Positions 1 through 64,000 of a DNA stretch of 64,000 nt are shown here, piece after piece (the first letter of the stretch is position 1; each line of letters opens with the position of its first letter). The notes under the pieces are model-generated. The model made no database searches, had not been told where the DNA came from, and saw only the letters and a list, made by a program, of their open reading frames with translations. Made by a program: the position numbers and the translations under genes. This stretch comes from Gimesia aquarii (GTDB taxonomy: Bacteria; Planctomycetota; Planctomycetia; Planctomycetales; Planctomycetaceae), in contig NZ_CP037422.1 in assembly GCF_007748175.1 (NCBI RefSeq), positions 3,106,020 through 3,170,019 of the forward strand, written 5' to 3'.

Positions 1-1233
1 TCCTAAAACGAGCAAGATCATCAATGAAACTATGATTAACAAATTCTGTATAAGTGAGCTGCTCTGAGTCTTTTCTACAGACTCAGATTGGATTGTACTC
101 TGTTGTTCTGAGTTATCTGAAGGCAAAGGTGAGGTTGTGTTACCACTCGCTTCTGTCGTGGTCGAATTTGCGGTGTCTTCTATTTTAGTCTTTTCAGACT
201 GAGAATTAACCTCATCCGAACTATCTTTGAGTATGTCAGATAACTTCACAGAATCAGCTTTTTTAGGTGCCTCACCAGAAAAACCAATTAGTCCTGTTAA
301 AGGAGGGAGCTCTTTTTCATCTTGTGTCGTTGGAGATACTAGTTTTTCCCAATTCACGGCCATTAGTAAGTCAGTTCCCGGATTTTGATCTTTCACTTGG
401 CAAGTGCAAGGTCCCGTTAAATCTCGACACGCCTGTTCAATGGTCCCAGCATTGATTCCCTTACCAATCAAAGCATATAAAACCCGTCCTCGCCCAAACA
501 CTGGAAAGGCCATTGGCTCCTCTTTGAAATCTTTCAAATCATTTTCGGTGGCCAGCAACATCTTAGTGAAATAAGCTTCAGCAGAATCTTCACGTGAGCA
601 TTTTTCGACACTGAATTTCAACTTCAAACTATCTGGAGAAACGCTGACTAAACCCTGCTCGATATCAGCCTCTTCAATTTCAGGCAGTTTCAGAGTTTTT
701 TCCATCCGTTTGAGTTCTTTGCTCAATAGCTCAAAAGCCGCTTTATCTTTTTCGGAATCTCCACTCTCCAGGAATACCCAAACAGCAGTTTGACCATCGA
801 TCAGTTGTTTTGCGACATTCTGTCGCAGAGGAGAATTAATTAATCGAACAAGATTTTCTTCTGTCAATTCTCCGGAAAGGAAACCCTCTGGAACAGGAGC
901 GGGCAGGGGAGTGCGTACTACCATTAACGGCAGAGTTTCTGAATTTTGCTTTTTCCAGAGTTCAACATCTTTCGGATCCGGTTTCGAATCTAAATTAACC
1001 AATTGAAGTTCAGCATTGGCTGACTTTTGAGTAATTGCACCTTCTTTATTAAATAGTGAAACTATTTTTTGATGCTCTGGGCTGAGAGAACCGCGATAGA
1101 AAACAACAACGCTATATTTATCAGCGGGCCAGCGTTCCAATGCATACCGAAACACGGGAACTGAACAAGCCCAGATCACTGTTGCTGTCAAGAGAACACT
1201 AAGGACAGCCAGGGTTGCTATGAACCATCGCAT
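1..1233 (-). CDS. Partial membrane-anchored protein of unknown function (C-terminus beyond the window edge)
   Basis: The frame starts at an ATG (1233-1231) with an AAAGG ribosome site about 7 nt upstream, and stays open for 411 codons to the left edge, so the stop is missing. I do not recognise the family. Visible features are a hydrophobic N-terminal segment (about residues 4-22, signal anchor or signal peptide), a mixed alpha/beta-like central region, a low-complexity Ser/Thr/Glu/Lys-rich linker (about residues 320-390), and a second hydrophobic segment at about 393-411 that the window edge cuts. This suggests a protein anchored at both ends with a large domain outside the cytoplasm. It lies on the same strand as the lipoprotein/DUF1559 pair but is separated from it by about 400 nt. 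Coding status is well supported by length and start; function is open. Confidence 0.8.
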   Translation of the reverse strand, partial: MRWFIATLAVLSVLLTATVIWACSVPVFRYALERWPADKYSVVVFYRGSLSPEHQKIVSLFNKEGAITQKSANAELQLVNLDSKPDPKDVELWKKQNSETLPLMVVRTPLPAPVPEGFLSGELTEENLVRLINSPLRQNVAKQLIDGQTAVWVFLESGDSEKDKAAFELLSKELKRMEKTLKLPEIEEADIEQGLVSVSPDSLKLKFSVEKCSREDSAEAYFTKMLLATENDLKDFKEEPMAFPVFGRGRVLYALIGKGINAGTIEQACRDLTGPCTCQVKDQNPGTDLLMAVNWEKLVSPTTQDEKELPPLTGLIGFSGEAPKKADSVKLSDILKDSSDEVNSQSEKTKIEDTANSTTTEASGNTTSPLPSDNSEQQSTIQSESVEKTQSSSLIQNLLIIVSLMILLVLG

Positions 1234-1636
1234 GAATAAACCTTTCGAGGAGGGAAAGTATCGTCGGGCGGGTTGATGAACTTATCGGGTCTCTGTGATC
1301 AGCGAACCACAAAATCCGAAACACAATTCAGCTAATACTATGATGACATAATGTTATCTAATTGTGAAGAAAGGATGATTTCAATCGCAAAGTTTTATTT
1401 GAAGTGACAGTGAATCAGATGAAGCTGCATTCATCATCTTATCCAGCCCACCAAAATACACATACTTACACTATTATATTCCCAAAAGAACCCTGTAGTA
1501 AAACTTTAAACGAATTCTGGGTGATACAATCCCTGACCAGAATTGAGAAGTATCTACAAAAAATTTTGGTTAGAAAGCGACCCATTACGCATACACTATG
1601 GTATTAATCGTTAAATATCGCTCGAAGGTTTCTTAG
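1234..1636. other. Intergenic stretch, no gene recognised
   Basis: This stretch holds the leader of the partial gene at 1-1233 and the downstream region of the lipoprotein gene at 1637-2098. A 67-codon plus-strand frame inside it has no ribosome site and no recognisable composition. I see no strong hairpin followed by a T-run. Confidence 0.5.
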
Positions 1637-2098
1637 TCATTTCTTAGTAATCAATTTAATTTCAACTGGCTTGCCGGGAGCAACTGTCGCCTTTAATTGC
1701 GATTTATCATAATCGGAATATATACCAGGAAGCGTTTCGCTAGCGGGTGATTCGATAGGTGGTGTGGTATCGCCTTCAGGCACAGGAGACCCATCTGGCA
1801 TCAATCGATAGCTCACGGTGACTCGATAATTACCAGCGGGTAGGCCCTCACCACCGCGACTATAAACGACATTGAACTCGCCACTCGCTTTTGTACGAGC
1901 TTCTCCACCAACTCCCGGTGTACTTTCTACAGGGATAAAGTGGAGATCAGCATTCGCCAATGGCTTTTCATTCAACAAAACACTGCCTGTAACAGCAGTC
2001 AACTCAGGTCCTGTTTCTTTGGAGCCACAACCAACAATGTAACATAAAAAAACTACCAATGTAGTAAATGACAACAGCCTGCTCTTATGCATCTCCAT
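1637..2098 (-). CDS. Small planctomycete lipoprotein with a transthyretin/carboxypeptidase-regulatory-like fold
   Basis: I chose the ATG at 2098 because GAGGTG lies 6 nt upstream; an ATG 12 nt further upstream has no ribosome site. The 153-residue product has a hydrophobic signal ending in a lipobox-like IVGC followed by GSKE, so it is probably lipidated and exported. The rest matches the beta-sandwich pattern of carboxypeptidase-regulatory/transthyretin-like proteins: a VTGSVLLNEKPLANADLHF start, a central GEF strand, and PAGNYRVTVSY near the middle. In planctomycete genomes such lipoproteins commonly sit directly after DUF1559 genes, as here (46 nt downstream). The biochemical role is unknown; a cell-surface or periplasmic structural or binding role is inferred. 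Confidence 0.8.
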   Translation of the reverse strand: MEMHKSRLLSFTTLVVFLCYIVGCGSKETGPELTAVTGSVLLNEKPLANADLHFIPVESTPGVGGEARTKASGEFNVVYSRGGEGLPAGNYRVTVSYRLMPDGSPVPEGDTTPPIESPASETLPGIYSDYDKSQLKATVAPGKPVEIKLITKK

Positions 2099-2144
2099 GA
2101 AACACCTCATACTTGTATTGGAAACTCAAGGGGAAATCAGCTTC

Positions 2145-3128
2145 TTAGGGTACTTCTACCACGAAACCATCTGACATCGTTCCCAGACGCCTCAATAAAG
2201 TAAGATCTGTATTTTCAGAGATAAATCGGACAGCTCCATCACCGAATCCAAAATGCGCCCCGCCAGTATGCAAGCTCCCCACAAATCCCCAGTTATCCAA
2301 ATTCCCCACGGTTGGCTTTGTCGCCCCTGAGGGAACATCCCAGACATTAATTCCATCGTCTATATCTCCCCCGGTCGTTACCCACCCTCGCATCCCCCAG
2401 GCAGGTGGTTCTCCGTTCGCAATGGTGCGTGTCGTTTCACAAACCATAACCGTATTCGAACTGCCATCTTTAATATCACTGATTTTGGCCTTACTATTTT
2501 CACCAAAAATTTTCCTGGCAGTGAGAGCCTGTCCAGACCAATTATTACAATTAATTGTTCGGTCCGCACTCAATTCATAATTTGTCTTTGCAGGACCTGG
2601 CGCAATTGAAGTTCCATAAGGCGCCCCGGTTCCTAAATGGGTAGTTCCATCGTCTGATGGACAAAGAAAAACATCTAAGAGATTCGTCATTTCGTCTGCA
2701 TTGTCAGCCGGATTTCCCGCCACAGGGACTCCTCTTCCTGGAAGACTACAACAGTAACCAACATCCTGAGCACTATTAGCTGTAGCCTGATTAATTTGAT
2801 TATAAAGCGGAGCCTGATCCAAAAAGGGAAGTAGTAAAGACAATCCGTTTTTATTATGGGCTGTTTGGCCTGCCGTATGAGAAGGCGCTGTAGGAGTACA
2901 CCATCCATAATTAATCCCTCCCGGGGGAAACACACGATGTGTTTCATGATAGTTATGCAACGCCAATGCAATCTGTTTGATCTTATTCTTGCAGCTGGCG
3001 CGTCGGGCAGCCTCGCGGGCTTGTTGTACTGCAGGAAGCAAAAGCGCAATTAAGATTGCGATAATGGCAATCACCACCAATAACTCAATTAATGTAAAAC
3101 CGAGTCGTCGAGAGGGGCTTAATTTCAT
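2145..3128 (-). CDS. DUF1559 domain protein with a prepilin-type N-terminus
   Basis: The protein has 327 residues. The start ATG has GGAG 7 nt upstream. The N-terminus is a type IV prepilin signal: basic residues, then the [13 protein letters not shown] cleavage motif, then a long hydrophobic helix and an [11 protein letters not shown] stretch typical of pseudopilins. The C-terminal half has the DUF1559 hallmark [16 protein letters not shown] near residues 287-302. DUF1559 proteins are greatly expanded in planctomycetes and are thought to be processed by a prepilin peptidase and exposed outside the inner membrane; their exact role is not established. The lipoprotein gene follows by 46 nt on the same strand, so the two are probably co-transcribed. 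The region upstream is unusually AT-rich. Confidence 0.95.
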
Positions 3129-3684
3129 GATCTCTCCTCTTAATAAATTTAATAAAAAAGATAAATCTTGATATATGACTCATAATTAGTCTTAGTAATA
3201 AACTCATCATTTTTAGATAAAAGTAAAAATACAGATATCAAATTAAGATTAAATCTATAAATAACAATATTTATATTTAACCAATAAATGAAACAATTAA
3301 TATACAAAAGTATTAATTCTAAAGTATATAAAGTTATACAGTACAATCAACTTTTTTTGGTCCTAATTAATTTTTATTACTAATAAATACTGAAAATTGA
3401 ACGCCTGCTGTATTATGAACTGCAAATGTCTTGCCCCGAAAAATCCAGTGCATGCATAAAAGAGAAATCGAAATGCCCTCAAGAGCAAATCAGGGCAGAA
3501 TTTGTGAATGCTCTATTTTGTTCTGAACGAATATCGAAGAAATTAACCCAACATTCATAAAAATAAGCGCAGAGTGAATAGAAGACCGATGCGCTACAGC
3601 TTTGAGTTAATGGGGCACTGAGAATTGGAGAAAGGCGATTATTGACGAGTGATCATAGGGCAATTAATGTGAGAGCTAAACAAT
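3129..3684. other. Intergenic stretch with an extremely AT-rich block (about 3145-3420)
   Basis: Upstream of the DUF1559 gene the sequence becomes nearly pure A/T for about 270 nt, far more so than the neighbouring DNA. It has many short A- and T-tracts and no convincing reading frame. It may hold the promoter and an UP-element-like or silencer-bound region. The remainder (3420-3684) holds no feature I can name. Confidence 0.5.
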
Positions 3685-3954
3685 TCAGCCCAAAGAAATA
3701 AAAATCAGAGCTGTCGCAGTAAGAACAAATAATAGCATCGAGGCACAACCAGACTTCATTGTAATGTCATATTTTCGAATCAATTCATCGATGGCCTCTT
3801 TGGACTCCTTCAAACCAGCGCCGGTAGACTCCCGATAATCTTTGATCGCCTCGATTTTTTTCCCTTCTTTTAGCGACTGCACGATTCGCTCAACTACTTC
3901 AGAATGATTGCTCGTTTCTTCTGAACTGGACTGGTCGTGACCTGAGTCTTCCAT
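3685..3954 (-). CDS. Small protein with an L7/L12-CTD-like helix pair and a C-terminal membrane anchor
   Basis: I place the start at the ATG at 3954, which has a GAGAGA ribosome site; a TTG seven codons upstream lacks one. The 89-residue product has a polar Ser/Glu/His-rich N-terminus, then a segment (about residues 20-64) containing GKKIEAIKDYRESTGAGLKE, which resembles the C-terminal domain of ribosomal protein L7/L12 (the KxxAIKxxRxxTGxGLKEAK pattern). It ends in a hydrophobic helix of about 18 residues. It is not the ribosomal protein itself, because the hinge and N-terminal dimerisation domain are absent. A tail-anchored interaction module is my inference; the function is unknown. The 107-residue protein at 25602-25925 carries a similar module. 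Confidence 0.75.
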   Translation of the reverse strand: MEDSGHDQSSSEETSNHSEVVERIVQSLKEGKKIEAIKDYRESTGAGLKESKEAIDELIRKYDITMKSGCASMLLFVLTATALIFISLG

Positions 3955-4087
3955 TTGTCGATCTCTCTGAGACAAGAACGAGATTGATAAGGGTTTGCAT
4001 TTCTTGTTTTACCATTTCAGACTCTATTAGTTCAAGAAATGAATGATGGAATTCTCAAATTCATTCTGTTTCAGAAGTCACTCCGCC

Positions 4088-4315
4088 TTAAGAAGCAATC
4101 GCACAGCCCGAACTGTGTCTACTCCGATTCTGTAGATTTTCTTTAGCTTTCAAGCTAGAAGCGCTCGACATCAGTGTTTTCATCTCATCGAGAGATACTT
4201 CTTGTAAATCGATATTCAACTCCAACAGCCGATCAACGACCGCGTTGATGAGTTCTACACTATTGGAAGCTGGTACGAGACCATTTCTCAATTCATCCAT
4301 GATCTGATTTGTCAT
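4088..4315 (-). CDS. Small protein of unknown function (75 aa) with a distinctive C-terminal tail
   Basis: The ATG at 4315 has AAAGGAA about 6-9 nt upstream. The product is 75 residues: an acidic helical N-terminal part (about 1-57, with regularly spaced Leu/Val/Ile) followed by a basic turn (NRSRH) and a short small-residue tail SSGCAIAS. I do not recognise a family. The leader-plus-short-tail layout is like some peptide precursors, but no modification or export gene is nearby, so I do not call it one. The good ribosome site and clean leader support a real gene. The neighbour downstream is the 89-residue L7/L12-like protein, 133 nt away on the same strand. Confidence 0.6.
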   Translation of the reverse strand: MTNQIMDELRNGLVPASNSVELINAVVDRLLELNIDLQEVSLDEMKTLMSSASSLKAKENLQNRSRHSSGCAIAS

Positions 4316-4811
4316 AACTTTATTCCTTTTACTTGCTAATATTTGTTTTAATATTACAACACGCAGTTTGAAGCTTCAAAACTCACTACAAGCTGCGGCT
4401 TTTCTGCGATGGAAAAGCTTGATTCATTAAAAGCTATTGAATCGCAATGACTGTTCCAAACTGACAGAAAAAACAAGTTCATCATTCCGATTACTATAAA
4501 CGCTTATAGAATCAGAGTCTGGTAGCTCAGACTATGATTAGTAAAATTCACAATTTTGCTCTTGCTATTCAGCAAGTGTCCTAAAATTGCGACATTCTTA
4601 CATCAAGATGATAACTATTACGAAAACACACATTTCAGGGTTTTTATCTAAAGTTTTCGCTGATAATCTGATTCGAATCTATTTATCAACATGACAACTC
4701 AAATCCACCTGGAGTTCGCAGCCAGTTGGACGGTAGTACCAAAGTGATTCTAAGCGTTTCTATAAGAAACTGCTCTTAAAATGCAATTCGAAGGTAAATT
4801 CGTGTTCGAAA
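4316..4811. other. Intergenic stretch, no gene recognised
   Basis: This is the leader of the 75-residue gene and the downstream side of the GlmU-like gene. A weak 7-bp inverted repeat (4398-4404 with 4412-4418) is present but has no T-run. I see no coding frame with a ribosome site. Confidence 0.45.
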
Positions 4812-6110
4812 TCAATCGTTGAGGGCAGGGCGAGAAGACCTTTTTTGGTCCCACCACTTAATAGCTCCATCGCGCTCCTCTATCGTGTCTTCTAACAGAG
4901 AGGCCAAAAGTTTACGTTGAGCAGCACTCAGAGCCAATCCTCTCCGTTTCATTGTATGATCTGCCAGTTCGAAGAGCGTCAATATGTCAATTTGACTATC
5001 GATTCTCCCTAACCAAAATCGCGAAAAGGAGGGAATATGCTTAGGTAGTAAGTCTCCAACGGGAAGAACCATCGACATTACACCAACTGACGTCCCTGTA
5101 TTAAATAGGCTGTTCAATCCTGTCTTAGCATGATCACCAATATAACAGCCTACCTTAACCGCATTCGTTTCTATAGGAATTCCTGCTAAAGGAACTTTGA
5201 CTTCCGAGTAATCGTTCTTGAGATCACTATTACTGGTTTGTGCCCCCAAATTAACCCAGGGACAAATATAAGAATGTCCTAAAAAACCATCGTGGTATTT
5301 GTTTACATATCCGTGAAGGATTGACTCTTCAATTTCTCCACCAAGTCGACAGTGTGGGCCGGCTGTTGTTCCTGCTTTAATATTTGCCCGAAAGAGTTGG
5401 GTTCCATGCCCAATATAGGCAGGCCCTTCAATACGGGTAAATGCCTGGATTTTGGCATCGTGATCAATCACGATCGGCCCTTTACGTGTATCAAGAACCA
5501 CGAAAGGATCAATCTCTGCAGAGGATGACAGCCTTACTAAGTCAGGTTGCCCCACGATTGTTAGATTCTTCGCATCTCCATGATACTGGTCAGACGAAAA
5601 GTTCAATGAAAAATCAGCTTGTATTTGGCGGCGATTCTGATTCACTAGATCCCAAGGATAATTAAGTTCAACCCCCGTGACCTCAATCTTCTTTCTTGTT
5701 GATGCAATCTTTTTGATCGCATCATCCCAGGCATTCGTTGTCAGCAGGGTAGACTCTTCAGGTTCCAAAAGTAAATAAGCAACCGATTCTCCCATTATCC
5801 CAACAGTCTCACAAGAGACTTGAGAAAGTTGGTTGATTTCATCGTTTGCAGGAAGCCAACGACCGTTAATCAACAGAGTCCGACCTTCGCTTAACCAAAT
5901 CGCATCATTGATTCGGGCATCAGGAAAGTACTCTGCATAGACCTCAACGAGAGCGGGGCGAATTAAGGCACCCCACTCGTCAACCTGAATCGATTTTAAT
6001 AATCGCTGTCGAGAAGTGTACTGCCCACACAACAACTCAAAGACCGGTCTCAATAAAGAAATCGGAGTGAATTGCAGAGCGGAATTATCTTCAAATATGG
6101 CAAGCCGCAT
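4812..6110 (-). CDS. GlmU-like sugar nucleotidyltransferase / left-handed beta-helix protein
   Basis: The start is the ATG at 6110, with AGGGAAG 9 nt upstream; the codon before it (GTG) is less likely. The product is 432 residues. The N-terminus (LAIFEDNSALQFTPISLLRPVFEL) fits the variant GlmU-related family found in Bacteroidetes and planctomycetes, in which a degenerate nucleotidyltransferase domain (about 1-190) precedes a left-handed parallel beta-helix acyltransferase-like domain (about 195-350, hexapeptide-like IVIDHDAKIQAFTRIEGPAYIG and GPHCRLGG turns). The likely role is UDP-GlcNAc or a related sugar-nucleotide step (uridylyl and acetyl transfer), by family inference only. It is a single gene, not linked to the chemotaxis genes upstream, from which it is separated by a terminator. 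Confidence 0.8.
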   Translation of the reverse strand: MRLAIFEDNSALQFTPISLLRPVFELLCGQYTSRQRLLKSIQVDEWGALIRPALVEVYAEYFPDARINDAIWLSEGRTLLINGRWLPANDEINQLSQVSCETVGIMGESVAYLLLEPEESTLLTTNAWDDAIKKIASTRKKIEVTGVELNYPWDLVNQNRRQIQADFSLNFSSDQYHGDAKNLTIVGQPDLVRLSSSAEIDPFVVLDTRKGPIVIDHDAKIQAFTRIEGPAYIGHGTQLFRANIKAGTTAGPHCRLGGEIEESILHGYVNKYHDGFLGHSYICPWVNLGAQTSNSDLKNDYSEVKVPLAGIPIETNAVKVGCYIGDHAKTGLNSLFNTGTSVGVMSMVLPVGDLLPKHIPSFSRFWLGRIDSQIDILTLFELADHTMKRRGLALSAAQRKLLASLLEDTIEERDGAIKWWDQKRSSRPALND

Positions 6111-6259
6111 CACTTTGCACTTCCCTGTGCGAAATCAGCAGAAATATTTCTTTCGGTCCCTAAACACACGCCTGGTTTCATTGGCGTATTTGAACTCAGA
6201 ATTCATATCATAAATACCCAAATGAGAAAAGGGGGGTTAAATTTGAACGCGATAAATAA

Positions 6260-6286
6260 AAAACACCCTGAATTACAGGGTGTTTT
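6260..6286 (-). terminator. Rho-independent terminator of the chemotaxis cluster
   Basis: An 11-bp perfect stem (AAAACACCCTG with CAGGGTGTTTT) encloses a 5-nt AATTA loop. On the minus strand it is followed by a T-rich run (TTTTTTATTTAT). It lies about 70 nt past the cheR stop and before the GlmU-like start. Confidence 0.85.
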
Positions 6287-6356
6287 AGTATATTAAGAAA
6301 TCAATAAATTCTTATATCATATTCTGGAATCGTTACGCGGCTGAAATATGGACTTC

Positions 6357-7214
6357 CTAGTTTGCCACAGCCCGTCCTGCCAGTGAGTAGATTGCCGATT
6401 GACAATCAGACAGCTTGGCATACTTATCCGAGACTCCTAACACAGTTTCTGCGGCTCCGAGTAACAAAGTACCTGAAGAATTCATCTGGTTACTGATACG
6501 ATCTAAAATATCCTTCTTCACATCAGGCTCAAAATAGATTAAAACGTTTCGACAAAATACAATGTCAAACATTCCCAAATGCTGGAAATCTTCCAGAAGA
6601 TTTAAATGCTTCCATTGCATACTAATCCCAGGATCTGTTTTGATCTTCCAGCCTTGTTCATTTTGTTCAAAATATTTCATCAAAAGCTGAACTGGTAAAC
6701 CCCGCTGAACTTCGAATTGGGAATACACTCCCGTTTCGGCTCGATCCAACGCTTTTGAACACAAATCCGTTCCGACGATTTGAATATTCCAATCAGCCAA
6801 TTCCGGAAAATGCTCCCGCAAAGTCATAACAATACTGTATGCTTCCTGACCATTAGAACAAGCAGAACTCCAAATCCTTAATTTCTGTGTCGCACTTCGC
6901 TCAGCGATTAGATTTGGCAATATCTCGTTTTTGAGTTCATCAAAAGGACGTCTATCACGAAAGAAAGATGACTCGTTCGTTGTCATCGCTTCCATCACGT
7001 CTTTTTCCAGATTTTTATCTAACCGACTTCTCAAACTGAGTACAAGATCTTCAATGCCGTTCATTCCATGGGATTGAGCCAGAGGAATCAGGCGTGCTTC
7101 CAACAAGTACTCTTTATTTTCTCCAAGAGAAAGTCCTGTCGTTTCCAATAAAAAATTTGTAATATATTTATAATCTTCTGGAGACACGAGATCACCACTT
7201 TCTATTAAGAACAA
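6357..7214 (-). CDS. cheR: CheR, chemoreceptor glutamate methyltransferase
   Basis: This is an S-adenosylmethionine-dependent methyltransferase that methylates glutamates of the receptor for adaptation. The 285-residue product has the CheR all-helical N-terminal domain (about 8-75, ending in TTNESSFFRDRRPFDEL) and the Rossmann methyltransferase domain with LRIWSSACSNGQEAYSI (SAM loop) and FDIVFCRNVLIYFEPD. It has no TPR extension. The start is uncertain: the TTG at 7214 overlaps the cheB end by 10 nt, and an in-frame GTG nine codons later (7187) has a better-placed GGTGA. It is the last gene of the cluster and is followed by the 6260-6286 terminator. Confidence 0.95.
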   Translation of the reverse strand: MFLIESGDLVSPEDYKYITNFLLETTGLSLGENKEYLLEARLIPLAQSHGMNGIEDLVLSLRSRLDKNLEKDVMEAMTTNESSFFRDRRPFDELKNEILPNLIAERSATQKLRIWSSACSNGQEAYSIVMTLREHFPELADWNIQIVGTDLCSKALDRAETGVYSQFEVQRGLPVQLLMKYFEQNEQGWKIKTDPGISMQWKHLNLLEDFQHLGMFDIVFCRNVLIYFEPDVKKDILDRISNQMNSSGTLLLGAAETVLGVSDKYAKLSDCQSAIYSLAGRAVAN

Positions 7215-8248
7215 AGTCGGACGAGTTCAGGAGCAATATTCCTGAGTGGTAAAACCTGATTGGCAATTCCTGCATTAGCAATTGCACCGGGCATTCCCCA
7301 AACAACACTACTCTGTTCATCTTGTACGATAATATAACCTTGACGCTCACTAATCGATTGCGCTCCTTCAATGCCATCATCTCCCATTCCTGTCAACATC
7401 ACTGCCAGTACGGAGCTGCCATACCATTTTGCTGCCGAAGCATACAAAGGGTTAACAGAAGGCCGGCAGAAATGTTCGGGAGCATCTTGATTCAAACGAA
7501 TCACCATTCGATCATCTTGTTTATCAACCACCATATGAAAATCGCCAGGAGCGATGTAGATACGGCCTCTCTCTATTAATTCTCCATCTACGGCTTCAGC
7601 TGTAGGTCGCTTTGTTTCACGTTCAATATGCTCAGCCAGCGTTTTTGTAAACAAAGGTGGCATATGCTGCGCGATTAATATCGGTAAGGAAAAACTCGCT
7701 GGTATAGCAGACAACACCGATTTGAGTGCATTAGGTCCACCTGTACTTGACCCAATTACCAAAACCATAGGAGTCTTTATGGGTTGCTCAGCAACTTTCG
7801 TTGAATGGCTGATATCACGTAACTGTGAAGTTTGATTACTTCCAGCCAATGCTTTTATTAACGGAATCAAAGATCGTGCAACTTGCTCAATTGCTTCTGA
7901 CGCATTAGTCGCGACAGGTTTTTGAATACAACCTGCTGCTCCCAAATCAAGTGCCTGCAAAGTCACTTCGGCTCCTTCACGTGTCAGAGCACTAGCCATA
8001 ATGACCGGAATATCTGGATAATCCTGTTTGAGTTGTTTCAAACAGGCAATCCCATCCATGACAGGCATTTCCACGTCGAGAACAATCACATCAGCCTGGT
8101 TTTTACCAAGCCAGGTGAGTGCCGTCTGCCCATGCATCGCAGTACCAACAACCTCAATATCACGATCAGAATTAACCGCTTGAGTCATTAATCCTCGAAT
8201 CACAGCAGAATCGTCGACCAAAAGAACTTTGATGACCGACTGGCTCAC
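7205..8248 (-). CDS. cheB: CheB, receptor methylesterase/deamidase response regulator
   Basis: This protein removes methyl groups from receptor glutamates once CheA has phosphorylated it. It has 347 residues, the usual CheB length. The receiver domain (about 5-125) has VDDS, the phosphoacceptor D58 in LDVEMPVMDG, and K110. The esterase domain (about 158-345) shows the triad S168 (GSSTGG), H195 (AQHMP) and D291 (LTGMGDDG). The start is a GTG whose last bases overlap the cheY stop (GTGA, 4-nt overlap), so translation is probably coupled. Every key residue is present. Confidence 0.97.
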   Translation of the reverse strand: MSQSVIKVLLVDDSAVIRGLMTQAVNSDRDIEVVGTAMHGQTALTWLGKNQADVIVLDVEMPVMDGIACLKQLKQDYPDIPVIMASALTREGAEVTLQALDLGAAGCIQKPVATNASEAIEQVARSLIPLIKALAGSNQTSQLRDISHSTKVAEQPIKTPMVLVIGSSTGGPNALKSVLSAIPASFSLPILIAQHMPPLFTKTLAEHIERETKRPTAEAVDGELIERGRIYIAPGDFHMVVDKQDDRMVIRLNQDAPEHFCRPSVNPLYASAAKWYGSSVLAVMLTGMGDDGIEGAQSISERQGYIIVQDEQSSVVWGMPGAIANAGIANQVLPLRNIAPELVRLCS

Positions 8249-8613
8249 AGAACACCCGTTTCTTCCAACTTGTCACGAACAATGTCTTCCGTAAACGGTT
8301 TCATAATATACTCGTTTGCGCCTGCCTGCATGGCCTGCACGATTTGAGGCATATCATTTTCTGTTGTACACATTACAACAATTGGTTGTTTGGCGCGATC
8401 ATCGGCCCTGAGAGCTGTTAAAAATTCCATGCCATCCATAATTGGCATATTCCAATCCAGCAATACTGCATCCAGATCAGGATTCGCTCTGGCTACTTCC
8501 AGAGCCTGCTTGCCATCTTCTGCTTCCAGCACTTCGAGTCCAAGAGTCCCCATCATGCGGCGTCCTACAAGCCGGACTGCCCTGGAATCATCAACAAGTA
8601 ATATCGTTTTCAT
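8245..8613 (-). CDS. cheY: CheY-like single-domain response regulator
   Basis: This is the likely diffusible phosphorylation target of CheA. I chose the ATG at 8613 because it starts the receiver fold directly and has GGGAG about 10 nt upstream; the frame itself extends 23 codons further. The 122-residue protein has VDDSRAVR (acid pocket), the phosphoacceptor D53 in LLDWNMPIMDG, CTTEND (conserved Thr) and K105 in MKPF. The last point and the position at the head of cheY-cheB-cheR fit a chemotaxis CheY; what it acts on (flagellar switch or another output) is not shown, because the window has no flagellar or pilus motor genes. A 276-nt gap separates it from the receptor gene upstream. Confidence 0.92.
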   Translation of the reverse strand: MKTILLVDDSRAVRLVGRRMMGTLGLEVLEAEDGKQALEVARANPDLDAVLLDWNMPIMDGMEFLTALRADDRAKQPIVVMCTTENDMPQIVQAMQAGANEYIMKPFTEDIVRDKLEETGVL

Positions 8614-8889
8614 TTTCACCGGTCTCCCAGTTGTAAAATAATTATTATTAATCTCCATCACCTCAGAGCTCACTGAAGTCAATGGTTTTTCAATCTATCT
8701 TCAGAAGTCTAGAACACGATTGAGAGGGAAAAGCAATCAAACCTTGATTTCCTTCAATTTCATCTGTTTTGAGTTCTATCCCTCAATAAATCGACATGTT
8801 TTCCAGAAAAAACCGCCATGCCAAACACGAGAAACTAAACACTTGTTTAACATGACGGTAATTGATTATCGAAATACGAGGTAAACAGC

Positions 8890-11784
8890 TTAGATTGCTC
8901 TCATTCGTTCGAGGAACGAGGTGGCAGCTTCATCGAGCTTCACGGATTCCTGAGTCAGCCCTTGAGCAGCCGTCAGCATATCATTGGCCGCAGTTCCACT
9001 ATCTGTTGCAGCCTGTGAAACACCTGAGATGTTGTTGGTCACTTCGGCAGTACCACGCGCGGCTTCCGCCACATTTCGAGAAATCTCATTGGTAGCCGCG
9101 GTCTGTTCTTCAACCGCACTCGCAATCGTGGTTGAGATTTCATTGATCTTTCCAATACTATCGCCAATCGAACCAATCGCAGTGACCGCCACATTTGTCG
9201 ATCCTTGAATTGCGTTGATCTTTTCGCTGATCTCTTCTGTGGCACGAGCTGTCTGGCGAGCCAGTTCTTTGACTTCATTCGCAACCACAGCAAACCCTTT
9301 GCCAGCTTCTCCTGCACGAGCGGCTTCGATGGTTGCATTCAAAGCGAGCAAGTTGGTCTGTTGAGCAATCGATGTAATCACTTTGACAACCTGCCCAATT
9401 TCGCTGCTTGCATCTCCGAGTTCTTTGATTGTGTTATTCGTGCTTTCCGCTTCGTTCACTGCCTGAGAAGTCATATGTGACTGTTCCTGTACGTGACGAG
9501 CAATTTCACTGATTGAGGCGCTCAATTCTTCTGCAGCGGAAGAAACAGTCTCGACATTGCGGGTTGCTTCTTCACTTGCAGCAGCCACAACCTGCGATTG
9601 ACGGGCAGTATTGTCTGCCATATCGGACAGACTCTTAGAACTGACTTCCATTTCAGTGGCAGAAGAAGTCACCACTCCCACGATACCCTGAATTTCAGAT
9701 TCAAAATCATCTGCCAACTTTACTTGATCAGTAATCACAGACCAGGAAATCATCGGCCCAACATAATTACCGTCTTTATCCATGATCGCCGTGGCCAATA
9801 GATCAAGCGTATGTTCTCCAACATTGATCTTCGCTCGATGTGGTAAATTTGAAGGATCTGCCAACAGCCGTCGTTGCATTTCCGGATTTTTATGGAAGAT
9901 ATCAATACTTTGACCGATCAACTGATCTACTGGTTTTGGTAACAAGTGCTCGATTTCTTTTAATTGTTTATGTGAAGCTGGGTTCATATAAACAAGTTCA
10001 AAGTCTTTATTAGCCAACAGAACATTGATCGGGATGGTATCCATCATATTCTGAACGCGAGCCATCTCATTTTCGAGTCTCAGTTTTTCTGTGATCACTT
10101 CCCAGGTCACCATCGGACCAATGTAATTCCCATCCTTATCGGTTACAGCACTGACCAACAGATCCAGTTTTTCCGGACCGACTTCAATCACAGATCGTGA
10201 AGGAAGATTGGACGGATCCCCCAAAATACCCCTTTGATAGGCAGGGTTTTTATGGAATATATCAATATTCTGGCCCACGAGATTTTCTGCTTTGACAGGT
10301 AAGAACTGCTGCAGAGCACTCAATTGTTTAACTGAAGCCGGGTTGACGTAGGTAATTTCCAAATCTGTATTCGCCAGCATCACATTGACGGGAATATTTT
10401 CCATCATGTTCTGAACACGAACCATTTCACTTTCGAGTCTCAGTTTTTCTGTGATCACTTCCCAGGTCACCATCGGACCAATGTACTTTCCTTCTCCATC
10501 AGTTACGGGACTGACCAGTAGGTCCAGTTTTTCGGGACCTACTTGTATCGTTGCCCGCGAAGGAAGATTAGATGGATCATTCAGAATCCCTCTCTGGTAG
10601 GCAGGATCCTTATGGAAAATATCAATATTTTGACCAACAAGATTTTCTACTTTAACAGGTAAAAACTGTTCAAGGCTCTTTAATTTTTCAACTGAGGCTG
10701 GGTTGACATAGGTAATTTCCAAATCTGTATTCGCCAGCATGACATTCACGGGAATATTATCCATCATGCTCTGAACGCGTTCCGCCGCTTGTTCGGTCGT
10801 TTTTCTAGTAGTCACATTTTCCCAAACGATGATTGTTCCTGCAGCGGTACCATTTGAAGAATTGGCTTGAGTCAGTTTAAGCTCAAGGTATTGCTCACCT
10901 AATTGGGTAGTGATCGATTTTCCGCTAGTAGCGCCTTGAATTGCAGATTGCAATTCGGGAATTTTCTGAAACAGTTGATTAATGGTTCCACCCACAAGTT
11001 GTTGAGGTCCAACTCCCAATTCAGTACTGAGCCCCTCAATCAACTCTTGTCCTTTTTGGTTCAGGTAAGTAACCGTCCCTTCCGTATTCAAAAACAGAGT
11101 GGCCTGGGGACTGTGTTCCACAATCCCATAAAACTGCTCAAGATTTTGCGACTGTTCAGTAGCCGCGCTCTGATCTGTATTTTGTACTGAATCAATCGAC
11201 ATATCACTATTCTCCTTGGGATTTTTGATCTGCTCTTCAGACCTTGATGGTAGTTCGGTTTGTAGTTGGGTTTGAATCTCTGAGGACTCGGGAGTTTCTT
11301 GAACAGACTCCTCATCTTCAAAGTTGGCTCCCCCTGAGCCTGATACAACCGCCGATTGAAGCTGTTTTGCGCGACTAGAGTCTTTGGCACCTTCAATCAT
11401 GATTGTTGCAACTGCTTCGAGAGCCTGACGCCAGCACTCTTCCAGCTCTTCGTTCCATGCCTCTTCAGCAAACTCGGCCAATACACTAAGTAGCGTATTT
11501 GTAACTGGTGGATAATCATCATCTTGAACTCCCATCTCTCCATGTTGTTTCCCAAGATTTTTCAAAACCTTGGTTAACGCTTCAGGAGTCTCGAGAGATT
11601 TCAATACAAGCACAAGTGCCTGTATCAACTTACCACGCTGCTCTGAAAAATCAGTATGTGTGAAGTATCGCAGTAAATCTGGATAGTCTTCGAACAGCTT
11701 TTCATAAAATCGTTCTGCTAACTGATCAGCACGTGGTGCCACCAGTTCGAATGATTCTCGGAGTGCAGTAACATTTAAATCCAC
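8890..11784 (-). CDS. Soluble globin-coupled chemoreceptor: globin, PAS, three tandem PAS repeats, MCP signalling domain
   Basis: This 964-residue methyl-accepting protein has no membrane segment. Residues about 1-135 are a globin domain of the flavohemoglobin type, with the proximal heme ligand likely H81 in [10 protein letters not shown]. An acidic linker (about 135-210) follows, then one PAS domain (about 215-330), then three PAS copies with an exact 120-residue period (about 337-456, 457-576, 577-696; each with IDIFHK and DPSNLP). The MCP helical domain (about 700-960) has the invariant tip [19 protein letters not shown]. Glu pairs near 738-755 look like CheR/CheB sites. It starts at GTG with AAGGG 8 nt upstream. 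It lies between cheW and cheY, so it is very probably their receptor. Heme binding, and oxygen or NO as the ligand, are inferences. Confidence 0.95.
9697..10776 (-). repeat. Three tandem 360-bp PAS-encoding repeats inside the chemoreceptor gene
   Basis: Three in-frame copies of 360 bp each encode the 120-residue PAS repeats. Copies 1 and 2 are nearly identical at DNA level in places (for example the stretches beginning at 10081 and 10441 match for about 45 nt), while copy 3 is more diverged. This points to stepwise tandem duplication with the last event fairly recent. Confidence 0.9.
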
Positions 11785-11828
11785 AGGTATGGCCCTTAAA
11801 AATCAGCCAGATAAAACACGAAAATAAT

Positions 11829-12305
11829 TCATTCAAAATTCAAAATTGTTTCCACATCTAGAATCACAAACAGGCCTTCTTCCAACTGAAAGACGCCAAT
11901 CGTGACAGAGCGCCAATGTGGGTCAAGTGTTCTGGGAACCGGTTCCATCGAACGTCCGGAAACATTGATCACATCACCCACTTCATCTACTAATAAACTG
12001 AATGACTCTTCTCCCATTCGAGTGACAACATTCATAGAATTGCCATCTTCCAGATCAGGCAGACCCAAACGTTTTCTCAAACTGACTGCTGTTACAATCT
12101 GTCCACGAAGATTTAAAAGTCCTTTAATCTCAGCCCGAGAGAGAGGTGTGGGAGAAATGACTTGTTCGGTAAGTACTTCTTGCACCATATTGACTGGCAC
12201 GCCGAGTAACTGGCCATCAACCCGGAACGAAACGTACTGGTTTGAATAATCAAGCTGTGATTCCATTCCGTGACTTGAATCGGTATCCATTTCCGCTGTG
12301 CTCAT
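11829..12305 (-). CDS. cheW: CheW adaptor protein
   Basis: CheW links the receptor to CheA in the signalling array. I chose the ATG at 12305, whose ATG overlaps the cheA stop as ATGA; the open frame extends 17 codons further upstream into cheA. The 158-residue product is a single CheW/SH3-like domain (about 22-158) with the conserved NLRGQI near residue 66 and [10 protein letters not shown]. Its N-terminal 20 residues are acidic and polar. Overlap with cheA and the 44-nt spacing to the receptor gene point to one transcript. All features are standard. Confidence 0.95.
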
Positions 12306-15031
12306 GCATTTACTCCTGCGTCTACTGTCATTTTGGCAAAGCAACCATCCAGACAAGAAATCAGTTCATGAGAATTGAATTTGACTAGAAACTGATCAAA
12401 GCCAACTTCGGTCGCTCTTGACTGGTTAGCAGAACTATTTGAAGACGTTAAAGCGAGGGTGCTAATATTTTTGGTTGTCTCCTGACCTTTAAGCCATGCA
12501 CAGAATTCAAAGCCATCCATCATGGGTAAATCGATGTCTGTGATCACCGCATGAAACTGTGAATCTCGTTCTAAAAGTTCCATCGCATTGACACAGCTAT
12601 CACTGGTTACAACTGAATAGCCTTCCGTCTCGAGAGCTGTTGCTACTAACTGGCGGAAGAACATGGAATCATCGACCACTAATACTCGAAACGTTTTTTT
12701 GTCTTCCACACTCTCAAACCAGTTCGGTGTAGAACGCGTAACATAATACTGTGTATCAATGACATCGATTGCATTTTTAGCAATGATTGCTGTCCCCAGA
12801 ACTCCTGGTCGATCTGACTGCATACGAATTACAAATTGTTCATCAATAATATCTTTAATTTCATTGACCATGAGTCCCATTGATCGATTGTTATCTGAGA
12901 ACACAATTACCGGCTGTGGATCGATTGGCTCGCTACTTCCGTATCCGGTTCCTTCCACAGAGAGCAGTGGAAGCAGGTCCTCACGATATTGTACGACCTT
13001 TTGGCCACCATTGTGCTCGATACTCGCCTGTGGAAATTCTTCCAGACGAGCAACCAACGAGAGTGGAACCGCCATCGTCTCATCTTCCCCAACACTGAAG
13101 AGCAGCATACTAATAGTATCACTATCAGCACCTGTATTTGCCTCTTCCGCTGTCGATTGAGAATGGGCAGCACTACCACCACACTTATTAAAGATCCCAC
13201 CTACGTCCAGAATCATCACAACACTGCCATCTCCTAAAATTGTAGTGCCCTGGTAGAGCCCAATATTTTTTAAGAGTCGACCTACAGGTTTGACTACAAT
13301 TTCTTCGGTGTCAAATATTCGAGACACAATGAGACCAAACTGATCTTCTCCTACCTGGACAACAACAATATTCGTATCATCCAGATCGTCATCTTCTAAT
13401 TTCGTCTCTTCGAGCCCAAGTACTTCGTTTAAATGAACCAGAGGCAGCAATCGATCACGTAAACGGAAGACCTCTTTGTTATGAATGGTTTCGATTTTTT
13501 CACGATCTTCAGCAGACAGACGAACCAATTCCACAACTCCCAACTGAGGTATCGCGAATGGTTGTCCGCCACTCTCTAACACCAGGGCAGAGACAATCGC
13601 CAACGTCAGAGGAATTTTGATGCGTACCACTGTGCCTTTTCCAATTTTGGAAGAGAGATCAACAGTTCCCCCAATTTTTTCGATCTGAGTGCGAACAACG
13701 TCCATTCCCACACCACGACCAGAAACAGAGCTAATTTTTTCCGCTGTTGAAAAACCAGCATGAAAAATCATTGAATAGATGTGACTATCTGAAACACTAT
13801 TAGCGTCTGCTTCATTAATTAATCCCTGTGCAATGGCTTTTGCCAAGACCTTATCCCGGCTAATGCCAGCTCCATCGTCCTGGATTTCAATAATAACGTG
13901 ACCACCTTCATGATACGCATTTAAATGAATCGTTCCGGATTCTGACTTTCCATTTGCCTTACGCTCTTCCGGTGATTCGATTCCATGATCGGCTGAATTC
14001 CTGACCATGTGAGTCAGAGGGTCCTTGATGGCATCCAAAACCGTTCGGTCCAACTCGGTTTCAGCCCCCGTCATGACCAATTCGATATGCTTATTTGTAA
14101 CTTGCGATAAGTCTCGAACTAAACGGGGTAGCTTGTTCCATGCATTCCCAATCGGCTGCATGCGTGTTTTCATCACCCCTTCCTGCAAATCAGTCGTCAC
14201 TCGATTTAAGAGTGTGATCGGAGCCGCATATTTGGACTCTTCATCACCGCGCGCTAATTGCAACAACTGGTTTCTAGTTAAGACTAATTCCCCAACAAGG
14301 TTCATCAAGCTATCAACTACGTTGACATTCACCCGAATCGATAGATCAGCAACACTGACCTTTGATGATTTTGCAGTTGTGTCTCCTTCAGAAGCAGAAG
14401 ATGTTGCTGAAGCAGGTGCTGATGGAGGAGTCGGAGCAGGTGGGGTAGGAGCAGGTTCTTCTGTTTCCGTTTCAGCTTGCACTTCGGAGCCAGGGGAAGC
14501 AGATTCGGCCTCTTGTGCTTCCGATGATGCATCTTCAATTCCTACCGCTTCTGGCTGTGGAGTTTCTGTAGATTCTGATGCATCCGATTCCGTATCAGTA
14601 GACGATGATGGCTCAGGTTGTTCCTGATTTTCAGAACTGTCCGAAGATCCAGAAGCGCATTTTGCTAGCTGATCCAACATATCTATTAACGCGGAATTGT
14701 CTGTTGTTGGTTCTTCACCAGTGGCTTCAAGACCCTCCAATAGTGCTTTGATCTGATCTATGCCCTCTAGCACTAATGAGATTGCGCCAGGGGAAATATC
14801 CAGTAATCCTTCTCGCATCTTACCAAGAACATTCTCGGCAGAATGAGCCACAGACCCCAAATTGGTAAGTCCTAGAAATCCACATGTCCCTTTAATCGTG
14901 TGGATCGTACGAAAGATACTGGCAATCAGATCAGCATTTTGCGGATCTTTTTCCAATTCAACGATTTCTGAGTCTAGTTGACCTAAATTTTCCCAGCTTT
15001 CTGCTAAGAATTCCTGCAGAATATCGTCCAT
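12302..15031 (-). CDS. cheA: CheA histidine kinase, hybrid form with an extra CheW-like domain and a receiver domain
   Basis: This kinase autophosphorylates under receptor control and passes phosphate to CheY and CheB. The 909-residue protein has an HPt domain with phosphorylatable H44 ([14 protein letters not shown]), a long Ser/Glu/Pro/Ala linker (about 125-225) where a CheY-binding P2 domain would be, a dimerisation helix pair (about 228-300), an ATPase domain (N345 in RNSADHG, DDGAGI at 385, GRGVGMD at 438), a CheW-like domain (about 472-615), a second diverged CheW-like region (about 638-765), and a C-terminal receiver with D832 in [10 protein letters not shown] and K884. It starts at ATG with AGGACGGG upstream and is the first gene of the cluster. 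Confidence 0.95.
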
Positions 15032-15500
15032 CAGCCCGTCCTGGTGAAAAGGGAACGAAAAGTGAATTATGAAAATTTGAAGAAGAGATTTAAGTCACTA
15101 ATTTATAAGATCTTATCAACAAGATTTTATATACAGACAATCAATACATTCCCCGTAATTGGGAGCATTCTCCTCAGATACACTATCGTCACTTCTGATG
15201 AACCCCCTTGAGGTTGGATTACTGTTAGACTTAGAGGGAGGGGAATCCTCTTGAAAAAAAGTTGTCACAAAACACATGCGAACACTGACTCTCTCTCAAA
15301 ATATCAAATCGTTAAGAAAATTCAGTTATTAAGAAGCTGAAGGGACTCATTGCGTTCGGTTGTGTGACTCTGTCTCGCCTATTACAATCCACCCCGGTTG
15401 AAAGACATCCGGTAACCACAATTAGACCACTCGGAATTGTTTTCCTTCGTAGTTACCGTCAACAATAAATACATATAATTTGAAGTAAGGAGTTTGTACT
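15032..15500. other. Divergent intergenic region between cheA and gap
   Basis: It must carry promoters for the minus-strand chemotaxis cluster and the plus-strand gap gene. A TATAAT at 15474-15479 lies close to the gap start but has no good -35 partner and would leave almost no leader. I see no gene and no riboswitch-like structure. Confidence 0.45.
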
Positions 15501-16523
15501 GTGGCTGCAGTAAAGGTTGGTATCAATGGTTTTGGGCGCATTGGTCGTATTACATTCAGAGCACTCGCTGCTCGACCCGAGGAATTTGAAGTCGTTGCCA
15601 TCAATGACTTGGGAGATCCCAAAAAACTGGCGCTGCTTTTAAAATACGATAGTGTTCAGGGACGCTTTCCAGGCACAGTCGACGTTGAGGGAAATACGCT
15701 GATTGTTAACGGCAAAAAAGTTCAGGTCTGTGCGGAACGCGACCCTCGTCAGCTTCCTTGGAAAGAATTGGGAGTTGAAGTTGCGCTAGAATCAACTGGA
15801 TTCTTTACAAATCGAGAATCAGGTGACAAACCAGGATATGACAGCCACTTAACTGCTGGAGCACGTAAAGTAGTCATTTCTGCTCCTGCCAAAGACGCTC
15901 CTGACCTTACAGTCGTGTTTGGTGTTAACGATGATCAATTAAATGCTGATCACATCTGTGTCTCTAACGCAAGTTGTACAACAAACTGCCTCGCTCCCAT
16001 GGCAAAGGTCATTCATGAGAACTTTGGCATTGAGCACGGGCTTATGACGACAGTCCATGCTTACACAAACGACCAAAGGGTTTCAGATCAACTTCACGCC
16101 GACCCACTTAGAGCTCGTGCTGCCGCTATCAATATTATTCCAACAACCACTGGTGCTGCCAAAGCAGTTGGGCTTGTACTTCCAGAGTTGAATGGAAAAC
16201 TGACGGGGCTCAGCCTTCGAGTCCCTGTACCAGTTGGTAGTATTACTGATTTAGTCGTAACTTTAAGCAAAGATGCGACTGCAGAAGATGTGAATGCAGC
16301 TATGAAAGCCGCAGCAGAAGGACCACTTAAGGGAATCCTCGAATATAATACCGACCCAATTGTCTCCAGCGATATTGTTGGTAATCCTCACAGCTCAATC
16401 TTTGATGCTACGTGGACTACTCAAATTGGTGGAAATATGATCAAGGTATTAAGCTGGTACGACAATGAATATGGTTATTCCAATCGAACAGCCGATATGA
16501 TCGCTCGTTTAGCACAACTATAG
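15501..16523 (+). CDS. gap: Glyceraldehyde-3-phosphate dehydrogenase, type I
   Basis: This glycolytic/gluconeogenic enzyme converts glyceraldehyde 3-phosphate and phosphate to 1,3-bisphosphoglycerate with NAD. The protein is 340 residues, close to the family norm. It shows the Rossmann start [10 protein letters not shown], an acidic residue after beta-2 (AINDLGD) fitting NAD rather than NADP, the catalytic C159 in [12 protein letters not shown], the histidine region [10 protein letters not shown], and the C-terminal [10 protein letters not shown]. The start is GTG at 15501 with AAGGAG at 15486-15491. A strong terminator follows at 16573-16605, so it is probably monocistronic. Confidence 0.98.
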
Positions 16524-16572
16524 TCATGCAATTGTTAATATTGCCTGATATTTATGGTATGGAATCAAAACT

Positions 16573-16605
16573 CAGCCGAGATGATAGGCATCTCGGCTGT
16601 TTTTC
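16573..16605 (+). terminator. Rho-independent terminator after gap
   Basis: An 11-bp stem (CAGCCGAGATG with CATCTCGGCTG) has a 5-nt ATAGG loop and is followed by TTTTT, 50 nt after the gap stop. Confidence 0.9.
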
Positions 16606-16774
16606 CACAACAGAAAAGTGTACATTCAGCCACACCTTTTAACTTTCGACTAGACGTTGCCTCAGAAGATCGTCAAAATACCTCGCTTATAATATAATGT
16701 CGCTTTTCCAGAGACGAAGTACCAAATCCAACAAAGATTCAACGACTTAGAATTGAAGACTATTCCTAGATTCT

Positions 16775-17479
16775 ATGACTTATTTCGATACAAAAAATAA
16801 ATTGAAATCTCAGTTGCCAGTAATTGCCCCTTCAATGCTGAAGTGTGATTTCGGGAATCTACAGAGAGAACTTACACTTTTAGAGACGGCTGAAGCTCAG
16901 GTACTTCATTGGGATGTAATGGATGGGCACTTTGTCCCCAATCTTTCCTACGGGGCTTTATTGATCGAACGTGTCAGACCTTTGACTAAAATGTTCTTTG
17001 ATGCCCATTTGATGATCAGCAACCCCGAAAAATATATTGATGATTATATTGATGCCGGTTGTAATTCCATTACGATACACATTGAGGCAGTTCCAAACCC
17101 GAAAGATTTATTGCAACATCTCGACAAATCTGGCGTACTACCAGGACTGGCAATCAATCCCAAGACTCCAGTAAAAGAAATAGAACCTTTTCTCGAACTA
17201 TGCGGGCTGGTCCTTGTGATGAGCGTCGAGCCTGGTTTTGGCGGTCAGTCATTCATAAGCTCAAGCCTGCAAAAAATAAAACAGCTCAAAAAACTGATCT
17301 CCGAAGAGACCATACTTTCTGTCGATGGAGGCATCGGAATAGATACGATTGCGGAAACAGCCCGCGCTGGAGCGAACTACTTTGTTGTAGGAAGCGCGAT
17401 ATTCAACCAAAGCGATTATTCGATTGCCGTTAGTGAACTGGTACAAAAAGCCAGAAATGAAACGGCCTCCTTTACATAA
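16775..17479 (+). CDS. rpe: Ribulose-phosphate 3-epimerase
   Basis: This TIM-barrel enzyme interconverts ribulose 5-phosphate and xylulose 5-phosphate in the pentose phosphate pathway. The 234-residue product has the metal and substrate motifs of the family: APSMLKCDF near the N-terminus, HWDVMDGHFVPN (metal His and Asp), FFDAHLMI, the phosphate-loop stretch VMSVEPGFGGQ, and the second metal Asp in SVDGGIG. The start is the first ATG; the ribosome site is weak. The next gene begins 17 nt after the stop, so rpe, the phosphatase-like gene and accD probably form an operon. Confidence 0.97.
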   Translation: MTYFDTKNKLKSQLPVIAPSMLKCDFGNLQRELTLLETAEAQVLHWDVMDGHFVPNLSYGALLIERVRPLTKMFFDAHLMISNPEKYIDDYIDAGCNSITIHIEAVPNPKDLLQHLDKSGVLPGLAINPKTPVKEIEPFLELCGLVLVMSVEPGFGGQSFISSSLQKIKQLKKLISEETILSVDGGIGIDTIAETARAGANYFVVGSAIFNQSDYSIAVSELVQKARNETASFT

Positions 17480-17496
17480 TATAGAGACTAAAAACA

Positions 17497-18177
17497 ATGC
17501 CAACAGTGGTACTTATCCGTCCTGGTTGTACTGACTTTGATCGAGATGAGCGGATTCAAGGAACCTTGGACCTTCCCCTGAACGAAAAAGGGAAAGAACA
17601 AGTTAAAAATCTCGTGTCGAAAATTGAAGATTTTGGTATTGAGACCATCATTACCTCTTCTTCCGAACCTGCACTCTCAACTTCTGAACTATTAGGTGAG
17701 AATCTCGGCGTCCCCGTAAAAGAGAAATCAGGGTTGAAAAACCTGAATCAAGGACTCTGGCAGGGTCTCGAATATGAAGAAGTTCGCCGAAAATACCCCA
17801 AACTTTTCAAACAATGGGCCGAATCTCCCGAAACGGTATGTCCTCCGGAAGGAGAATTAGCATCCGAAGCAGTAAAGCGGGTCCAAAAGACACTTCAGAA
17901 GTATTTAAAAAAGAAACAAAACTTTGCGATTGTCGCTTCAGAGCCTCTAGCTTCAATTATTTCCAACATCTTACGAAATAATAACGAAGAACAGATCTCA
18001 TTTGAGCAAAATGGTCGATCTTGTCAGGATGAATTATTTGAAATTATTGAATCACCTCCGAAAAAAAGTGATTTAACACAAATAAGCCCTGACGATCAAT
18101 CACTACAGAAGGGGGCGCATGAAGATAACGAACCTCCATTACAAAAAGTGGCAGTTCGAGGAGGCCAAATAAAATGA
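17497..18177 (+). CDS. Histidine-phosphatase-fold protein lacking the catalytic histidines (probable pseudoenzyme)
   Basis: The 226-residue protein has the layout of the phosphoglycerate-mutase-like histidine phosphatase family: N-terminal [24 protein letters not shown], a central [17 protein letters not shown], and a beta strand FAIVASEP. In active members the first motif is RHG and the late one is SHG; here they read R8-P9-G10 and S-E149-P, and the Arg of the S-x-x-R-A-x-x-T motif is also absent. Both phosphoryl-transfer histidines are therefore gone and phosphatase or mutase activity is unlikely. Residues about 170-226 form an extra polar tail. It sits between rpe (17 nt) and accD (4-nt ATGA overlap). 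A regulatory or scaffold role is my inference. Confidence 0.85.
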
Positions 18178-19028
18178 GTTCTACGCCCAAGTCTAACATC
18201 GATTCATGGTTAAGCCATTCTTCCCGTCCAAAGCGAGGCGTTCCAGAAGGTTTATGGTTACGCTGTACATCATGTAACGCAACGGTCTTCAGAAAACAGG
18301 TTGAACAAGGATTAGGACTTTGTCCCGAATGTGATCATCATTTTTACATTTCTGCCTACACCCGTATTCAGCAACTACTTGACCCAGATAGTTTTGAAGA
18401 ATGGTTTACAGACTTAACTGCAGGCGATCCATTAGAATTTGCAGATAAGAATAAAACATACAAAGATCGTCTCGTCATTGAACAGAAGAAAACGGGAATG
18501 AAAGATGCCTGTGTCGTAGGACGCGGATATATGCGAGGCCGCCCCCTCGTTGTTGGTATCACAGACTCCTCTTTCATCATGGGTAGTATGGGCTCTGTTG
18601 TAGGAGAAAAACTGACTCGCGCAATCGAAAGCGCGACTGAATTGAAACTTCCACTGATTATTATTAGTGGGTCTGGAGGCGGTGCACGTATGCACGAGGG
18701 AATTTTCTCTTTGATGCAAATGGGAAAAGTCTCAGCAGCATTAGGACGCTTTCAGGAAAGGGGAGGGCTATTCATCTCAGTATTAACAAACCCGACAATG
18801 GGAGGCGTTGCAGCCAGCTTCGCTTCTCTAGGAGATATTGTCGTCGCTGAGCCAAAGGCTCTAGTAGGCTTTGCCGGCCCACGTGTTGTACAAGCAACAG
18901 TAAAAATGACGCTCCCTGACGGTTTTCAAACTAGTGAATTTCTCCTTGAACATGGGTTTGTTGATCGTATTATCTCCAGACCCCGACTTCGGTCTGAATT
19001 GGCACGCCTGATCGATTATTGCGTCTGA
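18174..19028 (+). CDS. accD: Acetyl-CoA carboxylase carboxyltransferase subunit beta
   Basis: AccD with AccA transfers the carboxyl group from carboxybiotin to acetyl-CoA, giving malonyl-CoA for fatty acid synthesis. The product is 284 residues, typical of bacterial AccD. The N-terminal zinc ribbon is intact (CTSC near residue 25 and CPEC about 15 residues on), followed by the crotonase-like core with [14 protein letters not shown] and [17 protein letters not shown]. Its ATG overlaps the stop of the upstream phosphatase-like gene as ATGA, indicating translational coupling. No accA, accB or accC is in the window. Confidence 0.97.
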
Positions 19029-19239
19029 TTTGAGGTGGAAACTCACTTTATTTTGAAATAATACTCTAAGCTACCACTAATCTGGTGAAACTTCAGGTTT
19101 AGAATCCAGCGCTTTTGGTAGCACCCGCTTTGCGTCTGCTTACAAAGCCAATTATACTATCTGAGTTGGGCTGATTAATTTCTTATGAGCTTAGGATTCG
19201 GAATGATCCTGAATCCACTCCTTGCCATCTGGTGGATGC

Positions 19240-20430
19240 ATGAATTTTCTTAATCGATTCTTTTCAAAAGAGCCCAAAACACCTCGCGTTAACATTAAAA
19301 AACGCTTTGAACTGATTGGACGCGTAGGGCAGGGAAGCATGTCCAAAGTATGGCGGGCCAGGGACTCACAATCTGGAAGAGTTGTGGCTCTTAAAGTATT
19401 GCATAAGCAAAAAACATTGGAACTCGAATCCCGTTTTGTCGGACTGAATAAACCAAAAGAAGGAGAAATTGCTGTTCAGCTAAATCATCCTCATATTGTT
19501 AAAACTTTTGAGCATGGTCTTACAACCGAAGGTGAACAATTCCTGGTTATGGAATTCGTTGAAGGCTATAGCCTTAGTTTTTTGGTAGAAGCACAAAATG
19601 AGGATATGCGTACGAATTGCCTGAAATATATGATTCAGCTCGGAGAGGCTATTAAGCATTTCCATGAAGAAAACTGGATTCATAGGGATATCTGTCCGCG
19701 AAATATTCTGGTAAGTAATGACCACGAATTAAAGCTGATTGACTTTGGATTAGTCGTTCCGAATACAGCTCCCTTTCTCCAACCAGGAAACCGCACGGGA
19801 ACTGCAGCTTACATGGCTCCGGAACTCATCAAACGCCAAAAAACTAGCCAGAAAATAGATATCTTCTCTTACTCCGTAACATGCTACGAGATGCTCACTA
19901 AAAGATTACCTTGGGAAGCAGCAGAAACTCTGGACGCAGTTCTGCAACACATCAACACTCCACCAGAAAATATTCAACAACTCCTGCCGGATCTCAATCC
20001 ACAAGTGGCAGATGCGATCATGAAAGGACTGGAGCTTTATCCACAAGATCGCTGGCAAACCATTGAAGATATGTTAAAACCTCTGAGAGCCGCATTAAAG
20101 GTAAATCAAAAACTTGTTGAATCAAAGACAACTCAATCACTTCAGACCGATCACTTTACTCTAAAAGCTTCTTCAAAACCCAAAAGAAAAAGAAGCGTTT
20201 CTGACAAACCAACTCATAGAGCAAATCAGCGCCGTAAATCTAAAAAGAAAAATAAAACCACTGATTCTTTTGATTTGCGTCAGGATCAAACACCCCCAGA
20301 AGTAGAATCATCGGTACTCTCAGATCAACAAGAACAACAAGCTCAGGATCCCGCTGTAAAATCCAATCGTCCACCAAAGAAAAAAACTTCTTCCAAACCT
20401 ATTCCTAAGAATCCTGACGAGACGATCTGA
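19240..20430 (+). CDS. Soluble Ser/Thr protein kinase with a Lys/Arg-rich tail
   Basis: I favour the ATG at 19240; GGTGGA lies just upstream at a rather short distance, and a TTG six codons earlier has no ribosome site. The 396-residue product has a Hanks-type kinase domain (about 23-290): glycine loop GRVGQGSMSKV, K52 in VALKVL, catalytic HRDICPRN (D150), IDFG (D168) and YMAPE. The catalytic loop has ICPRN in place of the common LKPxN. After the kinase comes a tail of about 100 residues that is very rich in Lys, Arg, Ser and Gln with no membrane segment. Substrates are unknown. It is followed 71 nt later by the UvrD-like helicase gene. Confidence 0.92.
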   Translation: MNFLNRFFSKEPKTPRVNIKKRFELIGRVGQGSMSKVWRARDSQSGRVVALKVLHKQKTLELESRFVGLNKPKEGEIAVQLNHPHIVKTFEHGLTTEGEQFLVMEFVEGYSLSFLVEAQNEDMRTNCLKYMIQLGEAIKHFHEENWIHRDICPRNILVSNDHELKLIDFGLVVPNTAPFLQPGNRTGTAAYMAPELIKRQKTSQKIDIFSYSVTCYEMLTKRLPWEAAETLDAVLQHINTPPENIQQLLPDLNPQVADAIMKGLELYPQDRWQTIEDMLKPLRAALKVNQKLVESKTTQSLQTDHFTLKASSKPKRKRSVSDKPTHRANQRRKSKKKNKTTDSFDLRQDQTPPEVESSVLSDQQEQQAQDPAVKSNRPPKKKTSSKPIPKNPDETI

Positions 20431-20501
20431 AATCAAATCATCTAATGCTGATAATCGGACGATGATATAGATTTAATGTTTGTTTCATATTTTACCAATT
20501 G

Positions 20502-22481
20502 ATGAAGTTCATGCCACTTTCTCCCAGTTCGAACCAATCTCAGCATTTGTTATCACTCAATGCAGCCCAGCGTGAAGCAGCCACAACACTCACAGGACCA
20601 CTTCTCGTTTTAGCCGGAGCAGGTACTGGCAAAACAAGGGTGATTACTTATCGCATGGTAGAACTCATTCGAAACGGTGTTTCGCCGGATAAAATACTCT
20701 CGGTTACATTCACAAATAAAGCAGCGCGCGAAATGCAGGAGCGAACAGCAGATCTATTGGGAAAAAGACAGTCAGCCAAGCCCTCTATTTCCACATTCCA
20801 TTCGCTCTGTGTTCGCATTCTGAGAGAAGAAATTTCCCTGCTGGGCTATCCTCAAAAGTTTGTCATTTATGACCGGGGAGATCAAGAATCTGCGGCACGT
20901 TCTGCATTAAGAGATATACGGGTCACTGACAAAATCCTGCGTCCTGGTGATCTGCTTACGCGTATCAGCGGCTGGAAAATGTCTAATGTTACACCAGAAG
21001 AAGCAACGAACTATACCGAAAATGATTTTGACTTTCTGGCCGCAATGGCATATCGAAAATACCAGACCAAACTGCGATCAAGCGGCGCTGTAGACTTTGA
21101 TGATTTATTAATGTTGACGAATGAACTTTTTTCGAAGTTTCCCGAAGTGCTGGAGAGAAGCCAGGGTAAGTTCGAGTATGTTCAAATTGACGAGTATCAA
21201 GATACAAATCTCTCCCAATTCAATCTGATTCGTGCACTTGTAAAGCCGCATCAAAACCTATGCGTTGTCGGCGATGACGACCAATCTATTTATGGTTGGC
21301 GTGGAGCTGAAGTACGGCATATTCTTGGTTTTCAACAACAGTTCCCTGGTGCAAGTGTAGTACGACTTGAAAACAACTATCGTTGTACAGACAAAATTAT
21401 AGATCTTGCCAATCGTCTTGTTTCCCATAATCGTGATCGACACAAAAAACAATTAATCGCACATAAAAAACAGGGTTCACCCGTTCGATTTCTCGAACTA
21501 TCTGATGAACTAACCGAAGCAGAAAAAGTGGTTGGTGAAATTCGATATCTACACGAATCTCAAGATATTCCCTTACGTGATTTTGCGATTCTCTTTCGTA
21601 CGAATGAACAACCGAGAGTTTTTGAAACAGAATTTCGTCGTACCAATGTACGTTATCAACTTATTGGTAGTCAGTCATTTTTTGATCGTCGTGAGATTCG
21701 CGATTTATTAGCATACCTGAAAACGCTAGCATTTCCGCATGATGAACTATCCATGCTAAGAATTATTAATACTCCTGCACGTGGAATTGGAAATAGTACG
21801 ATCGAAAAACTCGTAAACCAATCTGTGAAAGAAGGAAACCATTTTTGGGGTACAGTTGCCTCAGCACAAAAATCAAATGAACTCAGCAGCCGTGCGTGTA
21901 CGGCTTTGGATGGATTTCATAATCTGCTAAAACAATATCGTTCACGTTTGAATCGAAAACCTGCTGATCTTGCATTAATCATGCAGGACTTAATTAAAGA
22001 GATTGATTATGAATCGGAAATAAAGAAACAATATAAAACATCAGAGCAGCAACAGGCGAGAATCGTCGTTCTGGAACAATTTATTGAATCAATCAAAGAA
22101 TACTGTCAGCGAACCAGTAATCCTACCCCAATCGGTTTTCTAGAAGAAACGGCATTAGGAGACCGAGATAATTTGAACGAAAAAGAAGATCAGCTGGCTC
22201 AAGATGCGGTCAAGTTGATGACTTTGCATAGTGCTAAGGGACTTGAATTTCCCCGGGTTTATTTAGTAGGCATGGAAGAAGGCCTGTTGCCGCATAAACG
22301 CTCAGTAGAGGGAACTGATTCCGAGATTGCAGAAGAAAGACGGATCGCATATGTCGGCATCACTCGTGCACAAGACTACTTAACCTTAAGTCGCGCTGCC
22401 ACACGAACCAAGTGGGGGAAAAAGCAACCCACACTTCCATCTCGATTTCTATTTGAAATGCAAAGCACTGAGGAAGATTGA
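20502..22481 (+). CDS. pcrA: UvrD/PcrA-type superfamily 1A DNA helicase
   Basis: This is an ATP-driven 3'-5' DNA helicase for repair and replication restart. The 659-residue product shows all SF1A motifs in order: the Q-motif region LNAAQREAA, Walker A AGAGTGKTRVI, motif Ia TFTNKAAREMQ, Walker B IDEYQDTN, motif III GDDDQSIYGWRGA, motif IV ENNYRC, motif V VKLMTLHSAKGLEF and motif VI RRIAYVGITRAQDYL. It is somewhat shorter than E. coli UvrD (about 720 residues) and lacks a long C-terminal extension. The start is unclear between the ATGs at 20502 and 20511, with no good ribosome site for either. Rep is an alternative name within the same family. Confidence 0.95.
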   Translation: MKFMPLSPSSNQSQHLLSLNAAQREAATTLTGPLLVLAGAGTGKTRVITYRMVELIRNGVSPDKILSVTFTNKAAREMQERTADLLGKRQSAKPSISTFHSLCVRILREEISLLGYPQKFVIYDRGDQESAARSALRDIRVTDKILRPGDLLTRISGWKMSNVTPEEATNYTENDFDFLAAMAYRKYQTKLRSSGAVDFDDLLMLTNELFSKFPEVLERSQGKFEYVQIDEYQDTNLSQFNLIRALVKPHQNLCVVGDDDQSIYGWRGAEVRHILGFQQQFPGASVVRLENNYRCTDKIIDLANRLVSHNRDRHKKQLIAHKKQGSPVRFLELSDELTEAEKVVGEIRYLHESQDIPLRDFAILFRTNEQPRVFETEFRRTNVRYQLIGSQSFFDRREIRDLLAYLKTLAFPHDELSMLRIINTPARGIGNSTIEKLVNQSVKEGNHFWGTVASAQKSNELSSRACTALDGFHNLLKQYRSRLNRKPADLALIMQDLIKEIDYESEIKKQYKTSEQQQARIVVLEQFIESIKEYCQRTSNPTPIGFLEETALGDRDNLNEKEDQLAQDAVKLMTLHSAKGLEFPRVYLVGMEEGLLPHKRSVEGTDSEIAEERRIAYVGITRAQDYLTLSRAATRTKWGKKQPTLPSRFLFEMQSTEED

Positions 22482-22501
22482 AGGATTTTCAGACATGCTC
22501 T

Positions 22502-24370
22502 CTAGTTGGAATTCTCTACATGAGCCCGTTTATGTTTTATTAATTGCTGGTTGTAATAACCAATCATTTCTTTACGAGTGAGCATTCCCAGCAGAATTCC
22601 GGGGTCATTCTGATCTACAACAGGTAATGCCTCGACATTGATCGCAGTAAATCGTTGTAAAGCTGTATTCAAATCATCATCAGGGCTGATCTTCGCAAAA
22701 TCGGGTTTCATGATATCACGTGCTAGAGCCAACTTCCAAATAGTCTCATCATACAAATAAGCCCGTACATCATCCTCAGAAAAAATTCCGACCATTTTTC
22801 CTTCCTTGTCAATCACAGGAAAATAATGTTGCTGAGTTCCAGCCAGGGAATGTACGATTTCATCCAATGATTTGGATTCAGGAATTAACTGTATCTTTCT
22901 TCCTGGATCAAATACGTCCGAAATGCGACTACCTTCAAGAACATCAACTAGAAAGTCCCCACGATGCGCGGGTGAGTCAAGTCGACTGGGATACTGCTTT
23001 TGATAGAGATGCACTTTCTGGCAGAGTACAAAACACAATGTTGACGCGAGCATGGTCGGTAATAGCAACGCATAATTCCCAGTAATTTCAGAAACCATAA
23101 TAATCGTCGATATCGGTGCATGCGCAGCCCCGGCAAAGAAACCAGCCATTCCAACAAGGCCAAATGCTTCTGGTTGTGTGATTAAATCAGGCCAAAGCTG
23201 CTGAAAAAAGAGTCCCGTTGCCGTACCTACACAACCACCAATAATCATAGATGGGCCAAAAACGCCTCCAGAGCCTCCAGACCCAATCGTCAACGATGTC
23301 GTAAATATTTTCACAAAGGCAATAGAGAGCAAGAGGGGAATCCCCAAACTTTTTGCAGAAGTCAATGCATCTTGGAGAAAACCATATCCCGTTGACAAAA
23401 CTGCTAATGCACGCACATCCTTGCCGTAAAGATAATACATCCCAATACCAACCAACCCAGTTAAAAAGGCCCCGATCGCTGGCCTAAACATAGGCTTAAT
23501 TGGTAATTTTTTGAATAACCCGGCCGTGCCATAAAATGTCTTAACGTAAAATGCCGCAGAGAGGCTAAGGATAATTGACAAAATCGTGTAGGGAATTAGT
23601 TCTCCATGAGAATCAACACTATGATGTAAGCCATTACCAAAAAGAGGTAAAAATTGGAGGTCCGCCGGTAATGAAAGGCAATAGACGGAGTAAGCAATAA
23701 TAGAAGACATCGCTGCAGGAACAATGACATCAGACTCGAAATCAGCGTCACTATAGAGAATCTCTGCGGCGAATAACGCTCCCGCCAGAGGAGCACGAAA
23801 AATCGCTCCAATACCTGCACCGACTCCCGCCGCCAGTAAAATCCTACGATCGCGTTCTGAAAGCTTTAAAGCGGATGCTACCCAGGAACCAAAACCAGCA
23901 CCGATTTGTGCAATTGGTCCTTCGCGTCCGCCAGACCCTCCTGTTCCCAAAGTCAGCGCGGAAGCAATCGTTTTGACAATCGGAACACGGAGAGGAATAA
24001 TTCCACGTTTCGTATGAAAGGCGTCAATCGCAGCGTCTGTTCCATGGCCTTCTGCTTCCGGAGCAAAATTGTAGACGATAACACCTGAAGCCAATCCTCC
24101 TAAGGTAATGATCAGTAACACTAACCAAGGCGAAAAGATTGCCTCGTTTCCTTCGGTTTCAAATATAGTATGTTCGCCGATTGTTTGTGGATCATCAAAG
24201 CCAGCAATAGAAACAAGAGAATAATGTTCGACAAACTGAATCAGGGCATCGAAGGTGATTGCCCCAAGACCTGCTACAATTCCAATCAGACAGGAAAGAA
24301 CAAACCATTTGCCACTAGTCCTCAGATCAAAGAATCTGAGTAGAGAACTCAATTTTTTAATAGATATCAT
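22502..24370 (-). CDS. ClC-family chloride channel or Cl-/H+ antiporter with a CBS pair
   Basis: The 622-residue polytopic protein has the ClC signature GTGGSGGREGPIAQIG, with the gating glutamate E150 retained, which in characterised ClC proteins fits the coupled Cl-/H+ exchange type. A second signature, GSGGSGGVFGP, follows in the later helices. The usual GSGIPE stretch is replaced by GHGTDAA, as in one prokaryotic ClC branch. After about 10 or more membrane segments come two CBS domains (about 485-610) that could bind adenine nucleotides. The start is ATG at 24370. The gene is convergent with the helicase gene (20 nt between stops) and divergent from tsaB. Confidence 0.95.
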   Translation of the reverse strand: MISIKKLSSLLRFFDLRTSGKWFVLSCLIGIVAGLGAITFDALIQFVEHYSLVSIAGFDDPQTIGEHTIFETEGNEAIFSPWLVLLIITLGGLASGVIVYNFAPEAEGHGTDAAIDAFHTKRGIIPLRVPIVKTIASALTLGTGGSGGREGPIAQIGAGFGSWVASALKLSERDRRILLAAGVGAGIGAIFRAPLAGALFAAEILYSDADFESDVIVPAAMSSIIAYSVYCLSLPADLQFLPLFGNGLHHSVDSHGELIPYTILSIILSLSAAFYVKTFYGTAGLFKKLPIKPMFRPAIGAFLTGLVGIGMYYLYGKDVRALAVLSTGYGFLQDALTSAKSLGIPLLLSIAFVKIFTTSLTIGSGGSGGVFGPSMIIGGCVGTATGLFFQQLWPDLITQPEAFGLVGMAGFFAGAAHAPISTIIMVSEITGNYALLLPTMLASTLCFVLCQKVHLYQKQYPSRLDSPAHRGDFLVDVLEGSRISDVFDPGRKIQLIPESKSLDEIVHSLAGTQQHYFPVIDKEGKMVGIFSEDDVRAYLYDETIWKLALARDIMKPDFAKISPDDDLNTALQRFTAINVEALPVVDQNDPGILLGMLTRKEMIGYYNQQLIKHKRAHVENSN

Positions 24371-24609
24371 TTTTAGTTTACAATAAAAACAGACGTTATT
24401 GTCGTGAGAAAAATTCTTACGAATACTATAAGAAATTTGTGGCGTTTCACTTTTGAACTACAGGCTTGATCAAATCTTACTGTTTTTTTATTTTTCAGAC
24501 TCAGCTATACAGTCCATTAGCGACTTGGCGACCTCAAAGGAGTTTGTCATACTTTACAGGGTTTTAACGGAGTTGCATCTCCATTTCGATATATTTTGTT
24601 TGAGTCAAC

Positions 24610-25347
24610 GTGGAAAATTCCCAGTTTTATTTAGGTATCGAGACATCAGAACGAAGTGGATCAATTGCGATCCTCAGTTCTGCCCAGCAAATTGTGCAAA
24701 ATAAATTACAGCAACAGGGACGAAAACACGCGCAAACTCTGGTCGCTGAAGTAAAAAAAGTATTAAATCAACTGGAATTAAGTCCTGACCAAATTACCGG
24801 CATTGGAGTGAGCATAGGACCTGGCAGCTTTACGGGATTAAGAATTGGTGCCACTTTCGCAAAAACATTCGCATACGTAACCGGTTGTCCCGTAATCGGA
24901 ATTGATACATTTGAAGCAATTGCCCTCAATTGCCCGCCTGAAATTAGCGAAACCTACGTGATTTCCAACGCACAACGAGGCGATCTTTTTGTTGGCAAGT
25001 ATGTAAAAATCTCAGAATATCAGTGGCAGAGAAGTTCTGAGATTGCATTATGGGAAATCGACAGGTTCTGCCATAGTCTGAAACCAAAAGATACAATCAA
25101 CGGTCCTGGAATCGAGTTACTGCAGACCTCATTGCTACCAGAGTGTCGGATATTACAACCAGAATATAGAAATCCGACTGCATCAAAAATCTCGCTGATT
25201 ACAGCTCAAATCCTACAGAAATCTCAGCCTGCAGAATACGCTTCCCTCAATGAGGTATGGGATCTAACCCCTTTTTATCTGAGAAAAAGTGCGGCCGAAG
25301 AAAAATGGGACGCCCAGCAAAAAAATGACAACGAAAATTATCAATAA
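24610..25347 (+). CDS. tsaB: TsaB, tRNA threonylcarbamoyladenosine biosynthesis protein
   Basis: TsaB is the non-catalytic partner of TsaD in making the t6A base at position 37 of ANN-decoding tRNAs. The 245-residue product begins with the ASKHA-fold motif YLGIETSERSGSIAI, followed by GRKHAQTLV and the family hallmark IGVSIGPGSFTGLRIG near residue 73. The start is a GTG at 24610. The rest of the protein is weakly conserved, as usual. It lies divergently from the ClC gene, with 239 nt between the two starts, which must hold both promoters. Confidence 0.95.
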   Translation: MENSQFYLGIETSERSGSIAILSSAQQIVQNKLQQQGRKHAQTLVAEVKKVLNQLELSPDQITGIGVSIGPGSFTGLRIGATFAKTFAYVTGCPVIGIDTFEAIALNCPPEISETYVISNAQRGDLFVGKYVKISEYQWQRSSEIALWEIDRFCHSLKPKDTINGPGIELLQTSLLPECRILQPEYRNPTASKISLITAQILQKSQPAEYASLNEVWDLTPFYLRKSAAEEKWDAQQKNDNENYQ

Positions 25348-25601
25348 ACCCTGTCTCTACAATATGATCTGTGATAAATAGCACGAAAAACAGTTAATAA
25401 ATTGAGATTTCTCATTTTCTCGAAACAATTCCAAGAACACACTCTCACACCGAATCTTCGTTGGCTATAATATGAGATAAGAAAATGTTCGATTTCAGAC
25501 TTACGAGTTTATATACTACCATGACAAACTTGCGAGAGTCTTCTTTTCCTCGTCACTCGTTACCTTTTCACTTTTCCCATTCTTCAGACTGGAGTTGAAT
25601 T

Positions 25602-25925
25602 ATGGCTCTTTATGAGATTGAAACAAACGCTCATATCATGGTGGGTTGGGCAAATACTCAAGAGGAAGCGGAAAATGCTGCTCAAGAGAATTATCCCGAA
25701 GATGAGATTCTGAGGGTCACTCGCCGTCCTCGTGATATGTGGGTCATTTCAAAGCGTCTGCTAGGTATTGAAGGGCACACTGAACCTTGTGATATGGCTC
25801 GTGAATGTCTTTTCCGTGCCTCAGGTGATAAAGTACATGCCATCAGACTTTATATGCGAGATACAGGGTCTGATCTGCATGAGGCACAACTGGCAATCGA
25901 AACCAATATGTCAGTTGGTTGGTAG
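25602..25925 (+). CDS. Small conserved-looking protein with an L7/L12-like C-terminal module
   Basis: The ATG at 25602 has GGAG 8 nt upstream. The 107-residue, soluble, acidic protein begins with a beta-rich segment (ALYEIETNAHIMVGWANTQ) and has a Cys near residue 64 and another near 69. Residues about 75-101 (DKVHAIRLYMRDTGSDLHEA) resemble the helix-turn-helix core of the L7/L12 C-terminal domain, and are comparable to the small membrane-anchored protein at 3685-3954. I do not recognise a named family or function. The next gene, dihydroorotase, starts 60 nt downstream on the same strand, so co-transcription is possible. Confidence 0.8.
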   Translation: MALYEIETNAHIMVGWANTQEEAENAAQENYPEDEILRVTRRPRDMWVISKRLLGIEGHTEPCDMARECLFRASGDKVHAIRLYMRDTGSDLHEAQLAIETNMSVGW

Positions 25926-25985
25926 CCTTCCAGACTAATTCTCAACTTAATACTATACTAGCAACAGTGGAATGACTTCAATTCG

Positions 25986-27212
25986 ATGATCATACAAGGA
26001 ACTCTCGTCAGTTCTTCAGGCACAGGGAACAACCAAATTCGGATCGAAAACGATCGGATTGTTGAGGTAGGCTCAAACCTGGGTAAAGCAGATTTCTCTT
26101 TTTCAGAGCATTGCCTTATTTTTGCTGGCATGGGTGATATCCATATCCATGCCCGAGATGATATTGGCGAATCTCAAACCTATAAAGAAGATTTTTGTAC
26201 CGCAAGTGCTGCAGCAATTAATGGTGGTGTTGTACATGTTGCTGACATGCCCAATAATCCTGTTCCACCTATCACAGATGAAAGCTACCGAGAAAAGGTG
26301 CTACATCTGGAAAAACGAAATCCTACAATTCATTTCACGCTTTATGCAGGCATCGGACCGGGAACAAAACCACTTTCATTTGCAGTTCCTTATAAAGCGT
26401 ATATGGGACCCAGCGTTGGAGATCTTTATTTCAAGACTCTGGAGCAACTTGATGAAACCCTTTCTCATTATCGCGGCGCTAACGTAAGCTTTCATTGTGA
26501 AGATCCTATTTTACTAGAAGAACATGCTGTTGCAGCCACGCATGAAGAGAGAAGACCCCCGCAATGTGAAGTTTCCGCGACACGATTTGCTCTCCAAATG
26601 ATTGAAAAGTATGATCTCAAAGGAAAATTATGCCATTATTCGGTAGGTGAAGGGTTACCATTAATTCGGGAAGCGAGAAGCCGTGGCGTAAATGTCACCT
26701 GTGAAGTAACCCCCCATCATTTGTATTTTGATCAATCTGATCTAACTGATCAAAACCGTGGAAAAATGCAAATGAATCCACCATTGCGTACCATTTCAGA
26801 TCGTCACGCGATGCTGGATGCACTTCGTGATGGGACTTTAGATTATCTCGCTACCGACCATGCTCCCCATACTCTGGACGAAAACGAGCAGGGGGTTTCA
26901 GGACAACCTCACCTGGATACTTACGGTGCGTTTGTGACCTGGCTGATACTCGATCAAAATTTCTCCCCACAGCAAGCGGCTAGCTTTTGTTCTGAAAACC
27001 CCGGAAACTTTGTAAATCCTTATGTCGCTCCTAAGAAGTTCGGAAAAATCGAAGCTGGATATACAGCAAGCCTGACCGTGCTTAACATGAAAGAGCCGAT
27101 TACAATCCAGCGCAAGGACATGAAAACCAAATGCGGTTGGTCTCCTTTTGAAGGAATCACATTCCCCGGTTCCGTCGAATCAGTCTTTGTAGAAGGCCAA
27201 AAAGTACGCTGA
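25986..27212 (+). CDS. pyrC: Dihydroorotase
   Basis: This amidohydrolase cyclises carbamoyl aspartate to dihydroorotate in pyrimidine synthesis. The 408-residue TIM-barrel protein has the metal motif HIHARDD (HxH), DMPNNPVPP (substrate loop), Lys in VPYKAYMGPS (likely the carbamylated lysine), HCEDP, CHYSVGE and TCEVTPHHLYF (metal histidines), and ATDHAPHT (catalytic Asp). Length and motif order fit dihydroorotase better than allantoinase or hydantoinase, though the amidohydrolase superfamily overlaps. It converges on secDF with a bidirectional terminator between them. Confidence 0.92.
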   Translation: MIIQGTLVSSSGTGNNQIRIENDRIVEVGSNLGKADFSFSEHCLIFAGMGDIHIHARDDIGESQTYKEDFCTASAAAINGGVVHVADMPNNPVPPITDESYREKVLHLEKRNPTIHFTLYAGIGPGTKPLSFAVPYKAYMGPSVGDLYFKTLEQLDETLSHYRGANVSFHCEDPILLEEHAVAATHEERRPPQCEVSATRFALQMIEKYDLKGKLCHYSVGEGLPLIREARSRGVNVTCEVTPHHLYFDQSDLTDQNRGKMQMNPPLRTISDRHAMLDALRDGTLDYLATDHAPHTLDENEQGVSGQPHLDTYGAFVTWLILDQNFSPQQAASFCSENPGNFVNPYVAPKKFGKIEAGYTASLTVLNMKEPITIQRKDMKTKCGWSPFEGITFPGSVESVFVEGQKVR

Positions 27213-27234
27213 GACCACGTATTTAAAGAGGCGT

Positions 27235-27270
27235 AAAAAAGGCGACCCTGAATATAATCTCAGGCTCGCC
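27235..27270. terminator. Bidirectional terminator between pyrC and secDF
   Basis: An 11-bp stem with one C-C mismatch (GGCGACCCTGA with TCAGGCTCGCC) has an 8-nt loop. The six A residues before it give a T6 run for minus-strand transcripts from secDF; the plus side is followed by the shorter ATTTTG. Confidence 0.85.
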
Positions 27271-27308
27271 ATTTTGATGTTTCCCGGTGAATTATTTCTT
27301 TCTCGCAA

Positions 27309-30287
27309 TCAGCTGTTACTAACGCTTGTTTGCCGTTCACTTTGCTGAGTTGCACGTGCAGTTGCACTTCCAGGACGATTCATCAGCCAGACTAATACAG
27401 GGCTGGCGATGAAAATAGAGCTGTAAGTACCAACAATCACACCCAAGACAAGACAGTAAGCAAAGCCATGAATTCCTTCACCACCTATGGCGTATAGAAT
27501 CAAGACTACGATTAAGGTTGTGATTGATGTAAGCAAAGTTCGTGACATTGTCTGATTTAAACTGGTATTTACCATCGTAGTGGTCAGAGCAGGGTTCTTG
27601 CCGCGTACTTCTCGAATACGGTCGAAAACCACAATGGTGTCATTTAATGAATAACCAACAATTGTCAGAAACGCTGCAATCATAGGCAGGTTAATTTTAA
27701 AATCATTCAAACCCATTAGAAGTCCTAATTGAGTATGGCTCAAATAAGCTCCCAACGCCACCAATCCTAAAACGACAAGCACATCATGAATTAAAGCAAC
27801 AACTGCCGCGAGACCAAATGTAATTCGTTGGAATCGAAACCAGATATAGGCCACAATCGCGACCAAACTGATCAACATAGCCAGGATTGCAGACTCCTGC
27901 ATCTCACTCGCCACAGAACTGTCAAAACTATTGACTTCGTCCAGAATCGCTGTGGTTGCCATTACTTCTTGCATTGCAACTAAAGCTGTTTTTAAATCAT
28001 CAGTCAGCAAATCGGGACCGGCTTGAGCCATCATCTTTTTAAAACGATTTGATTCGGCTGTTGTATCACCTTCTTTTGAATCGGAAGTGACCCCACTCAA
28101 TTGAATCTCAGGAATTCGCTCATACTTTTCCGAACCATCGGTATTCTCGATGGATGCAATGGCTTCTTTCAGATACGTTTCGACAGTTGACGTTTTCAAA
28201 TCACCACTAAAAGTAAGTTCAACTTCTGAACCCGCTGGAGAATTCTCACTACCTTCCAGCTTCTTGATTTCTCCGAAATCCATCGTCACTTTTCGTAACT
28301 TTTGAGCAGAAGCTTCAAATGCTTTATCTAGCTTTGTTCTAATTGAGTCCGTTGCTTTGGTACCTTCATTTTCAATATCAGCATCATTTAACGTGGTTCG
28401 TAAACGGAAATATCGTCCTTCAGAACCTGGATCGTTTGATAGTTGCAGTTGTTCGAGTGTGAGACTATTCCCAAACTCTTTTTGTAGTAATCCTCGAATG
28501 GTGTCAATTTCCTGTTTATCTTCAAATTCGAATGTCACCATTGTCCCGCCGGTAAAATCAATATCAAAATTTTCTTTACCTCGCGAGGAGACAACGACCA
28601 TTCCAATCAAGATCAGCAGCACTGAGAAAAAAGCTGCAATCTTTCTTTTGTTGATAAAATCAATATTTGTATTTCCGACTATACTCATCATCTTCAGATC
28701 GCTAATCCATCGCTTTCGCTCAAAAACATCAAAAATGAGACGACCGACATAGAGAGCAGTAAACATACTCATCACAATCCCGATAAAGAGCGTGACAGCG
28801 AATCCTCGTACCTGATCTGTACCAATAATATATAACACGACTGCTACAATCAGCGTGGTCAGGTTGGCATCGATAATCGTAGTGAAAGCTCGCGCGAAAC
28901 CATTATTAATTGCCATTCTTAAACTTGATCCTCGAGATTTCTCTTCGCGGATTCGTTCAAAAATCAATACGTTGGCATCGACGGCCATACCAATGGTTAA
29001 TACAAGGCCTGCCAGACCAGGTAGTGTAAATGTCGCGTCGATGAACGACATACAGCCCATCACTAGTAACAAGTTCAAAGTCAGGCAGATATTGGCTACG
29101 ACACCGGCAAACCGATAGTAAATCAGCATGAATACAATAACGGCAATTGCAGCAATAATAATTGCCTGTTTTCCCTTCTCCTGAACATCACTTCCCAAAA
29201 GAGGACTAATGGAAAATTCGGAAACCGGTTCTGGTTTTAAAGGAACTTCCAATGCCCCCGCATTTAAAACATTTAACAGGGAAGAAATTTCTTTCTGTGT
29301 AAAGCGACCTGTAATTTGACCTTCAGAACCAATCGTAGTAATTAAACGTGGTGCAGACTGGACTTTACCATCCAGCAGCACAGCTAAATGCCGGTGGAAT
29401 CCATCCTTACTAGGACGATTTTTGGATGTTAGCTGACTAAAAAGAGTTCCTCCTCGCGCATTAAATGTAAATGCGACTGCAGGGGCACCATTCTGATCTG
29501 TTGACTGTCGCGCACGTACCAAATATTTTCCTGTGACACGTCTGTTTTCATTTGGTTCAATAATGACTAGTACTTCTTCACCCTGAGTACCATCTTCTCG
29601 CGTTATCGGACGAGATACCATCTGATCCTCGGTGTAGGAATCATCGCCATTAACTTCACGCCAACTGGCAATCACACGTCCCTGGCCATCGCGAATATCT
29701 TTTCCGGGACTCTCTAATGCACGCGCGACAATAGAAGCATGATCACGTCGATTCGCCACGATATCAAATTCGAGACTTCCCAAACGTGTAATGAGTGATT
29801 TAATCCGTTGAACATCTTCCGTGTCTGCTCCTGGAACAATCACTTCGATCCGGTTTTGTCCCACTTTGCGGACTGTCACTTCTTCCGTACCAGAAGGATT
29901 AATACGACGTCCAATGGCTCCCACCATTTGATCCATTACATCATTCGAAAGTTCTTTTTCACTTCCGGCTTCGTCGACTTCGAAAACCATGTTTGAACCA
30001 CCGGCAAGGTCGATTCCCAGCCGGATCGCGTTACGCCAATCATTACCATTAGCAATCTGCCAAATGAAGGGAGTAGCAGCAATGACAGCCGTAAATAGTA
30101 CCAGGCCAATTTTCCGAGAGAATTCCTTCAGTTTAAGAGCACGTGCGATTATGACTCCCAAGATGAAAGGTAAAACAAACACGACAAAAATAACGAGCAG
30201 GATATACCATCCTGATACTTTTGATGTCGCATTATCGGCTACTTCCGCAGCAATTAATCCTGCTGAGTGGAAATCAATCCCTGTCAT
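27309..30287 (-). CDS. secDF: SecDF fusion, protein-export membrane protein
   Basis: SecD and SecF use the proton gradient to complete protein translocation at the outer face of the membrane. Here they are one 992-residue chain. The SecD half (about 1-530) has an N-terminal membrane segment, RLGIDLAGGSNMVFEV, a large periplasmic domain with SLEFDIVANR, and the membrane bundle with GLAGLVLTIGMAVDANVLIFERIREE. The SecF half (about 535-960) begins with NTNIDFINKRK, has FDIDFTGGTMV and the bundle with VGYSLNDTIVVFDRIREVRG. Twelve membrane segments are expected. The start is ATG; yajC lies 94 nt upstream on the same strand, the usual partner order. Confidence 0.97.
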   Translation of the reverse strand: MTGIDFHSAGLIAAEVADNATSKVSGWYILLVIFVVFVLPFILGVIIARALKLKEFSRKIGLVLFTAVIAATPFIWQIANGNDWRNAIRLGIDLAGGSNMVFEVDEAGSEKELSNDVMDQMVGAIGRRINPSGTEEVTVRKVGQNRIEVIVPGADTEDVQRIKSLITRLGSLEFDIVANRRDHASIVARALESPGKDIRDGQGRVIASWREVNGDDSYTEDQMVSRPITREDGTQGEEVLVIIEPNENRRVTGKYLVRARQSTDQNGAPAVAFTFNARGGTLFSQLTSKNRPSKDGFHRHLAVLLDGKVQSAPRLITTIGSEGQITGRFTQKEISSLLNVLNAGALEVPLKPEPVSEFSISPLLGSDVQEKGKQAIIIAAIAVIVFMLIYYRFAGVVANICLTLNLLLVMGCMSFIDATFTLPGLAGLVLTIGMAVDANVLIFERIREEKSRGSSLRMAINNGFARAFTTIIDANLTTLIVAVVLYIIGTDQVRGFAVTLFIGIVMSMFTALYVGRLIFDVFERKRWISDLKMMSIVGNTNIDFINKRKIAAFFSVLLILIGMVVVSSRGKENFDIDFTGGTMVTFEFEDKQEIDTIRGLLQKEFGNSLTLEQLQLSNDPGSEGRYFRLRTTLNDADIENEGTKATDSIRTKLDKAFEASAQKLRKVTMDFGEIKKLEGSENSPAGSEVELTFSGDLKTSTVETYLKEAIASIENTDGSEKYERIPEIQLSGVTSDSKEGDTTAESNRFKKMMAQAGPDLLTDDLKTALVAMQEVMATTAILDEVNSFDSSVASEMQESAILAMLISLVAIVAYIWFRFQRITFGLAAVVALIHDVLVVLGLVALGAYLSHTQLGLLMGLNDFKINLPMIAAFLTIVGYSLNDTIVVFDRIREVRGKNPALTTTMVNTSLNQTMSRTLLTSITTLIVVLILYAIGGEGIHGFAYCLVLGVIVGTYSSIFIASPVLVWLMNRPGSATARATQQSERQTSVSNS

Positions 30288-30381
30288 TCAATTAGTCCCA
30301 AAACTATACTATTTTTATATGGGCCGATTCACTCGGCAATGAAGGTTTAAACTGGCGTTTACTGCGCCAGATACTGTAAAG

Positions 30382-30732
30382 CTATTTTGAATCTTTTTTA
30401 TCTTCTTCATAAAGTCCTTGAATTGCACTTCGACGGACTTTCAGGCGCGAATTATCATCTATTTTTATTACCACTTCCTGTTCGTTTTCAGCAATGCTGG
30501 CAATCGTACCAATGATTCCCCCAATGGTCACGACACGATCATTTTTCTTCAATTCGCCTAATGCCTTCTCGCGACGAGCTCGTTCTTTTTGCTGCGGACG
30601 AAACATGATCAAGTAAAAGAAGATCACAATGGCAATGATGGGTAAAAACTGAATGATTTGGGGAGGAGCAGGGGCATCTTTGGCAGGTGCTTCTTCGGCC
30701 AATAAATATAACGTTGTAAGTAATAAATTCAT
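30382..30732 (-). CDS. yajC: YajC, preprotein translocase accessory subunit
   Basis: YajC associates with SecDF in the translocon. I chose the ATG at 30732; a TTG five codons upstream is possible. The 116-residue protein has a short N-terminal hydrophobic start, then the classic YajC pattern: a single membrane helix (about 28-47), FRPQQKERARREKAL, and GELKKNDRVVTIGGIIGTIASI. A basic C-terminal region with DDNSRLKVRRSAIQ follows. It lies directly upstream of secDF and downstream of tgt, an order seen in many bacteria. Confidence 0.95.
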   Translation of the reverse strand: MNLLLTTLYLLAEEAPAKDAPAPPQIIQFLPIIAIVIFFYLIMFRPQQKERARREKALGELKKNDRVVTIGGIIGTIASIAENEQEVVIKIDDNSRLKVRRSAIQGLYEEDKKDSK

Positions 30733-30922
30733 TTCGTTCTCGTCCAAGGCTGCAAATGAATCTCCTTAAAGTAATATGAATTAAACACTTAAGGAAACAC
30801 ATATTTAAACATACAAGTAAAGACATATGTCATTTTGAAGCATGCTCATCCAACAACTGAGCCAAAATCGGCCCAAACCTAAATAATTTCAGGAGTTATC
30901 AAGCAATGTTGCAAGCTGTATC

Positions 30923-32041
30923 TTAGAAAGATGCGTTCCAACGGGCAAGGTGAACCGCCCTAAACTCCTCAACTTGATCATTGAGTATTGCCTGTCGCAA
31001 ATCTCGCAGCAATTTTTGATAAAAGGCAATATTATGGAGGGAGATCAAAATTGGCCCCAGCATCTCTCGTGACATAAATAAATGCCGCAAATAAGCGCGG
31101 CTATAATTCTGTGATCCTGGTGAGTCACATTCAGGGTCCAAAGGGCTCGGATCTCTCGCATGTTTTTGATTGCGTAAATTGACGCGTCCCTGGCTGGTAA
31201 ATGCCATTCCATTCCGCCCATTTCGAGTAGGCATCACACAATCAAATATATCGACACCACGTATAATTGCCTCAATCAGATCAGAAGGACGTCCCACCCC
31301 CATCAGATAACGAGGTTTTTCGACGGGCAACATCGGAGTCGTAAAATCAAGCGTAGAATACATATCTTCAGGTTTCTCTCCTACACTCAAGCCTCCAATG
31401 GCATAGCCAGGAAATTCCAGAGGAAGCAATCCAGAAGCAGATCTTTCCCGCATCATCTGGTCAGTTCCTCCTTGCACAATCCCAAACAGGGCCTGATCAT
31501 CACGTTTCTGTGCATCTCGGCATCTTGCTGCCCAATTTGTGGTTCGGTCTACGGCCTCTAACATTTTTTCAGAAGGAACATCATGCGGGGGACATTCATC
31601 AAGACACATAATACAATCTGCACCGAGTTGCTCTTGTATCTTCACCGCTTTTTCCGGTGACAATTCAAATAAACTACCATCAATATGTGAACGAAACACA
31701 ACTTGGTCATCATCCATTTTTGTAAGTTGGGCCAGACTGAAGACCTGGAAGCCACCACTGTCCGTCAGAATTGGCCCATCCCAGTTCATAAACTCGTGAA
31801 GCCCTCCCATCTCTTCAACAATCTCTGCCCCGGGACGTAATGCCAAATGGTAAGTATTTGCTAATACCTGCTGGGTTCCGACCTGTTTTAGTTGCTCTGG
31901 CAATAAGCCTTTTACCGATGCCAAAGTCCCGACAGGCATAAAAGCTGGAGTATCCACAATTCCGTGGGGCGTATGCCAGCGTCCCACTCGTGCTGAAGTT
32001 TTTGAATCGCTATGAATCAGTTCAAAATGAAAATGGGACAC
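30923..32041 (-). CDS. tgt: tRNA-guanine transglycosylase with a degenerate zinc site
   Basis: Tgt exchanges guanine 34 in GUN-anticodon tRNAs for the queuosine precursor preQ1. The 372-residue TIM-barrel protein has the catalytic region [13 protein letters not shown] (D94), [24 protein letters not shown], and the nucleophile D267 in [13 protein letters not shown]. In typical bacterial Tgt the zinc site is a C-x-C-x-x-C motif plus a later His; here it reads C305-D-S307-P-G-S310, so only the first cysteine and H336 (SLHN) remain. The bases read clearly (TGT GAC TCA CCA GGA TCA). The start is GTG. Neighbours yajC and secDF are the common partners. Confidence 0.95.
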
Positions 32042-32106
32042 TTTTACTTTTCTAATCGGTACTAAATACGGTTGATGACACTAGAAATAAACAAGTAGCT
32101 AATAGC

Positions 32107-33150
32107 TCAGATATTGTTTAAGGCGTCGTTGAGTATTCCCAAATACCAAAAAGCGATCCTGAATACAACAAAGATGATAAAAGCGGCCACAAGAGCCCAG
32201 ACTAGCCAACCCAGAACTGCCGCTAATGTTGCCAGACTCCGCTGTGCGTCTTCCTGAAAACGGGGACTTAATCGCTCCAGAGTTTCAGGGACGGTTCCCG
32301 ATGTTTCCCCCACATTAACCATATGAATATATTCATCTGAAAATAGTCTCGTTTCCGCTAATGCATCCGTGAGGTGCTCTCCATCATTGACAGCACCATT
32401 GACGCGTGGTATTTCGCGAATAAATGCCCCATTTCCGGTTGCTTTCAGGCTGGCATCCAGCGAATCAAGAATATTCATGCCAGCTTGTTGAGTGAGTGCA
32501 AAAGCCCAGGAAAATCGCGCAATCGCAAATGATCGCATGCATCCCCCCAATACCGGAATTTTAAGAAACAAGCTGTGAAAATATTGTTTGCCTCCGATCA
32601 GGCGGTCCATGATTTGATATGCTACAAACAACGCAAAAATTGATCCGAACGTACATGTCAACCAAATCATAGCTCCGCTGGGGCCAGACAATCCCAACCC
32701 CAAAACATCAATGGGTGCTCCACCTTGTCCACTAGCAAGAAGTCCTAAGATAAGAATCATCAAGGCAATCACCAGGATTGCAACGACAAATTGAAAAACA
32801 GGCCATGCGATGAGCCTTGTAAAGTTTTTTCGCATTTGGAGCAGATGATCGTAATGCTCAGCAAGTGCTTTCAACACTTCAGGAAGGCCACCACTTTGCT
32901 CGGCAACGCTCACCATATTGACCAGTAATTCGGGATAATATGTCCCCTGTTTACGCATTGCCGAAGTCACATCCATACCCGATTTCAATTCCGTAGCGAT
33001 ATCACGAATTGACTGCTGCAAACGACGGTCCCCCATCTTTTTCGCTGCCAATTCAAATGATTTCGTGATCGATACTCCGGATTCCAACATCGTACTGAGC
33101 GATCGACATAAAAGAGCCAACGATTTCAAGGAAACTCGTGACTGAAACAT
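32107..33150 (-). CDS. GspF/PilC-like inner-membrane protein of a type II secretion or type IV pilus-like system
   Basis: The ATG at 33150 was chosen because AAGGTGGG lies 6 nt upstream; the open frame runs 21 codons further. The 347-residue protein has two copies of the GspF/PilC domain: N-terminal with SLSTMLESGVSITKSFELAAK (about 14-130) and C-terminal with FAWAFALTQQ-type AGMNILDSLDAS (about 215-335), with membrane segments near 140-160, 180-200 and the C-terminus. GspF proteins form the membrane platform for pseudopilus assembly. No ATPase or pseudopilin operon is adjacent, so it is an orphan; it might serve DUF1559 pseudopilins such as the one at 2145-3128 (inference). Confidence 0.88.
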   Translation of the reverse strand: MFQSRVSLKSLALLCRSLSTMLESGVSITKSFELAAKKMGDRRLQQSIRDIATELKSGMDVTSAMRKQGTYYPELLVNMVSVAEQSGGLPEVLKALAEHYDHLLQMRKNFTRLIAWPVFQFVVAILVIALMILILGLLASGQGGAPIDVLGLGLSGPSGAMIWLTCTFGSIFALFVAYQIMDRLIGGKQYFHSLFLKIPVLGGCMRSFAIARFSWAFALTQQAGMNILDSLDASLKATGNGAFIREIPRVNGAVNDGEHLTDALAETRLFSDEYIHMVNVGETSGTVPETLERLSPRFQEDAQRSLATLAAVLGWLVWALVAAFIIFVVFRIAFWYLGILNDALNNI

Positions 33151-33365
33151 GAATCCCACCTTCTGAGAACTATTGAGAATTTGCAGGCCGTCAGATACCT
33201 TCCGACATAACATTCATTATTGCGAATTGCCACTTATCTGAGAGTGACAATCTATTCCACATTGCGAAAAAAAATGAAATTTGTCAGAGTAAATGACGTG
33301 TATTGAGGCTAACACGCTGGATATACCGGTTTTGTTTATATTTATTTTTCTCGGAAGTAAGATTG

Positions 33366-34163
33366 ATGGACTTTTTGGAATTGGCAGGCAAACGTATTCT
33401 TATTTTTGGAGTAGCCAACCGAAAAAGCGTTGCATATCAGTCAGGGAAAGTTTTGGAAGAAGCTGGAGCTGAAGTGATCTATATTGTGCGGTCTGATACA
33501 AGAAAAGAATCATTAAAGAACTTATTAAAGCAGGCACCGACTTACGTCTGCGATGTTGAACATCAGCAGGAAATCGATCAATTACATTCCGAAATCAGCC
33601 AAAAATATGACACCATTCATGGTTTGGTACACTCGATCGCGTTTGCCGACTATTCAGCAGGCTGGCTTCCCTTTCATCAGACGCCCCGAAGTGCTTTTTT
33701 ACAGGCTGTAGATATTTCCTGCTTTTCTTTCATCGCACTTTCAAATGCATTCAGTAAGCTCCTTGATCCAGAACAGGGGAGCGTCGTTACGGTCTCAATT
33801 TCGACGACTCGTATGGCTGCAGAAAATTATGGTTACATGGCTCCGGTCAAAGCAGCTTTAGATTCCTCTGTTTGTTTTCTTTCGAAATCGTTTTCCAATT
33901 TTTCGAAAGTTCGCTTTAATGCCGTCTGTCCAGGATTACTCAAAACATCGGCATCAGCAGGAATCCCCGGATATGTCGACAGCTATTTATTTGCAGAAAA
34001 GGCAACACTTCGTAAAGAAGCGGTCCAAACAAAAGAAGTAGCCGATACCATTGCATTCTTAATGAGCCCGCGTTCCTCAGGTATTACATCCCAGGGAATT
34101 GTCATTGATGCAGGAATGGGTACAAATTATTTTGACAAAGAAATCGTAGCGGAAGATACCTAG
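33366..34163 (+). CDS. FabI-like short-chain dehydrogenase (probable enoyl-ACP reductase)
   Basis: The likely reaction is NADH-dependent reduction of enoyl-ACP in fatty acid synthesis. I chose the ATG at 33366, 21 codons into the open frame, because GGAAG lies upstream and the product then begins [18 protein letters not shown], matching FabI starts. The 265-residue protein has the FabI-type nucleotide loop [18 protein letters not shown] (compare VHSIGFA in E. coli), the Tyr-x6-Lys pair in [12 protein letters not shown], and VIDAGMG near the end. The position equal to E. coli Tyr146 is Ile, and the substrate loop differs, so a divergent SDR of other specificity is possible. It ends in a bidirectional terminator. 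Confidence 0.8.
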
Positions 34164-34171
34164 TATTGCAG

Positions 34172-34207
34172 AAAAAAGCCGACTGAATCTGATTCAGTCG
34201 GCTTTTT
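34172..34207. terminator. Bidirectional terminator between the FabI-like and EF-hand genes
   Basis: A perfect 17-bp inverted repeat (AAAAAGCCGACTGAATC with GATTCAGTCGGCTTTTT) encloses a single base, so the apparent loop will open to 3-5 nt. Each arm ends in an A or T run, giving a T-run for both converging genes. Confidence 0.92.
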
Positions 34208-34268
34208 CGTTCACATCACTGAGCTACCAATGTAACCAAAGTAATGTTTCAGTGACCTGTCATCACTC

Positions 34269-34916
34269 TCAATTTTTCTTGTTTTTTCTTCCTGCTTTTC
34301 CTTTCGCTCTATTACCGGCTGCCCCTTTAGGACGATTCTTCATCATTTCTGCTCTCGCAGCCTGACGTTCTGATTCGTCTAGTTTTCCATCACTATTTTT
34401 ATCAAACTTCTTGATGAATTGCTCTCGAGTCATTCCACCACGACGACGGCCTTGCTGATTACCCAGAGACTTACGAGCAGTAGCTCGCTCGGCTTCACTT
34501 AACTTCCCATCACCATCTTTGTCGAATTTTTTAACCATTTCTTCTCGACTCATACGTGGCCCCTTTTGGCCCATTTTTCCTCGTGCAGCTTTTGCTGCCG
34601 CACGTTCTGATTCGTCCAATTTTCCATCACCGTTCTTATCAAATTTTTTGATCATTTCTTCACGGTTAAAACCTGGTTTGCCTTTGCCCTTGCCACCAGC
34701 TCCCTTAGCTGCTTTCCCTTTACCACGTGCCTCTCTCGCAGCAGTGCGTTCTTCTTCGTTTAACTTTCCATCACCATCCTTATCAAATTTTTTGAGTATT
34801 TGTTCACGATTGGGGCGTTCTCCCTTTTTACCTTCTTCAGCTTGAGTCGCTGAAGTCCCAGTTAAAACAGCAACTCCCAAGACAAATGTTGATATCTGCA
34901 TTAGTCTTACTCTCAT
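34269..34916 (-). CDS. Exported protein with four EF-hand calcium-binding loops
   Basis: I chose the ATG at 34916, preceded by GAGGAG at 8 nt. The 215-residue protein has a signal peptide (about 1-26, cleavage likely after TSATQA) and four canonical 12-residue EF-hand loops at about 45-56, 93-104, 132-143 and 172-183, each of the DKDGDGKLxxxE or DKNGDGKLxxxE type, spaced by Lys/Arg/Gly-rich linkers. The very basic C-terminus (NRAKGKAGRKNKKN) is notable for an exported protein. Calcium binding in the periplasm or at the cell surface is strongly suggested; the target is not known. EF-hand proteins of this kind are common in planctomycetes. Confidence 0.93.
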   Translation of the reverse strand: MRVRLMQISTFVLGVAVLTGTSATQAEEGKKGERPNREQILKKFDKDGDGKLNEEERTAAREARGKGKAAKGAGGKGKGKPGFNREEMIKKFDKNGDGKLDESERAAAKAARGKMGQKGPRMSREEMVKKFDKDGDGKLSEAERATARKSLGNQQGRRRGGMTREQFIKKFDKNSDGKLDESERQAARAEMMKNRPKGAAGNRAKGKAGRKNKKN

Positions 34917-35244
34917 TAAGATAACTCCTCGTTCACACTTAAGGGTCAAGGGATCATTCCCATTTCTGTTTCACTTTACTAAGAGATCAAACTCACATGA
35001 AAATCATTGGTTTCGCAGTTTCTCAAAAAAAAGGAGAATTTGTTGCTTAACTATATAGTAATTGGAAAGAAATTCAGGCGCTTCAACTAGAAAAACACCT
35101 ATTTTTAAGCTGAAGAGTTAAAATTATGGGAGACGAAATAAAAAGCTGATATTGCCTCAATTCCTGTTCTCCCACTATCATGCCGCACTTGATAATAAGG
35201 TAGCCTCAAACAAAATCAAAAATAGTAGCTCAAAATCAAACACG

Positions 35245-36345
35245 ATGAGTTCAAAGTATTCCATCTCTCAACTAAATCAAATTGAAGCCAAACGCATTTG
35301 CGTGATTAAGCCTAGTGCGCTGGGTGATGTTGTACAGACCCTTCCTATTTTGTCAGTACTCAGTGAACGATTTCCTGATTCAGAGATTTCATGGGTCATT
35401 CGCAACAGTTTTGCTAATCTGATCGAAGGGCATCCAAATATTGACCATGTGATTCCCTTCAGTCGGCGCAGCTCCGTTCGCTATTGGTGGCGTTTTTTGA
35501 AAGAACTTAAACAACGCCAGTTTGATCTAGTGCTTGATCTTCAAGGCTTATTGAGAACCGGAATCATGACAGCTTCCACATGTGCTCCCTGGAGAATTGG
35601 AATCGAAGCAGCGCGCGAAGGTTCGCACTTAGCCTACAACCTGACCATCCCTGATACAGGGCGACTTGTCCCCGCTTATTTAAAATATTGGCGCGTAGCC
35701 GATGCTTTAGGATTCGGCGAAACTCAACGACAAACTGGCCTTATTCTTAGCAATGAAGATACTACCTGGGCAAAAAGTAAACTCGATCGTAAGAACAATC
35801 TGATTCCGATCCTCGCCATTCATGCTGGTGCCCAATGGATCACAAAACGCTGGCCGCCAGAGAGCTTTGCAGCCGTAGGTGCAAAAGCGATCCGTCGCTT
35901 TCGCTGCAATGTGGTTCTTGTGGGGACAGCTGATGAACGACCACTGACTAATCAAATTCAGCAACTTTTGCATAAATTTGTACCCACAGGTCGTATCATC
36001 AACCTGGCAGGAGAAACTACACTCAAGCAGTTGGCCGCCGTACTCACAGAATCTGATTTTCTACTCACAAACGATTCTGGTCCCATGCACCTTGCCGCAG
36101 GACTAGGCACTCCAGTAACCGGAATCTTCACTTGCACAAGTTCGCTTCGCTCAGGACCTCCTGGTGATCAACACGAACTAGTCTCAACCAATGTGGAGTG
36201 TGCTGGCAGCTATAATAAACGTTGCCCTAAACGAGGCCCTCAAAACTTGTGCTGTATGGAAGAACTGGAAATCGGCCGAGTCTGTCAGGCTTTATTTCGA
36301 TTGATTTCCAAACACACTTCTCAAAAATCAGGGAAAGCAGCATAA
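35245..36345 (+). CDS. Glycosyltransferase family 9 (heptosyltransferase-like)
   Basis: Family 9 enzymes transfer heptose, or a related sugar, from ADP-heptose to lipopolysaccharide core or other glycans. I chose the ATG at 35245, since the next 15 residues lead into the conserved start KRICVIKPSALGDVVQTLPIL; a TTG 31 codons upstream is possible, and neither has a strong ribosome site. The 366-residue protein has FDLVLDLQGLLRTG (acceptor domain), AIHAGAQWITKRWPPESF and the donor-binding motif FLLTNDSGPMHLAAGLGTPV. A Cys cluster near the C-terminus (CAGSYNKRCPKRG, CCMEEL) is typical of many GT9 proteins. It may act on a planctomycete lipopolysaccharide. Confidence 0.92.
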   Translation: MSSKYSISQLNQIEAKRICVIKPSALGDVVQTLPILSVLSERFPDSEISWVIRNSFANLIEGHPNIDHVIPFSRRSSVRYWWRFLKELKQRQFDLVLDLQGLLRTGIMTASTCAPWRIGIEAAREGSHLAYNLTIPDTGRLVPAYLKYWRVADALGFGETQRQTGLILSNEDTTWAKSKLDRKNNLIPILAIHAGAQWITKRWPPESFAAVGAKAIRRFRCNVVLVGTADERPLTNQIQQLLHKFVPTGRIINLAGETTLKQLAAVLTESDFLLTNDSGPMHLAAGLGTPVTGIFTCTSSLRSGPPGDQHELVSTNVECAGSYNKRCPKRGPQNLCCMEELEIGRVCQALFRLISKHTSQKSGKAA

Positions 36346-36355
36346 TTGCTTTCAT

Positions 36356-38050
36356 CTATCTTTCTGGACGACGAAGCTCATAATACCGACTTAATACTCT
36401 GACACGAAAAATCTGATAAGCAGTAATCGTTCCCAAGATTGCCAAAACCACAGCATAAATCACGGGATATTGCCACAACTCTGTTAATTCTGGTCTAAGA
36501 AATACAAGTATGGCGAAAGCAAGCATCGAAAGCGTGGTAGTGAAAAAGACTAATCTGACATAGAAGAACAGTCCGGCTGCAACGATCAGCATCGGATACC
36601 CAATTAACAAGATGCCAATGGGAGAATCAACCAGAATCAATAAGCCGGTCAATAAAGAAACATCTGCTGCAGCCCAGCAAAAACGGACTTTTCCCTTATT
36701 TTTCAGATGATCTAATCCCCATTGAAAGAACAGAGCTAAAATTCCCCAAAGACAAAAAATTGTCATAATCTTGAAATGATAATTGAAATCGGTTCCCTGT
36801 GTTGAATATACCGTTTGAATAATTCCAGCAGACAAAACGATAGCAGACAACCGAGAGGCTAAAGCTGGTTGCCTGCGAAACCAGCGCTGAAATTTCTGTT
36901 TGAATCCGGCTGGTTGAGCATGAATTGGTTCCCCAGCAATAAAACGCTCCAATTCATCGGCTAATTCTGATGCAGTTTGATAACGTAATTCCGGATCTTT
37001 CTCTAAACATTTCAGACAGATCAATTCCAATTGATGAGGAATCTTGGCATTTAGAGTGTGGGGTAGAGGGGGTTCACCTTCAATTACATACACTAAAGAA
37101 TCTAATGGGGTATTCTGTTTGAAAGGAGAGACGTTTGTCAAAAGTTCATAAAGTATAATGCCTAGACAAAAAATATCACTACGAGCAGAAATGTTGGCTA
37201 ACTGACCCGCAGCCTGTTCTGGTGACATATAACTGGGAGTTCCTACAATCATGCCACTTTGTGTTTGAACTTCACTGGCAGAGTTTTCCTGTAGCAGATC
37301 AAATACCTTTGCAAGCCCAAAATCGGTTACATATGCCGCACCGTTCTCATCAATTAATATATTAGATGGCTTTAAATCACGATGAATGATCTCTTTGGAA
37401 TGTAGATAGTGAACTGCGCGAGAAACCTGCTGCATCAATGATGCAATCTGATAAAATTGATCGTGTGACGTTTCCGGTTTTAGTTTTATGTTTGCTAATG
37501 AGTTTCCTGATATATAGTCCATTGTAAAATAATGCTGTCCCAAATATTGCCCGACTTCGTGGATGGCAACAATATTGGAATGCTGTAGTCTACCCGCTGC
37601 TTGTGCTTCCAGATAAAAACGGCGTACTTCCTCTTCCGATGCAAACTGATGACTTAAAATGGTCTTCAAGGCAACGATACGGTTTAAATCTTTCTGACGT
37701 GCTTTGTAAACGACCCCCATGCCACCGCGACCAAGTTCTTCCAGGAGTTCATATTTCCCGAACTCGGTGATCAGTTGAGGGACAGACGGTTTCAGATTCG
37801 GACTGGAAAATAAGAGCGTGGGGTCTTCTGGCTCTGAAGTTTGATTTTGTTGACTGGAATTTTCGCTATCGGGAGCTAAACACTCCAGTGAATCCAGGCA
37901 GGCCATTAACTTTTTTAATTCCGGATTGACTGCCTGTAGACTATGACAACTTTCCTGATCTTTGGCTTGTAAATATTCGAGGTATTGATTCAATACCTCA
38001 ACTAACTGTTCCGATTGATTTTCTTGCTCATTTGCCACGGGATCTAACAT
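36356..38050 (-). CDS. Ser/Thr protein kinase with a polytopic membrane tail, paired with an ECF sigma factor
   Basis: I chose the ATG at 38050; a TTG ten codons upstream is less likely. The 564-residue protein has an N-terminal helical segment (about 1-90), a Hanks-type kinase domain (about 100-370) with GRGGMGVVYKAR, K129 in VALKTI, HRDLKPSNIL, TDFGLAK and GTPSYMSPEQAAG, then a C-terminal part with about six membrane segments (about 400-555). The kinase is complete. The ECF-type sigma gene lies 48 nt upstream on the same strand. In planctomycetes such kinase-sigma pairs form a known ECF class where the kinase is presumed to control the sigma factor; that link is inferred here. Confidence 0.93.
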   Translation of the reverse strand: MLDPVANEQENQSEQLVEVLNQYLEYLQAKDQESCHSLQAVNPELKKLMACLDSLECLAPDSENSSQQNQTSEPEDPTLLFSSPNLKPSVPQLITEFGKYELLEELGRGGMGVVYKARQKDLNRIVALKTILSHQFASEEEVRRFYLEAQAAGRLQHSNIVAIHEVGQYLGQHYFTMDYISGNSLANIKLKPETSHDQFYQIASLMQQVSRAVHYLHSKEIIHRDLKPSNILIDENGAAYVTDFGLAKVFDLLQENSASEVQTQSGMIVGTPSYMSPEQAAGQLANISARSDIFCLGIILYELLTNVSPFKQNTPLDSLVYVIEGEPPLPHTLNAKIPHQLELICLKCLEKDPELRYQTASELADELERFIAGEPIHAQPAGFKQKFQRWFRRQPALASRLSAIVLSAGIIQTVYSTQGTDFNYHFKIMTIFCLWGILALFFQWGLDHLKNKGKVRFCWAAADVSLLTGLLILVDSPIGILLIGYPMLIVAAGLFFYVRLVFFTTTLSMLAFAILVFLRPELTELWQYPVIYAVVLAILGTITAYQIFRVRVLSRYYELRRPER

Positions 38051-38098
38051 TCTCTCTATTTCAAAACTAGCCTGTAGCAATTCAGGTGAGTAAAAAGT

Positions 38099-38710
38099 TT
38101 AGACGCTTTCCAAATGTTCTTGCAGCTGATTTAGTGCACGTAGCCAAAGCATTTGGACCGCTCCCGGGCTACGATTCATTCTTTCAGCGACTTGCTTAAA
38201 TGAAAGTCTCTGCAAATTTCGTAACATGATTACTTCCTGATAATCTGTGGGAAGCTGTGACACTGCATCAGCCATCAAAAGTTCCTGCTCACGATTTAAC
38301 AGAATTCGACTTGGAGTTTCTGTTTCGTCTTTCAACTCCCATCCATGTTGGGCTGAGTCATCAGAATTCCCACCAGCCTGATCAATCGAAACTTCTCGAC
38401 TGACATTGCGTTTAGCGGCTCCCTGGTATTTTCGGGCGAAGTCCAGTGTATTGTGGTTCAAGATGCCTCTTAACCAACCCAGCCATTCGGCCTCTGTTTG
38501 TCCTTTAAAACGCGCAAGTCCCTGATGTGCTTCCAATAATGTTTGTTGTACTAAATCGGAAGCATCAAATTTTGTATGCATCCAACCTTCTATTTGAGCA
38601 CGTGCGATCAAAGAAACATAAGCACGGCATTTTTGCAGCAATTCATTTTCTGCAGAGCAATCTCCTGATCTTGCTCGCTGAATCAAAACTTCAATTTGTG
38701 ATTGAGCCAT
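38099..38710 (-). CDS. ECF-type RNA polymerase sigma factor (planctomycete kinase-linked type)
   Basis: The 203-residue protein directs RNA polymerase to a specific promoter set. It has a sigma-2 region (about 25-100) with FDASDLVQQTLLEAH and EWLGWLRGILNH, and a sigma-4 helix-turn-helix region (about 150-200) with LPTDYQEVIMLRNLQRLSFKQVAERM and SPGAVQMLWLRAL. An extra polar segment (about 105-135) joins them. No anti-sigma gene is present; instead the membrane kinase gene follows by 48 nt, which fits the ECF class controlled by Ser/Thr kinases. The start is ATG at 38710. Confidence 0.93.
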   Translation of the reverse strand: MAQSQIEVLIQRARSGDCSAENELLQKCRAYVSLIARAQIEGWMHTKFDASDLVQQTLLEAHQGLARFKGQTEAEWLGWLRGILNHNTLDFARKYQGAAKRNVSREVSIDQAGGNSDDSAQHGWELKDETETPSRILLNREQELLMADAVSQLPTDYQEVIMLRNLQRLSFKQVAERMNRSPGAVQMLWLRALNQLQEHLESV

Positions 38711-38783
38711 GCGTGATCCCTGGAGTCAATTCAGTCTGCAACCCACTATCGCTTTGAATTAGATAGAAATTTGCTGGAACAGG

Positions 38784-39635
38784 TTATCGTTTCTTGTACT
38801 TGCTACTGGCCTCTTTGAGCAATGCACGTTCTTGATCGGTCAAACTTGCTTCGCCTTCCCGGCTGATCTTTTCAAGAATCGCATCCACTTTTTCATCTAA
38901 TCTGGCTTTTGACAAATTAGTATCAGGCTCGGAGTAGACACGTAACTTACTCTTTCTGACGGAGCGTTTCAATTTTAATTGATTCCATTTGGTATTGAAA
39001 TTACTCGACAAGTTCCAGCCAAAGTACTTATAAGCAATGCCAAATGCAGCACCACCTAAGTGTGCAACATGAGCAACACCATCTCCCCCTGGATTAAGAA
39101 CCCCAAAGACATCAACCAATGCGTAAAGCACAGCTAACCAGCGCAATTCAATGGGTAAAATAAACATCAATAACACGGTCATGCGAGGAAAATACATGGC
39201 TGTCAGAAACACAACAGCCATCACACCACCAGAGGCTCCAATGACGGGTGCGCCGCTGATGGCAATATGACAAATACCACTGATCACAACGCCAATCAAA
39301 TAAAACACCAAGAACTCACGTGATCCCAAGATGGGTTCAATTGAGCGTCCAAACATCCAGAGCACAAACATATTAAAGAAAATATGCCCCAAACCACTCA
39401 GAGAGTGACAGAAGCCATAAGTGACAAATCGCCAGATTTGGAAGGAAGCAAAAATAGACTCTCGGTCTAAAGCCAGAAATTCTATAACACGAGGAGAATT
39501 CCATTCTACAAGAAACACAACGACATTAGCGATAATCAAATACTTGATGGCCCAGCCACCAGAAGCCATTCTGAAAGAATTGAAACTTCCCCCACCACTT
39601 TCATGTCGCAGATAATCCCGGCTCTCAATCCCCAT
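38784..39635 (-). CDS. Rhomboid-family intramembrane serine protease
   Basis: Rhomboids cut membrane proteins within or near their membrane segments. The 283-residue protein has six predicted membrane helices, the catalytic S135 in GASGG and catalytic H192 in VAHLGGAAFG, with the HIFFNMFVLWMFG helix before them. Both catalytic residues are present. After residue 215 comes a basic cytosolic region and a C-terminal tail (250-283) containing VDAILEKIS, ASLTDQER and SSKYKKR, which resembles the tail seen on some bacterial rhomboids (DUF6576-like, from memory). The same tail pattern ends the M50 protease at 48338-49333. The start is ATG; the sigma factor gene is next downstream on this strand. Confidence 0.93.
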   Translation of the reverse strand: MGIESRDYLRHESGGGSFNSFRMASGGWAIKYLIIANVVVFLVEWNSPRVIEFLALDRESIFASFQIWRFVTYGFCHSLSGLGHIFFNMFVLWMFGRSIEPILGSREFLVFYLIGVVISGICHIAISGAPVIGASGGVMAVVFLTAMYFPRMTVLLMFILPIELRWLAVLYALVDVFGVLNPGGDGVAHVAHLGGAAFGIAYKYFGWNLSSNFNTKWNQLKLKRSVRKSKLRVYSEPDTNLSKARLDEKVDAILEKISREGEASLTDQERALLKEASSKYKKR

Positions 39636-39745
39636 TGTCGAATCGATCCTTGCTTGACATTACTTAATTCACAGCGTTCCGAGAGCAAACGCCCACCTTC
39701 CATGCTATTGAGGAGCAGCCATTCAGACAACTCACAGGATGATTA

Positions 39746-40621
39746 TCATTTTTTTGTTGGAAGCTGCTTAGTAAGTTCACTGACTTCTTGTATCAACGAC
39801 TGTTGTGTTTTATAGACTCTTAACAGATCGCGTCTCAGCTTATCGGTTTCCTGAAATTCCTGGTTTCGCATTTGTTCTTCTACTTCCAACCCTGCAACCA
39901 GTCCTATTCTTAACTCGACCGGAAGGGCTTGTTCCTGAGGTGCGTTCTCAGAACCAATCAGTTCGCTTATCCTAGCATCCAGCCGTTCTTTTGCAGCCAC
40001 TAATAATCGATTTAAATCTTGTATGCGATCTTGTTTTCGCTTGAGTTGCTGCTCGCGTTCTACTAAATCATCACGCAAGGTTACCAATGTAGAAATATAG
40101 TTGGGAGGTACGAGTGCCCTTAATCGCCAACCACCATTCTTCCAAGTCGTTACTTCACCTGGTTGAGGAGGAGCGACGGGAATGAGTTGCGCCCCATTGG
40201 CTTCCAAAGCACTCACTCGAAATGCTCCCACGTATGCAACCCCACTGGGCTTGCTCTGATCTGGCTGGAATGCAAAAATGATCGGCTGTGCAGCAGGATT
40301 ATCACCTTGTTGGGCACTGCCTAATCCCTGATTTCCACCGATATTGACCTGAATCGCCCCTGTCTGCTGATTGGCGACTGTCACGTTGGCATCCCAGTAG
40401 CGATCCCAGCCGAGCATCAAACGAGTTAATTCACCTCGAAGTGTTTTGCTTTCTTCTTCTTTAGCTTCAATTTCTACTTTATTCTTTTGAATTTGCTCTG
40501 CGTTTTTTTCAACCGCTTTCAACCAACTGCCGCGGACATCCAGCATCTTTGATGTCAACAATACAGCTCCTACAGCCGTGGCAGCAATGAGCCAAACAAA
40601 CACTACTCCAGATTTATGCAT
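39746..40621 (-). CDS. Single-pass membrane protein with coiled coils, unknown function
   Basis: The 291-residue protein has an N-terminal membrane segment (about 4-24), then a coiled-coil region (about 32-70, rich in Lys/Glu/Gln with heptad-like Leu/Ile), a middle beta-rich domain (about 78-190, with Gln/Gly-rich GGNQGLGSAQQGD), and a second pair of coiled coils (about 190-290) ending in TKQLPTKK. I do not recognise the family. The layout suggests an inner-membrane anchored protein projecting a coiled-coil hairpin into the periplasm, as in secretion or envelope-shaping proteins, but nothing decides this. The start is the ATG at 40621; 110 nt separate it from the rhomboid gene downstream. Confidence 0.8.
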   Translation of the reverse strand: MHKSGVVFVWLIAATAVGAVLLTSKMLDVRGSWLKAVEKNAEQIQKNKVEIEAKEEESKTLRGELTRLMLGWDRYWDANVTVANQQTGAIQVNIGGNQGLGSAQQGDNPAAQPIIFAFQPDQSKPSGVAYVGAFRVSALEANGAQLIPVAPPQPGEVTTWKNGGWRLRALVPPNYISTLVTLRDDLVEREQQLKRKQDRIQDLNRLLVAAKERLDARISELIGSENAPQEQALPVELRIGLVAGLEVEEQMRNQEFQETDKLRRDLLRVYKTQQSLIQEVSELTKQLPTKK

Positions 40622-41187
40622 TTTCTTGAAACCTTGTTGAAAGCAAACGAGTGATTAATGCCTCGTGGTATTATCTTGCGAATGAAACTTTTACTTTTTT
40701 CAATAGTATTTTCTCTGTTTCAACACAAGACTATCTAAAGAATTGAAAACGAAAGCCATCTTGTCTATTACATCGACCTGATGCAGCAATAAGAACGAAA
40801 ATAAATCGTGTAGAATTAATTATTCTTGTGATCGGAGATTAATAAAATCACAGTAAAAAAAGAGCACAAAAAACCAATCATATCATTATTTAATGATAAG
40901 TCCCTCTACAAATCGGGGTCAAGGAGAAACCGAGATTATACACCTTATCCTTACTGGATAATCGGCAAAATCGATAAATATGAATCATAAAACTGGTCCA
41001 AATACAGACTCTGAACAGTATCCCATTGAAAACATTGCCTGCAGTTGATTATCGATTCTAATTGAAAAGCAAGATTTTCTACACTTCGATTGAGTGCAAT
41101 TTCTGGTGAGATTTCTTATAAAATACTCAGAATATACTCAGGTTTGGTAGATATCAGACCATTTTTAAGTTCATCAAGGAAACAACA
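40622..41187. other. Divergent intergenic stretch, no gene recognised
   Basis: It separates two divergent genes and is AT-rich. A small palindrome (ATCATTA-TT-TAATGAT at about 40882-40897) could be an operator. I see no frame with a ribosome site and no RNA gene. Confidence 0.45.
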
Positions 41188-41634
41188 ATGTCAACGGTTA
41201 AAGTAAAACGATCTGACCTCAAACCAGGAGAAGTTTTATGCAGCTATTGTACAGCGCGCTGTTGTCGCTATTTTGCCTTACCGATCGAAACTCCTGAAAA
41301 CTGGGAAGACTTTGATCACATGCGTTGGTACATCATGCATGGTCACTGTGCAATTTTTGTAGATGAGGATTCCTGGTTCTTAATGGTTTATGGAGATTGT
41401 AAATATCTTCTCCCCGATCATCGATGTGGGAACTACGAAGACCGACCAAAGATCTGTCGCTCTTACACGACAGATGATTGTGAATATGACAATGACGGAA
41501 CTTATGATCGTTTATTTGAAACTCCAGAGCAAATTTGGGAATATGCTCATGCAGTACTGCCTCCGCGTAAGAAGAAACAAAAAAAATCTCAAGAAAGTGT
41601 GCACTCTCAAAAGCTTCCCGTTGTCCATGTTTAA
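41188..41634 (+). CDS. YkgJ-type cysteine-cluster protein
   Basis: The 148-residue soluble protein has a cysteine pattern of the YkgJ/Fe-S or zinc cluster family: C-S-Y-C-T-A-R-C-C (C18, C21, C25, C26), GDCKYLLPDHRCGNYEDRP and CRSYTTDDC. Such proteins are thought to bind a metal or Fe-S cluster in the cytoplasm; their biochemical role is poorly known. The C-terminal 25 residues are Lys-rich. The ATG at 41188 has AAGGA upstream. The hisS gene starts 62 nt after the stop on the same strand, so the two may share a transcript. Confidence 0.9.
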   Translation: MSTVKVKRSDLKPGEVLCSYCTARCCRYFALPIETPENWEDFDHMRWYIMHGHCAIFVDEDSWFLMVYGDCKYLLPDHRCGNYEDRPKICRSYTTDDCEYDNDGTYDRLFETPEQIWEYAHAVLPPRKKKQKKSQESVHSQKLPVVHV

Positions 41635-41695
41635 GAGTTGTTCCGTAACGTTTCCTGATACACTAAGTAAACACGATCAAAGTCTGTAAATAACT

Positions 41696-43018
41696 GTGAA
41701 AAAAGATCTAATTGAACCACGGACACTCAATGGGTTTCGGGACTATCTTCCAGCTGCCATGATTCCGAGAGAGCAGCTAATTGAAACGGCAAAATCAGTG
41801 TATCGAAGTTATGGCTTTCGTCCTATTGATACACCTGCGCTGGAATATAAAGAAATTCTCGCAGGAAAGGGAGGCGCAGAATCAGACAAACAGATGTTCC
41901 AATTTCAACAGGGAAAGCGCGATGTAGCGATGCGTTTCGACCTGACGGTCCCTTTCGCCCGCTTTGCTGCACAAAATATTAATGAATTAGGAATCCCCTT
42001 TAAACGCTATCATGTCGGAACAGTCTGGCGGGGCGAGCGACCGCAAAAAGGACGTTATCGTGAATTTGTGCAATGTGACTTCGATACGATCGGGACAACT
42101 TCTAACTCTGCTGACATTGAAACCTTATTCATTATCCATGATCTGATGGTTCGAATCGGTTTTTCGGATTTCACGATCCGTATTAACAACCGTATGATTT
42201 TAAATGGCCTGCTTGAAACTCTGAAGCTTGAATCACAATCGACAGAAATCCTAAGAGCACTCGACAAGCTTCCAAAAATCGGTTCTGACGCTGTTATGAT
42301 TGAAATGAGAGAGCAGGGTAATCTCACTCAAGAACAAGCTGAAAAAATAATTTCCCTCACCACAGTTCAGGGTTCGACTGCCGAAATCCTGAATTCTCTG
42401 GAACAGCAACTTTCCGGGAACGCCTGTGGAGAGCAGGGAGTGCAATATCTTCGCGAATTATTTCAATCGGTAGAACGCGCAGGTATTTCTAATCAACGAG
42501 TTGTCTTAGATCCTTCGATTGCCAGAGGCCTGGATTATTACACAGGCACAATCTATGAGACATTTCTGAATCAATTACCGGAAATCGGAAGTGTTTGCTC
42601 CGGCGGACGCTACGATAATCTCGCTGAGCGTTTCACAACGCAAGAGCTACCTGGTGTCGGAGCCAGCCTGGGTCTAGACCGTTTATTAGCGGCAATGCAG
42701 GAGCTCAAACTATTAGACGAGATTTCCACTCCCGCTCCCATTTTATTCACTCAAATGGACCAGAAATATACTTCTGAGTACTTGCGTCTGGCACGTGAAC
42801 TGCGACTGAATGGTTTGAATGTTGAAGTCTATCCCGATACGAAAGCAATCAAAAAACAGTTCAAGTATGCGAATCGCCATGGATTCAAAATCGTAATTAC
42901 CGCGGGAGCGAATGAATTCGATAATCAAGAATGGCAAGTGAAAGAGATGCTGACAGGAACTCAAACCGCTGTGAAAGAAGACGATCTCTTAGAATTCGTC
43001 ACCCAACTTCTGTCATAA
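41696..43018 (+). CDS. hisS: Histidyl-tRNA synthetase
   Basis: This class II synthetase charges tRNA-His. The 440-residue protein has the class II motifs: motif 1 region GFRPIDTPALEYKE, FDLTVPFARF, motif 2 GTVWRGERPQKGRYREF, the histidine-binding stretches LDPSIARGLDYYTG and SGGRYDNL, and motif 3 PGVGASLGLDRL. The C-terminal anticodon-binding domain (about 340-440) follows. Length fits bacterial HisRS. It starts at GTG (41696). It could only be confused with HisZ, but HisZ lacks the conserved histidine-binding and anticodon domains seen here. Confidence 0.97.
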   Translation: MKKDLIEPRTLNGFRDYLPAAMIPREQLIETAKSVYRSYGFRPIDTPALEYKEILAGKGGAESDKQMFQFQQGKRDVAMRFDLTVPFARFAAQNINELGIPFKRYHVGTVWRGERPQKGRYREFVQCDFDTIGTTSNSADIETLFIIHDLMVRIGFSDFTIRINNRMILNGLLETLKLESQSTEILRALDKLPKIGSDAVMIEMREQGNLTQEQAEKIISLTTVQGSTAEILNSLEQQLSGNACGEQGVQYLRELFQSVERAGISNQRVVLDPSIARGLDYYTGTIYETFLNQLPEIGSVCSGGRYDNLAERFTTQELPGVGASLGLDRLLAAMQELKLLDEISTPAPILFTQMDQKYTSEYLRLARELRLNGLNVEVYPDTKAIKKQFKYANRHGFKIVITAGANEFDNQEWQVKEMLTGTQTAVKEDDLLEFVTQLLS

Positions 43019-43146
43019 ATAAAAGCTCTCATTTTTAAAGAAGTCGAACTCTTAATTCCCAGGCCACTATAGACCTTTACACCATTCCTCTATACAATAA
43101 TCATACGATCAGATACCTGGCTTCATATAGAGGAGATCTGAGTTAT

Positions 43147-43662
43147 ATGGTCCTACGCAGAAACCATTATGACGCCGCTTTTGAAGAATACTTACGTGCG
43201 TCAAAGGCTCCATATGTAGCCGTTGACGAAAAACGCAGAGCATTGGTTCAAGACTCATCGATTAAGTCTCTAGATTTTATTGTTTATGCGAACCAGGGGC
43301 CAAATCTATTAATCGACGTCAAAGGGAGAACCGAAATTTTTGCAGATCATAATAAAAAACGCCGCTGGGAAAACTGGGCCACAATTGAAGACATTCGGGG
43401 GCTTCAACAATGGCAGCAACTTTTTGGTGAGGGTTTTCGTTCTGGTTTTGTTTTTGCTTATGAGCTCCCTATTGATTCTTTTTCCAATAATCTGGAAAGA
43501 CTTTTTGCTTTTAAAGAACGTCTTTATGCCTTCTATCTAGTTATGATAGATGAATATTGCCTAAAAATGAGACCGCGATCACGTAGCTGGCAGACTGTTT
43601 TTCTTCATCAGCAGGACTTTCACGAAGTGCGACAACCTGTAGATGCGCTCATTCGAGTCTGA
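43147..43662 (+). CDS. HYExAFE-family protein, PD-(D/E)XK nuclease-like
   Basis: The 171-residue protein begins with RRNHYDAAFEEYLR, matching the HYExAFE pattern used to name a planctomycete-centred family. The next strands carry LDFIVY and LLIDVKGR, which has the Asp-x-Lys spacing of PD-(D/E)XK nuclease folds (acidic residue, then D-V-K), and a conserved helix with QWQQLFG. This makes a metal-dependent nuclease or a nuclease-fold binding protein plausible, but activity is not shown. It stands alone 128 nt after hisS on the same strand. The ATG has GGAG upstream at a normal distance. Not a restriction gene by context, since no methylase is near. Confidence 0.85.
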   Translation: MVLRRNHYDAAFEEYLRASKAPYVAVDEKRRALVQDSSIKSLDFIVYANQGPNLLIDVKGRTEIFADHNKKRRWENWATIEDIRGLQQWQQLFGEGFRSGFVFAYELPIDSFSNNLERLFAFKERLYAFYLVMIDEYCLKMRPRSRSWQTVFLHQQDFHEVRQPVDALIRV

Positions 43663-43730
43663 AAATCTTATCATTTTTCAGGATAATGCTTTAAGAATCA
43701 TGAAACACTCTGAATCAGCTTTGTCAGCTT

Positions 43731-43768
43731 ATTTATGATATCTCAGTTTATTTATGATATCTCAGTTT
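43731..43768. repeat. Exact tandem duplication of a 19-bp unit
   Basis: The unit ATTTATGATATCTCAGTTT occurs twice in direct succession, with no mismatch, in the space between the HYExAFE gene and the small membrane protein gene. It may be a recent slippage duplication. Confidence 0.95.
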
Positions 43769-43883
43769 TCACTGTGGATTCTTACAAGAATGGTCTTTTC
43801 CTAATGCAGTTCTCATGAAAGACTGATACAATTACTAAGTTGAAAAGTATTCATAATGCTTTGACCTGTCGATTCCAACGATC

Positions 43884-44093
43884 ATGCTGAGACTCCATAA
43901 CATGTTGAAATTATTGCCTGTTTTGTGCTCCGGAACATTCTTATTTTCCGTAACCACAGCCCTTGCGCAAGAAGAAGAGCGAAAAAGTGGTATCGTTCAA
44001 CAATCTCAGACATCCATCTTTGAGTATCTTCTTATCGCGGTCTTATTTGGGTTAGCATTATTTGCCATCTGCCGAACTAGCCACCGTTCTTGA
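43884..44093 (+). CDS. Small exported membrane protein, unknown function
   Basis: The 69-residue product has an N-terminal signal-like stretch (about 7-28, ending LAQ), a short polar segment (EEERKSG to QTS), and one membrane helix (about 46-63) ending in a short basic tail. The frame has an ATG at 43884 and another at 43902; the ribosome site is weak. I do not recognise a family. Its 3' end is 43 nt before the ketoacyl synthase start on the same strand, so the two are probably co-transcribed. Its reality rests on the signal-plus-helix pattern and position. Confidence 0.6.
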   Translation: MLRLHNMLKLLPVLCSGTFLFSVTTALAQEEERKSGIVQQSQTSIFEYLLIAVLFGLALFAICRTSHRS

Positions 44094-44136
44094 TTACCTC
44101 ATATTCCTTTATCAACAACACGTTGTTTCAGTTCTA

Positions 44137-45420
44137 ATGCGACCAAAGTCATCGGATATTGAGCGTTCTCCCCGTAAGGTCGTGATTACAGGTATCGGTT
44201 TAATTACTCCCTATGGAGTTGGACGGGAATCATCTTGGCAAAAACTTCTCACAGGTCACTCCTCAACACGTCTGCTAGATGATTTATCAAAGCAGCTTAA
44301 CCAACCAGTCGTCGGTGGCGTCATTCCGGATCGCCAACTCTCATCCACTTCAGTTTCAAGTAAGCACCCGTTTCTAAAGGAACCTTCCATTACCTTGGCA
44401 CTAAGGGCCACAGAAGAAGCAATCCTTGACGCTGGCTTAAATCTGGATGAGATGTCTAAAGATTCAATCGGGTGTGTCATCGGGTCTAGCAAAGGGGGGA
44501 TGGCCAGTTTTGCACAAGCATCTGAATTAAGACGCATGGCCCCAGCAACGGAACAGCAAGTCCCGGATTCATTCTGGTTGCAGTGCTTTCCCAATGCAGC
44601 CAGCCACTCTGTCGCAGCTCACTTTGATCTGCAAGGGGCCGCCTTAACACCTGTTTCGGCATGTGCTACCGGGGTTTCGAGTGTGATGAGAGCAGCTGAA
44701 TTAATACGTGATGGTGTCTGCGATACGGTTTTTGCTGGAAGTGCAGATGCTTCCCTGTTACCGACAGTATTAGGTTCATTTCAGCGTATGGGAGTCTTAG
44801 CCAAAGACATTCAAAGACCCAAAGAAGCTTGTAAGCCCTATGATTGTAGACGAAATGGATTTGTCGTCGGCGAAGGTGCAGGAATCCTCGTACTGGAATC
44901 GCTGGAACATGCGTTAAATCGAAACGTCATTCCTTATGCTGAATGGTTAACCGGAACTTGTGGTTCCGACTCGACCCATTTGATGCAATTTGACCCTGCA
45001 GCGGAAAGCCTCGCAAAACTGATTTCTAGACTGCTACGACAAACCAGCGTATCTCCATCTGAAATCGACTACATCAACTTGCATGGTACAGGAACTCAGA
45101 TCAACGACCTCTATGAAACACGTGCGCTTCATACTGCGATGGGTTCTTTCTCTAAGAGGATTAGTTGTTCCAGCCTTAAAGGCGGAATGGGACATTTACT
45201 GGGGGCTGCGGGAAGTGTGGAGTTAGGATTCACATTGTTAGCAATGCGTGACAATCTCGTCCCTCCAACAATTAATTTAAAAGAACCTGATCCACGGTGT
45301 GATCTGAATTATACACCATTCACAGCTGAGTCTAAAGAAATTAAGACCGCGCTGAAACTCTCCTTCGGTTTCGGAGGACATCTGGTTGCAGGCATCGTAA
45401 GGAAATGGGATCATTCCTAA
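44137..45420 (+). CDS. Beta-ketoacyl-ACP synthase II-like condensing enzyme
   Basis: KAS II enzymes extend acyl-ACP chains with malonyl-ACP. I chose the ATG at 44137, 25 codons into the open frame, since RKVVITGIGLITPYGVG then starts about residue 13. The 427-residue thiolase-fold protein has the active-site C176 in SACATGVSS, the histidines in NLHGTGTQIND and KGGMGHLLGAAG, and the C-terminal LSFGFGGHLVAG. All catalytic residues are present. No ACP or ketoreductase gene is adjacent, so it may not be the housekeeping FabF; planctomycetes often carry extra condensing enzymes. Its product pathway is unknown. Confidence 0.92.
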   Translation: MRPKSSDIERSPRKVVITGIGLITPYGVGRESSWQKLLTGHSSTRLLDDLSKQLNQPVVGGVIPDRQLSSTSVSSKHPFLKEPSITLALRATEEAILDAGLNLDEMSKDSIGCVIGSSKGGMASFAQASELRRMAPATEQQVPDSFWLQCFPNAASHSVAAHFDLQGAALTPVSACATGVSSVMRAAELIRDGVCDTVFAGSADASLLPTVLGSFQRMGVLAKDIQRPKEACKPYDCRRNGFVVGEGAGILVLESLEHALNRNVIPYAEWLTGTCGSDSTHLMQFDPAAESLAKLISRLLRQTSVSPSEIDYINLHGTGTQINDLYETRALHTAMGSFSKRISCSSLKGGMGHLLGAAGSVELGFTLLAMRDNLVPPTINLKEPDPRCDLNYTPFTAESKEIKTALKLSFGFGGHLVAGIVRKWDHS

Positions 45421-45429
45421 CCACGCTGG

Positions 45430-46059
45430 CTATAGTGCAAATCGAGCTGATTTCACAAATTTTCGAAACTCTTTCTCAACTTTCATTAACTGGTCACGCG
45501 GACCTGTTAATTTGAGATAAAAGTCTCTGGGACTACGGGGAATCGCGACTCCAATCATTCTCATTCCCGATTTAGTAGCAGACTCTAAACCTATCCCAGA
45601 TTCAAATGTGCCTCTTAAATCCAGCCAGATCACATCCGTATTGTCCACTCGAATTGTTTCCTGTGTCGGAGTTTCTCCAGGAGGTAACTGAAACTGACCT
45701 CTCCACCTCTGTAAATTGGCATCAATACCTCCCCCAACTGAAGAAAGCGTTAATTTGACTTGGTCCCCCGCCTTGGGGATTCTAAAACTGGCAGAGATTA
45801 AGCCTTGTTGAGCGGGAGATAAGGGAACTTCTTCCCATCCCTCAGGCACGTGAAATACAATTCCGTCGTATTTTTTCTTTCCAGACACTTGTGTCTTTGG
45901 CATGCTCGGTTTTGAATGATTCAAGTGAAGCGGTTCGGCTTCGGGAAGCGGCAAATCAAAGTTTGATTCAGTGTCATCGGTATGACAACCGTAAAAACCT
46001 AATATCATAGATAGAAGAAAAAATGCAACAAATCGAACCTGTCGAAAAATCTGATTCAC
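45430..46059 (-). CDS. Lipoprotein of unknown function
   Basis: The 209-residue protein starts at a GTG preceded by AGGGGG at 7 nt. The N-terminal hydrophobic segment ends in FYGC followed by HTDD, a plausible lipobox, so lipid anchoring is likely. The mature part has a beta-rich pattern with FHVPEGWEEVPL and VIWLDLRGTF and a helix near the C-terminus. I recall similar unannotated proteins in planctomycetes but no named family. The gene converges on the ketoacyl synthase with only 9 nt between stops. Its function is open. Confidence 0.8.
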   Translation of the reverse strand: MNQIFRQVRFVAFFLLSMILGFYGCHTDDTESNFDLPLPEAEPLHLNHSKPSMPKTQVSGKKKYDGIVFHVPEGWEEVPLSPAQQGLISASFRIPKAGDQVKLTLSSVGGGIDANLQRWRGQFQLPPGETPTQETIRVDNTDVIWLDLRGTFESGIGLESATKSGMRMIGVAIPRSPRDFYLKLTGPRDQLMKVEKEFRKFVKSARFAL

Positions 46060-46124
46060 TTTAAGCCCCCTACATATGACGGAGAATACAATTTGATGAA
46101 TTCCGTTAATAGGAGTTTAGTCTA

Positions 46125-47783
46125 TCAATTGAGGCACAGTTCATCCAGACTTGAAGTATCATCGTTATACTTTTGTGAAAGGCGGATGATCTCCTCCCGA
46201 ATCTCAAAATAGGCCTCAATTACATCTGGGTCCCATTGAAACCCTTTACCTTGTTTGAAAATCGATTCAAGTTTTTCCAGAGGCATTCCATTTCGGTAAG
46301 GGCGGTCACTGCCCATTGCATCATAAGCATCCGCGACAGCAATGATACGCGCCATCAACGGAATGTCATTACCTTTCAATTTGTCTGGATATCCAAGTCC
46401 ATCGATTTGCTCATGATGATTTCGAACACCTGGCAAAATATTCTGTAATTTTTTGATCCCTGATAAGATTTTGTAACCAATCATGGGATGTTTTTGAATT
46501 TGAGCGAATTCTTTATCTGTCAGTTTCCCTTCCTTACGAAGAATTCCATCATCAACTCCAATTTTACCGATATCGTGCAATAAACCAGAGAGATAGATAT
46601 CCTGCAAAAATTCACCAGTGTATCCCAAACGTTTCGCTAATTGCTGTGCAATTAAAGCAACTCGCTCACTATGACCTCTCGTATAAGGATCTTTGGCATC
46701 CAATGTTGAAATGAAGGATTTAACAAAGCTCAACGTCAGCTCTTCCTGTTGAGCATAGAGATCGACGTTCCTCAAGTGGGTTCCTAAAAACGATGCAATC
46801 GAATTTAAAAGACTGGCCTGGATCGTCCCATATTCATCACTTTTGATCAAATTACAACTTAAAATCCAACCGTATGAGTTGGTACCATCTGAAATGGGTA
46901 CTAAAACCAGGTTTTTGAGTTCTGGAAACTCAAGTGAAAGCAATGAACTTTCTACCTGATTGATCACCAATGGTTGATTCCAATTATGACCGTCAAACTG
47001 AGCAACAAGGCGCGCTAAATTTAACTCATCAAAATCGACTTTACTGTCTGCCATAAATTGAGACGTGCACTCTTGCCCTTCAAACCAGATCACGTTGGTC
47101 TCTGCTTCGATCAAATTTCCGATTCGATCCAAACATAGTGTTCCCAGTTGTTCTGGACTTTCAGATATTTTTAAATGCTGTGCCACTTCGTGTAACAGGC
47201 TGATTTCCTCGAATGTCTCATCCAGACATTCTGACAGATTATCGACTTCCTCATTCAAATCACCAAGCTGTTGTTCCTCTTCAATATGAAGGATCGCAAG
47301 GCTTAGCAGAGCATGTAACGATTTAATGTCCAGGACCCTTTGCAATTCGATCCAGGAATCTAATTCTTCGATAGCCCATTCTCTTTCAACAGCCGCTAAT
47401 ACCATTTCAGTTAGCTTGCGTTTTTCTTTAGAAAAGACAAAACCAGCGGCTGTAATTTTATGAAAATCATCTTCAATCAATGGAAAAATAAAATGAGAAA
47501 CTCCATTCGTACTTTCAGTCAGCGTTAACCCATCCACATTTTTGATTTCGTTCAAAACATCTTCAGGAAAGAAAGGGAGAGCCTGGGTGCTTGTTTTGTC
47601 CAAAATCATCCCCGTTTTTGAATCAAAACAGAACATCGTCAGACCGGTTAGCTCTGAAATTCGCTTCATATTGCTGATAGCTAGCTCAATCTTTGCGTCG
47701 ATTTGCAAGTCGAGCTCCCAGACACCACTATGTTTGCTGAAGTTAGATAACTTCTTTAATGAATCAGTCGTTCCTAAAACCAT
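46125..47783 (-). CDS. GAF and HD-GYP protein, probable cyclic-di-GMP phosphodiesterase
   Basis: HD-GYP enzymes hydrolyse cyclic di-GMP. The 552-residue protein has an N-terminal half with a long helical linker (about 180-210) and a GAF-like domain (about 205-340), then the HD-GYP domain (about 355-530): GHSERVALIAQQL, LLHDIGKIGVDDGIL, HPMIGYKIL, HHEQIDGLGYPDKL and IAVADAYDAM. The HD and HHExxDGxGYP signatures are complete, so activity is expected. There are no membrane segments, so it is cytoplasmic. The start is ATG at 47783. No diguanylate cyclase is in the window. Confidence 0.93.
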   Translation of the reverse strand: MVLGTTDSLKKLSNFSKHSGVWELDLQIDAKIELAISNMKRISELTGLTMFCFDSKTGMILDKTSTQALPFFPEDVLNEIKNVDGLTLTESTNGVSHFIFPLIEDDFHKITAAGFVFSKEKRKLTEMVLAAVEREWAIEELDSWIELQRVLDIKSLHALLSLAILHIEEEQQLGDLNEEVDNLSECLDETFEEISLLHEVAQHLKISESPEQLGTLCLDRIGNLIEAETNVIWFEGQECTSQFMADSKVDFDELNLARLVAQFDGHNWNQPLVINQVESSLLSLEFPELKNLVLVPISDGTNSYGWILSCNLIKSDEYGTIQASLLNSIASFLGTHLRNVDLYAQQEELTLSFVKSFISTLDAKDPYTRGHSERVALIAQQLAKRLGYTGEFLQDIYLSGLLHDIGKIGVDDGILRKEGKLTDKEFAQIQKHPMIGYKILSGIKKLQNILPGVRNHHEQIDGLGYPDKLKGNDIPLMARIIAVADAYDAMGSDRPYRNGMPLEKLESIFKQGKGFQWDPDVIEAYFEIREEIIRLSQKYNDDTSSLDELCLN

Positions 47784-48337
47784 GAGGCTACTCTCTACTT
47801 TCTAAAGGAATTTTCCCAATAAAAAGTTAGTTCGTAGTCTTGAGTTCGCAAACAAGATTTCTCAATCTGCACTTAAATAACTCATTCTTAACCCAAATTA
47901 GCCATTTTTTTGCCCCCAGACACATTGAGTTTGCCCACAAGTTCATAGAAAAAACATCGTGAACATCGAGCTAAGTATCTGAATTTAAATCAAGATAACA
48001 CCATTGTTGTGCTTTGTGGCTTTATTCATTCCAGGATCAGCGACACATATAAAGTTTTACCATAAAGACACTTACAGCGTTAAGATCATAACCATCAAGT
48101 ATATGAATTGTTAAATTGGAAGCGGGACGGTGTTCACTACAAACTTAGCATCAAAATGAGAGTCTGCCCCATGAAAGTCCGTTTATATGGATTGTTAGAA
48201 ATAATCCAAATTAACAGCCGGAAGTGTAATAGATTTCTCAAACACCAGAATTGATGGGTAAACATGTCGAAACATCCAATATTGATAACTGGAAATCAAT
48301 CTAGGATGGCAGGTCAGAGATATTGAGAACTCTGATT
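47784..48337. other. Intergenic stretch, no gene recognised
   Basis: About 550 nt between the HD-GYP start and the M50 protease stop. I looked for tRNA, short frames with ribosome sites and hairpins, and found nothing convincing. It holds the HD-GYP promoter region. Confidence 0.45.
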
Positions 48338-49333
48338 TTAAGGATCGGAATCAGTCTTGCGATATCGAGCGCTCACTTGGTTTAACTGCTGTCTCTCTTT
48401 CGGAGTCAATGACTCCAATCCAAATTCATGTACTTTATGAAGTAATGAATCAAGTTGCTTTTCAGCGTTCAAGTTTTTTTCTCGTTCACGAAGTTCTTTC
48501 TGAAGCTTTCTTTTTTTCCGCCACTGCTGAAAAAATCCAATCTTTTTCTCCCCCAGTTGACCGCTAGATCGCTCTAAACTTGTATAACCCTGCGAAAAAT
48601 CATAACCAAAGGTGGAATCATCGTAGGAGTCCTGATTGGATACTGTTGAAAACTCTAACAAGTTAAGCATCAACAATAATGCACTAAAAAAGACGACCCA
48701 CACAGCCAAGCTGCAAAGGCCGATTACCATTCCGAGCCCGCCGATCCAGAAGCTCACGTTAAATAGGACCATATGGACCACTGTCTCATCAAAGCGGCGT
48801 GAGAGAATGATCTGTAAAATTTTTCCTCCATCTAGAGGAAGCATAGGGATCAAATTAATCAATAAAAGAAGCCAATTAATATTAAATATCATCAACAGGA
48901 CCGCCTGACCGAGATTATTATCTAGATCAATGCCAGGCAATTGAAAGGGATTTAAAGATTGTGAAAGTTCACCTGACCAGATCACTGCGGGAATTGTAAT
49001 TGCACAGAGCAGCAGATTAACGATCGGACCACCCAAAATTGTCAGAATTTGTGCAGTAGTAGCATGAGCAGGATTACAGGAAACAAGCCCACCTAACGGC
49101 CATAATATAATCTGATCGCCTTCTCCACCTGTCATTCGGCAGGCCACGACGTGACCCATCTCATGTAGAAAGACACTCAAAAAAAGAATGCTGAATAACG
49201 CAATTCCCAATCCCAATGAGTAATGAACCCAAAAAACGAGAAGTAAAACAGGTAGAAAAATACTGACACGGACCTGAGTTAGAAACCAAGTCCCAATGGG
49301 AAATGACCAATGTAATGGGTTCGACCGACTCAT
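48338..49333 (-). CDS. Site-2 protease family (M50) intramembrane metalloprotease
   Basis: M50 proteases cut membrane proteins with a zinc site inside the bilayer. The 331-residue protein has the zinc motif HEMGH (H57, E58, H61) in the second helix and the third ligand Asp in IPMLPLDGGKIL, with five or six membrane helices. No PDZ or CBS domain is seen; the branch is the plain one. After residue 225 comes a basic cytosolic region (RKKRKLQKELREREKN) and a C-terminal tail (294-331) with LDSLLHKVH, ESLTPKER and SARYRKT, strongly like the tail of the rhomboid at 38784-39635. The start is ATG at 49333. Confidence 0.93.
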   Translation of the reverse strand: MSRSNPLHWSFPIGTWFLTQVRVSIFLPVLLLVFWVHYSLGLGIALFSILFLSVFLHEMGHVVACRMTGGEGDQIILWPLGGLVSCNPAHATTAQILTILGGPIVNLLLCAITIPAVIWSGELSQSLNPFQLPGIDLDNNLGQAVLLMIFNINWLLLLINLIPMLPLDGGKILQIILSRRFDETVVHMVLFNVSFWIGGLGMVIGLCSLAVWVVFFSALLLMLNLLEFSTVSNQDSYDDSTFGYDFSQGYTSLERSSGQLGEKKIGFFQQWRKKRKLQKELREREKNLNAEKQLDSLLHKVHEFGLESLTPKERQQLNQVSARYRKTDSDP

Positions 49334-49506
49334 CTTACAAAAACCTGAAGAATTTAAACCTATCTCGCTTAATTTCAGATCAATTCAAAAAGCAAATTCG
49401 GCGTTTCAACTTCAGTATTCTTGACTCATACCAGTATGATACACGGCGAATTAACTCTTGAAAATTCCACTCTTTTTCTTTAGTGAATCATAATCAATTT
49501 AGTAGG

Positions 49507-50010
49507 CTAAAACATCCCCAAAAAATTTTTCTCACCAATTCCTGCAGCAATTTTCTTTAAACTCTCCCACTCGAAATCTCCAATTTGATGGACGCAAGTA
49601 GTTGAAATCGCTAGTACTCCAACAACTTGATCATTTTCAAAAATTGGTACCGCATATGATTGTTGTGCTCCAAATTTTTTTAGCCATTCAGAAGACCCTT
49701 GAAGTCCAGATTCTCCTCGTAATGTCCCAATCGCAGGTTTTCTCTCAACTACCGCTTTTACAATCCCTAAGCCCTTATTATCTAACGAAACTTGTTTTGT
49801 AAACGAAGTAAATTGTTTACGTATATGTTCATCCATTTCAGTTACTGCTCGAAACCCTATTTGAGTTAGCTGGCCCTGATTATCACAGCGCCACATACCT
49901 ATGGCCCTTGCTTTGAGAAAGTCCATGATTCGATCCAAAACAGGCGCGAACGTTTTTTCCCGAAATGCTTGCTCGATCTGTTCCAGTATGTCATCAATCT
50001 GTTGTTGCAT
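49507..50010 (-). CDS. Single GAF-domain protein
   Basis: The 167-residue protein is almost wholly one GAF fold: N-terminal helix, IGMWRCDNQGQLTQIG, a central strand with KGLGIVKAVVERK, then SYAVPIFENDQVVGVLAIST and a C-terminal helix. GAF domains bind small molecules such as cyclic nucleotides or formate, or sense redox state; there is one Cys in each of two positions (WRCDN and TTCVH), which leaves redox sensing open. No effector domain is fused. The ATG at 50010 has AAGGAG upstream. A strong hairpin lies 65-92 nt upstream of the start. Confidence 0.85.
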   Translation of the reverse strand: MQQQIDDILEQIEQAFREKTFAPVLDRIMDFLKARAIGMWRCDNQGQLTQIGFRAVTEMDEHIRKQFTSFTKQVSLDNKGLGIVKAVVERKPAIGTLRGESGLQGSSEWLKKFGAQQSYAVPIFENDQVVGVLAISTTCVHQIGDFEWESLKKIAAGIGEKNFLGMF

Positions 50011-50337
50011 CTATACTTTACTCCTTCGAAATATTTGGCTCCAAACTGACTACAGTCTGTTTTAACATGAGAACTGTGAGTGAATCCGCTGATTCACTCA
50101 CATCGCAACACTAAATGTATCTGCTTTAACCAAAGAAGTCAGCCAGCTCCTAGATAATCCTTGAACGAAAGGCTATCTACTGTATACAATATAATTTACA
50201 GTTTTAATTCAAAATACTTAACAATACACTTCTGAGTTCAGCCATAAAAAGATACGTTCAACATCTCAATCTACGGATTTTTCACAGCTCAATACTTTCC
50301 AAACTCTGACAATTTTAAACATATCGGACTACTGATC
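50011..50337. other. Divergent intergenic region with a strong hairpin
   Basis: It separates the minus-strand GAF gene from the plus-strand zinc-ribbon gene and must hold both promoters. The perfect 12-bp hairpin at 50075-50102 is annotated separately. I see no coding frame. Confidence 0.5.
50075..50102. promoter_or_regulatory. Perfect 12-bp hairpin or operator dyad upstream of the GAF gene
   Basis: TGTGAGTGAATC and its exact complement GATTCACTCACA flank a 4-nt CGCT. There is no T-run on either side, so it is not a standard terminator. It is 65 nt before the GAF start on the minus strand and about 235 nt before the plus-strand gene. It could be an operator for a dimeric regulator or a leader stem in the GAF mRNA. 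Confidence 0.55.
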
Positions 50338-52824
50338 ATGGATCTTCCTACTTGTCCCTCTTGTGGTGCATCAGTTCTTGATGAAGACGCCGCAGATTGC
50401 CCTTTTTGTGGTGCAGCCATGTCCGCGTCTGCTGCTTCTGGAAAGCCCAGTGGAACCAAGCAGCCATCCCAAGAACCTTCTATTAAAAAAGCTCCCAATA
50501 ACAAACGGACAAAGCGTGAAACAATCGTCGACGATGATCCCTTCGACCTGGAACGACAGCAACAAACAACAAAAGTAATTCCCTTATTGCGAAAACCAGT
50601 TAAGGGTAAAATGTTTCGTGTTGTATGTCCGATGTGTGATACACCTGGATTTGCATCTTCTAAAGTCGTAGGAAAAGAAGTCAAGTGCCGTAATTCAGAA
50701 TGCTTAGCTCCTGTATTCCAGGTTCCTAATCCAGACACTAAAGATCAAAAGTCCACTGAGCAGGAAAAACCCAAGGAAAAGAAAAAGTCTAAACTACCCC
50801 TCGTCACTGTTGTGCTAGTGGCTGTTGTGTTACTGGGTGGTGGATATTACTACTTAACTCGTGTTCCCGATGGTTCAGAATTGAGTAAGCCTTTTGATCA
50901 CTCAGCTTTTGAAGATGCATCCAGGAAATCATTCAGCACTCCCACCAATAACAAAACGAATTCTCCTGATGCCAACTCTAATCTTAAGACTGGATCGAGC
51001 AAAACGTCTCCAAAGCCCCAGAAGTCTACGCAAGCTGTTCAAAAAGAAGCGTTAGAGATGATTATTGAGCTTTCTCGTGCTAGAGAAAATCGAAGTAAGC
51101 CATATAGTAGGCGATTAGCGGCTGAAGCCTATGCACTCTCTGGTGATATTAAATCTTCTCAGGAACAGATCGACTACATTGATCGGGTTAGTCCACGACT
51201 CCCTTTTTATAAAATTTTCCCTCTGATCGAAATTGGCTGGCTTCAGTTAAAAGAAAAAGATAGCTCTGGCTTGAAAACAACACTGGACCAAACAGGACAG
51301 CTTTCAAAACAAATTCCCGAATATGGGGGGAGAGACACTCTTGATCTTATTGCACGACTTGCGGCATTCTGGATTGCTGCAGGCAAAGAAGATCTGGCTG
51401 AGACCTTAATAAGAAAATATCAAAAAAAGGATAGCCTAGCACAACTATCAGCTCATCTTCAGGTCGCACATGAAACGAATCAATATAATTTTGAGTCTTT
51501 GATTGACCTGCACCAACAATGGAATTCTCCACAGTGGGTAGCAGTTACCTTAATTCTTATCAACAAAGGTTATCCACAAGAAGCTTTAAACTGGGCTGCA
51601 CTTGCACCTGAACCTATCGCTCGAACAGAAGCGGTGACAGAATGGGCTTTATCTCAAGTAGCACGGGCTGTCAGTCAAAAGCAGAAACTAGAAACATCTC
51701 TTATTCAACCTGCTGAAACGAAGCTGTCTTCAACTGGAAGCGCGTTTATGTACGCGCTATGCGCCCAAAAATTAATCTCACTGAACTTACCCAACCCAGC
51801 AGAGATTTTTTTGGAAAAATCAAAATCGTTTCTTACGAGTACACCAATACCTGACCCCATAGAATTGGGAAATATCAAAGCTGTAAATGATTTAGTTCTT
51901 CCTCTGACAGCCCCTTTAAAAATGTTGGCTGAGGCAAATTTACAAATTGCCAGCGTCGAATCTAAATTAGGAAAAAAGGTAGAAGCAACAAAGTTCCTCA
52001 ACAATGCTGTACAATCAATTCGTGCGATTGCACCGAGTGTCGAAGCAGTTCAAAGTAAAATAAATGAAACATCTAACTTTAATTTTAAAGATCAAATCAA
52101 AGAAGCTCTTAACCTAAGTAGCAATGATCGGGTCAGAAGAGGGATCAACGAGTACCGAAAACAATTGCGAAAATTAAAATCTGCTGCAGAAAATAGACTC
52201 GCGCTTTTGATTCAGCTTCTTTCGCAAGCCTCTCGATCTCAATTAGCCGCAGATGCCTGGAAAATCGCTTTGGAAAGCCATGAGACCACAAACGTTAATC
52301 TCAAAGACGCACTTTTGCAGTCCAGCTTGCCTGCTGTCATTATTCAATCTGTGGATCAGAGTAACAATGAGTTAGTTTCACAGATCAAAAAAACTTTGAA
52401 TGACAGTATTTCAGGGTTATCTAAAGAGGATTTGCTGATTCAACAAGTTAGTTCTCTGGTAAAAAATGGGAGACCAGAACAGGCGGCACATGATATCAAT
52501 CAGTCAGATCTTAAAAAAGCGTGGAAAGCACAGCTTTCTCTGCAGTTATTATCGATCTTGATGAATAAAAACCAATTCGAACAGACAATTCAGTTTATTA
52601 CTGCTCTTGACGATCCGATTTTGCGCGAAGACATGTTGAATACGCTTAGTGCAGTTGCGGTCATAGAGGGTAACATCTCTGTCATAGAAAAACTTCTACA
52701 GAGTAACCCTTATACCCCAACCGAAAAAATCTCAGGCTATCTAGGGCTAATCTATGGTATTCAAGCCCTTCCAAATGAGCAGGCAGGCACATCAACCCCA
52801 CAGGCACAACCGAAAAACTTGTAA
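50338..52824 (+). CDS. Membrane protein with two zinc ribbons and a large TPR-like C-terminal region
   Basis: The 828-residue protein starts at the ATG at 50338. The N-terminus is a zinc ribbon (C6, C9, C21, C24; TCPSCGASV), followed by a basic linker and a second Cys4 knuckle (C97, C100, C117, C122). A membrane helix lies at about 151-170, preceded by a Lys-rich stretch, so the ribbons face the cytoplasm. After a Ser/Asn/Lys-rich linker comes a long helical region (about 225-810) with repeated helix pairs that look like TPR or a similar alpha-solenoid (for example AAEAYALSGDIKSSQEQI). I recognise no named family. Planctomycetes commonly carry such ribbon-plus-repeat proteins. Function is open. 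Confidence 0.85.
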   Translation: MDLPTCPSCGASVLDEDAADCPFCGAAMSASAASGKPSGTKQPSQEPSIKKAPNNKRTKRETIVDDDPFDLERQQQTTKVIPLLRKPVKGKMFRVVCPMCDTPGFASSKVVGKEVKCRNSECLAPVFQVPNPDTKDQKSTEQEKPKEKKKSKLPLVTVVLVAVVLLGGGYYYLTRVPDGSELSKPFDHSAFEDASRKSFSTPTNNKTNSPDANSNLKTGSSKTSPKPQKSTQAVQKEALEMIIELSRARENRSKPYSRRLAAEAYALSGDIKSSQEQIDYIDRVSPRLPFYKIFPLIEIGWLQLKEKDSSGLKTTLDQTGQLSKQIPEYGGRDTLDLIARLAAFWIAAGKEDLAETLIRKYQKKDSLAQLSAHLQVAHETNQYNFESLIDLHQQWNSPQWVAVTLILINKGYPQEALNWAALAPEPIARTEAVTEWALSQVARAVSQKQKLETSLIQPAETKLSSTGSAFMYALCAQKLISLNLPNPAEIFLEKSKSFLTSTPIPDPIELGNIKAVNDLVLPLTAPLKMLAEANLQIASVESKLGKKVEATKFLNNAVQSIRAIAPSVEAVQSKINETSNFNFKDQIKEALNLSSNDRVRRGINEYRKQLRKLKSAAENRLALLIQLLSQASRSQLAADAWKIALESHETTNVNLKDALLQSSLPAVIIQSVDQSNNELVSQIKKTLNDSISGLSKEDLLIQQVSSLVKNGRPEQAAHDINQSDLKKAWKAQLSLQLLSILMNKNQFEQTIQFITALDDPILREDMLNTLSAVAVIEGNISVIEKLLQSNPYTPTEKISGYLGLIYGIQALPNEQAGTSTPQAQPKNL

Positions 52825-53198
52825 ACTTTTATGTAAGTCAAATGTCCTGTAAGTTATGCCTTAGTTCTATTTTTTCTTTATTAGTTGCCAAACATCAGTA
52901 ACTATTTCGAGGAATCTCCGCCGAACTTTAATTTAGGCATTTCAAAGTTCCAAAGCAAAACAAATGAACATAAGAACCCTTCCCTGGATTCACCAAGCAT
53001 ACTGAATTTTGATTTCAACGATTTCAGACTTTAGCTATTTCTTCAACCAGAGTTCCCTATTCAACATTTTCATTATAAACTAACATCTCCAAATTGTAGT
53101 TTTTGAATTACGAACTGGTTTAAATTAAATTTGTTTCAAACCCAAACAATTAATCTCAGATCCCAATGATCCTCAGAAATACATCATGGAGGAATTGT
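52825..53198. other. Intergenic stretch, no gene recognised
   Basis: It is AT-rich and lies between two plus-strand genes. It holds the promoter region of the next gene. I see no terminator-grade hairpin and no frame with a ribosome site. Confidence 0.45.
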
Positions 53199-54851
53199 AT
53201 GAGCCGCATTGCTCATTTTGCTTTTATCCTGTCAATTGGATTCTTGATCCCGAACACAGTAATTGCTGAAAACGCTTCTGCTCCTAACATCTCTCTTGTC
53301 CAAATTAATGCAGATGGCATGATTGCAGACCTCAAATATCTGGTTCTGGATCTAGCCAATGACAAGAAGGGATGGAACAATCTTGAGGAAATCCTTCCTA
53401 CATTCCTCGATGGAATTGACAAAAAACGCCCAATGCGTATCGACATCTTGCTTGGGGAGAACCAGCAGGAACGTTATCGGTTAATTCTTCCCATCAGTAA
53501 TTTAAAAGACTTTCGTAACAACCTGGAAGTTTTTGAAATCTCATCAAAAAAGCAAAGGAATGGCCCTTATAAATTAGGTAATCTTTTTCAAGGATTTATG
53601 AAGTACTTGCAAGATTTCAAGTATGTCGTGATTTCTGAAAAACTCTCGGAAGTGGATGAGATCAAAGATCCGCTCAAAAGAGTTCAAGAGCTCTTGAACG
53701 AAAAATATGACTTCAGTGCTTTGATTACTAATGAAAAAGAAGGAGTCGATGCGCGTAAAAAAACAATGGATAACACGCGCAAACAATTACTTGCTGCGAT
53801 CCAGAAAAAACGAGACGAAACAGAAAGTGCATTTGAACTAAGAAAACTGGCGTTCACTCACCAGATGGATGAAGTGGAGAGGCTGTTTGCAGAATCCGAA
53901 AAAATGGTTATTGGTTGGACGACTGATGCGACAAAGAATGAGGGTCGTCTTGACTTTACATTAAAGGCCATTGAAGGCACTTCGCTGAACGACAGCATAG
54001 AACAGTTTGCCAAAAAGCCCAGCTATTTTGCTAATGTTCCTGTGAAGCAAGACGGAATTCTGAATGGCAGAATCAATCATCCACTGGATGAAATGAGAAA
54101 AAAAAATATTACCGATTTTTACAAATTACTTCTTCCCACTTTGAAAGAACGTATTACAAAAAACGAAAAACTGTCAGAAGAACAAAAGACTGCTGCTACA
54201 AAAGTTTCTGAACTCGTCATTCAAATGCTTGATGCAGGTAAAGAGACTTCCCTGATCGATGGATTCATCGATACGAATCCTGTAGTCGATGGGGAAAATG
54301 AACTTTTGGGAGGCATTCGATCAAAAGATGGAGCGAAACTCAGAGAGATTGTTGAGCTTCTTCCCAAAGTACTCAAAAATCAAACGGTTGAACTCGATGT
54401 TGTCAAGGAAGACACTCTGAGCGTTCACAAAATCAATATTAAAGAACAGTACCAAGATGGTTTTGACGAACTTTTTGGGGCAGGGGAGGCTTTATATGTG
54501 GGAAGTACACCTGATGCACTTTGGATGGCTGCAGGCCCTAATTCTATAGAACGTATCAAAACAGCTGCCAAGCTAGTGAGTGAAGCTCCTCCTGAAACGG
54601 TCAATCCTAATGTCATTGAACTGAATGTGAAGACACTTCCCTGGTTAAAAATGGTCAACAAACTCCGGGGCAAGAAAGGGAATCAGGAAATGCGTGAGAT
54701 TGCCTTAGAATCTCTGACGGATACTGATGACACCTTCACGTTTGTCATGAAAAAAGAAGAGCATTCTATCGATGGCAAGGCGAAATTAGATAAAGGAATT
54801 CTAAAATTCATCGGAAATCTCATTGCCAAGTTCTCAAAAGAAACTCTGTAA
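53199..54851 (+). CDS. Large exported protein of unknown function
   Basis: I chose the ATG at 53199 because GGAGG lies about 9 nt upstream; the open frame extends 11 codons further. The 550-residue product has a signal peptide (about 1-25, cleavage likely after VIAE), then an all-helix and strand mixed protein rich in Lys/Glu with a long helical middle (about 175-250, DNTRKQLLAAIQKKRDETE) that is probably coiled coil. I do not recognise a family. It follows the zinc-ribbon protein by about 370 nt and ends in a hairpin terminator. Periplasmic location is likely. Confidence 0.85.
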   Translation: MSRIAHFAFILSIGFLIPNTVIAENASAPNISLVQINADGMIADLKYLVLDLANDKKGWNNLEEILPTFLDGIDKKRPMRIDILLGENQQERYRLILPISNLKDFRNNLEVFEISSKKQRNGPYKLGNLFQGFMKYLQDFKYVVISEKLSEVDEIKDPLKRVQELLNEKYDFSALITNEKEGVDARKKTMDNTRKQLLAAIQKKRDETESAFELRKLAFTHQMDEVERLFAESEKMVIGWTTDATKNEGRLDFTLKAIEGTSLNDSIEQFAKKPSYFANVPVKQDGILNGRINHPLDEMRKKNITDFYKLLLPTLKERITKNEKLSEEQKTAATKVSELVIQMLDAGKETSLIDGFIDTNPVVDGENELLGGIRSKDGAKLREIVELLPKVLKNQTVELDVVKEDTLSVHKINIKEQYQDGFDELFGAGEALYVGSTPDALWMAAGPNSIERIKTAAKLVSEAPPETVNPNVIELNVKTLPWLKMVNKLRGKKGNQEMREIALESLTDTDDTFTFVMKKEEHSIDGKAKLDKGILKFIGNLIAKFSKETL

Positions 54852-54913
54852 GTCCCACTATTCAGAAAGTGAAAGCAGATTAATTCATGATCAATATACT
54901 AATTTGAGTTTGT

Positions 54914-54951
54914 AGAAGTGAGTATGCAATTTTTACTTCATACTCACTTCT
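54914..54951. terminator. Terminator hairpin between the exported protein and response regulator genes
   Basis: A perfect 13-bp stem (AGAAGTGAGTATG with CATACTCACTTCT) encloses a 12-nt loop; ATTTTGATT follows on the plus strand. It lies between converging genes. Confidence 0.75.
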
Positions 54952-55003
54952 ATTTTGATTCAAGTCAGAAGCTTCTTTTAAGATCCTGACAAGAGAAGAA
55001 GAA

Positions 55004-55600
55004 TTAATCCCAATCTTCCATTATTTCTTGCAGTTGTTCTTCTTCGATTTGATCCATAGAAAGCTCTACTAATTGATCTTCAACCGAATGAGGATTCATG
55101 TTCACTGCACGACGCTCGATTGGTTGTTCCTCAGCTTTTTGCTTGGTCACAACTACTGATGCCAGATTCGGTCTCTTAGAAGAATGAGGCGAATTCGCAC
55201 CTTGAAAGCCATCAGGTTGAGTAAATTTTCGCACTTTTTCCAGAAACTCTGACTTGGAAAAACTGGTTTTGATGATGTAATCGTTTGCTCCACCATGAAT
55301 AGCAGCAACTACTGTTTCCTTACTTGCATCGGATGTCAGCATGATAATTTTTGTCTGACTAAGAGTTGGATGTGAACGAAACGCCTTCAACGTTTGTAGC
55401 CCATCCCAAACAGCCATTTGCACGTCAACGATCGCAACATCCGGAGGGTATTCTAAAGCTTTATAAAATCCCTCAGAACCATCACTGGCTACAGAAACAA
55501 TGTACTCTCTCCGTAAAAATGAAACCATTAAATTTCTAAAGAGCGGATCATCGTCAATGACTAAAACTCGCGGCGTTGATTTTTCGGAAGCCTGTAGCAT
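55004..55600 (-). CDS. Response regulator with a C-terminal acidic tail
   Basis: The 198-residue protein has a receiver domain (about 10-125): VIDDDP, the phosphoacceptor D59 in AIVDVQMAVWDG (the usual Pro of the motif is Ala), MLTSDAS, and K111. After it comes a linker and an acidic tail (about 145-198) ending in EEEQLQEIMEDWD, with no DNA-binding or enzyme domain. It probably acts by protein contact. The start is ATG. The small acidic protein gene lies 31 nt upstream on the same strand, and the cyclase/kinase pair lies further upstream, so it may be part of the same signalling group. Confidence 0.9.
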   Translation of the reverse strand: MLQASEKSTPRVLVIDDDPLFRNLMVSFLRREYIVSVASDGSEGFYKALEYPPDVAIVDVQMAVWDGLQTLKAFRSHPTLSQTKIIMLTSDASKETVVAAIHGGANDYIIKTSFSKSEFLEKVRKFTQPDGFQGANSPHSSKRPNLASVVVTKQKAEEQPIERRAVNMNPHSVEDQLVELSMDQIEEEQLQEIMEDWD

Positions 55601-55631
55601 GAGAGGAGCCTACTTCAAAAAACAATTCAAT

Positions 55632-55793
55632 TTAAGACTTACTAGAAGGAGCAATAGAATCAAAGACTTCGTTTAAAACGAGCAGCATCTCCTGAGAACG
55701 ATGATCTAATTCAACAAGATCAGTAATTATAGAGTTCTCATCAGTTTCTGATAATTCCGAATCTGGTTCTACGAGTATCTCTGTATCGCTCAT
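55632..55793 (-). CDS. Small acidic helical protein, unknown function
   Basis: The ATG at 55793 has GAGAG 7 nt upstream. The 53-residue product is acidic (many Glu and Asp), with a C-terminal amphipathic helix (DLVELDHRSQEMLLVLNEVF). It has no signal or membrane segment. It lies 31 nt before the response regulator and probably shares its transcript. I do not recognise it; a small partner of the regulator is a guess. Confidence 0.6.
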   Translation of the reverse strand: MSDTEILVEPDSELSETDENSIITDLVELDHRSQEMLLVLNEVFDSIAPSSKS

Positions 55794-56024
55794 GAATATT
55801 CTCTCAGTTATTCTGATCATCCCAAACTATAAGAGGCCAAATCACAAATGTATCCAAGTGTTGTCCGTTGATAAAAAATAGGCCAGCTTTAAACAGATGA
55901 CCTGTCTTTCTAGCAAAAATGGTCTGATAAGGGATTTCTTAGCGTAGGCATTCCATCCAAACAGTAAAATCGGAACAGTAAGACCAACTAGACGAACCCA
56001 GAAGTTCTAAACGACTTGACAATT

Positions 56025-57809
56025 CTACTTGCTGTCAAATCTGATGGTGCCATCCCAATCAGTAGGCGCAACCCTGTTATTTCGAGTAATCTGCTGGGCA
56101 AGAAAATCCTGAGCACGATCAGAGGGAGGAATTTCATGCAGCAATCGAAATGCTTCTTCCCAGTTGCCTTGAATAAAAGAATTCACAGCTGTCTCGTAAC
56201 ACACAACTTGTTCATTACTGAGCGAGTCTAATTTTGATTCTGGTGGAAGAAGCTCACTAACGATAACAGGCTTTTCCATCCCGTATGGTAAGATTTGCGC
56301 TAGTTTACGAACCCGACCTTCACGTTGATCCAGCTTGGTCTTTACGATTTGTGCCGTTGTCTCATCCATTAAAACCGGAACACGCAAGTGTTTCGTCAAA
56401 CCTTCCAGACGACTGGCCAGATTGACGACTGGTCCAAAAACTGTCACTTTCACCTGATCGCTCGTCCCAATCTTACCTGCGACTGCCTTTCCATGGGCAA
56501 TCCCAATTCCCATACGAAAATCAGCAAGTGGGTGATTGGCTTGCAAATTGATCTGCTCAAAGGCAGCTCGAATCGCTAACGCAGCTCGGCAGGCATCAAG
56601 AGGCGCCAAATCTGACGAGAAGGGCCACCCCCAGAATCCCAATGCCGCATCGCCTTGAAAATCACCAGTTACTCCTCCAAATTCTAATATATGCGAGGTC
56701 ATGATCCCCAACGCTTGACTGACTCTGTCCAGCAAACCAATTAAATCGCCCGATGAATCTTCCGCGTGCTGACTAAAACCTCTCAAGTCACAAAACAAAA
56801 CCGTAACATCACATTCCCTGGGTTCAAGGATATCAGTATCAAGATTATCTCCGATGGCAGACAGAATCGGAGGCGCAAAGAATTGTCTTAAACCTGCCTG
56901 CTGTCGTTCCAATTGATTAAGCCTGCGCACTGACTTAATGATTGAAGCAACGAGCTCTGTAAATTTCACATCCGCCTGAAGTTCTATCCCACTGACTCCC
57001 TGGGGAACCGCAACTTGATAAGGGTGGTTTAATTCTCCAGCAACATAGAGTCCCCAGTTTCCAGATGCACCATCTTCAATTGGAGTACAAAAAGCCCAAT
57101 CAAATTCGGCAACGGCTGTATAATCTTCCTGATGCTCTAATTCATCCCTAGCTGCCCAGACATGTAAAACAGTTCGTTTACTTTTTTTCACAGCTTCCAA
57201 TACTAACCGCCCGCTCGGCCGAAAATTTCCCTGCGTTTGGCGTCGTCTTTCCCAGAAGGGTACTTCCACTCGATTTTCATCATTTAGCCGCACAACGGCC
57301 ACAGCCTCCGCATGCTTTACACCTGATAATAACATGGTCACTAAACGATGAAATAAATCCGCATCGTTTCTCGCATCCATAATCAATTCGGGCAAATGTG
57401 CTAAAACATCAATTCTTTGATCGGCATCACGGTACTTGACTTTGAGCAGTTCATTTGGTTTGAATGTGACCTCTTCCAATGGTGATTCGCGGGGTGATGA
57501 AAAGCTGGAAGCAGAATCAACCAATTGAAAAGTTGTTGAACCGATTACGAAAGAGTTGCCGACCTCAAGAAGAAGCTCATCAGACTCTTCCCCAAATGAG
57601 TAAATATGGTTCTCAGCAGCGGCAAATTTTTTTACGGAAATCTGCTTCTCCTGCACAGTCAAAAGCGCATGTTTACGGGAAATTCGGTCATCCCATAGCA
57701 CTTGAACATCGGCATCAACTGATCGGCCCAACACAAGCTCCTGACCGGTCTCCAGACTGAATTTACAAGACTGCTGATGATTCGATCCATATACCATTAA
57801 TTCCAACAA
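56025..57809 (-). CDS. FHA-GAF-class III nucleotide cyclase
   Basis: The 594-residue protein has an N-terminal FHA domain (about 1-98; GRS at 28-30 and SRKH at 44-47 are phosphopeptide contacts), a GAF-like domain (about 135-300), and a class III cyclase domain (about 333-490). Both metal aspartates (D341 in FCDLRGFS, D387 in QGDAAL) and the transition-state pair (N463, R467 in NLASR) are present, so catalysis is plausible. The position usually Lys, which selects adenine, is Asp (D383), and the other selector is Thr, so the nucleotide made is unclear. The start is a TTG with GGGAGA 6 nt upstream. It follows the receptor kinase gene by 36 nt. Confidence 0.92.
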   Translation of the reverse strand: MLELMVYGSNHQQSCKFSLETGQELVLGRSVDADVQVLWDDRISRKHALLTVQEKQISVKKFAAAENHIYSFGEESDELLLEVGNSFVIGSTTFQLVDSASSFSSPRESPLEEVTFKPNELLKVKYRDADQRIDVLAHLPELIMDARNDADLFHRLVTMLLSGVKHAEAVAVVRLNDENRVEVPFWERRRQTQGNFRPSGRLVLEAVKKSKRTVLHVWAARDELEHQEDYTAVAEFDWAFCTPIEDGASGNWGLYVAGELNHPYQVAVPQGVSGIELQADVKFTELVASIIKSVRRLNQLERQQAGLRQFFAPPILSAIGDNLDTDILEPRECDVTVLFCDLRGFSQHAEDSSGDLIGLLDRVSQALGIMTSHILEFGGVTGDFQGDAALGFWGWPFSSDLAPLDACRAALAIRAAFEQINLQANHPLADFRMGIGIAHGKAVAGKIGTSDQVKVTVFGPVVNLASRLEGLTKHLRVPVLMDETTAQIVKTKLDQREGRVRKLAQILPYGMEKPVIVSELLPPESKLDSLSNEQVVCYETAVNSFIQGNWEEAFRLLHEIPPSDRAQDFLAQQITRNNRVAPTDWDGTIRFDSK

Positions 57810-57845
57810 AAAAGTCTCCCAATATAAACGATAGCCTTCTGATGA

Positions 57846-60086
57846 TTATTCACGGTGTTGATTAGGCCAACTGGATGACGAAGTGGAACCTTGATCTGTT
57901 CGTTTTTCAGACTGTTGACGAGCCCAATCCCAGGCACGCCGTTCTGTCAAAACTCTCATCACAAAATACCAGACAGTAAACACTAAAAGACAGCTCGTTG
58001 CCAATACAATCAAACCATATTGGATCAACCAACTTCTCATTTCTGTAACAGGACGCAGCGCCATACTCCGACGCTCCTGAACGACCGCTGTCCAACCAGT
58101 CATTCCAATTGGTGAGAACGCTGCTAACCAGACATTATCCTTGTCATCAATTGAAAGCACAGCTTCAACAGGGTCATGATAATCACTGATCATTGCTGAC
58201 AATGGATCAGTTTGTTTTTTTTTCTGTGCCAGTTTAAATGATTGTAATTGATCAAAATGATTCTCTTTGAGAACTAAACGGTCTACTTGATGACGACTCA
58301 TTTTTCGTAAATTATTTGCAGTCATTCTTGGATGAGCCAGCACTTTTCCATCTCGATTGTCTATCAACGCAATTTTTCGATCTCCACTGTTTTCTGAATC
58401 CCCTCGTATACTTTCATCATAGCTTGACAGTAATTGGTCGAGATGTGTAGTTCTAGCTAAGACTCCTAATACTTTATCGTTTTGCAAATTCCAAATCGGA
58501 ACGGCTATAGCCACCATCCATTGATTAGTCGCCTCACTCTTGAAAACCTGACAAATATAAGGTTCAGTAATTGGTTTAATTGATTTCGGAGCATTTCCTT
58601 TTTCATACTCTTTACCATGCCCGTGAAAGTAATCTCGATAGGAAAAGTTCTGACCAATAGTAGGTCCTACAGGGTTACGCCAAATTTGCTTTCCCTTATC
58701 ATTAGTAATAAACCAACTTGTATCCTTCTCTCGATTTAATGCCGATCGCTTCTCGTCAACCAGTGCTTTCTCTTGCTCCAAATAGTCAATTAACTTCGCA
58801 TATGATTGTTTTTCTTCTGGTGTTTCTTTGTCTTCCAGTAATGATCTCAACAATGTTCTTTTAGATAGATCTACAAGTTGATCCTGACGGTCCTGTAAAT
58901 CCCGCGCCACATTTTGTGCCAATAGATTGGCAGTAATGGAATCGCTTCTTAAGGCTCGTTCTGTCAGATTTTCTCGAAATCTATTTTCCATCTGACTTAC
59001 CGCTGCACCTGCAACAGGTATGAGCCCTAGTATTAATAATAAAGGACCAATTACGCCTAACGCGATAAGAGGCCTTCTCGCGCGATGTTGTTCTCTTTGC
59101 AGTAAATTTGTCAGTACGGCTTGTGCGTTGGGAAACCGCTTTTTGGGATCGGTCTCAAGGCACCGATCAACAATCTCAACTAAACGTCGATCAACACCAG
59201 AAACCTTTCGATGCTCAGCAGGACGAGGAGAAGATCGTATTAAATCTCGATATGCCTCCAATTTGGCCTCGAGTGAATCCAACTTTCGAATTGATAGCTC
59301 ATTCTCAGGTGTTCGATAGGGAGCTTTTCCACATAACATCTGATATAGCAAAGCTCCCAAAGCGTACACATCCCAGCGCGAATCGGGTATTGCCTCTAAG
59401 TCGGCTTGCTCGGGGGCCATGTAGAATAGAGTTCCGAGAGAGGGACTTTGCTCATCTGAAAGGCGTGATTGCCCGAAATCACATAACCTTGGTTCAAAAT
59501 TAGCGTCGAGTAAAACATTAGCCGGTTTGAGATCACAATGCAAAATACCACGACCATGTGCATGTACCAGCGCAAGCAAAACGGTTTTCGCAATACGAAC
59601 CGCTTCAGAGACAGGAAGAGGACCTGAATCTAAAAAGGATAATAGAGAACCATTTTCAAGGTATTCCATCATGTAATACGGCGGATCACTGTTCCAACCA
59701 ACTCCCTGAAGGCTGATAATATGTCGGGATGTGTACAACTCAGCGAGTTTTTCTACTTCTCGATTCAAGAGCGACCAATCCAGACCGCGTCGATAAGTAT
59801 AAAACTTAATTGCAACATACTTGCCAGTGTTTTCCTCCTGTGCAAGCCAGACCGATCCATAAGACCCTTCTCCCAAAGAGCGAATGATGATATAGCCTGG
59901 TATTTTGGCTGGTAAGGAACGCCCATCTTTGCTTAAATTAGCAGCGTGCGACCTTTCTTCTGAAGATTGTTTCAGCGTTTTATTATGAGAATCTACGTCA
60001 CCTGACTCAATCTCCCGTCCACCAACCTCCACAGGTTGTTGATCCTCAGCGAGCGGCAAATCCTCTTTAGATTCTGATTGATTCAT
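57846..60086 (-). CDS. Receptor Ser/Thr kinase with an extracytoplasmic Cache sensor
   Basis: The 746-residue protein has a cytoplasmic Hanks-type kinase domain (about 64-330): GEGSYGSVW, K94 in VAIKFY, catalytic HCDLKPAN (D185), CDFG (D203) and YMAPEQ. The usual Arg before the catalytic Asp is Cys, so it is a non-RD kinase. A membrane helix (about 339-363), an extracytoplasmic region (about 365-685) with a double-Cache-like pattern (FSYRDYFHGHGKEY, KIALIDNRDGKVLAHP, SPIGMTGWTAVVQERR), and a second membrane helix (about 686-709) follow, with a short cytosolic end. Cache domains bind small ligands outside the cell. The FHA-cyclase gene follows by 36 nt, so the kinase may phosphorylate a target read by FHA (inference). 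The start is ATG. Confidence 0.93.
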   Translation of the reverse strand: MNQSESKEDLPLAEDQQPVEVGGREIESGDVDSHNKTLKQSSEERSHAANLSKDGRSLPAKIPGYIIIRSLGEGSYGSVWLAQEENTGKYVAIKFYTYRRGLDWSLLNREVEKLAELYTSRHIISLQGVGWNSDPPYYMMEYLENGSLLSFLDSGPLPVSEAVRIAKTVLLALVHAHGRGILHCDLKPANVLLDANFEPRLCDFGQSRLSDEQSPSLGTLFYMAPEQADLEAIPDSRWDVYALGALLYQMLCGKAPYRTPENELSIRKLDSLEAKLEAYRDLIRSSPRPAEHRKVSGVDRRLVEIVDRCLETDPKKRFPNAQAVLTNLLQREQHRARRPLIALGVIGPLLLILGLIPVAGAAVSQMENRFRENLTERALRSDSITANLLAQNVARDLQDRQDQLVDLSKRTLLRSLLEDKETPEEKQSYAKLIDYLEQEKALVDEKRSALNREKDTSWFITNDKGKQIWRNPVGPTIGQNFSYRDYFHGHGKEYEKGNAPKSIKPITEPYICQVFKSEATNQWMVAIAVPIWNLQNDKVLGVLARTTHLDQLLSSYDESIRGDSENSGDRKIALIDNRDGKVLAHPRMTANNLRKMSRHQVDRLVLKENHFDQLQSFKLAQKKKQTDPLSAMISDYHDPVEAVLSIDDKDNVWLAAFSPIGMTGWTAVVQERRSMALRPVTEMRSWLIQYGLIVLATSCLLVFTVWYFVMRVLTERRAWDWARQQSEKRTDQGSTSSSSWPNQHRE

Positions 60087-60579
60087 AGAAAAGTATCTTT
60101 ATTGCAATGCTGCCAATCGAAGGAATTCTCGCCTCCACTGCAACTTGATAATCCACTTCTGTACTTGCTCTATTCTATGCAAAGGACAGGCAAGCCTCAA
60201 CAATTAAAATCAGAACGTAACTTATTGATTTTCAAGGTATTTCTCCCCGTAAACCTGGCAAAATTCAGCCCCTGAGTTAGTTGTGAATTTATTGAAATAT
60301 CGATACAATTTTGTGAAGGTTTTGCGACCTAAATTCTATCGAAAATTATGAGATTTTTGGTCTCTATTTTGCCGAAATCAGTTTGCTCTCAAGAGAGTAT
60401 CATCACTTTAACAGTAAGGAAACCGGAACTTATTTAACAAAAACCGAATCGTTTCCTCATCATCGGAAGTGGCTCACTACATATCTTTTCTGAATGCCAA
60501 CCGTATTGGCAGTTCAAATCACGAGTCAAATTCAAATACACAGATTATCAGTAGTTGTATTCCTTAAGGAGAACAAGGA
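60087..60579. other. Divergent intergenic region between the receptor kinase and gyrA
   Basis: It must hold both promoters. The sequence is AT-rich, with no strong hairpin and no frame with a ribosome site until the AAGGAG (about 60566) before gyrA. I cannot name a promoter with confidence. Confidence 0.45.
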
Positions 60580-63360
60580 TTGGCTAGCGACAACGGCGAA
60601 GACTCAAATACTTCAGAGAACATTAAATACCTGGACATTCAAGATGAGATGCGTGACAGCTATCTCACCTATGCCATGAGTGTGATTATCAGTCGCGCAC
60701 TGCCTGATGCACGCGATGGCCTGAAACCATCACAGCGTCGTATTCTTGTAGCGATGAACGATTTAAATTTGGGCTCAAATTCATCTCGGGTAAAATGCGC
60801 AAAGATTTCTGGTGATACCAGTGGTAACTATCACCCGCACGGTGATGGTTCTATCTACCCAACCCTTGTCCGTCTGGGACAAGAGTGGGTCATGCGAAAC
60901 GTCTTGATTGATAAACAAGGGAACTTTGGCTCACTCGCAGGTTTGCCTCCTGCTGCGATGCGTTATACAGAAGCCCGACTTGCCCCGGTTGCTGCTGAAA
61001 TGCTGGATGACATTAATCGTGATACCGTCGATTTTGTTCCCACGTACGACCAACGGAACAATGAACCCGTAGTCCTACCCGCTAAATTTCCCAACTTGCT
61101 GGTCAATGGATCCAGCGGAATCGCAGTCGGAATGGCGACAAGTATTCCTCCACAGAATATGGGAGAAGTCTGCGATGCCGTTACTCTATTGATTGATAAT
61201 CCTGATGCGACGGTCGACGATATTCTGCAAGTTATGCCTGGTCCAGACTTCCCCACTGGTGGCATTATTTGTGGACGTTACGGAATTCGGAAAGGTTATG
61301 CCACTGGTCGATCTACAATTACGCTTCGTGCTCGAACACATTTCGAAACGGAAAAACAATCTGATGTGATCGTTGTAACTGAAATTCCCTATATGGAAAC
61401 GCGTGACAGGATCAGGGAAAAACTCGAAACGTTAGTCCGAGACGACCGAGTCAAGGGGATCTCGCGGATTGTCGACTTGACAGACAGAAATGTCCCTCCC
61501 TGGAAAGTTCATCTTCAGATCATTCTTAAGCGGGATGCCGACAAAGAAGTTGTGCTGGCCCAACTCTTTAAGTTTTCCCCTCTTCAAAGCACGTTCAGCA
61601 TTATTTTGTTGGCACTCGTAGGAAACCGTCCTGAAACGCTGTCCGTCAAAGAACTATTACAACAATTTATCATACACCGGATAGACGTTATTCGGCGTCG
61701 CACTGAGTTCTTGCTGGCAGAAGCCCGTAAGCGAAAACATACCGTCGAAGGGTTAATGATTGCCCAAATCGATATCGACGAAGTGATAAAGACCATTCGT
61801 AATTCTCCTAGCAGAGCCGAAGCCAAAATCAGCCTACAGGGGATGCAGGTTGATGGTAAACTGATTGAACGAGCTCTCGGTGAGGAAGGGTTTAAAGAAT
61901 ATCAAAATGAACAGGGAGTTCACGAATATTATTCGCTCTCCGCCAATCAGGCCGAAGCAATTGTGTCGATGCAACTAGGTTCTTTGGCAAATCTGGAACG
62001 AGAAAAACTAAGTGATGAGCATAAAGAGCTATTGAAAGCGATTTCAGGATATTTGTATCTTCTGTCTGATGAAGATCATATCCGAGCGGTAATTCATGAT
62101 GACATGCTCCAACTCAAACAGAAGTACGCCGACAAACGTCGGACTGATATTTCTGAAGAAGAATTGACAGACGTCAATCGGGATGACCTGATTTCAGAGG
62201 AACCTATGGTTGTAACTCTTTCACAAAGAGGTTACATCAAACGAACTCAATTAAATACCTACCAGGCACAAAATCGAGGCGGAAAAGGAGTCAAAGGCGC
62301 CAAAACCGATGATGAGGATCCGATCCAGCATCTTTTTGTTGCCAGCACACATTCCTATCTTTTGTTTATCACAAATCGAGGCCGTGTCTATTGGCAAAAA
62401 GTATATGATCTACCACTGCAAGGTCGCACAGCCAAGGGAAGAGCATTGGTGAACTTGCTTACGCTCCAGGAAGATGAAACTGTCTCTAATTGTGTTGCGG
62501 TGCGTGAGTTTGATGAAGAACGTTTCCTTGTAATGGCAACTCGAAATGGAATTATCAAAAAATCACCACTTTCCGCCTACAGCCGTCCCCAACGTGGAGG
62601 CATCATTGCAATCAAACTCGATGAGGAAGATGAACTCGTTGAAGCCTTAATTGTTTCACCCGGAGAAGATTTGTTACTCGCCACTTCTGACGGGATGTCC
62701 ATTCGCTTCGCTCAATCTGATGCGCGGAGTATGGGGCGTAACACTCGCGGTGTCAAAGGAATCAAACTCTCGAAATCAGGGCATGTGATTGGGATGGTGA
62801 TTGCAGATCCTAATGCTTGTCTATTAACAGTTTGTGAAAACGGCTTCGGCAAGCGGACTCCGTTTGGCTTCATTTCCAGCAATTCCGATTCGGAAGAGGA
62901 ATCGACAGAAACGATTGAAGACGAGATCGCTGAAACGGAAGGAGATCTCTCTGAATCTGATTTAGAAGATGGTTCTGATGATGAAACGGAAACTCGAAGT
63001 GGTATGCAATACCGCCGACAAAAACGAGGAGGTAAAGGAGTTCGAGACATTCGTACTTCAACGCGAAATGGACAAGCTGTTGATATTATTCCTGTTGCTG
63101 AGGACGATGAAGTACTCATGGTAACCAGTAGCGGAAAAATCCAGCGAGTTCGAGGGCGCGAAATCAGTCAGGTGGGTCGAAATACTCAAGGAGTTCGTGT
63201 CATTAAACTTGATGACAATGACAAGCTCGTTTCCTTAGCTCGAATTCCGGCAGAAATCGTTTACGCTACTGAAAATGGTGCACCAGCCAATTCAGACTCA
63301 CCAACTGAAATTCCTCAGACTGATGAGAACCCCGAAAATGATTCTGAATCTAACAATTGA
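60580..63360 (+). CDS. gyrA: DNA gyrase subunit A
   Basis: GyrA cuts and rejoins DNA in the ATP-driven supercoiling reaction with GyrB. The 926-residue protein starts at a TTG with AAGGAG upstream. The breakage-reunion core has [24 protein letters not shown] and the catalytic Y129 in [10 protein letters not shown]. The C-terminal beta-pinwheel carries a GyrA-box at 564-570 (QNRGGKG) that marks gyrase rather than ParC, with a second R-G-G-K-G near 816. Two oddities: an inserted acidic segment (about 766-808) within the pinwheel, and Gly90/Pro94 at the places of E. coli Ser83/Asp87. The C-terminus (about 898-926) is also acidic. Confidence 0.95.
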
Positions 63361-63412
63361 CAGTTTCTTTAGTAGAAAGAAATCTGATTAATCAGGTATA
63401 AGGTAGTTTTAA

Positions 63413-64000
63413 ATGAAACAAATATTAGTTACTGGCGGGTGTGGATTTATCGGATCGAATTTTATTCGCTACGAACTCTCCGAGTATCCTGGGGTTTCAA
63501 TTACAAATCTCGACAAATTGACTTACGCTGGCAATCTAGAGAACCTGAAAGAGTTTGAGTCTGACTCACGCTACAATTTTGTAAGGGGAGATATTGCAGA
63601 TCATGATTTTGTGAATTCTCTTTTGAGTTCAACGCATTTTGATGCGGTTGTTAACTTTGCAGCAGAATCACATGTAGACCGTAGTATTCTTGATTCAGGC
63701 CCCTTTATTCAAACCAATATCGTAGGAACGCAAGTTCTGCTTGATGCATTTCGCAAGCACAATATCAATCGATTCATTCAAGTTTCTACCGATGAAGTTT
63801 ATGGTAGCTTGGGAGCAGAGGGATTCTTTACTGAGGAGACTCCTATCGCCCCTAATAGTCCTTATTCTGCTTCCAAAGCTGCAGCAGATTTATTGGTTCG
63901 CAGTTATGTCAAAACGTTTCAATTACCTGCGATCATCACTCGTTGTTCAAATAATTACGGCCCTTATCAATTTCCAGAAAAGTTGATTCCACTCTTCATT
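63413..64000 (+). CDS. rfbB: dTDP-glucose 4,6-dehydratase, partial at the right edge
   Basis: This short-chain dehydrogenase family enzyme makes dTDP-4-keto-6-deoxyglucose, an early step to rhamnose and other deoxysugars in surface glycans. The frame starts at the ATG at 63413 and stays open for 196 codons to the window edge. It shows the nucleotide loop VTGGCGFIGSNF, DKLTYAGNLENL, NFAAESHVDRSI, STDEVYGSLG and the Tyr-x3-Lys pair in NSPYSASKAAAD, then SNNYGPYQFPEKLIPL. The motif set is distinctive for the family. It lies 52 nt after gyrA on the same strand. The rest of the pathway would be beyond the window. Confidence 0.93.
   Translation, partial: MKQILVTGGCGFIGSNFIRYELSEYPGVSITNLDKLTYAGNLENLKEFESDSRYNFVRGDIADHDFVNSLLSSTHFDAVVNFAAESHVDRSILDSGPFIQTNIVGTQVLLDAFRKHNINRFIQVSTDEVYGSLGAEGFFTEETPIAPNSPYSASKAAADLLVRSYVKTFQLPAIITRCSNNYGPYQFPEKLIPLFI

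Follow-up and report, generated by a model that had tools for sequence, protein, structure and literature searches.

Rhomboids and site-2 proteases (S2Ps) evolved separately and are usually studied apart, and the roles of bacterial rhomboids are mostly unknown. The window analysed here, by which we mean the whole stretch of 64,000 nucleotides, encodes one protease of each clan, and a sequence-only reading had proposed that both end in the same cytosolic tail, likened to DUF6576, and that this tail might point to a shared partner or a common pathway. Are the two tails related, and what might one tail do on two such different proteases?

The rhomboid combines a rhomboid (S54) domain with an HxxxN motif at residues 84–88 (H84, N88) and a Ser-His dyad made up of Ser135, within GASG, and His192, and the best structural matches of its model are to GlpG. 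The M50 protein carries HEMGH at residue 57 and PLDGG at 166, that is, the HExxH and DG metal-ligand motifs of RseP- and SpoIVFB-type S2Ps, on which we know of no DUF6576-like tail. Pfam SHOCT had no match listed up to E = 1 on either protein, and no SHOCT-rhomboid link was found in the literature searched. The rhomboid gene is flanked by an ECF sigma factor gene and a kinase gene.

Table 1. Features of the window, in window coordinates
Feature	Position	Strand	Profile match or remark
secDF fusion	27309..30287	-	PF02355, PF22599, PF21760
yajC	30382..30747	-	PF02699, 87.9 bits at 30418-30651 (contig 3136437-3136670)
tgt, queuine tRNA-ribosyltransferase	30923..32041	-	PF01702, 511 bits
ECF sigma factor gene	38099..38710
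Rhomboid intramembrane serine protease, 283 aa	38784..39635	-	PF01694, 90.8 bits, 1.2e-25
DUF6576 tail of rhomboid, residues 239-278	38802..38921	-	PF20216, 34.0 bits
M50 site-2-type protease, 331 aa	48338..49333	-	PF02163, 50.8 bits (1.8e-13); PF13398, 27.4 bits
DUF6576 tail of M50, residues 285-322	48368..48481	-	PF20216, 30.4 bits
M50 cytosolic motif FGYDFSQGYTSLE, residues 242-254	48572..48610	-	between membrane part and tail

The proposed likeness of rhomboid residues 250–283 (38787-38888, minus strand) to M50 residues 294–331 (48341-48454, minus strand) was correct in its residues, its coordinates and its count of 13 identities over 33 ungapped positions, and BLASTP gives the pair E = 4e-07 in a single comparison. 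The family it named was also the right one, both tails scoring above the curated PF20216 cut-off of 27.3 bits, and these are the only two matches above it in the whole 7.2-Mb genome, which has four rhomboid matches and six M50 genes (read by us from eight match rows), just one of the latter with the tail. A chance or generic helical resemblance might be suspected, given that the stretch is short, charged and helical and that the cytosolic ends of both membrane proteins are basic, but the two cytosolic regions align at a best ungapped BLOSUM62 score of 72, whereas 5000 shuffles averaged 25.8, peaked at 50 and never reached it. An HMM of 132 rhomboid tails, none of them from a locus that was sampled or labelled as Planctomycetota (two, L218 and L266, from records labelled just 'bacterium'), matched 70 of 71 tailed M50 proteins and none of 1420 tail-shuffled copies; run against 17938 ORFs, which were every ORF of at least 60 aa in all loci collected with none removed, it matched 278 distinct rhomboid frames, 70 M50 frames and seven others, these being single-TM proteins. 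An earlier control of 6282 'other ORFs' was weak in that ORFs matching the mixed tail profile had been taken out beforehand; its one match (L233) was a rhomboid split across two frames. In addition, 16 chosen tails from several phyla show the same pattern, the conserved D, L, K, G, L, E and L of the DUF6576 hairpin, with D10, L13, K15, G20, L24 and L32 invariant and E28 present in over 90%. The chance that the likeness is accidental or generic is thus negligible, and the two tails are homologous versions of one shared small tail.

The tail is predicted to be a flexibly tethered helical hairpin. In the rhomboid, helices are predicted at 239–260 and 267–282, and the AF2 model folds the tail as a hairpin with a mean pLDDT of 97 in two 10-residue blocks (251–270) behind a linker with pLDDT below 50; a single-sequence model of the M50 tail places helices at 260–304 and 311–327. 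In the rhomboid alignment (A3) the tail has positions conserved to the same degree as the catalytic residues, a comparison that leans towards the tail because members were partly chosen by the tail pattern, as does the M50 profile because it was built from tailed proteins. The profile search against the PDB gave only four weak RcsB matches (E about 0.2), so that a relative of known structure was rejected for the hairpin, and the name DUF6576 was not found in the literature searched.

Within Planctomycetota the carriers are almost entirely proteases of the two clans. Of 209 tailed frames, 138 are rhomboids, 69 are M50 proteins and two match both body profiles, a count that omits two frames without a body match (L004 and L061) and sequences with identical ends; the classes come from HMMs that we built from tailed proteins with GxSG or HExxH, and were checked by Pfam on 126 proteins and on 20 singly. 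Those 126 carry Rhomboid (84), M50 (32) and M50B (14) domains, with no other recurring Pfam domain besides rhomboid look-alikes, so that a generic domain of many proteins was rejected within this phylum, and the profile search suggested by the sequence-only reading does recover mainly intramembrane proteases of both clans. The loci read were mostly the best-scoring matches, and rare architectures with weak tails may therefore be missed. No viral contigs carrying M50 relatives were found. Both kinds of protease occur together in 33 of 33 relatives with at least two classified copies and, among 158 genomes sampled, in 47 of the 49 with at least two; of the two exceptions, one has a pair of tailed M50s but no rhomboid, and the other, judged by the matches fetched, a pair of rhomboids but no M50. 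Pairing is not obligatory, since 8 of 59 relatives have a single match (of six classified, five rhomboid and one M50).

Elsewhere DUF6576 is found widely at the end of rhomboids (Bacteroidota, Verrucomicrobiota, Gemmatimonadota and others), with the same C-terminal hairpin pattern D-x-x-L-x-K...G...L-T-x-x-E...L. The S2P carrier and the tgt-yajC-secD cluster, in contrast, belong to Planctomycetota as far as loci were read: outside the phylum no M50 carrier was found among them, the carriers being rhomboids or a single-TM protein in which the tail makes up most of the cytosolic part. In the Bacteroidota sampled, one match per genome is the usual number. There 290 genomes have a match, and 29 loci picked from the best matches plus seven others were read; the copies seen in these loci and in Verrucomicrobiota belong to rhomboids or to single-TM proteins. 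A tailed rhomboid outside Planctomycetota usually has other neighbours, secD lying near it in five Prevotellaceae only among the non-planctomycete loci, and a search there for a third conserved gene gave lineage-specific neighbours only, named by eye, such as a phosphoglycerate-kinase-like gene, an ispG-like gene or a second rhomboid.

Tail and catalysis do not always travel together. By alignment (one MAFFT alignment per clan, ten M50 rows checked by eye) canonical residues are missing from 26 of the 138 tailed rhomboids and 9 of the 67 tailed M50s, and a search by motif alone finds GxS missing from 25 rhomboids and HExxH from 12 M50s, of which three run off the end of their locus. In one genome (G408) both partners are non-canonical and both have the tail. 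Because members with dead active sites keep it, the tail does not merely serve catalysis.

What surrounds the proteases bears on where they might act. In the window, tgt, yajC (the sole YajC match in the genome) and secDF lie on the same strand as both proteases, at a distance of 7 kb to the rhomboid gene and 16 kb to the M50 gene. In several other families the M50 and rhomboid genes are adjacent and closely spaced, and tgt, yajC and secD stand alongside in all 13 such loci with enough flank. Distances to YajC were tabulated for 27 of 59 genomes, the rest having YajC and tails on different contigs or, in G357, no YajC match, and G399, with a YajC fragment and one tail on a single contig, being omitted; in unfetched genus members rhomboid and M50 were assigned by frame length. 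Within the genus, YajC and the rhomboid are 8.1–8.3 kb apart in all 14 genomes tabulated. Among the 13 genomes outside it, four have a tailed gene no more than 20 kb from YajC, one has its tailed genes 48–74 kb away, and in eight all tailed genes are more than 390 kb away; in G422 the M50 gene is 11.9 kb and the rhomboid 4.4 Mb from YajC. Gene order suggests a Sec link of the tailed proteases, one that is lost in many Planctomycetia. The order tgt-yajC-secD is itself widespread, so insertion next to it could be incidental.

Our preferred reading, to which we assign a probability of roughly 0.45, is that a docking hairpin brings the rhomboid and the S2P, whether catalytically active or dead, to one shared partner in membrane-protein quality control, with the Sec/YajC-SecDF site as its probable location. 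DUF6576, a small cytosolic hairpin joined to the last transmembrane helix by a flexible linker, would act as a docking module outside both active sites, and with one tailed rhomboid and one tailed S2P per genome in many Planctomycetota, both would reach the same partner. From the gene neighbourhood, this would most likely sit at the Sec insertion site (YajC-SecDF) or be a cytosolic or AAA+ factor acting there, where the two proteases may jointly clear or pass on faulty membrane segments, leftover signal peptides and orphan subunits; members without catalysis would persist as adaptors. A more specific version, a possible if doubtful one, is a dual-clan complex of rhomboid and S2P in Planctomycetota, held on YajC-SecDF by the shared hairpin, in which the S2P of several lineages would be a pseudo-S2P adaptor, like rhomboid pseudoproteases.

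Helical hairpins often oligomerise, and DUF6576 could instead be a dimerisation module through which rhomboid and S2P bind each other in a hetero-complex, or each forms homodimers. The regular pairing of the two kinds and the adjacent genes speak for this, as does a rhomboid-M50 tail likeness of 0.448 within genomes against 0.416 between them (0 of 5000 permutations, 46 genomes, phylogeny uncorrected). Nevertheless, we consider it unlikely: hetero-pairing with an S2P is improbable as the original role, because Bacteroidota genomes mostly have one match, and the copies read in them and in Verrucomicrobiota are on rhomboids or single-TM proteins. A role of the tail as a signal for turnover or FtsH recognition, setting protein amount and implying no shared pathway, is quite unlikely; it would suit a tail that in 201 of 209 frames stops no more than 12 residues short of the C-terminus and that sits on a flexible linker, but a predicted folded hairpin with positions conserved like catalytic residues (in an alignment partly selected by tail) is more than a degron normally needs, and on the single-TM protein the tail accounts for the bulk of the cytosolic region.

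S2P enzymes usually need a prior first cut, and the rhomboid might supply it in a two-step regulated proteolysis that frees, for example, an anti-sigma-bound factor, the ECF sigma gene lying 73 bp downstream of the rhomboid and being kept in another genus (L073). We hold this to be very unlikely. The window's ECF and kinase genes have no match near the rhomboid in L072 and L074, no anti-sigma domain was found in the neighbouring window proteins scanned, and, while the window pair itself has canonical motifs, the competence of both partners expected of an S1P-S2P pair does not extend across the family. A plain two-step pathway is disfavoured because catalytic residues are gone from many tailed members in each clan, in G408 from both partners at once, and because outside Planctomycetota the tail was read only on rhomboids or a single-TM protein. 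Of the earlier suggestion, then, a shared partner or common pathway gains from co-occurrence, adjacent genes and the tgt-yajC-secD(F) neighbourhood, whereas a simple two-enzyme cascade becomes less likely.

A docking role has partial parallels. Bacillus subtilis YqgP, also a bacterial rhomboid, is both a protease and a protease-independent adaptor of FtsH, a role in membrane-protein quality control that requires a cytosolic extramembrane domain; unlike the proteins here it relies on a metal-binding domain at its N-terminus, its C-terminal domain, for which TPR repeats are predicted, lies outside the cell, and the available part of the paper mentions neither a DUF6576-like tail nor an S2P partner (PMC7231995). 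Of a YqgP-like FtsH adaptor, the proteins here show one adaptor-like trait, retention of the tail on dead members. Shigella GlpG and Rhom7 remove orphan membrane subunits, a task like that proposed, but no shared tail is mentioned in the part of the paper available, where Rhom7 needed neither its seventh TM nor its C-terminal domain to cut an artificial substrate (PMC7232013). A shared, exchangeable docking tail tied to Sec accessory genes would offer a route to the physiological partner of bacterial rhomboids, and dead S2Ps that keep it would carry the pseudoprotease idea from rhomboids over to the S2P clan. Since nearly all Bacteroidota genomes sampled have the tail (290 of 296), its ligand would matter well beyond Planctomycetota. 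The M50 protein has one further cytosolic feature, the motif FGYDFSQGYTSLE, and a regular expression finds motifs of this type in some tailed M50 proteins and in four dead ones.

The sequence-only reading had claimed that the rhomboid and the M50 (site-2-type, S2P) protease end in alike tails, and this is borne out: the 13 identities over 33 positions of the ungapped C-terminal alignment are exact, and the similarity score of the two tails is 72, with 5000 shuffles reaching 50 at most. Both proteins match PF20216 (DUF6576) above the curated cut-off, and in the host genome, a single contig of 7.2 Mb with four rhomboid matches and six M50 genes (split matches counted once), they are the only ones to do so, lying 9.6 kb apart. 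An HMM made from 132 rhomboid tails, taken from loci neither sampled nor labelled as Planctomycetota (two records are labelled only "bacterium"), recovers 70 of 71 tailed M50 proteins with a median E of 3.8e-11 and none of 1420 copies whose C-termini had been shuffled. Across 17938 ORFs of at least 60 aa, drawn from every locus with none removed, its distinct matches comprise 278 rhomboids, 70 M50 proteins and 7 frames with neither body, the last being single-TM proteins. In 46 genomes, the likeness of rhomboid to M50 tails between genomes (0.416) approaches that among rhomboid tails (0.456) and among M50 tails (0.435), so tails of the two kinds are about as alike as tails within each kind. 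Sixteen chosen tails share the pattern D-x-x-L-x-K-x(4)-G-x-x-x-L-x-x-x-[ED]-x-x-x-L, in which the middle L is mostly preceded by S and followed by T or S.

Coordinates of the tailed proteases, the Sec-related genes of the window and single-TM DUF6576 proteins
Feature	Position	Strand	Remark
Rhomboid	38784-39635	minus	
M50 protease	48338-49333	minus	
secDF	27309-30287	strand of both proteases	
YajC	30418-30651	strand of both proteases	only one in the genome; between secDF and tgt
tgt	30923-32041	strand of both proteases	
Single-TM DUF6576 protein	L402:4713-4964		Bacteroidota; frame of ~80-95 aa
Single-TM DUF6576 protein	L403:4589-4846		Bacteroidota; frame of ~80-95 aa
Single-TM DUF6576 protein	L404:4681-4965		Bacteroidota; frame of ~80-95 aa

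Six-frame searches find DUF6576 in 354 of 392 planctomycete genomes, in all 59 relatives and, for two phyla each defined by one starting genome, in 290 of 296 genomes (an Algoriphagus, Bacteroidota) and 120 of 145 (a member of the Verrucomicrobiales). Among 209 distinct tail-bearing planctomycete frames there are 138 rhomboids, 69 M50 proteins and two that match both body profiles, one of which (L034) is a rhomboid by Pfam, while the other (L195) reads from its sequence as an M50 relative. Pfam assignments for 126 proteins (the window pair and 124 of 125 random draws, the remaining draw being the window rhomboid again) gave DUF6576 in 122, Rhomboid in 84, M50 in 32 and M50B in 14, together with two rhomboid look-alikes, DUF1751 in 43 and DER1 in 5, and three isolated hits. 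Outside Planctomycetota, the 140 distinct tail frames read were 133 rhomboid-like and 7 single-TM proteins, with no M50 among them. When a profile of 14 tailed M50 proteins was run against 79 planctomycete genomes, the best 21 matches all extended into the tail, which was reached in 28 of the genomes; other matches mostly ended at about profile position 245 or before. One tailed rhomboid (L233:4836-5736) is apparently split across two reading frames, both matching the rhomboid profile.

The single-TM carriers, found in some Bacteroidota, have about 80-110 residues and a cytosolic part that is mostly DUF6576; the module can thus exist on a chain that carries no protease. Of four loci inspected with wider flanks, with Pfam names on L402, three (L402-L404) place the gene downstream of ileS, flanked by a dksA/traR-type gene and the signal peptidase II gene lspA; the fourth, L401, has other neighbours. 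Signal peptidase II is likewise an intramembrane protease.

The two tailed proteases tend to occur together. Among the 59 relatives, every genome with at least two classified copies (33 of 33) carries a tailed rhomboid and a tailed M50, and eight have a single match, of which six were classified (five rhomboid, one M50; the two not retrieved are G105 and G394). Across the whole sample of 158 genomes, both kinds are present in 47 of the 49 with at least two classified copies, the exceptions having two M50s and two rhomboids, respectively; in the other 109 a single copy was classified, in part because best matches only were fetched. Most unfetched members of the genus have two matches with frame lengths equal to those of the window pair, and in L072, L073 and L074, from other genera of the family, the stretch between the two protease genes largely retains its gene order.

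In other families the M50 and rhomboid genes are adjacent, and all 13 such loci with enough flank (L063-L066, L068-L071, L112, L166, L179, L189 and L283) are adjoined by tgt, yajC and secD, with a NUDIX gene on the opposite side in 10 (Pfam names from L064 and L066). Nine regions had been picked for two tail matches lying close together, L112, L166, L179 and L189 as single matches, and L283 (Planctomycetota bacterium KW1-S15_97) by a named scan. The same slot holds two tailed rhomboids in L067 (4126-6009) and one in L154, L164 and L200. Over 218 sequences of at least 4 kb, the window included, tgt and yajC occur in 18 each and secD in 23; Prevotellaceae with a tailed rhomboid account for five of the secD cases. 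YajC and the rhomboid lie 8.1-8.3 kb apart in all 14 genus members tabulated; among 13 tabulated genomes outside the genus, a tailed gene lies within 20 kb of YajC in four (in G422 the M50 only), at 48-74 kb in one and at more than 390 kb in eight. Directly downstream of the window rhomboid (36356-38710) are genes for a planctomycete-specific ECF sigma factor (TIGR02984) and a serine/threonine kinase, both kept in L073 and L075, and the gene immediately upstream of tgt, on its strand, encodes a type II secretion F-like membrane protein (PF00482, 32107-33213).

An AlphaFold2 model of the window rhomboid from 62 sequences (mean pLDDT 85.6; GlpG structures are its top PDB matches) has a body of six membrane helices, as read by eye, a linker at 230-238 with pLDDT below 50, and a tail predicted as a hairpin, its two helices spanning 239-260 and 267-282; the pLDDT blocks covering residues 251-270 average 97. 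The single-sequence M50 model has a poor body (mean 62) and a tail likewise of two helices, 260-304 and 311-327. Conservation in the 62-row alignment is 2.67 bits per column for the tail, 2.35 for the body and 1.08 for the linker, the tail value being biased upward because the set was partly chosen by a tail pattern.

The tail also persists on members that have lost catalytic residues. Alignment with the window proteins shows the dyad Ser or His missing from 26 of 138 rhomboids and a metal ligand or the catalytic Glu missing from 9 of 67 M50s, with HExxH replaced, by eye, by HTFGH, HAAAH, HELSR, QQFAQ or TEVVR in examples; pseudo-S2P proteins without HExxH or DG residues occur in L053, L096, L101, L072, L025, L195 and L138. 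In one genome, G408, rhomboid and M50 are both non-canonical, and both tails and largely the window gene order are kept. Two copies were fetched from each of eight Verrucomicrobiota genomes; in seven, one of the two has a low score on the rhomboid profile and no GxSx, and three such copies have Pfam scores near or below the rhomboid cut-off. A cytosolic motif, FGYDFSxGYTSLE (window 48572-48610), directly follows the membrane part in some of the tail-bearing M50s, and four M50s without catalytic residues keep it or a close form.

The DUF6576 hairpin hangs on a loose linker, can be exchanged between membrane bodies of unrelated origin, survives the loss of catalysis and also occurs on a bare membrane anchor, all of which makes a docking module its best reading. 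What the analysis demonstrates is the homology of the tails, their distribution and pairing, the order of the genes and the existence of catalytically dead members; docking, partner and task are inferred. The rhomboid/S2P pairing and the common tgt-yajC-secD(F) place suggest that the two proteases meet at the Sec insertion site, where they would serve membrane-protein quality control. Bacterial precedents are YqgP, which acts as a protease and also, independently of proteolysis, as an adaptor of FtsH (PMC7231995), and GlpG/Rhom7, by which orphan subunits are removed (PMC7232013). In the literature searched, with subscription journals mostly outside it, "DUF6576" was not found, nor was any work joining rhomboid, site-2 protease and planctomycet; the titles and abstract beginnings of the matches listed on rhomboid/YajC/SecD, M50 and pseudoprotease report no such tail on an S2P, and a term search of a 2025 rhomboid review (PMC12615303) did not find "planctomycet" or "site-2". 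This does not prove that a DUF6576-tailed S2P is absent from print.

An N-terminal MGxxDRxYxR-type peptide is found, with a loose regular expression, on 72 of 138 tailed rhomboids; the same expression flagged five of 69 M50s, of which three were accepted (starts at L066:4673, L189:3130 and L166:3087). These three genes adjoin a tailed rhomboid gene, and it looks as if both protein ends had been swapped between the neighbouring M50 and rhomboid genes.
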